IMG/VR virus record: IMGVR_UViG_3300025889_018060
Coordinates: 1-25,588 of that record
Reading direction: 5' to 3' (one strand)
Origin: a virus
Length of the DNA stretch: 25,588 nt
Shown here in pieces: positions 1-25,588 of this stretch (position 1 is its first letter; each line of letters begins with the position of its first letter). The translations under genes were made by a program, and so were the position numbers. Under the pieces are notes generated by a model. It had not been told where the DNA came from. It searched no databases and saw nothing but the letters and a program-made list of their open reading frames with translations.

Positions 1-31
1 AATAACCGACATAACTTAAAGTAAAAAAATT

Positions 32-1486
32 ATGAGAATAGATAGCGCTACCGGGATAAACTCAGCCTTAACAGGTTCATTTTCCGGATCATTCAAAGGG
101 ACTGGTGACTTTACTGGTCTAACAGCCGATTCAGTAGCATATGCTAATGTAACAGGTAAACCAACATTAGTATCAGGATCAGCACAAATAGATCATGATG
201 CTACAACAAACTTTTTAGCTGATGAACACTATACACAGGGTAACATTACCACTGTTGGTACAGTAACATCAGGTGATGTATCAGCAATATTACCATCAGG
301 TATAGTATCCGGATCACAAGCAGACGCAAGAACACAACTAGGAGTAGATGTATCAGGAACAGATAACTCAACCGATGTAACAATAGCAGCAGGTAGAGAT
401 TATGTAACAATATCAGGTCAAGAACTTACACTTGGAGAAGTTGACATTTCAGATGATACTAATTTATCTGTAGCATCAGCAGGATCAACACAAGGTGATG
501 TTAACTTGACTTTAACAGGGGATCAATTATCAGCAGCATCTGTCGGTTTAGGAACTGGTAATAGTCCAACATTTGTAGGTTTAACACTTACAGGTGATTT
601 AGAAGTACAGGGTACTACTACAACTGTTGATTCAACAACAGTAGAATTTGCAGATAACATTATAGCTCTTAACGGTACAGGCGCAGCTAACGGAGGTATT
701 GAAGTAAATGACGGACCAGCATCTGGTTCTATGTTGTGGGACGGTACTAACAACTATTGGATTGCAGGAGCAAAAGGATCTGAAAACGAAATTTTAACAG
801 TAGGTAATGTAGATGCAGATATTAAAACTCTTTCATTACCAGCTTCAACTACTATTTCATCATTTGGTGCAAGTTTAGTAGATGATGCAGATGCAACAGC
901 AGCAAGAACAACATTAGGTGTTGATGCATCAGGAACTGATAACTCAACCGATGTAACATTAACTGGTACTCCAGACTACTTAACAATATCAGGTCAGGAA
1001 ATTACTTTAGGTACAATAGATATTTCTGACGATACTAACTTAGCAGCAGGAACTGGTGTAACTCTTACAGGTGATACTTTATCAATTGGTCAAGCAGTAG
1101 GTACTTCTGACGATGTACAATTTGACAGCCTTGGTGTAGGAACAGCAGCATCTGGTACAACAGGTGAGATTAGAGCAACTGGAGATATTACAGCATACTA
1201 TTCTTCTGATGAAAGATTAAAGGAAAACTTTAACACTTTAGATGGTGCTTTAGATAAGGTAATGGAAATGAACGGATATACATTCGACTGGAAAGAAGGT
1301 ATAGAAGATATAGTTTCTCACACAGGACATGATATAGGAGTTAAAGCACAAGAAGTACAAGCAATGTATCCAGAATTAGTTCACGAAAGAGACAATGGAT
1401 ATTTAGCTGTAGATTATATCAAATTAACAGCAGTATTATTACAAGCTGTAAAAGAACTTAACGCTAAAGTAGACAAGTTAAGTTAA
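32..1486 (+). CDS. Tail fibre protein with C-terminal peptidase S74 chaperone
   Basis: Probable receptor-binding tail fibre or fibre tip of 484 residues. The N-terminal 380 residues are low in complexity and rich in Gly, Ser, Thr, Asp and Ala, as in beta-structured phage fibres. The end is an intramolecular chaperone of the endosialidase/S74 type: SSDERLKEN places the presumed cleavage serine at residue 392 (cut before Asp393) and the partner lysine at 397, the Ser-Lys dyad spacing known for this family. The terminal helix-rich segment includes GYLAVDYIKLTAVLLQAV, which is typical of the domain. The usual GVIAQ is GVKAQ here. Cleavage would release about 92 residues after trimer folding. Residues around 99-146 and 291-338 are an internal duplication. 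The upstream region is A-rich with no clear Shine-Dalgarno. Fibre with S74 domain is well supported; the receptor is unknown. Confidence 0.9.
   Translation: MRIDSATGINSALTGSFSGSFKGTGDFTGLTADSVAYANVTGKPTLVSGSAQIDHDATTNFLADEHYTQGNITTVGTVTSGDVSAILPSGIVSGSQADARTQLGVDVSGTDNSTDVTIAAGRDYVTISGQELTLGEVDISDDTNLSVASAGSTQGDVNLTLTGDQLSAASVGLGTGNSPTFVGLTLTGDLEVQGTTTTVDSTTVEFADNIIALNGTGAANGGIEVNDGPASGSMLWDGTNNYWIAGAKGSENEILTVGNVDADIKTLSLPASTTISSFGASLVDDADATAARTTLGVDASGTDNSTDVTLTGTPDYLTISGQEITLGTIDISDDTNLAAGTGVTLTGDTLSIGQAVGTSDDVQFDSLGVGTAASGTTGEIRATGDITAYYSSDERLKENFNTLDGALDKVMEMNGYTFDWKEGIEDIVSHTGHDIGVKAQEVQAMYPELVHERDNGYLAVDYIKLTAVLLQAVKELNAKVDKLS
326..469 (+). repeat. Internal direct repeat, copy 1, in tail fibre gene
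   Basis: This 144-base stretch is repeated in the same frame at 902-1045. Both copies encode the pattern LGVD-SGTDNSTDVT...DY-TISGQE-TLG--DISDDTNL. The DNA differs at many third codon positions, so it is an old duplication and not a recent one. It suggests a repeated structural module in the fibre shaft. Confidence 0.8.
902..1045 (+). repeat. Internal direct repeat, copy 2, in tail fibre gene
   Basis: Second copy of the 144-base in-frame module at 326-469. Between the copies lies a segment (GDLEVQGTTTTVDSTTVEF) of a kind common in marine phage fibres. Confidence 0.8.
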
Positions 1487-1497
1487 AAAATTAATTA

Positions 1498-2049
1498 ATG
1501 GGAATTAGGTTACAGGTAGATTTGGAAACAAATCGAGGTCCGACTAATGAATTATACATTAGGATTGACTTTTTCAAAATTAACCGTACGGTAGGTACAA
1601 TTACATTTACTACTACTTTATGGTTAAATAAAGAACTAGCAGACAACTCGTTAAAAAAGTTAGCTAGTGATGAAATAAAGCCTTCAATAGGTGCAATCAA
1701 TCCAAAAGTAATTTACTATGAGGACATAGACTCAGAAGGAGTAAATGCAACATTTGAGGAACTTTATACAGTTCCAATGATTAATGAAAAGGAGATAGAA
1801 GAAGACATTTACGAAATAAAAAAAGTCACAAAAGAAGTTCCCTACACCAGTTTTGACGAAGAAGGAGAAGAAATTACTCTTTACAAAAGAGTAGAAGCAG
1901 AAGAAGAAGTTAAGACAGGTACTAAAATTAACAAAGTTGAAATTGTAGATTATTCAATTTTAGATAATTTAGAAGAATTTTGTTATAATCACGTAGTAAA
2001 AGTACTAAGTGAAGTTTTACCAAAAGATAAAATAGAAAAACTATACTAA
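1498..2049 (+). CDS. Unknown protein following tail fibre
   Basis: 183 residues; family not recognised. The first 50 residues look beta-rich (alternating hydrophobic residues around TVGTITFTTTLWL). The middle is strongly charged and Glu/Lys-rich (about residues 95-155) and the last 30 residues look helical. No signal peptide or membrane segment is seen. The ATG lies 11 bases after the fibre stop, and the next gene starts one base after its own stop. The location suggests a fibre-associated virion protein or a fibre assembly factor, but that is inference from position only. Confidence 0.7.
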   Translation: MGIRLQVDLETNRGPTNELYIRIDFFKINRTVGTITFTTTLWLNKELADNSLKKLASDEIKPSIGAINPKVIYYEDIDSEGVNATFEELYTVPMINEKEIEEDIYEIKKVTKEVPYTSFDEEGEEITLYKRVEAEEEVKTGTKINKVEIVDYSILDNLEEFCYNHVVKVLSEVLPKDKIEKLY

Positions 2050-2050
2050 C

Positions 2051-2497
2051 ATGGCAGTATATACTTACGGAACAACAAACATTTCATTCAGCACATTCGA
2101 TACATGGGCTAATAACATAGGATCAGATTCTAACGTTACTATGAACAATGCATTAGCAGATGCGGTACCGTCAAACAGTAACCCAACATCAGCTAGTGAG
2201 ATTAGAAACAATAACTGGTTTTACGGTCAGTTACAAGTTTCAGCTAATGGTTTTGTAGATGTAAGTGCAACTGGATATTCTGTTGCAGATGCAACTGGAA
2301 CTACAACCTTAAAGAATGTTAATCTTGATGAAAGTAACCTAACATTAACTGCCGATGAAGTAGCATCGTATCCTGATACTTTTGTAAGATGGAGAAGAGG
2401 AAGTTCTGGCGGAGCAGAAATTCAAACTGCTAATGCTTTAACTCTAACATCAGCTAACGAAACTTCAACTACTTTATTCTACGCAGAATTTACCTAA
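2051..2497 (+). CDS. Small probable virion structural protein
   Basis: 148 residues, rich in Asn, Ser, Thr and Ala and almost free of Lys, in contrast with the Lys-rich cargo proteins downstream. The composition resembles the fibre gene at 32-1486 and the sheath, so a structural role in the tail or fibre is likely. No known domain is recognised. It starts one base after the previous stop (TAA-C-ATG), so it is probably translated by coupling. It marks the right edge of the adhesin module; the genes after it change abruptly in composition and function. Confidence 0.75.
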   Translation: MAVYTYGTTNISFSTFDTWANNIGSDSNVTMNNALADAVPSNSNPTSASEIRNNNWFYGQLQVSANGFVDVSATGYSVADATGTTTLKNVNLDESNLTLTADEVASYPDTFVRWRRGSSGGAEIQTANALTLTSANETSTTLFYAEFT

Positions 2498-2514
2498 TAG
2501 TTAACTAAAAGGTT

Positions 2515-3372
2515 TTGAATACATACTGGGTATACGAAAATATAAAAGAAGATAATTCTTTCTATAATAAACTTGACATCTTATTACTACTATGTTCAGG
2601 TTTTTTGTGGAAAAAACACCATCCTAATTTTACCACTCATTTAACGGCGGATAAATTAACATTAAACTATTTGCAAAAATTTAATGGTTTATCTATTTTT
2701 GATAAAATAGATGAAATACCTAAAAATAGCTTTGTTAATAAATCAGTATTCTGGGCTTCTTCTAAAGTAGAAAAACTTAGATATGTAGAAGATCCATCTA
2801 TTATAATGGATCATGATTTTCTTGTATTTCAAAACTTAGAAAAATACTTAAAAGATAAACCCTTTTTCTGTCATGAGGAAAACGGTACAGGTTATTATGA
2901 TACTGCATGGAATCCATTTATACAGAGTATTAATGATTTAATATCAAGACCTAAACCACATGCTATAAATTGCTGTTTTATTTACTTACCAGATCATAGA
3001 TTTGCAAACGCTTACTCTAAAACAAGTATAGAACTAATGGAAAGGTTTACAAAGTTAAATGCACCTAATTCTAGGTTTCTTGTTTTTGCAGAACAACTGG
3101 TATTAAAGCATTTACTTGATTATCATAATATAGAATATGATACTTTATTAAATGAAAAATGGAATGCAAAAGGTAAGTTTTTCGAACCAAGTGATAGAGG
3201 TTATATGACATTTGATGATAGTCAAACCATATACAGACATTACTGGATGGATAAACCTCTAATTAGAGAATCAAAAGAAGGTTTTGATTTTTCACAAGAA
3301 ACTACTATATTATCTAATATACTTAAAAAATCAAAAGTTGATTTAAAAAGACTAAACGATGTTAGTAAATAG
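2515..3372 (+). CDS. Putative glycosyltransferase (DUF6734-like)
   Basis: 285 residues. The segment FWASSKVEKLRYVEDPSIIM followed by DHD (residues 99-101) and FLVFQNL has the layout of a GT-A sugar-nucleotide/metal site: a line-of-sight substrate helix, a hydrophobic strand, then D-x-D. The upstream part (YLQKFNGLSIFDKIDEIP) and the downstream Asn/Cys strand also match the style of the DUF6734-type glycosyltransferase-like proteins as I recall them; no search was run. The start is TTG: the frame is closed by TAA at 2506-2508 and no ATG occurs before residue 98, so TTG at 2515 is the only reasonable start. AAAAGG lies just upstream but with only 2 bases of spacing. It is the first gene of the sugar cargo block and overlaps the next gene by 14 bases. 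The acceptor is unknown. Confidence 0.65.
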   Translation: MNTYWVYENIKEDNSFYNKLDILLLLCSGFLWKKHHPNFTTHLTADKLTLNYLQKFNGLSIFDKIDEIPKNSFVNKSVFWASSKVEKLRYVEDPSIIMDHDFLVFQNLEKYLKDKPFFCHEENGTGYYDTAWNPFIQSINDLISRPKPHAINCCFIYLPDHRFANAYSKTSIELMERFTKLNAPNSRFLVFAEQLVLKHLLDYHNIEYDTLLNEKWNAKGKFFEPSDRGYMTFDDSQTIYRHYWMDKPLIRESKEGFDFSQETTILSNILKKSKVDLKRLNDVSK

Positions 3373-4078
3373 AGAATACATAAGAAAGTTCTTAACCAAT
3401 AATGATACAAAACCAGTATCTTATAGATGGACACACGGTGCTACTGACGAACATTTAGGTGATGGATTACTTATTTACTCTATTATACAGTTTATAAGAG
3501 CTAAAGTATGTGTATGTCTTGGATCAGGAGGCGGATTTATACCACGTATTATGACCCAAGCCAGAGTAGATTTATACGATACAGGTATATTTGAAGGAGA
3601 TAGAGATTATAATTGGGGGGATATAGGAGTAACTTTTGTAGTAGATGCAGCTAATGAGATAGGAGGAAATGTAGATTGGTTAAAAGAAGATAGTTTTTTT
3701 AGAAAAACTTTTCATCCTAGAATTATAAACGAAACAACAGAAAAAGCATATAAAAACTTTTTTGTAAAAGAAGATATAAAAATAGATTATCTACATATAG
3801 ATGCCGGCCATACGTATAAAGATGTAAAAAGAGATTTCAATCAATATTCTAAATTACTATCTAAAAATGGAATTATATCAATACATGATACGGATAAGAA
3901 TTATGAAGATAACTACATAGTATCTAAAGACCTTAAAGACTATCATAAATTCACAGAAGGACCTTCTAAATTTATAGAAGAAATATCAAATGAATGGCAA
4001 AGATTTGACTTTTTTAACGAAGGTATATTAGATACAAAACCAAGTTCAACAGGATTAACAATATTAAGACATGCCTAA
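3359..4078 (+). CDS. Class I SAM-dependent methyltransferase
   Basis: 239 residues. CVCLGSGGGF (glycines from residue 55) is the SAM-binding motif I loop. The segment IDYLHIDAGHTYKDVKRDF, with D148 and H151, followed by LLSKNGIISIHDT is the strand 4/strand 5 signature of the Methyltransf_24 type family, which includes sugar and small-molecule O-methyltransferases. Family membership is well supported; the substrate is not. The neighbours are glycosyltransferases on both sides with overlapping reading frames (14 bases before, 8 bases after), so O-methylation of a sugar residue is the natural guess. No membrane segment is seen; it should act in the cytoplasm of the infected cell. Confidence 0.82.
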   Translation: MLVNREYIRKFLTNNDTKPVSYRWTHGATDEHLGDGLLIYSIIQFIRAKVCVCLGSGGGFIPRIMTQARVDLYDTGIFEGDRDYNWGDIGVTFVVDAANEIGGNVDWLKEDSFFRKTFHPRIINETTEKAYKNFFVKEDIKIDYLHIDAGHTYKDVKRDFNQYSKLLSKNGIISIHDTDKNYEDNYIVSKDLKDYHKFTEGPSKFIEEISNEWQRFDFFNEGILDTKPSSTGLTILRHA

Positions 4079-4910
4079 TTTAGTTACAGTAGTAGGAGAG
4101 AATACACACATTCTTCCTCATATGTTAAAACACTACCAAGATAAGGTAGATAAAATACACGTTGCAGTTTACCGACAAGGTAAAAACGATGGAATACTCG
4201 AGGAGATAGAAGAACTCGGTATTGAACCCTTTATGGTATTTACAGAAGATAAATATAACTGGAACAAAGTCACTGAAATATATAACATAGTTAAAAACAC
4301 CAAACCAAACGATTGGTGGATAGTAGCAGACGATGACGAACTACAAGTATACCCAGACGACATCGACTATATTATTAAACAATGTGAGAGATATGGATAT
4401 GACTTTGTTACCGGTGGGTTCTTAGATCGTCTAGGTAAAGATGGTACTTTTCCAAAAGTTGAGAGAGACACGGATATTCACAAAGAATTTCCTTTAGCTG
4501 GTTTCTTTAGGTACCCAATGTCTGGTGCTTGTCCTAACAAAGTCACTTTAATGAAAGGACACCAATGGGTTACTCCCGGACAGCATTATGCTGATTTTCA
4601 AGACAGTACCAATAGCTGGGGTAAAGAACATCCCAAAAGAATGCCCATAGAAGATTGCTTTGTACAAGTTCACCATTTTAAGTGGGATGAAACCTGTGTT
4701 GAAAGAATTAAAAAAGTAGCAGATAATAAACAAGAGTATTCTTTTTCAGATGAATATACGGTTATGTATAATGCTATAAAGGATTCTAATTGGAAAATAG
4801 ATATAAAGAATCCTGAATATTTAGTTGAAGAACTAAAAGAATTTTCGTATATTAATTATGAGGACTATACCAATTGGTCATCACTAACAAATAAAATAGT
4901 TTTAATATGA
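4071..4910 (+). CDS. GT2-like glycosyltransferase
   Basis: 279 residues. It begins with a Rossmann-like strand (LVTVVGENTHILPHMLKHY) as in the Glyco_tranf_2_4 group, has NDWWIVADDDELQVY with the D-D-D metal/nucleotide motif at residues 87-89, and a late VHHFKWDETCVERI segment. In this group a His-Lys-Trp element of that kind follows the catalytic site. It should transfer a sugar from a nucleotide donor, with unknown sugar and acceptor. It overlaps the methyltransferase by 8 bases and the next small gene by 4 (ATGA), so translational coupling is expected. It is a soluble protein without transmembrane helices. Confidence 0.8.
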   Translation: MPNLVTVVGENTHILPHMLKHYQDKVDKIHVAVYRQGKNDGILEEIEELGIEPFMVFTEDKYNWNKVTEIYNIVKNTKPNDWWIVADDDELQVYPDDIDYIIKQCERYGYDFVTGGFLDRLGKDGTFPKVERDTDIHKEFPLAGFFRYPMSGACPNKVTLMKGHQWVTPGQHYADFQDSTNSWGKEHPKRMPIEDCFVQVHHFKWDETCVERIKKVADNKQEYSFSDEYTVMYNAIKDSNWKIDIKNPEYLVEELKEFSYINYEDYTNWSSLTNKIVLI

Positions 4911-5083
4911 GTAAAAATATAAATTTAGATGAAAGACAAGTTAAAGCACTAGAATCTATAGCTAATTCTTTAGATGCATTAAGTTTATGGTTTGAAGAAA
5001 TAGACAAAGACGAATGGGGCGATAGAATACAATTCTATTTATCTGAATACATGAAAGTTGCAAAAGGTGAAGATACTGAGTAA
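4907..5083 (+). CDS. 58-residue helical protein of unknown function
   Basis: Short reading frame of 58 residues, starting MSKNINLDERQVKALESI and ending AKGEDTE. It starts in an ATGA overlap with the preceding gene and ends in a TAATG overlap with the following GT7 gene, which strongly suggests that it is translated. The protein is acidic, likely all-helical and has no cysteine. No domain is recognised. It may bind a neighbouring enzyme. Its place next to radical SAM genes raises the idea of a peptide substrate, but it lacks features of a leader/core precursor. Confidence 0.72.
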   Translation: MSKNINLDERQVKALESIANSLDALSLWFEEIDKDEWGDRIQFYLSEYMKVAKGEDTE

Positions 5084-6510
5084 TGCACAAACTTGGTGTT
5101 ATTGTACCTTATAGAAATAGAGAAAAACAGCTTAAACTTTTTTTAAAAGAAATAAAAGATTATCTTGATAAAAGTTTAGAGTATGAATACTGTATTATTG
5201 TAGTAGATCAAATAGATAAGAAAAAATTTAATAGAGGTAAATTATTAAATATAGGGTTTTTAGAAGCTATAAAAAGAGGTTGTGATTATGTAGTTTTTCA
5301 TGATGTAGATATGCTACCTGTAGAATGCGATTACACATATAGCGATAAACCTTTACAACTTGCTAACCATTTTATAAGCGATGGAGATTTCAACAGATCT
5401 ATACAACGTAATTATTTTGGAGGAGTAACATTATTTTCTGTAAAAGATTTTCAATTGATAAATGGATATTCTAATAGGTATAAAGGATGGGGATTTGAAG
5501 ATGACGATCTTCTATTAAGATGTAGAGAATTAAATCTAAACCTAGAAAACGAAAGCTATAGAACAGTTAACATAGATAAAAGAGCAATGTACTTTTCTGG
5601 TAAAAAATCTTTTATAAAGATAGAGAACAAGTATAGAACTGTTAGACCGTATTCCTACTTAGTAACATTTTTCCCAGATGTTATAGATTGTGACCCTAGT
5701 GAAATAACAGATGAATTTGCTATATTTGGTATACCAGGACATGATCTTAACCTCTCGTTTAACTCTTTCAGTAGGTACAAATTTGAACTTTTTTTAAAAG
5801 ATAATACCCCAGTTTCTATTACATCTGATTTTATACCTAATCTACCGTTACAGGTTTCTATTAACATTAACCCTAAGTTGAATAGAGCGCAGTACTTTAT
5901 AAACGGAAAAGAAGTAGGAACAAAATACTGGGGTAATAGAGCATTAAGGTTATATGAAGAAGAACCATACTTATATCTTGGAGTTGCAGATCCTACTAGA
6001 AATAAAAAACAAAAATACTTTAAAGGATACATAAGTAATTTTGGTATTATAAACGGTGAACTTTCCTTAGAGGAAATCAGAAAGTTATTTATGAGTGATC
6101 CAAATAAACCATTAAACGAAACAAATGATTTTATCAAAGACAGATGGTATGCATATTTTGATAGTATCAATTTTTCTAAATTAAAAAATAAATTAATAGA
6201 TACTTCCGGTGGATGTAATGATGGCGAAATACATAATGTTAGCACTAAATATTTAACAACATCAAAGGTATCTAGATTAAAATTTCCTTATCGTAGGAAG
6301 GGAGTATACAAACTATTAAAACATAGTGAAGGCGGTTATGTAGACGGTTACTGGAAAGATTGGAGTAGTAGAGAGAACCAATTAAGATACTATAGACTTA
6401 CAAACTCAGGGTCTAGTAATTACAGTAAAGATGGTCTTTCTACATGTAAGTATAGGAGTAATATAAAGATACAAGAAGATAATTATATAAAAATAGATGC
6501 TTTAACATAA
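5083..6510 (+). CDS. GT7 galactosyltransferase-type enzyme with inserted LamG-like domain
   Basis: 475 residues. The N-terminal 150 residues read like beta-1,4-galactosyltransferase (GT7): VPYRNRE (8-14), FNRGKLLNIGF (49-59), HDVDMLP with the metal aspartates D74/D76, YFGGVTLFS, NGYSNRYKGWGFEDDD ending at D142. The C-terminal 75 residues also match the end of that fold (KHSEGG with H414 in the place of the metal-binding His; NQLRYYRL; KDGLSTCKY). Between them, about residues 169-336, lies a LamG/concanavalin-like jelly roll (YFSGKKSFIKI..., AQYFINGKEVGTKYWG, YFKGYISNFGIINGELSLEE). The residue three before H414, Met in animal enzymes, is Leu411. The TAATG junctions at both ends indicate coupling. 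Family call is firm; sugar and acceptor are unknown. Confidence 0.85.
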   Translation: MHKLGVIVPYRNREKQLKLFLKEIKDYLDKSLEYEYCIIVVDQIDKKKFNRGKLLNIGFLEAIKRGCDYVVFHDVDMLPVECDYTYSDKPLQLANHFISDGDFNRSIQRNYFGGVTLFSVKDFQLINGYSNRYKGWGFEDDDLLLRCRELNLNLENESYRTVNIDKRAMYFSGKKSFIKIENKYRTVRPYSYLVTFFPDVIDCDPSEITDEFAIFGIPGHDLNLSFNSFSRYKFELFLKDNTPVSITSDFIPNLPLQVSININPKLNRAQYFINGKEVGTKYWGNRALRLYEEEPYLYLGVADPTRNKKQKYFKGYISNFGIINGELSLEEIRKLFMSDPNKPLNETNDFIKDRWYAYFDSINFSKLKNKLIDTSGGCNDGEIHNVSTKYLTTSKVSRLKFPYRRKGVYKLLKHSEGGYVDGYWKDWSSRENQLRYYRLTNSGSSNYSKDGLSTCKYRSNIKIQEDNYIKIDALT

Positions 6511-7931
6511 TGAAACATAAATTAGGAGTTTGCGTTCCATACAGAAATAGAGAAATGCATATGCATGAGTTTATACCAAAGGTTGGTAAATATCTTAAGA
6601 ACCAAGGTATAGATTTTCAAATTTACATAGTTCATCAAGTAGATGATAAATTATTCAACAGAGGTGCTACTAAAAATATAGGAGCTAAACATGCTTTTGA
6701 AGATGGTTGTGATTATGTAGTATGGCATGATATAGATATGATACCAGAAGAAGGTGGAGGTTGTGATTATTCATACCCTGCTGAAGCACCTAGACACATA
6801 GCTACTAAGATACAACAAATGGATTATCAATTAAAGTATCACGAATACTTTGGTGGTGCTGTACTGTTCACTAAAGAACAAGTTGAAGCTACTAACGGTT
6901 ATTCAAACGATTATTGGGATTGGGGTATGGAAGATGATGATTTATTTTGGAGATGTCATTTAGAAGGTATGACAAACGATAGCTACTTACCAGTAGAGCT
7001 TAATAATCAAAAGTATTTGTCTTTCAACGGACAAGATTCGTATGCTAAGATACCATTTACTCAAGATTATAAAAGACTAACCCAAAGATCACACACCATA
7101 TCAGCTCTTGTTAGATGTTACCAACAACCAGATAAAAATAAAGTGTTCTTAATCGGAGATGAGGAGAGAAAATACGTTGAGTATCCAATACTAAGACTTC
7201 CAGGTTATGATTATGGTCTTTCTTTTAATAATTCTAGAGCCTTATCTTTTACTTTTTGGAATAGTTTTAATAAACATAATTACATGTGGTTAAAAAGATA
7301 TGATAAACAATGGAGTTGGGTAACTGCAGTATTAGATGAAAAAACTCATTTAGCTCATTTATATTTAAATGGTACAGAGATTGATTCTAAAGTAGGATTA
7401 GGAAGTCCTTCACCTTTAAGATTTGACGGAAAGTTAAAAAGTTATGGTTCAAATGATTATTACCTAGGTATGTCACCATCAGAATCTGAAGAAAGTTCGT
7501 ATAAGTTTTTTAAGGGCGATATTGCTAAAGTACAATTGTGGAACAGGGCTCTTTCCTCGGAAGAAGTAGCTTCACTTCATCAAAATACTCCCAGTGATGG
7601 ATTAACTATTGATATTGATATAAATAGAGATACTAATAATCTACAAGTATTTAATGCTGATATAAAAGAAGACAATATTATAATACCAAATTCTATTATA
7701 CCTCATAGAATAGAAGGAAGAATGAGATGTCTACCACACCCCGATGAAGGTATAGTAGGAGGAAAATTTGTTAAAGGTGAGACAACAGCTAGAAACGAAA
7801 GAAGATATGTACTTGAGATGCAAAAAGGCAGTTGGGATTATAAAGGAGATGGTATTAAGCAGTTAAAGTATGAATTAGTAAAAGAAACTAAACTAACACC
7901 CTGGGCGAAGATGTTAGATATAAAATTATAA
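6510..7931 (+). CDS. GT7 galactosyltransferase-type enzyme with inserted LamG-like domain (paralogue)
   Basis: 473 residues, tandem paralogue of the preceding gene. GT7 motifs are VPYRNRE (9-15), FNRG (49-52), HDIDMIP with D74/D76, YFGGAVLFT, DYWDWGMEDDD ending at D144. The jelly-roll segment spans about residues 167-358 (YLSFNGQDSYAKIPF at its start, AHLYLNGTEIDSKVG in the middle, KVQLWNRALSSEEVASLHQ at its end). The GT7 end follows: EGRMRCLPHPDEG (Cys407, His410), NERRYVLEM, GDGIKQLKYEL, MLDIKL. It is closer to canonical GT7 than its neighbour. The two LamG-like segments differ more than the catalytic parts, so the paralogues probably recognise different glycans. TAATG overlaps occur at both ends. 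Confidence 0.87.
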   Translation: MKHKLGVCVPYRNREMHMHEFIPKVGKYLKNQGIDFQIYIVHQVDDKLFNRGATKNIGAKHAFEDGCDYVVWHDIDMIPEEGGGCDYSYPAEAPRHIATKIQQMDYQLKYHEYFGGAVLFTKEQVEATNGYSNDYWDWGMEDDDLFWRCHLEGMTNDSYLPVELNNQKYLSFNGQDSYAKIPFTQDYKRLTQRSHTISALVRCYQQPDKNKVFLIGDEERKYVEYPILRLPGYDYGLSFNNSRALSFTFWNSFNKHNYMWLKRYDKQWSWVTAVLDEKTHLAHLYLNGTEIDSKVGLGSPSPLRFDGKLKSYGSNDYYLGMSPSESEESSYKFFKGDIAKVQLWNRALSSEEVASLHQNTPSDGLTIDIDINRDTNNLQVFNADIKEDNIIIPNSIIPHRIEGRMRCLPHPDEGIVGGKFVKGETTARNERRYVLEMQKGSWDYKGDGIKQLKYELVKETKLTPWAKMLDIKL

Positions 7932-9304
7932 TGGACTATAGTAACATAAAAAGTAAATTAGACGGAGTAGGATGTGGGTTTTGTTTAGCAAAATGGAGTC
8001 AAGTAACAATACATCTAGATAAAGGATTAACTCATTCCTGTCACCACCCATCTCCACATAAGATTCCTTTAAGAGAGTTAAAAAATAACCCATCTGCTCT
8101 ACATAATACCAGGTATAAGAAAAAGAAAAGAAGAGAGATGCTTAATGGTAAAAGACCAAGAGAATGTGATTTCTGTTGGAATGTTGAAGATAATTCTAAT
8201 TCTTTCTCTGATAGAATTTTAAAATCAGCAGAACCTTGGGCATGGGATCAATTTGAAAAAATTAAATCATCTAACTGGAATAAAAACTATAATCCAAGAT
8301 ATGTTGAAGTTTCATTTTCTAATGCATGTAATTTTGCTTGTGCTTACTGTGGTCCTCAATATTCCTCTAAATGGGTAGAAGAAATAGAAAAGTATGGAGG
8401 TTATCCTACCGAACATAGTTTTAATTCTATAGACCAAATAAAAGCAAGAGATCAAATGCCTTATAAGCAATCAGAACATAATCCATATGTAGAAGCATTT
8501 TGGAAATGGTGGCCTGATCTATACCCAGATTTACATACATTTAGAATGACCGGTGGAGAACCTTTAATGTCTAAAGATGTATGGAAAGTATTAGAATATA
8601 TAAGAGATAACCCTGATATAAACCCTAACTTATCTCTTTCAATAAACACTAACTTAGGAGTACCAGATAAATTAATTGATAAACTACTGGACATAGCAGA
8701 GGACTTAACTCAAAATAATAAAGTTAGAGAATTAATTATTTTTACCTCATGTGAAGCTACTGGTAGACAGGCTGAATATAGTAGATTTGGTTTAGATTAT
8801 AATAAATTTTGGTTTAATATAGAAAAGATTTTAAAAAGACTTCCAAAAGTAACAGTAAATATTATGGCTGCTTTTAATGCACTCTCAGTCTTTACTTATT
8901 CAGACTTAATAGATAAGGTTTATGAATTTAAAAAGAAGTACCACAATGATCAAAGATATTGGGTTGAGAGCTTACAGTTAGATACCTCGTATCTTAGGTG
9001 GCCTACACATTTATCTGTAAAGATATTAGAGCCACAACACAAGAAACTTATATTAGAAGCAGCAAAAAAAGCATTATACTACGGTATGAAAGATACTCCA
9101 ATGACCACACATGGATTTTCAGACATTCAGATACAAAAAATAAAAAGAACTTATGACTATGCTATAGGTGATAGTGATTTTGATGTAGAAAAATATAGAA
9201 AAGATTTTGTTAAATTTGTAACTGAATATGATAGAAGAAGAAATACTAATTTTGTAGAAGTATTCCCAGAATTAAAAGAAATGTATGTTAAGTATAAGAA
9301 ATAA
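7931..9304 (+). CDS. Radical SAM protein 1, N-terminal twitch type, SCHH subgroup
   Basis: 457 residues. The radical SAM cluster motif CNFACAYC gives C133, C137 and C140. The SAM-binding TGGEP follows at 207-211. Before the barrel is an N-terminal twitch/SPASM-like domain with C18 (FCLAKW), C37 (SCHHP) and C79/C82 (ECDFCW), expected to hold an auxiliary iron-sulfur cluster. This N-terminal placement matches the phage-rich 'twitch domain-containing radical SAM' family. Unlike most array members, the second cysteine site is Cys-His-His and not Cys-Cys, and the strand usually reading SIDG reads TSCEA. The YSRFGLDY segment is shared with the array. It should cleave SAM to a 5'-deoxyadenosyl radical; the substrate is unknown. 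It is closest to the gene at 9860. Confidence 0.85.
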   Translation: MDYSNIKSKLDGVGCGFCLAKWSQVTIHLDKGLTHSCHHPSPHKIPLRELKNNPSALHNTRYKKKKRREMLNGKRPRECDFCWNVEDNSNSFSDRILKSAEPWAWDQFEKIKSSNWNKNYNPRYVEVSFSNACNFACAYCGPQYSSKWVEEIEKYGGYPTEHSFNSIDQIKARDQMPYKQSEHNPYVEAFWKWWPDLYPDLHTFRMTGGEPLMSKDVWKVLEYIRDNPDINPNLSLSINTNLGVPDKLIDKLLDIAEDLTQNNKVRELIIFTSCEATGRQAEYSRFGLDYNKFWFNIEKILKRLPKVTVNIMAAFNALSVFTYSDLIDKVYEFKKKYHNDQRYWVESLQLDTSYLRWPTHLSVKILEPQHKKLILEAAKKALYYGMKDTPMTTHGFSDIQIQKIKRTYDYAIGDSDFDVEKYRKDFVKFVTEYDRRRNTNFVEVFPELKEMYVKYKK

Positions 9305-9860
9305 AGAACCTTGGGCATTTTGGCCAACTAGAGTTAGTCCATCTTTTTTTAAGTTTGCAGGTAATAAAGCAATTAGCGGTAAATACAACTTTAAATTCGA
9401 ATTAGATTTTACTATTCGTAAAACATATGAAGATAAAAGTACCATTTTCTCAATCTTACCTATATATACTTCTCTAAATTATTACAATGAACATATGAGT
9501 AATATTGATGTTCATACAGAGGATGGAATGGCTTGGAGTGAAATAAAGGATACGATATTTATAAATAAGAGACATAAAGTTACTATCGAAAACATAGTAG
9601 GTAGTAATTTTATAGCTTATATAGATGGAAAGGAAGTGATAAAAGCAAAGAATTTTAGTCATGTTGATGATCCGCAGTTACTATTTGGAGCAGGGAACTT
9701 TCCATGGCATAATGAAAATCATCATTACTGTGATTTAGATTTACATGAATTTAAAATGTATCATGATAATAATCTTATATCACATCATTTATTTGAGAAG
9801 TTTATATATGAAAAATCTTTTGACTTAACAGATAATTGTAATTTAATACATAAAGTATAA
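9285..9860 (+). CDS. Stand-alone LamG/concanavalin-like jelly-roll protein
   Basis: 191 residues with the pattern of a LamG/laminin-G-like carbohydrate-binding fold: alternating beta strands, KYNFKFELDFTIRKT, then KRHKVTIENI, FIAYIDGKEVIKAKNF (a ligand-edge hairpin typical of the fold), then HYCDLDLHEFKMYHDNNLIS. It resembles the domains inserted in the two GT7 enzymes upstream. It has no signal peptide or catalytic motif. It overlaps radical SAM gene 1 by 20 bases and joins radical SAM gene 2 with TAATG. A role as a glycan-binding subunit that presents substrate to an array enzyme is inference. Confidence 0.65.
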   Translation: MLSIRNKEPWAFWPTRVSPSFFKFAGNKAISGKYNFKFELDFTIRKTYEDKSTIFSILPIYTSLNYYNEHMSNIDVHTEDGMAWSEIKDTIFINKRHKVTIENIVGSNFIAYIDGKEVIKAKNFSHVDDPQLLFGAGNFPWHNENHHYCDLDLHEFKMYHDNNLISHHLFEKFIYEKSFDLTDNCNLIHKV

Positions 9861-11452
9861 TGGGAGTTTTTAGTAAAAAACCAAATGAATCATTTCAAGA
9901 GTATAGAGACAGAGCAATAAATAGCTTATCACCTTCGTTTTGTGGAGCAAAATGGTATAATGCTACAATATGGTTAGGTAATGGTCAAACAACTTCATGT
10001 CATCACCCTCCTGCACACAAGATACCTTTAGAGGAATTAAAGTTTAGTTATAAAGCACTACATAATACAAAATACAAGAAGGCTGTACGTAAGCAGATGA
10101 TGGAAGGTATTAGACCTAAAGAGTGTGAGTACTGTTGGAAGATAGAAGACTTAGGTAAAGATAAAGTATCCGATAGAGTTTATAAATCAGTGATATATAC
10201 TGATGAAGAACTAAAAGAAGCTAAAGAGACAATGGGTTACACTGAGGATGTGGATCTTAAAACATTGGAGATAGCATTTGACCCTAACTGTAATTTTGCT
10301 TGTTCCTACTGTAACTCTTCATTCAGTACTACTTGGCAAAAAGACATTAAAGTTAACGGACCTTATCAAAATTTAGTATCAGACGGAGCCTCAGCATTCC
10401 AACATGATGGTGCACATGCTATGCCCTACGGTAGAAAAAATGAAGGTAATCCTTACATAGAAGCATTTTGGAAATGGTGGGAAGCAGAATTACAATACAG
10501 TTTAAGAGAGTTAAGAGTAACAGGAGGAGAACCTTCTATGTCTCCAGACTTTTGGAAGCTTATGGACTGGTGGAAAAAGAACCCAGATTGTAAAGTACCA
10601 TTTGCAGTTAATTCTAACTTGGGTCAAAAGAAAGAATTATTAGATGCTCTTATTGAATCATCACATAGTTTTAAAGATTTTTCAATTTACACATCTAACG
10701 AAGCAGTCGGACTTCAAGCTGAGTATATAAGGTTTGGATTAGATTGGGACTTATGGTTAAAGAATATGTATAGGGTAAATGAGGAAGGTAATATGAAATC
10801 TGTTAATGTTATGATGACCATTAATAGCTTGTGTCTATTTTCTATAACTGAATTTATGGACGAGATGTTAAAATTAAAAGCTAAATTTGGTCATAGTGCA
10901 GCAGTTATGTCTTTTAATATTTTACGTTTTCCTTCCTTTCAATCTATAGTTACACTACCTAACCATATAAGATTAGAAAGAGCACAAGCTATGCAAGATT
11001 GGTTAGATAAAAATTGGAATGACGGTAAAAACGGGTTTATGGATATAGAACGAGATGGTCTTTTAAGACTTATAGAATATACTAAATCTGTAGAAACAGG
11101 ACATGAATTTACATCTTCTCTAGAAACTAGAGTTAGAGACTTTAGATCTTTTTATTCGCAATACGACAAAAGAAGAGGTAAAGATTTTCACGCAGCATTT
11201 CCCATGTTAACTGACTGGTTTAACGGTATACCAAAGACAGAAATTAAACAATTAACAGGTGTTATAAATGGAGACGATGCTAAATCTAATAAATATGTTA
11301 AAGGAGTCTTAGAACAAGCTGAAAAAGAAGGATGGATACTTAAACCTCAATGGGCTAACCCAGGAGCACAAGATTATATAGAACCAGATGACCAGCAGCA
11401 AGATGATATGATCGATTTAATTAAAAATTTAGATACTAAAAATCAGCAATAA
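9860..11452 (+). CDS. Radical SAM protein 2, N-terminal twitch type, SCHH subgroup, with C-terminal extension
   Basis: 530 residues, the longest member. The cluster motif CNFACSYC gives C144, C148 and C151; TGGEP is at 221-225. The N-terminal twitch set is C28 (FCGAKW), C47 (SCHHP) and C89/C92 (ECEYCW). It shares with radical SAM 1 the block PYGRKNEGNPYIEAFWKWW and the TSNEAVGLQAEYIRFGLDW segment, so the two are paralogues. The last 70 residues form an acidic, Gln/Asp-rich tail (DDQQQDDMIDLIKNLD) absent from the others and possibly a docking segment. The start is in a TAATG overlap. Catalysis by SAM radical chemistry is well supported; the substrate is unknown. Confidence 0.85.
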   Translation: MGVFSKKPNESFQEYRDRAINSLSPSFCGAKWYNATIWLGNGQTTSCHHPPAHKIPLEELKFSYKALHNTKYKKAVRKQMMEGIRPKECEYCWKIEDLGKDKVSDRVYKSVIYTDEELKEAKETMGYTEDVDLKTLEIAFDPNCNFACSYCNSSFSTTWQKDIKVNGPYQNLVSDGASAFQHDGAHAMPYGRKNEGNPYIEAFWKWWEAELQYSLRELRVTGGEPSMSPDFWKLMDWWKKNPDCKVPFAVNSNLGQKKELLDALIESSHSFKDFSIYTSNEAVGLQAEYIRFGLDWDLWLKNMYRVNEEGNMKSVNVMMTINSLCLFSITEFMDEMLKLKAKFGHSAAVMSFNILRFPSFQSIVTLPNHIRLERAQAMQDWLDKNWNDGKNGFMDIERDGLLRLIEYTKSVETGHEFTSSLETRVRDFRSFYSQYDKRRGKDFHAAFPMLTDWFNGIPKTEIKQLTGVINGDDAKSNKYVKGVLEQAEKEGWILKPQWANPGAQDYIEPDDQQQDDMIDLIKNLDTKNQQ

Positions 11453-11456
11453 TAAC

Positions 11457-11461
11457 AGGAG
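11457..11461 (+). promoter_or_regulatory. Ribosome binding site AGGAG before radical SAM 3
   Basis: AGGAG sits 3 bases before the ATG at 11465, in a 12-base gap. It is one of very few convincing Shine-Dalgarno sequences in the window; nearly all other cargo genes depend on stop/start overlap. Confidence 0.5.
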
Positions 11462-11464
11462 TAC

Positions 11465-12808
11465 ATGAGTATAAAAAAACCATCTGAAGGTAATAAAACG
11501 TTCTGTATGGCTCCATGGTCCCATACCTACTTATCACCACAAAGTGAGAGAAGAATGTGCTGTGCCTCTAGAGAAAAAGCAGAATGGGCTACACAGTATC
11601 TAGATGCAGATAAAGCTGAAAAAGATTCTTCTTATAACCCAGGTACTTTAAAAGATCATTGGAACTCAGAATACATGAAAGGTATTCGAAGAGATCTTAT
11701 GGCAGGTAAAGAAATACCACAGTGTCAAGTATGTAACAACAAGTTACTTAACGTCTCTATCTATAGAGATTATTTTAATAAGACACTATTTCCAAATAAA
11801 ATAGATGAAGCGTTTGAGAAGACTAGAGACGATGGTTATACTGAAATGAAACCTATATCATTTGATTATAGAATAAAAAATCTTTGTAACTTTAAATGTA
11901 GAATGTGTGGTGATCAATTATCATCATCATGGGAGGCAGAAAGAAGAGCGATGGGTGATTACGATCAAGAAGAAAACACAGACTTTTGGGCACAAAAAAA
12001 GAATAAACCAGCTATAGAGACCTTCCAAAGAGAAGTAGCAGAAAAAGAATTATGGGAAGCGGTAAAAAATGGCACTATAGAAGAAATATACTGGGTAGGA
12101 GGAGAGCCTTTAATGTGGGAAATACATTGGGAGATTATGCAATATCTTATCGACCATGATCTTGCTAAAAACGTATGGATAAGGTATAATACTAATTTCT
12201 CTAGGACTACTTATAAACATTGGGACTTGAGAAATATGTTACCTCATTTCAAAATGGTACAAATATGTGCTTCTATAGACGGAACAGGTGATATAGTTGA
12301 ATACGTGAGACACGGTATTAAATGGGATCAATGGATAAGTAACTTTAAAGATTTTATGTTTTTAAAAGAACAGTATGGTGAGTACGGTATAGCTTTTGAT
12401 CTTACAATTACTACACCTGGTTTATTTAGTTTAAAAGATTTGTTTGATTTATCTGTCGAATTAGATGTAAATACTTTAATTAAGACTACATTTGCTTTTG
12501 ATAGCAGTATAATTATGTGCCCACAGGTTTTACCTAGAGATTTGTACAATGAAGTAATAGATGATATAATTGATTACATCAAACCTACCGTAGAACAAAA
12601 ACCTAAATATCAATATTGGGTTACTTGTCTAGAGGACTTAAAAAATAGAGAAGTGTTCTCTGAAAAATATGAGGATTGGAAAGAAGGATTAGAGAAAGGT
12701 AAATTTAATCTAAAAAGAGTTGATAAATGGCGTAATAATGAAGAACTATTGAACAGAATATTTCTTAAATATAATAAAAAAGTGTACGACTGGTGGAACA
12801 AAAAGTAA
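11465..12808 (+). CDS. Radical SAM protein 3, N-terminal twitch type, CC subgroup
   Basis: 447 residues. The N-terminal twitch cysteines are C14 (TFCMAPW), C32/C33 (MCCAS) and C87/C90 (QCQVCN). The radical SAM motif CNFKCRMC gives C141, C145 and C148. VGGEP at 211-215 binds SAM, and ICASIDGTGDIVEYVRHG is the next barrel strand. The FC-x-x-PW and paired CC pattern is the standard SPASM/twitch pattern, unlike the two SCHH members before it. It has an AGGAG ribosome binding site and a 12-base gap, so it may begin a separately initiated translation unit. It overlaps the next gene by 16 bases. The substrate is unknown. Confidence 0.85.
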   Translation: MSIKKPSEGNKTFCMAPWSHTYLSPQSERRMCCASREKAEWATQYLDADKAEKDSSYNPGTLKDHWNSEYMKGIRRDLMAGKEIPQCQVCNNKLLNVSIYRDYFNKTLFPNKIDEAFEKTRDDGYTEMKPISFDYRIKNLCNFKCRMCGDQLSSSWEAERRAMGDYDQEENTDFWAQKKNKPAIETFQREVAEKELWEAVKNGTIEEIYWVGGEPLMWEIHWEIMQYLIDHDLAKNVWIRYNTNFSRTTYKHWDLRNMLPHFKMVQICASIDGTGDIVEYVRHGIKWDQWISNFKDFMFLKEQYGEYGIAFDLTITTPGLFSLKDLFDLSVELDVNTLIKTTFAFDSSIIMCPQVLPRDLYNEVIDDIIDYIKPTVEQKPKYQYWVTCLEDLKNREVFSEKYEDWKEGLEKGKFNLKRVDKWRNNEELLNRIFLKYNKKVYDWWNKK

Positions 12809-14004
12809 AGACATCTAAATCATTTTGTGTACTACCTTGGATACATTTAGCAACTCATCCAATTGGTACAGTTACTCCCTGTTGTGTGACTGAAATGAAA
12901 AACGGAGCATCAACTGCAGTTAAAAAAGGAACAGATAATATAGGTTTATTTTTATCAAAAGATAGTCTAGAAGATATAGCTAATTCTGAACGTTTTAATC
13001 ATGTACGTAAACAAATGATGGACGGAGAATACCCAGAAGTATGTAAAAACTGTTACCTAACAGAAAAAGACGGCTCTGAATCTAAAAGGACTAGGGATAC
13101 AAAAAGGTTTGAAAAATATATAGAGGAATGTTTTAAAAATACTAACCCAGATGGTAGTTTAAAGAATGTTGAATATAATTATGTTGAATTAAGATTAGGT
13201 ACTGTTTGTAATTTAAAATGTACTACCTGTAATCCTTTTTCTTCTAATAGATGGCACCAGGATATACATGCCTTTGCTAACACTGAGTTTGAAGCACTTT
13301 ACTATAGAAACGACATTAAAACAGAATGGTATAGAGATTTTGATTTTTATGATGAACTATACAGTAGATGTAGTAATTTACAAGAGATATGGATAAATGG
13401 TGGAGAGCCTACGATGATAAAAGAACATGGATATTTTTTAGAAAAATTTATAAAGGATGGAACTAGTAAAAATATAGACTTACACTACAGTCTCAACTGT
13501 ACTCAATTTCCTGATAAGTTTATAGAGATATGGAAAAATTTTAGAAATATTAGAATACATTTATCTATAGATGACTTAGAGAAGAGAAACTACTACGTAA
13601 GATTCCCATCAGACTGGGATCAAATTATGACATCTTTTAATAAAATTTTAAAGTATAGAGATGTTTTTAATCTAGAGGTATGTCAAACAATCAGTGCTTT
13701 AAATGTATTTAATATAGATAATTTTAAAAAATTTACTGTAGACAATGAACTACATGTAGCTCACAATTATGTTCATTATCCAAATCACTTACAGGTAAAT
13801 CTTATACCTGATAATATGAAAAAAGAAATTTTAGATAATATTAAATTTCTTACAAAAAAAGAAACTAATACACTATTAGGAGAATTAAATAGGCCGTTAG
13901 AGAATCAAGATAGTGCGAGATTCTACAGGTTTATTAATATGTTAGATAAACACCGTAAAGTTAAGATAGGGAATTATTTACCAGAATGGAAACAATATTT
14001 TTAA
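12793..14004 (+). CDS. Radical SAM protein 4, N-terminal twitch type
   Basis: 403 residues from a GTG start (reading MEQKVKTSKSFCVLPW) that overlaps the previous gene by 16 bases. No ATG exists before the FC-x-x-PW motif, so GTG is favoured. Twitch cysteines are C12, C30/C31 (PCCVT) and C84/C87 (VCKNCY). The radical SAM motif CNLKCTTC gives C139, C143 and C146. The SAM motif is NGGEP at 202-206. SIDDLEKRNYYVRF is the shared downstream element, with SIDD in place of SIDG. The next gene begins after a single base. Class is firm; substrate is not known. Confidence 0.85.
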   Translation: MEQKVKTSKSFCVLPWIHLATHPIGTVTPCCVTEMKNGASTAVKKGTDNIGLFLSKDSLEDIANSERFNHVRKQMMDGEYPEVCKNCYLTEKDGSESKRTRDTKRFEKYIEECFKNTNPDGSLKNVEYNYVELRLGTVCNLKCTTCNPFSSNRWHQDIHAFANTEFEALYYRNDIKTEWYRDFDFYDELYSRCSNLQEIWINGGEPTMIKEHGYFLEKFIKDGTSKNIDLHYSLNCTQFPDKFIEIWKNFRNIRIHLSIDDLEKRNYYVRFPSDWDQIMTSFNKILKYRDVFNLEVCQTISALNVFNIDNFKKFTVDNELHVAHNYVHYPNHLQVNLIPDNMKKEILDNIKFLTKKETNTLLGELNRPLENQDSARFYRFINMLDKHRKVKIGNYLPEWKQYF

Positions 14005-14005
14005 T

Positions 14006-15205
14006 ATGAAATATGCATGTCCTTTACCGTGGGTTGGTTTTTCTAATGATCCTGATGGGTCAGTAAGACCATGCTGTATATATAAAGAAAATATTAAAGA
14101 TGAAAACGATAATATTCTCTATATACAAAACACTCCTGTAAAAGATATTTTCCATGGTGATTACATGAAAAAGCTTAGAGAAGAATTTAAAAGGGGAGAA
14201 AAGCCTTCTGGATGCTCTACTTGCTGGACTGACGAAGAAAACGGCTATACAAGTAAAAGACTTAAATATATAGATATCCATAAGAATATTCTAGATTTTG
14301 ATCACCTACCAGAGTATCCTTTAGACTATCAACTAATTTTAACCAATGCCTGTAATCTAAAATGCAGATCCTGTAGCTCTTCCCATAGTACTAGTTGGTT
14401 AACAGAGGTTAATAAAATGACCGAAGAAGATAAAAAAGAACTACATCAGAGAGATTATAAAATGCCTTATGGCCAATCTGGTAATCAAGAGAGCGTATTT
14501 TTAAAAGATATAGATACTTGGGGTGCTAATGTTAAAAGAATGGAAGTTGTAGGAGGCGAACCATTTTACACTAATGTTTGGGAGAAAGTATGGGATAAAC
14601 TTATAGAAAAAGGTTATTCCAAAAATATAGATTTAACTATGTCTACAAACGGTACTTTCTTTAAAGAAAAATTATTACATAGGCTGGCTAAAAATTTTAA
14701 AACTGTCGGTATAGCATTAAGTATTGACGGAATTGGAGATATGTTTGAATATCTGAGAAAAAATGGAAACTGGAGCGAAGTAAAAGATAATCTTAAAAAT
14801 TTCTATTCTTTCTATACAAATTCAAAATACAGTAACCTGTACTTTCAGTATACATTTACTATATCGTGGATAAATGCAGTAACTTTACCAGAAATGACTA
14901 CATGGGTCAGAAAAAATACTCCTAAATTTAAAATTTGGTATAATTTAGTTCATGCACCTAATTTTATGAGCTTATGGAATACCCCATTAGGACTTAAAAA
15001 AGAAATTACCGAAAAACTTTCTACCTACGATTGGCAAAATAATAAAAAGGATATAGAGGCATTAATAAAATTTATGAATAGTAGGAATATAGAGGATAAA
15101 ATGTTCGAAAAGACTATTAATAAGCTTCTGCTTTTAGATCAATATAGGAATGATAACAGTTTAGAGCTTTTAAAAAAGTATTATTTGAATATAGACAGTA
15201 TTTAA
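14006..15205 (+). CDS. Radical SAM protein 5, N-terminal twitch type
   Basis: 399 residues. It begins almost directly with the twitch motif: ACPLPW (C5), RPCCIY (C23/C24), GCSTCW (C70/C73). The radical SAM motif CNLKCRSC gives C116, C120 and C123. VGGEP is at 182-186. LSIDGIGDMFEYLRKNGNW is the downstream barrel element common to the array. It ends in a TAATG overlap with the next gene. It lacks an extra C-terminal domain, so the single auxiliary cluster is expected to be at the N terminus. Confidence 0.85.
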   Translation: MKYACPLPWVGFSNDPDGSVRPCCIYKENIKDENDNILYIQNTPVKDIFHGDYMKKLREEFKRGEKPSGCSTCWTDEENGYTSKRLKYIDIHKNILDFDHLPEYPLDYQLILTNACNLKCRSCSSSHSTSWLTEVNKMTEEDKKELHQRDYKMPYGQSGNQESVFLKDIDTWGANVKRMEVVGGEPFYTNVWEKVWDKLIEKGYSKNIDLTMSTNGTFFKEKLLHRLAKNFKTVGIALSIDGIGDMFEYLRKNGNWSEVKDNLKNFYSFYTNSKYSNLYFQYTFTISWINAVTLPEMTTWVRKNTPKFKIWYNLVHAPNFMSLWNTPLGLKKEITEKLSTYDWQNNKKDIEALIKFMNSRNIEDKMFEKTINKLLLLDQYRNDNSLELLKKYYLNIDSI

Positions 15206-16224
15206 TGGATTTAAAAAACTACATATGCACAAACCCATTTAACTATACAGAACTTACTGTAAATAGTCAACATATGTGTTGTAATGAGTGGATGTCATTA
15301 GATATAAAGACTAAAGGTGATTTAAATGATAACTGGAATAGTGATAAAGCAAACTCTGCTAGACAGTCAATGTTAGACGGCTCTTTTAAATATTGCTCAA
15401 CAGATAAATGCCCACATTTAAACAATGTAGTTCATAATGATAGACCATCCGGACCAGTAAAATTTAAAACTAATAAACTAGTACAAGAACTTACTAAACA
15501 AAAGTTACCTAATTCAATGAAAGTTGTGTTTGATAGTGCATGCAATTTAGCATGTCCGTCATGTAGAACTAATTTTATCAGAAACGAAGACTATATAACT
15601 AATAAATCCAGACATATTTTAGCAGATGTCGAAAAATCATACGGCAACTCATTAGAGTTTATATCAATGTCTGGTTATGGTGATCCGTTTTATAGTGAAG
15701 CACTGTTTGAATGGTTAGTTAATTTTGATAGTACAAAATATCCTAAAATGGATAAAATACATATACATACAAACGGTATGTTGTGGAATGAATATAATTG
15801 GAATAAAATTAAATTAGCTCAACCCTATATAAAATCAGCAGAAATTTCTATTGATGCAGCAAATGCTGAAACTTATCATAAAGTTAGAAAAGGAGGTAAG
15901 TGGGATCTTTTGATGAAAAATCTTAAATTTATAAATACATTAACACAAGTACACAGCATAATTCTATCATTTGTTATTCAAAAGGATAACTACAAGGAAA
16001 TAGTTTCTTTTTATAGATTAATGAAAGACATATTTAAAAATCAAAAAAATATTATAATTCAGTACTATAAAATATTAAACTGGGGTGTATTATCAGAAGA
16101 AGAATTTAAGGATAAGGCAATTTGGGATAAGAATCATCCTCATTTTAATGAATTAGTAGATCAAATTAAAATATTAGACTCATTTAACGATAATAAAGTA
16201 ATTCATAGTTTACATGGCATTTGA
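15205..16224 (+). CDS. Radical SAM protein 6, short divergent member
   Basis: 339 residues, the shortest of the seven. Twitch cysteines are C8 (ICTNPF, with Phe in place of the usual Trp), C25/C26 (MCCNE) and C64/C69 (YCSTDKC, a wider CX4C spacing). The radical SAM motif CNLACPSC gives C113, C117 and C120. The SAM motif reads SGYGDPF (G157, G159, D160, P161) in place of GGEP, a variant known in other SPASM-type enzymes. ISIDAANAETYHKVRKGGKW follows. The reduced size and altered motifs suggest a different substrate from its neighbours. It overlaps the next gene by 11 bases. Confidence 0.82.
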   Translation: MDLKNYICTNPFNYTELTVNSQHMCCNEWMSLDIKTKGDLNDNWNSDKANSARQSMLDGSFKYCSTDKCPHLNNVVHNDRPSGPVKFKTNKLVQELTKQKLPNSMKVVFDSACNLACPSCRTNFIRNEDYITNKSRHILADVEKSYGNSLEFISMSGYGDPFYSEALFEWLVNFDSTKYPKMDKIHIHTNGMLWNEYNWNKIKLAQPYIKSAEISIDAANAETYHKVRKGGKWDLLMKNLKFINTLTQVHSIILSFVIQKDNYKEIVSFYRLMKDIFKNQKNIIIQYYKILNWGVLSEEEFKDKAIWDKNHPHFNELVDQIKILDSFNDNKVIHSLHGI

Positions 16225-17491
16225 TAAAAAAATATTAAAAGAATCTAAAACTTTTTGTTTAGCACCCTGGCTATCAATACATACCTGGCCTGATGGCAAT
16301 ACTTTTCCTTGTTGTATCTGGGACTCAGGACAGCCTGTAGGTAATATAAATGATCAAAGCCTGGAACAGATATGGAATAATGAAAAAATGAAACAAACCA
16401 GAACCGCAATGGTTAATGGGGAAAAAATTAGTGCCTGTGAAAGGTGTTACCATTTAGAAGAAACTGGAGATAGTTCCTATAGAAAAAGAATTAATAAAGA
16501 CCACTGGAACAAATTACACTATATAGACAGTACAGATACTAACGGTACTTTAAATGTTATGAATTTACACCTATGGGATATTCGTATATCTAATTTCTGT
16601 AACTTTAAATGTAGAAGTTGCGGTTTAGGTTTAAGTTCATCTTGGTATCCTGATGCTATAGCATTAGGGCAAACTCCTAAAAAAGCTTTAATCAATATAA
16701 ATGATAAAGCATCTTTTATGGATATTTTAGAACCTCATTACAAGTGTGTAGACGAAATATATTTTGCAGGAGGTGAACCTTTAATTATGCCAGAACATTA
16801 TCAAATTCTGGATAGACTTATAGAGTTAGGAAGGACCGATGTAAATATAAGATACTCTACAAATTTTTCTAAACTGACTTTTAAAGGTAAACATATTTTT
16901 GACTATTGGAAACAATTTCCTAATCTAGAACTGTACATAAGTATTGACGGAGTAGGTAAGATTGGGGAATATGTAAGAAAAGGATATGATGATAAAATTT
17001 TTAACCAAAACGTTATTGATTATAAAAACTCAGGTATTAAACATACAGATTATGCTTATGCTATTACTTATGGTACTTTAAATTATTTACATTTATTTGA
17101 TATGGTGTTAGACTTTATAGAAAGAGATTTTGTAGATAAAATACTAGATAAGGAAACAAGAACTTTTTATTTTAGTCCAATAAGTAGACCTTCCTATTAT
17201 GATACAGTATTTCTACCTGACCAGTTTAAAGAGAAATTTAGAAAAAGGCTAGAAGGATTTGAACTTGAACTTAAAAAAACCGGTATTAGTGATCGTTTTA
17301 TAAGGATTATAATAAGTAAATTAAACACCGTTTATAAAAGAAGCATAAGTAAAGATTTTAACTACAAAGAAATGTCTAAATGCAAAAATATTACAGATAA
17401 ATTAGATAAAATTAGAAAAGAAAAATTTTTAGACGTATTTGGGTATGAAACCTCTGAATTTATCCAACCTAGTAATAAAAATATTATATAA
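16214..17491 (+). CDS. Radical SAM protein 7, N-terminal twitch type
   Basis: 425 residues. It is the member closest to a textbook SPASM/twitch pattern: TFCLAPW (C15), WPDGNTFPCCIW (C33/C34), ISACERCY (C75/C78), with GNINDQSLEQIWNNEKM between them, as in SPASM domains. The radical SAM motif CNFKCRSC gives C129, C133 and C136. AGGEP is at 185-189. YISIDGVGKIGEYVRKGYD is the downstream barrel element. It is the last of the seven radical SAM genes and joins the next gene (a putative glycosyltransferase) by TAATG. Confidence 0.86.
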   Translation: MAFDKKILKESKTFCLAPWLSIHTWPDGNTFPCCIWDSGQPVGNINDQSLEQIWNNEKMKQTRTAMVNGEKISACERCYHLEETGDSSYRKRINKDHWNKLHYIDSTDTNGTLNVMNLHLWDIRISNFCNFKCRSCGLGLSSSWYPDAIALGQTPKKALININDKASFMDILEPHYKCVDEIYFAGGEPLIMPEHYQILDRLIELGRTDVNIRYSTNFSKLTFKGKHIFDYWKQFPNLELYISIDGVGKIGEYVRKGYDDKIFNQNVIDYKNSGIKHTDYAYAITYGTLNYLHLFDMVLDFIERDFVDKILDKETRTFYFSPISRPSYYDTVFLPDQFKEKFRKRLEGFELELKKTGISDRFIRIIISKLNTVYKRSISKDFNYKEMSKCKNITDKLDKIRKEKFLDVFGYETSEFIQPSNKNII

Positions 17492-18771
17492 TGATTAGAT
17501 TAGTTTATGATGAGTTAGGTATTGCTAATGCCCGTGCATGTGAAGGGGTATTCAATAATGATACTTTAGAAGGAGTATTTAATACTTTTCCTCAAAGTTG
17601 TGTAAGACAGACATTAAAATCAACCAGTAAACATATTAACAGCTATTATCCTGTATCGCCATCTACTGCAGAAATAGCTTTTGGGAAAACCGGTCCTGGA
17701 TTTATAGAATTCATTAGCTCACTAGCTTTAACTCGGCTACAAGATCCTCAAGACCAATTAAAACTGTTAATTAATTTCCCATGGGAGGGATTTGATATAA
17801 AGTTTAAAGAATATCTTGTTATTGACTATATAAATTTATTAATTAGTAAATATAATATAAATGGTGACAAAATCTTTTTTTTATTTGGTGACGTAAATAT
17901 AAAAAAAACTTTAGAATTAACCTCTACAAAATTTAAGATCCCTGATAGTAATATTTTAGGAGTAAATCTTTTTGAGGGAGTAGCTTTTGCTGATTTTAAC
18001 AGTCTAAACTTTTTACCTTCTTTAGAAGTTAATTTAAACAGGAAAAAAAGATTTTTATGTAAAAACGGAGTAGCTCGTCCTTGTAGAATGTACCTTGCAG
18101 GAGCTTTTTATAATAAAAATCTTTTAGATAAATTTTATTTTTCTTGGCTAAACCATGCTAAATGGGATTATGATGAACATATAGAATATGCTTTTTCTAA
18201 ATACAATTATGGAAAAATAAATAAAGAATTTCTAAACTCATTTTTAGAATTTATAAAAGATGAACCTTATATTCTAGATATAACCAGCGATGAAGCTACA
18301 GATAGAAAGAACCAGGTATATAACAGTAGTAGGCTATATAGAGATAGTTATGCTTCTCTTGTGACAGAGACTGTAGTAGATGATTACAACAAGGGTGTTT
18401 TATTTCTAAGTGAAAAAACATATAAGCCTATCTACAACTTACATCCTTTTCTAAACGTTGGCGGTCCTGGAATATTAAAATTATTAAAAGATGACGGTTA
18501 TTCTACCTTTCCTGAATTATTTGATGAAAGTTATGATGAAATTAAAGATTGTAGTACCAGGATACAGAAAATTTTAACTGAAGTAGAAAAATTCTGTAAA
18601 ATAGACAGTAAAGTTTTAGATGATATCTACTCTAGTAGTACATTTCAAGATAAACTAATACATAATTTTACTATCTTTAAAGATAGAAGAAGTAAAGAAG
18701 AGATAAAAAAGATTATGAAGTGGCTATGGGGTAAAGAAGATGACGCTTTAGTAGCTCTAATGAATTTTTAA
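17491..18771 (+). CDS. Putative glycosyltransferase with SEKTYKP motif
   Basis: 426 residues. The C-terminal half carries FLSEKTYKPIYNLHPFLNVG (S307-P313), then LLKDDGYSTFPELFDESYDE. The E-K-x-x-x-P...P-F-x-x-x-G pattern resembles the donor-binding region of GT-B enzymes such as GT10 fucosyltransferases and exostosin-like proteins. A mid-protein NRKKRFLCKN segment followed by LLDKFYFSWL is shared with the next gene (CLNRKRHSHR...). I cannot assign a CAZy family. The two adjacent genes are paralogues that differ in the N-terminal domain. The neighbouring dehydrogenase and SGNH protein support a sugar role. No membrane segments are seen. Confidence 0.55.
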   Translation: MIRLVYDELGIANARACEGVFNNDTLEGVFNTFPQSCVRQTLKSTSKHINSYYPVSPSTAEIAFGKTGPGFIEFISSLALTRLQDPQDQLKLLINFPWEGFDIKFKEYLVIDYINLLISKYNINGDKIFFLFGDVNIKKTLELTSTKFKIPDSNILGVNLFEGVAFADFNSLNFLPSLEVNLNRKKRFLCKNGVARPCRMYLAGAFYNKNLLDKFYFSWLNHAKWDYDEHIEYAFSKYNYGKINKEFLNSFLEFIKDEPYILDITSDEATDRKNQVYNSSRLYRDSYASLVTETVVDDYNKGVLFLSEKTYKPIYNLHPFLNVGGPGILKLLKDDGYSTFPELFDESYDEIKDCSTRIQKILTEVEKFCKIDSKVLDDIYSSSTFQDKLIHNFTIFKDRRSKEEIKKIMKWLWGKEDDALVALMNF

Positions 18772-18794
18772 ATACATCCAACACAGTTTTAAAA

Positions 18795-19799
18795 ATGACT
18801 AACTTAATTTACCATAGTTCTATATACAGAGATTTTAGTAAAGAAAATAGCATTATAAGTAGTTTAGAAAGTAAGTATTTTGATGATCTTATTGCTTCTT
18901 GCTCTTCCACAGATTTGTTTGTAAATTCAATATGGGGTGAAGTAGATAGTGATTTAATAGAACTTGTCAAACAAAAGCCACCCCGGGCTATCGTATATAG
19001 CGGTATGGATTGGGAAAATACTGTATGTAGGAAAGAATTCAACGATTATATAAATAGAAATATAAAAAATACAGTACATATAGGTAACAGTGACGGTAAA
19101 GGTTATTTTAGCTTTTGGTTATTTTTTATAGAAAAATATTTTGCATCCTATCCTATTGAGAAAGTTGAATTTAGTAATCCTAAAAACGTTTATATGTGTC
19201 TTAATAGAAAAAGACATTCACATAGAGTTACATTAGTAGATAGACTAAAAGAAGAAGGTTTACTCGAATATGGATTAGTGTCTCTCGGTGGGGACTCAGA
19301 AAAATATGTATCACAGTTAAACTTAAATGTGGATGTAAAAGAAGTAGATGGTAATAAAGCCACAGATTATAGACCAGGTGATATACCTAACGATATAAGT
19401 TCTATCGGAGATTTAACCAATTGGAACAGCACCCTTATCAATGTAGTTACAGAAACTACTACCCACACTCATACATTTATTAGTGAAAAAACTTGGAAGC
19501 CTATAGTAGGTCTAAGACCTTTCATGATAGTTGGTGATTATAAAATTTATTCTTACCTTAAGGAGTACGGTATAGATACCTTTGATGATATATTCGGAAC
19601 AGGTTATGAACATCCTTGGGTACATAAAAGGATTGAATGGGTGATTAGTAACTTAAAAAAGTATTCTAATAGTAATTTAATAGATCTATATAAAGAGCTG
19701 TATCCTAGATTAGTTAAAAATAAATTACAACTACAGGAAATTTTTAAAATAAACAGTTCTAAGTATCAAAAAGTAATAGATTTTATAAAAAAAAATTAA
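18795..19799 (+). CDS. Putative glycosyltransferase with SEKTWKP motif (paralogue)
   Basis: 334 residues. It contains NVYMCLNRKRHSHRVTLVDR (about residues 134-153) and FISEKTWKPIVGLRPFMIVG (S230-P236), then YLKEYGIDTFDDIFGTGYEH. These match the pattern of the preceding gene, so the two are related, with a shorter N-terminal half here. The likely fold is GT-B with a nucleotide-sugar donor; assignment is by motif resemblance only. It follows a 23-base gap. The gene after it starts 4 bases past its stop. Confidence 0.55.
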   Translation: MTNLIYHSSIYRDFSKENSIISSLESKYFDDLIASCSSTDLFVNSIWGEVDSDLIELVKQKPPRAIVYSGMDWENTVCRKEFNDYINRNIKNTVHIGNSDGKGYFSFWLFFIEKYFASYPIEKVEFSNPKNVYMCLNRKRHSHRVTLVDRLKEEGLLEYGLVSLGGDSEKYVSQLNLNVDVKEVDGNKATDYRPGDIPNDISSIGDLTNWNSTLINVVTETTTHTHTFISEKTWKPIVGLRPFMIVGDYKIYSYLKEYGIDTFDDIFGTGYEHPWVHKRIEWVISNLKKYSNSNLIDLYKELYPRLVKNKLQLQEIFKINSSKYQKVIDFIKKN

Positions 19800-19803
19800 T
19801 TTA

Positions 19804-20700
19804 ATGTACACTTCAAAGAGAACATTAGCAGTATTTGGTTGTAGTTTTACAGAATACGGCTACTGGCCGACCTGGTCAGATTGGCTAGCTAATAGTTACT
19901 CTAACTATATAAAACTTGCAATATCAGGAACAGGAATTAGAGCACAGTTTAATAGAATTGTTGAGTTTTTAAACAGTCAAAGCGATAATGAGCTACTAAA
20001 CACAGATGTTGTGGTTCAATGGAGTGGGTTGAATAGGGTAGATTTTATGATTATGGGGGATAAAGACGTATACTCCGGAGGAGGAAATGTATTTAATAAT
20101 CAATATATAGGTTCTGAGTTTTTAGAAAAATATTATTCTATATACCAACAAGTATATGAAGCGTTAAATTATATAGATACAGCAAAAAAACTACTTGAAG
20201 CAAAAAAAATCAGATATGCTATGACGTTTATGTTGGACCCAAGAATAGATGAGTTCTTTGGTGAACCTGGGCATAACTTTATCTATGATTTTATCTCTTA
20301 TGATGATAAAGAGAGAGCCAAAAGTCTTTTATATAAATTTGATGACATTATAGACAATAATTTTACCGATAAATGTATGACATTTCATCAATTAGATGAA
20401 CCTAATATTCCAAAAGTTTACTGTCATTGTTCCAACTCTCCAGAAGAACACCCTAGCCCTCTACAACATTATACATTTATGGAAAAGTATATAAAACCGT
20501 ATTTCAACGAAATAGAATTGAATAAAGGAGAAAAAATGGATAAGTGTATACAAGACTGGCAGAGATTTGCAGAAATAAAACAAAGTTACCATGACAAAAA
20601 ACATTTACAACCAAAGAGTTTTCCTATACAAATACGATTAGGATTAGGATTAGTTGAAAAAAAGTATAATAGTAAAGACGGTACTGTATATTTATTATAA
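19804..20700 (+). CDS. SGNH/GDSL-type hydrolase-like protein
   Basis: 298 residues. Block I is FGCSFT with the nucleophile S14; block II glycines are in AISGTG (42, 44); block III is QWSGLNR with the Asn; and the block V-like motif is HPSPLQH (H216, H222) followed by YTFMEKYI. SGNH proteins act as esterases or acyl transferases on sugars. The residue where a catalytic Asp usually precedes the His is not Asp here (PEEHPS), so activity is uncertain. No signal peptide is seen. A role in adding or removing acetyl groups on the cargo glycan is inference from context. The segment TLAVFGCSFTEYGYWPTWSD is very like phage SGNH proteins I recall. Confidence 0.7.
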   Translation: MYTSKRTLAVFGCSFTEYGYWPTWSDWLANSYSNYIKLAISGTGIRAQFNRIVEFLNSQSDNELLNTDVVVQWSGLNRVDFMIMGDKDVYSGGGNVFNNQYIGSEFLEKYYSIYQQVYEALNYIDTAKKLLEAKKIRYAMTFMLDPRIDEFFGEPGHNFIYDFISYDDKERAKSLLYKFDDIIDNNFTDKCMTFHQLDEPNIPKVYCHCSNSPEEHPSPLQHYTFMEKYIKPYFNEIELNKGEKMDKCIQDWQRFAEIKQSYHDKKHLQPKSFPIQIRLGLGLVEKKYNSKDGTVYLL

Positions 20701-20712
20701 ATAAAAGTTTAT

Positions 20713-21891
20713 ATGAAAATAGGATTTATAGGAATAGGTAAGTTAGGAAAAGACGCTGCCGAAGTAATGGCAGAAAAACATGATGTTATAGGTTACGACG
20801 TAACAGAAGTATTCCCTGAGAACTTTGAAATGGTACCCTCAATAGAGGAAGTATGTAAAGATAGAGAACTAATCTTTATAGCAGTACCAACACCCCACGA
20901 CCCTGCATATGACGGAAGATACCCAACCTCACATTTACCAAACAAAGACTTTGATTATAGTATAGTTAATAATGTATTAGATGAAGTTAATAAGTACGTA
21001 AATAAAGATCAACTTGTAGTACTAATATCAACTGTTCTTCCTGGAACTATAAGAAGAGAGTTTATAGATAGAATAAGTAACGGTAGATTCATATATAACC
21101 CATACTTAATTGCTATGGGGTCAGTAAAGTGGGATATGGTTAACCCTGAAATGATTATTATCGGTACCGAAGACGGTTCAACCACAGGAGACGCAAAATT
21201 ATTATTAGAGTTCTACGAAACGTTTATTAAAGAAGGTACTCGATATGAAGTAGGCACTTGGGATGAAGCAGAAGGTATTAAAATATTTTACAATACATTT
21301 ATCTCTACAAAAGTAGCTTTAGTTAATATGATTCAAGATGTTGCAGAAAAAAATGGCAATATGAATGTAGATGTTGTTACTGGAGCTTTAGAAAGATCAA
21401 CACAACGTATATTAGGTAAAGCTTATATGAAAGCAGGTATGGGGGATGGTGGAGGATGTCATCCAAGAGATAATATTGCGTTAAGGTATATGGCTGAAGA
21501 ATTAAATTTAGGTTATGATTTATTTGATGCAATAATGAAAGCAAGAGAAGTACAGGCGAAAAATTTAGCACTTAAACTGGTTATGGAATCACTTAAATCA
21601 GATCTACCTATAGTAATATTAGGTAAGGCATATAAACCAGATGTAGAATATGAAGATGGTTCTTCTTCTATACTTGTAGGACATTACTGTGAGCACGCAT
21701 ACGGAGATAGGTTTAAAGTTAAGTACGACCCGGTTGAACCAATTAAAGCCGTATACCTATTAGGGCATATGGGCAAACATCATGATTACGATTTTCTTGA
21801 AGGTTCAGTAATAATAGATCCATGGAGACAGTTTGATAATCCAAAAAATATTCATAACTTGAATATTGTACATTACGGAAATACAAGATGA
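20713..21891 (+). CDS. UDP-glucose/GDP-mannose dehydrogenase family enzyme
   Basis: 392 residues. The N-terminal NAD-binding GFIGIGKLG has the G-x-G-x-x-G (7, 9, 12). FIAVPTPHD (59-61 PTP) and ISTVLPGT are typical UDP-glucose dehydrogenase strands. GIKIFYNTF places the conserved Lys at 190 and Asn at 194. The catalytic cysteine is C249 in GGGCHPRDN (GGSCFPKD in standard enzymes). ILGKAYKPDVEYEDGSSS is the C-terminal nucleotide-sugar domain. The expected reaction is a two-step NAD-dependent oxidation of a nucleotide sugar C6 hydroxyl to the carboxylate. It is shorter than typical bacterial homologues (430-450). It would supply a uronic-acid donor to the glycosyltransferases. It overlaps the next gene by 4 bases. 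Confidence 0.88.
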   Translation: MKIGFIGIGKLGKDAAEVMAEKHDVIGYDVTEVFPENFEMVPSIEEVCKDRELIFIAVPTPHDPAYDGRYPTSHLPNKDFDYSIVNNVLDEVNKYVNKDQLVVLISTVLPGTIRREFIDRISNGRFIYNPYLIAMGSVKWDMVNPEMIIIGTEDGSTTGDAKLLLEFYETFIKEGTRYEVGTWDEAEGIKIFYNTFISTKVALVNMIQDVAEKNGNMNVDVVTGALERSTQRILGKAYMKAGMGDGGGCHPRDNIALRYMAEELNLGYDLFDAIMKAREVQAKNLALKLVMESLKSDLPIVILGKAYKPDVEYEDGSSSILVGHYCEHAYGDRFKVKYDPVEPIKAVYLLGHMGKHHDYDFLEGSVIIDPWRQFDNPKNIHNLNIVHYGNTR

Positions 21892-22139
21892 GTGCAATAA
21901 AATTAACAGAACAAGAAATAAAAGCAATAGAAGATATTAGACTTCGTAAGAAAGCAATTAAAGATGAAATAGCCGATATAGGTCTATCAAAAATTAATCT
22001 TAAATTAAGACAAGAAAAATTAGAAGAGTTTTACTCTAAAACACTTAAAACAGAAACTGATATTGCAAAAATATTAGAAGAAAAATATGGAAAAGGATCC
22101 GTTGATATACAATCAGGGACATTTACTCCTTTAAGTTAA
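21888..22139 (+). CDS. Small coiled-coil-like protein, unknown
   Basis: 83 residues, highly charged and predicted helical, with heptad-like hydrophobics from residue 5 to 65 (IKLTEQEIKAIEDIRLRKKA and so on). It starts in an ATGA overlap with the dehydrogenase and ends 113 bases before the tail sheath. The final 18 residues look disordered (GSVDIQSGTFTPLS). It closes the near-gapless cargo transcript. No family is recognised. Confidence 0.75.
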   Translation: MSAIKLTEQEIKAIEDIRLRKKAIKDEIADIGLSKINLKLRQEKLEEFYSKTLKTETDIAKILEEKYGKGSVDIQSGTFTPLS

Positions 22140-22252
22140 TTTTTCACTAAACAACACTCTATTTATATATGTAGACGAACACCACAATACATAAAGCGGT
22201 TTCGTTTATTTACATATATTTATATAAGACAATATTATAAACTTTACCGAAA
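22140..22252 (+). other. 113-base intergenic spacer before tail sheath
   Basis: This is the longest gene-free gap apart from 24479-24591, and very AT-rich. It contains a promoter-like ATATTTATATAAGACAA at 22216-22232 and a partly similar TATTTATATATGTAGAC at 22160-22176. No Shine-Dalgarno is visible before ATG at 22253. It is the likely start point of the tail structural transcript. Confidence 0.6.
22216..22232 (+). promoter_or_regulatory. Shared promoter-like motif upstream of tail sheath
   Basis: ATATTTATATAAGACAA, 20 bases before the sheath ATG. Near-identical blocks occur before the tube gene (23969-23986) and the gp26-like gene (24554-24571). Recurrence at three structural gene starts and absence from the cargo junctions suggest a phage late promoter. 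It is not a T4 late promoter consensus on this strand, though it contains TATTTATA. Confidence 0.45.
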
Positions 22253-23956
22253 ATGGCAGAAACAATAGTCTCACCAGGTGTATTTCAAAGAGAAAATGAT
22301 ATCTCTTTCATCGCCCCAGCACCTTTAGAAGCAGGAGCAGCAATTATAGGACCTACTGTAAAAGGACCAGTAGAAGTACCTACAACTGTTACCTCGTATA
22401 GCGAATACGTTAGAAAATTTGGGGACACTTTTGAAACAGGATCAGAAAAATCTGAATTCTTAACTTCATTAGCAGTTAAATCCTACTTCCAGCAAGGAGG
22501 TGACACTTGTTTAGTAACAAGAGTTGTAACAGGATCTTTTGCAGCAGCTACCGACACAGGTATTACAGCATCATCAGGATCAGCACCTTTTACTGTAGAA
22601 ACATTAGGAAAAGGTACTATCATGAACAATTCAAGTTCAGAAAACAGCGATGGTTCTTTAATTAGTGGAAACTCAGATAATATAAGATATGAAATTTCAA
22701 ATATTAGTAATGCTAAAGGAACATTTACACTTTCGGTAAGAAGAGGTGATGACAATGCAAAAAACAAAATAGTCCTTGAATCATTTAACAACCTATCATT
22801 AGATCCAAATGCAGATAACTATATAGAAAAAGTGATTGGTAACCAGACTACTTCAAAAGGTACAGACGGTTCATCAAAATATGTTTCTGTAACTGGAGAT
22901 TATGTAAACAATTCAAACTACATTAGAGTAGCATCAGTACCAAGACAAACTCTTAACTATATCGGTAACGATGGATTGATTAGAGTGGCAGGAGCAACAG
23001 GTTCTCTACCAATAGCACAGTCTGGATCTTTCAGCGGAGGTACTGGAGCAAATGTAGTAGGAGAAGATAACTACTTCGGAAATATTAGTACTAGAACACA
23101 AGGTTTAACAGCAGGTTGTTACACAGATGCAATTGCAATCTTAGAAAACACAGATGCTTATTTATTTAATATAATTTCAGCACCAGGTTTAGTATACGAT
23201 AAACACGTTACTCCACTTGATAGCATTATATCTTTAACTGAAACAAGAGGAGATTGTATTGCAGTAATAGATTTATACTCTTACGGAGCAACAATTTCTA
23301 ACGTAACAGGTAAGGCAGATTTATTGAATAGCTCTTATGCAGCTTCATACTGGCCTTGGTTACAGACAGCATCAGCTACTGGTAAGAATGTATGGGCACC
23401 AGCATCAGTATTTATTCCAGGAGTATATGCATTCACAGATGGAGCAGCAGCACCATGGTTTGCACCAGCTGGTTTAACTAGAGGTGGTGTACCAGGAGTA
23501 ATTCAAGCAGAAAGAAAGTTAACTAGAAGCGATAGAGATACTTTATATAATTCAAAAGTTAACCCAATTGCTACATTCCCAGGAACAGGTATTGCAATCT
23601 TTGGACAAAAGACATTACAGACTAAAGCATCAGCTTTAGATAGAGTAAACGTAAGAAGATTACTAATTGATCTTAAGAAGTTTATTGGAGATCAAGCTTC
23701 AACATTAGTATTCGAACAAAATACAATTACAACAAGAAACAAATTCTTATCAGCGGTTAACCCATACCTAGATTCAGTAACACAAAGACAAGGTCTTTAC
23801 GCTTACAGAGTAGTAATGGATGACAGTAATAACACAGCGGATGTTATAGATAGAAACCAATTAGTAGGTCAGATCTATATCCAGCCAGCTAAGACAGCAG
23901 AATTTATAGTATTAGACTTCGTAGTAGAACCAACAGGAGCGACTTTCGGAGCATAA
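22253..23956 (+). CDS. Contractile tail sheath protein
   Basis: 567 residues, gp18-like. The N terminus VSPGVFQRENDISFI, then AAIIGPTVKGPVEVPTTVTS and YVRKFG, is the classic sheath opening. The C terminus VNVRRLLIDLKKFIGDQAS, then LVFEQN, then RQGLYAYRVVMDD and IQPAKTAEFIVLDFVVEPTG, is the conserved handshake and inner-tube contact domain. A variable Gly/Ser/Thr-rich insertion lies between about residues 110 and 280. It assembles around the tube and contracts at injection. It is somewhat shorter than T4 gp18. The start follows a promoter-like motif with no clear ribosome binding site. Confidence 0.96.
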   Translation: MAETIVSPGVFQRENDISFIAPAPLEAGAAIIGPTVKGPVEVPTTVTSYSEYVRKFGDTFETGSEKSEFLTSLAVKSYFQQGGDTCLVTRVVTGSFAAATDTGITASSGSAPFTVETLGKGTIMNNSSSENSDGSLISGNSDNIRYEISNISNAKGTFTLSVRRGDDNAKNKIVLESFNNLSLDPNADNYIEKVIGNQTTSKGTDGSSKYVSVTGDYVNNSNYIRVASVPRQTLNYIGNDGLIRVAGATGSLPIAQSGSFSGGTGANVVGEDNYFGNISTRTQGLTAGCYTDAIAILENTDAYLFNIISAPGLVYDKHVTPLDSIISLTETRGDCIAVIDLYSYGATISNVTGKADLLNSSYAASYWPWLQTASATGKNVWAPASVFIPGVYAFTDGAAAPWFAPAGLTRGGVPGVIQAERKLTRSDRDTLYNSKVNPIATFPGTGIAIFGQKTLQTKASALDRVNVRRLLIDLKKFIGDQASTLVFEQNTITTRNKFLSAVNPYLDSVTQRQGLYAYRVVMDDSNNTADVIDRNQLVGQIYIQPAKTAEFIVLDFVVEPTGATFGA

Positions 23957-23968
23957 TTAGAAACATAG

Positions 23969-23986
23969 ATATTTATAATAAAGTAA
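23969..23986 (+). promoter_or_regulatory. Shared promoter-like motif upstream of tail tube
   Basis: ATATTTATAATAAAGTAA ends 6 bases before the tube ATG. It resembles the motifs before the sheath and the gp26-like genes, though the right half is weaker and the distance is short. Confidence 0.35.
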
Positions 23987-23992
23987 CATAAC

Positions 23993-24478
23993 ATGGCAGT
24001 ATTAGATCCAAATGAAATAATGTTTAGAGCTTTCGAGCCGAAAGTTCAGAATAGATTTGTCCTTTACGTAGATGGAATTCCATCATTCTTAGTAAAGAAC
24101 GTATCAGCACCAGAATTCACAGATGAGGTGATTAAATTAGACCACATCAACTCTTATAGAAAAATTAGAGGAAAAAGAGAATGGGCTGATATAACAATGA
24201 CTTTATATGATCCAATCACACCTTCAGGTGCACAAGCAGTGATGGAGTGGGCAAGATTATCTTATGAGTCAGTAACAGGTAGAGCTGGATACTCAGATTT
24301 CTACAAAAAGGATCTAACATTAAACATATTAGGACCAGTTGGTGATATCGTTGGAGAATGGGTCATCAAAGGAGGATTCGTAACTACAGCAGATTTCGGA
24401 GACTATGATTGGTCTAATAGTGAAGTAGTCGATGTATCGTTAACTGTAGCGATGGACTACTGTATCTTAAATTACTAA
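23993..24478 (+). CDS. Tail tube protein (gp19-like)
   Basis: 161 residues, almost the same size as T4 gp19. It reads FRAFEPKVQNRFVLYVDGIP, then FLVKNVSAPEF, HINSYRKIRGKREWADITMT and LYDPITPSG, which is the standard T4-like tail tube pattern. The end (DFGDYDWSNSEVVDVSLTVA) also fits the family. It forms the inner tube under the sheath. The gene lies directly after the sheath as expected and is followed by a strong terminator. Confidence 0.95.
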   Translation: MAVLDPNEIMFRAFEPKVQNRFVLYVDGIPSFLVKNVSAPEFTDEVIKLDHINSYRKIRGKREWADITMTLYDPITPSGAQAVMEWARLSYESVTGRAGYSDFYKKDLTLNILGPVGDIVGEWVIKGGFVTTADFGDYDWSNSEVVDVSLTVAMDYCILNY

Positions 24479-24503
24479 CCGCTACCCTACATACTTTATT
24501 AAG

Positions 24504-24530
24504 AACCCGACAATTAGTCGGGTTTTTTGT
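24504..24530 (+). terminator. Intrinsic terminator after tail tube gene
   Basis: A perfect 8-bp stem, AACCCGAC / GTCGGGTT, with an AATTA loop, followed by a run of T (TTTTTTGTTG). It lies 25 bases after the tube stop. It is the clearest terminator in the window. Confidence 0.9.
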
Positions 24531-24553
24531 TGTTTTAAAAAAATTTTATTCGT

Positions 24554-24571
24554 ATATTTATTATAAGACAA
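24554..24571 (+). promoter_or_regulatory. Shared promoter-like motif upstream of gp26-like gene
   Basis: ATATTTATTATAAGACAA lies 20 bases before the ATG at 24592, just after a terminator. It matches the sheath motif in sequence and in its distance to the start codon, which favours a new transcript start here. Confidence 0.5.
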
Positions 24572-24591
24572 GTTATACTTAAACGTTATTT

Positions 24592-25329
24592 ATGAGCAAA
24601 ACATTTAATTTACCAACAGAAACCGTAGTATTACCATCAAAAGGATTGTTATATCCAGAAGATTCTCCATTAGCTAAAGGGGAATTAGAGATGAAATACA
24701 TGACAGCCAAAGAAGAAGATATACTTACCAACCAAAATTACATTACAAACGGTACAGTTATTGATAAACTTTTACAATCTCTCATTCTAACAAAGGATGT
24801 TGATTATGATAGTTTACTTGTAGGAGATAAGAATGCTATGATGATAGCAGCAAGGATACTTGCTTACGGTAAAGACTATAAGGTTAACTACGGGGGTAAG
24901 GAATATAAAGTAGACTTAAGTTTATTAGAGGAAAAAGAAATTAATCTAGATTTATATAAAGATAGGAAAAACGAATTTAAATTTACTCTACCAAAAAGTA
25001 AACTAGATGTGACTTTTAAAATTCTTACACATGCTGATGAAAAGGCAATAGATGCTGAACTGCAAGGTTTAGCTAAAATAGATACAGAAGCTTCACCTGA
25101 GGTTACCACTAGATTAAAACATGTAATAACATCTGTAGACGGATCAGATCTTGATACAGATATAAGAAATTTTGTTGATAATTATTTATTAGCAGAAGAT
25201 GCAAGGGCATTAAGGAATGAAATACTTAAAATATCACCAGATATTAATATGGTATTTAAACCTGAATTTGGCCCGGAGGAAGGAGTGGATATACCCCTGG
25301 GGGTAGGCTTTTTTTGGCCTAAGCTCTGA
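24592..25329 (+). CDS. gp26-like baseplate hub / tail assembly chaperone protein
   Basis: 245 residues in the zero frame. It begins FNLPTETVVLPSKGLLYPED, then ELEMKYMTAKEEDILTNQNY, the signature of the T4 baseplate (gp26-type) family. It ends VDIPLGVGFFWPKL, the conserved last motif of that family. Its place after sheath and tube is where tail assembly chaperones are found in many myoviruses. The stop TGA at 25327 is preceded by CTC and followed by T, and an 82-residue reading frame with family-like sequence continues in the +1 frame. The short form may therefore be one of two products. Confidence 0.85.
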   Translation: MSKTFNLPTETVVLPSKGLLYPEDSPLAKGELEMKYMTAKEEDILTNQNYITNGTVIDKLLQSLILTKDVDYDSLLVGDKNAMMIAARILAYGKDYKVNYGGKEYKVDLSLLEEKEINLDLYKDRKNEFKFTLPKSKLDVTFKILTHADEKAIDAELQGLAKIDTEASPEVTTRLKHVITSVDGSDLDTDIRNFVDNYLLAEDARALRNEILKISPDINMVFKPEFGPEEGVDIPLGVGFFWPKL

Positions 25330-25330
25330 T
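25324..25330 (+). other. Candidate +1 recoding site (CTC TGA T)
   Basis: The zero-frame codons are AAG CTC TGA. A +1 slip of the tRNA on CTC would put GAT in the next codon and continue as DYRNIV. In bacterial release factor 2 genes, CUU UGA C is read the same way (Leu then Asp). A T7 run at 25309-25315 and a GC-rich patch at 25271-25308 precede it. A sequencing or assembly indel is the alternative. Confidence 0.5.
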
Positions 25331-25576
25331 TATAGAAATATAGTATTTTCTCAAATACACCAAATAGTTTTCCACGGTAATGGAGGATATACATGGAATG
25401 ATGTATATAATATGCCGATATGGTTAAGAAAATTTACTTTCCAGGAATTAAAAGACCATTACGATAAGAGAAATGAAGAACAGGAAAAAGCTATGAAAAA
25501 AGCTAAAGGTTTACAAAAAGCCAAAATACACAAACCAGATATTAAGCCTAACTACAGTACAAAGACTTCTAAATAA
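25328..25576 (+). CDS. Probable +1-frame C-terminal extension of gp26-like protein
   Basis: 82 residues in the +1 frame, DYRNIVFSQIHQIVFHGNGG followed by YTWNDVYNMPIWLRKFTFQE, then a Lys-rich helical tail. The first ATG lies inside the conserved-looking NMPIWLR stretch, so the segment before it cannot be made from an ATG start. The frame is open upstream only to 25307, where a TAG at 25304-25306 closes it. This supports expression as a fusion of about 327 residues with the upstream gene. The YNMP-W-LR pattern resembles sequences that follow FFWP in other T4-like phages, as I recall them. The stop is TAA at 25574-25576. Confidence 0.6.
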   Translation, partial: DYRNIVFSQIHQIVFHGNGGYTWNDVYNMPIWLRKFTFQELKDHYDKRNEEQEKAMKKAKGLQKAKIHKPDIKPNYSTKTSK

Positions 25577-25587
25577 TAGAGGTCTTT
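25561..25587 (+). terminator. Possible terminator or hairpin at window end
   Basis: AAAGACTTCT and AGAGGTCTTT can form a 10-bp stem with one G-T wobble and a 7-base loop that contains the stop codon. Whether a T tract follows cannot be seen because the window ends one base later. Confidence 0.45.
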
Positions 25588-25588
25588 C

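Follow-up and report, generated by a model that had tools for sequence, protein, structure and literature searches.

The locus described here raises the question of what a phage gains from a row of seven radical SAM enzymes, which are oxygen-sensitive and costly for a phage. The window, i.e., the whole stretch of 25,588 nucleotides that was analysed (virus record IMGVR_UViG_3300025889_018060), carries the seven genes R1-R7 on one strand between 7931 and 17491 (Table 1). ORF calls together with a motif check confirmed the original prediction of a consecutive run with a single interruption, a 191-aa ORF between R1 and R2. Neighbouring genes overlap by 1, 20, 1, 16, 1, and 11 bases or are separated by 12 and 1, in agreement with the predicted coupling by overlaps, and the gene run is unbroken from the GT7 glycosyltransferase genes to 22139. 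R1-R7 sit in one operon with sugar enzymes, beside the tail genes of a marine T4-like phage. A search for late promoters (TATAAATA) gave no signal, with 9 in the window vs 8.1 expected. The interrupting ORF had been described as LamG-like, but it has no profile support of its own, and it is the upstream GT7 proteins that carry Laminin_G_3. Its homologues recur between R1 and R2 in most GT7-type phage loci (25-66% identity), and its dN/dS is 0.10.

Table 1. Features of the array and its flanks, with the evidence for each assignment.
Feature	Position	Strand	Evidence
Tail fibre with S74 peptidase/chaperone domain	32-1486	+	PF13884 59 bits; PHROG tail fibre and baseplate families
DUF6734 protein	2515-3372	+	PF20508 35.1 bits (cut-off 27); same module as GT2 gene
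Methyltransf_24 methyltransferase	3359-4078	+	PF13578 42.3 bits; same module as GT2 gene
GT2-type glycosyltransferase	4071-4910	+	PF13704 25.0 bits, under cut-off 27.5
GT7-type glycosyltransferase	5083-6510	+	GT7 N and C domains: PF13733 77 bits, PF02709 59 bits
GT7-type glycosyltransferase fused to Laminin_G_3	6510-7931	+	PF02709 70 bits, PF13385 55 bits
R1, N-twitch radical SAM	7931-9304	+	457 aa; NF033640 337.9 bits
ORF between R1 and R2	9285-9860	+	191 aa; without significant profile match
R2, N-twitch radical SAM, second of core pair	9860-11452	+	530 aa; NF033640 313.8 bits
R3, N-twitch radical SAM	11465-12808	+	447 aa; NF033640 315 bits; dN/dS 0.04
R4, N-twitch radical SAM	12793-14004	+	403 aa, GTG start; NF033640 338 bits
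R5, N-twitch radical SAM	14006-15205	+	399 aa; NF033640 279.7 bits
R6, divergent radical SAM	15205-16224	+	339 aa; NF033640 60 bits, PF04055 34.4 bits
R7, N-twitch radical SAM	16214-17491	+	425 aa; NF033640 356 bits
Protein A, predicted GT-B-fold glycosyltransferase-like	17491-18771	+	AlphaFold pLDDT 79; Foldseek
Protein B, distant relative of protein A	18795-19799	+	Joint alignment
SGNH-hydrolase-like protein	19804-20700	+	FGCSFT motif only, judged by eye
UDP-glucose/GDP-mannose dehydrogenase-like protein	20713-21891	+	phrog_9148 332 bits, PF00984 63 bits
Tail sheath, gp18-like, downstream flank	22253-23956	+	65% identical to Flavobacterium phage immuto sheath
Tail tube, gp19-like	23993-24478	+	Gene order as sheath/tube of phage immuto

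The array and the sugar genes form an island at the T4-like host-recognition locus: they make up a variable block that runs from the tail fibre to the core tail genes and differs in relatives. In Flavobacterium phage immuto, the nearest cultured relative by sheath, a few small genes stand at the corresponding place together with a tail fibre and a lysozyme; because the sheath is nearest to this phage among phage records, the host of the phage studied here is uncertain. The tail fibre protein on the upstream flank is a candidate substrate of the array. The first GT7 protein also has a weak C-terminal Laminin_G_3 match under the cut-off (PF13385, 17.8 bits), and the second GT7 gene shares one base with R1. 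Ahead of the GT7 genes lies a small ORF (about 4907-5080). Downstream of R7, protein A has no profile match, and its best Foldseek PDB matches are nearly all GT-B enzymes (SenB, alpha1,3-fucosyltransferase, GlgM; best E 2e-3), so that it is predicted from its model to be a GT-B-like glycosyltransferase. Relatives of proteins A and B are fused into one protein of 888 aa in another locus (L103). The SGNH-hydrolase-like protein has no Pfam or PHROG match.

We then asked whether all seven enzymes belong to the N-twitch family. NCBIfam model NF033640 (N_Twi_rSAM) has a curated cut-off of 170 bits for the whole-protein score, and R1-R5 and R7 matched it over their full length with 280-356 bits. R6 reached 60 bits and forms its own clade in the tree, and by the curated cut-off it is classed as a relative, not a member, of the family; the predicted membership of all seven thus holds for six. 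The intact CX3CX2C motif, as predicted, is present in every one of the seven, all of which also match PF04055, R3 slightly under the cut-off (28.7 vs 29.5 bits). The published twitch motif comprises the first four SPASM cysteines, CX9-15GX4C-gap-CX2C (PMC6231123). Exact copies precede the radical SAM motif in R1, R2, R4, R5, and R7, so that this part of the claim of an N-terminal cysteine set stands; R3 has the motif without the glycine, which is present in 11/33 members of its class, and R6 carries C8, C25-C26, and C64-X4-C69, a CX4C variant. In R1-R5 and R7 the motif lies at the N-terminus and not at the published C-terminal position, and judged from this position the twitch domain is in a permuted arrangement. 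R1 additionally shows an N-terminal SCHHP...HKI variant, and R4 matches SPASM PF13186 with 39.2 bits. R7 is the closest of the seven to the family centre and of a widespread cellular type. No PDB chain among the 50 best listed matched the whole AlphaFold model of R7 (pLDDT 93.4) well, the query-normalised TM-score being at most 0.36. A functional assignment of R7 by fold was discarded, as GDGT-MAS, SuiB, BlsE, viperin, and DesII are all partial matches.

A first genome scan with R7 as single query found nothing, and an alignment was needed as query. All 40 sampled phage records contained radical SAM copies, 1-21 per record and at least seven in 17/40. The pairwise identity of R1-R7 is 16-36%, and on this divergence they are ancient paralogues. 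Their types fall into recurrent classes across loci in a largely fixed order, R1 always standing ahead of R2 (84/84 ordered pairs). The counts of class order and of glycosyltransferase coupling, uncorrected for phylogeny, come from loci found through R2, R4, R5, R6, and R7. Class R1 comprises 53 representatives, one from each of 53 loci (support 95), and single genes per locus are nearly the rule in classes R2 and R3 as well; support was 88 for class R3, 71 for class R5, and 83 for the separate R6 clade. The low identity and the class orthology across loci rule out recent tandem duplication. All seven genes are under purifying selection (dN/dS 0.04-0.17), and the radical SAM motif is intact in 555/558 long homologues, the two full-scoring exceptions being cut at a locus end, which rules out recent decay of the copies. 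Homologues are neither randomly placed nor degenerate, the two outcomes named beforehand as counting against the original prediction. In cultured phages, tblastn found no R2, while R3 and R7 matched only distant Vibrio phage proteins (~22% identity); R7 was also matched by a fragment from a marine single cell. Similar ordered radical SAM sets are common in aquatic phages, with as many as 21 N-twitch copies per record in T4-like members, which maintain them in largely fixed order and under selection despite their cost.

The neighbourhood of R1 in other phages connects the array to sugar chemistry. The proposed check for co-occurrence with GT7 genes was positive, GT7-LamG genes being found at -1/-2 of R1 in 27/67 distinct loci. 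An unrelated second module precedes R1 in 29 loci and contains glycogenin-like GT8 genes, which lie between fibre and R1 in distant loci and were identified by profile search, and a third conserved family at -1 (A6). The latter had no PDB profile match, so that homology gives no ground for naming it a glycosyltransferase. Just upstream of both module types are genes for fibres or other structural proteins. The GT2 family is conserved upstream of R1 in 22 loci, and the DUF6734 family in 13; the island studied here adds a UDP-glucose dehydrogenase to the sugar genes, and such islands elsewhere a carbamoyltransferase and a weak sulfotransferase match. Because two unrelated glycosyltransferase sets stand directly upstream of R1, the predicted sugar link is supported. 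It is not without exceptions: a neighbouring glycosyltransferase is not obligatory, since the Bacteriovoracaceae array L149/L223, flanked by the housekeeping genes rpmA/obg, and a pair in locus L243 have no recognised one, and some bacterial R1/R2-type genes instead adjoin genes for PqqD-like proteins, which bind peptides.

Orthologues of R1-R4 reside on chromosomes of Bdellovibrionota (Bdellovibrio-like bacteria), those of R2 being ~50% identical, and R1/R2 are still ~40-50% identical between phages and bacteria of very different kinds. Of 31 bacterial PqqD genes, seven, from seven genomes, lie within 500 bp of R1/R2-type genes vs 0.03 expected, although these seven pairs come from one phylum and are non-independent. 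Some of the pairs are embedded in polysaccharide-type clusters, and the genes that accompany them encode ABC-2 exporters, a NodU-type carbamoyltransferase, DegT aminotransferases, and a GT4-type enzyme. In 31 phage records, PqqD, an RRE partner typical of RiPP maturases, was not found.

Since the copies are ancient, non-redundant classes in largely fixed order and under purifying selection, a multistep or multi-site pathway, as originally predicted, is likelier than a dosage effect. We tentatively favour, at somewhat less than an even chance, an ordered glycoconjugate- or glycopeptide-tailoring pathway at the tail-fibre island, co-transcribed with the glycosyltransferases and probably acting on virion tail fibres. 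The reading draws on the domain content and the intact cluster motifs, on the ancient divergence of the copies, on the conserved order of their classes, on purifying selection, and on the recurrent coupling to glycosyltransferases. Six N-twitch radical SAM enzymes and one divergent relative would each hold one auxiliary cluster in the N-terminal twitch domain and apply 5'-deoxyadenosyl radical chemistry to one glycoconjugate, at successive or at different positions. R1, the first member of the core pair, and R2 would jointly perform the core step, and R3-R7 would provide optional tailoring. The likeliest target may be located on the tail fibre or baseplate of the phage itself, as a glycan or glycopeptide synthesised late in infection, and the main alternative would be the host's surface glycan; virion and host targets are inseparable by sequence. 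An unlikely extension is that phages and Bdellovibrio-like bacteria share an undescribed pathway, in which R1-R2 would install an unusual linkage on a protein, for example a carbon-linked sugar or a cross-linked glycopeptide, and R3-R7 would add position-specific tailoring, with the phage product on tail fibres. If the pathway does modify tail fibres or glycans, it would add a new layer to what is known of the surface chemistry of phages and be a source of new enzymes, and the bacterial counterparts with PqqD offer an experimentally accessible route to the substrate.

The host-surface alternative, possible yet rather improbable in our view, holds that O-antigen or capsule sugars are changed during infection, blocking superinfection or letting released phage escape recognition. 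In pelagimyophages, such a role was argued for the glycosyltransferases of an island of this kind (Zaragoza-Solas 2020, PMC7029224), UDP-glucose dehydrogenase and carbamoyltransferase are enzymes typically found in pathways for surface polysaccharides, and bacterial R2 occurs in clusters with Wzm/Wzt-like ABC exporters. The identity that R1/R2 keep across very different phages and bacteria is nevertheless a poor fit to host-specific glycans, and the genes adjoin late structural genes. We also consider it unlikely that the array performs a sugar-free, RiPP-like modification, in which residues of tail fibres or a secreted peptide are cross-linked, epimerised, or oxidised and the glycosyltransferases are bystanders in a hypervariable island. 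PqqD in seven bacterial genomes speaks for this, as do a LanB/LanC-like pair near R2 in locus L232, TPR fusions in Elusimicrobia, the resemblance of profiles to those of SkfB and other peptide maturases, and the L149 and L243 arrays without glycosyltransferases. On the other hand, PqqD is absent from the 31 phage records, the bacterial PqqD clusters hold sugar genes as well, and the coupling to glycosyltransferases arose with two unrelated modules. The array also leaves hardly any space for a precursor gene: its genes overlap or abut, and only the small ORF mentioned above precedes the GT7 genes, though the enzymes could also act on a large virion protein.

Hypermodification of phage DNA or of the nucleotide pool appears very improbable. 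DNA bases can be targets of phage glycosyltransferases (PMC12619734 and references), and weak matches by profile and fold relate the radical SAM cores to viperin, but the array belongs to the late tail region, the same arrays occur on bacterial chromosomes, and no base-modifying gene was found within the window. The adjacency of several same-family genes might finally suggest decayed or redundant repeats, recent tandem duplications of little function; their divergence, class-wise orthology, motif retention, and dN/dS have already refuted this reading, which we regard as next to impossible.

Compared with known systems, the phage array resembles PqqD/PqqE peptide maturation in that bacterial R1/R2-type genes adjoin PqqD-family genes, and differs in that the phage records tested are without PqqD and no PqqA-like precursor was identified. 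Like the SPASM/twitch radical SAM enzymes BtrN, SkfB, PqqE, and anSME, the array enzymes have an auxiliary-cluster domain, and an array-enzyme N-terminus matches the BtrN twitch domain in a profile search (4m7t, E 1.5e-6) with the same cysteine motif; the known enzymes carry their twitch or SPASM domain at the C-terminus (PMC6231123), whereas here it precedes the radical SAM core. The pelagimyophage host recognition cluster is a variable island as here, set among the structural genes and containing tail fibres, glycosyltransferases, and radical SAM cassettes (Zaragoza-Solas 2020, PMC7029224), but it lies between VrlC and gp14, and ours between the tail fibre and gp18. The T4-like environmental genome TARA_ERS488813_N000010, from another marine phage, has 12 radical SAM genes (Nishimura 2017, PMC5332604), which together with our counts corrects the original prediction that single copies are known in marine phages; the number is given within a discussion of Fe-S proteins, and that passage leaves aside arrangement, subfamily, and any coupling to glycosyltransferases. 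Many copies per phage were therefore already published, and the family model NF033640 carries no function, order, or pathway. What is new here are the two unrelated glycosyltransferase modules ahead of R1, the Bdellovibrionota orthologues and their PqqD neighbours, the ancient paralogue classes with their tandem order, and the selection that acts on these.

All seven radical SAM proteins of the array (R1-R7, numbered in gene order) carry an intact CX3CX2C motif, as the original prediction had stated. R1-R5 and R7 score 280-356 bits against the NCBIfam N-twitch model NF033640 (cut-off 170 bits), and R6, with 60 bits, is a divergent relative of the family. An N-terminal twitch cysteine set had likewise been expected in every copy; the published motif (PMC6231123) is matched exactly in R1, R2, R4, R5, and R7, but is altered in R3 and R6. 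The AlphaFold model of R7 is confident (pLDDT 93.4), and no solved structure matched it end to end. Pairwise identity among R1-R7 is only 16-36%, so that, as judged from sequence, their divergence is ancient.

A high copy number is in itself not new, since a family search of 40 related phage records gave 1-21 copies each and Nishimura 2017 (PMC5332604) describes one T4-like genome with 12 radical SAM genes; with seven or more copies in 17 of the 40 records, the view that marine phages carry single copies is untenable. In a tree built from phage loci alone (285 non-redundant proteins), the copies group into classes around R1-R7, with support of 95 for R1 (53 proteins, 53 loci), 97 for R2, 88 for R3, 87 for R4, 83 for R6, and 71 for R5, and none for the R7 group. 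In the 108 records compared, R1 lies ahead of R2 in all 84 ordered pairs and R3 ahead of R4 in 54 of 61; R5-R7 are variable. Loci were located mostly via R2, which biases its counts but not whether and where R1 lies next to it. Nor are most copies inactive in relatives: of 558 long homologues, 555 retain the radical motif (two exceptions are truncated by the locus end, the third is a weak opposite-strand match), and dN/dS against near relatives is 0.04-0.17 for R1-R7. Classes, largely fixed order, intact motifs, and dN/dS together argue for separate, retained functions.

The genes directly upstream of R1 fall, in 67 distinct loci, into two main modules unrelated to each other, both preceded by fibre or other structural genes. 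The first consists of GT7 proteins like those of the window (27 loci; GT2-type in 22), the second of two same-family genes resembling glycogenin (profile search, E about 1e-8) and another conserved family at -1, for which a profile search gave no match (29 loci). The chief evidence for glycoconjugate chemistry is that glycosyltransferases unrelated to each other were independently recruited next to R1-R2. Besides, protein A, downstream of R7, is modelled with moderate confidence as a GT-B fold, and one distant island holds a carbamoyltransferase and, as a weak match, a sulfotransferase. Protein B, encoded by the next gene, has matches of about 880 aa at L103:11900-14563 and L097:7568-10216; in the former, an A-like part comes after the B-like one, suggesting joint action of A and B. 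What the data support best is a pathway in which an R1-R2 core would tailor a glycoconjugate or glycopeptide step by step. Gene position points to the virion tail fibre as the putative target; a host-surface glycan is the main, though less likely, alternative.

The sugar link proposed originally is supported by the phage R1 loci but is not universal: beside one Bdellovibrionota run (R2-R3-R4-R7-R4-R1-R2, adjoining rpmA and obg), no glycosyltransferase was recognised. Sugar-free protein modification would fit that run and, set against the two upstream modules, is the less probable reading. Bdellovibrionota chromosomes carry orthologues of R1, R2, R3, and R4, and 45 of 192 sampled genomes of the phylum encode an R1/R2-type protein at E <= 1e-80. 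Bacterial R1/R2 copies are interspersed among phage copies, and the R1/R2 split is older than their phage-bacterial divergence. In 29 of the genomes with such a protein, whose kinship makes the pairs non-independent, 31 PqqD genes were counted; 7 of them are no more than 500 bp from an R1/R2-type gene (expected 0.03) and 10 are within 10 kb (expected 0.31). In the best-studied case, PqqD binds a peptide precursor on which a radical SAM enzyme acts (PMC10906245); it was looked for in 31 phage records and not found. PqqD-bearing clusters also hold ABC-2 exporters, DegT aminotransferase, NodU-type carbamoyltransferase, and a GT4-type enzyme, families assigned by profile in L231, L232, L233, L235, and one L149 protein and by eye elsewhere. 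A cluster of an R1/R2-type gene, PqqD, unassigned-family proteins of ~310-350 aa, and GT-B-like and carbamoyltransferase-like proteins recurs in bacterial loci L233 and L235-L241, with no earlier description in the literature searched. In another Bdellovibrionota locus, an R2 orthologue is preceded, at a distance of ~4 kb, by lantibiotic dehydratase- and LanC-like genes (L232:1-4030).

The genome scan also placed N-twitch proteins in Bacteroidota, Elusimicrobia, and others. Counts reach at least 50 in a single Elusimicrobia genome (G054), where many of the proteins are fused to TPR repeats; at its loci L220 and L221, tandem copies each follow long TPR repeats. L177, from a MAG labelled Rhodobacteraceae, has the phage-type genes upstream of R1; it is probably a contig of phage origin that was binned with bacterial sequence. 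The IMG/VR 'viral' contigs L083 and L086 may derive from chromosomes, since their R1-R2 loci lie near a CHASE2-like gene and others of cellular type. Vibrio phage K566 (L226, 255 kb) has distant N-twitch-like radical SAM genes, with genes for ribonucleotide reductase and nicotinamide phosphoribosyltransferase nearby.

Coordinates of island flanks and named features
Feature	Position	Strand	Remark
Tail fibre with S74 domain	32-1486	+	upstream flank of island
191-aa ORF	9285-9860		
Protein A	17491-18771		
Protein B	18795-19799		
gp18-like sheath	22253-23956	+	downstream flank of island
gp19-like tube	23993-24478	+	downstream flank of island

The window is a 25,588-base record of a T4-like phage with every gene on the same strand. 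Its island runs DUF6734, methyltransferase, GT2, two GT7 with Laminin_G_3, R1, the 191-aa ORF, R2-R7, A, B, SGNH-like, and UDP-glucose dehydrogenase-like genes; from 5083 to 22139, neighbours overlap or are at most 23 bases apart, so that the genes of this stretch probably form one transcription unit. An uncalled ORF of ~57 aa (4907-5080) separates the GT2 gene from the GT7 pair, and many related loci have a short ORF at the matching site. In the closest cultured relative by sheath, Flavobacterium phage immuto (65% identity), the site is occupied by no more than a tail fibre, a lysozyme, and a few small genes; this variable locus thus carries the island as an optional insert. The family name (NCBIfam) and multi-copy phages are already known, while no description of the ordered classes, double glycosyltransferase coupling, or PqqD link was found in the open-licence papers searched. 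The island itself resembles those described in pelagimyophages as host recognition clusters (PMC7029224).
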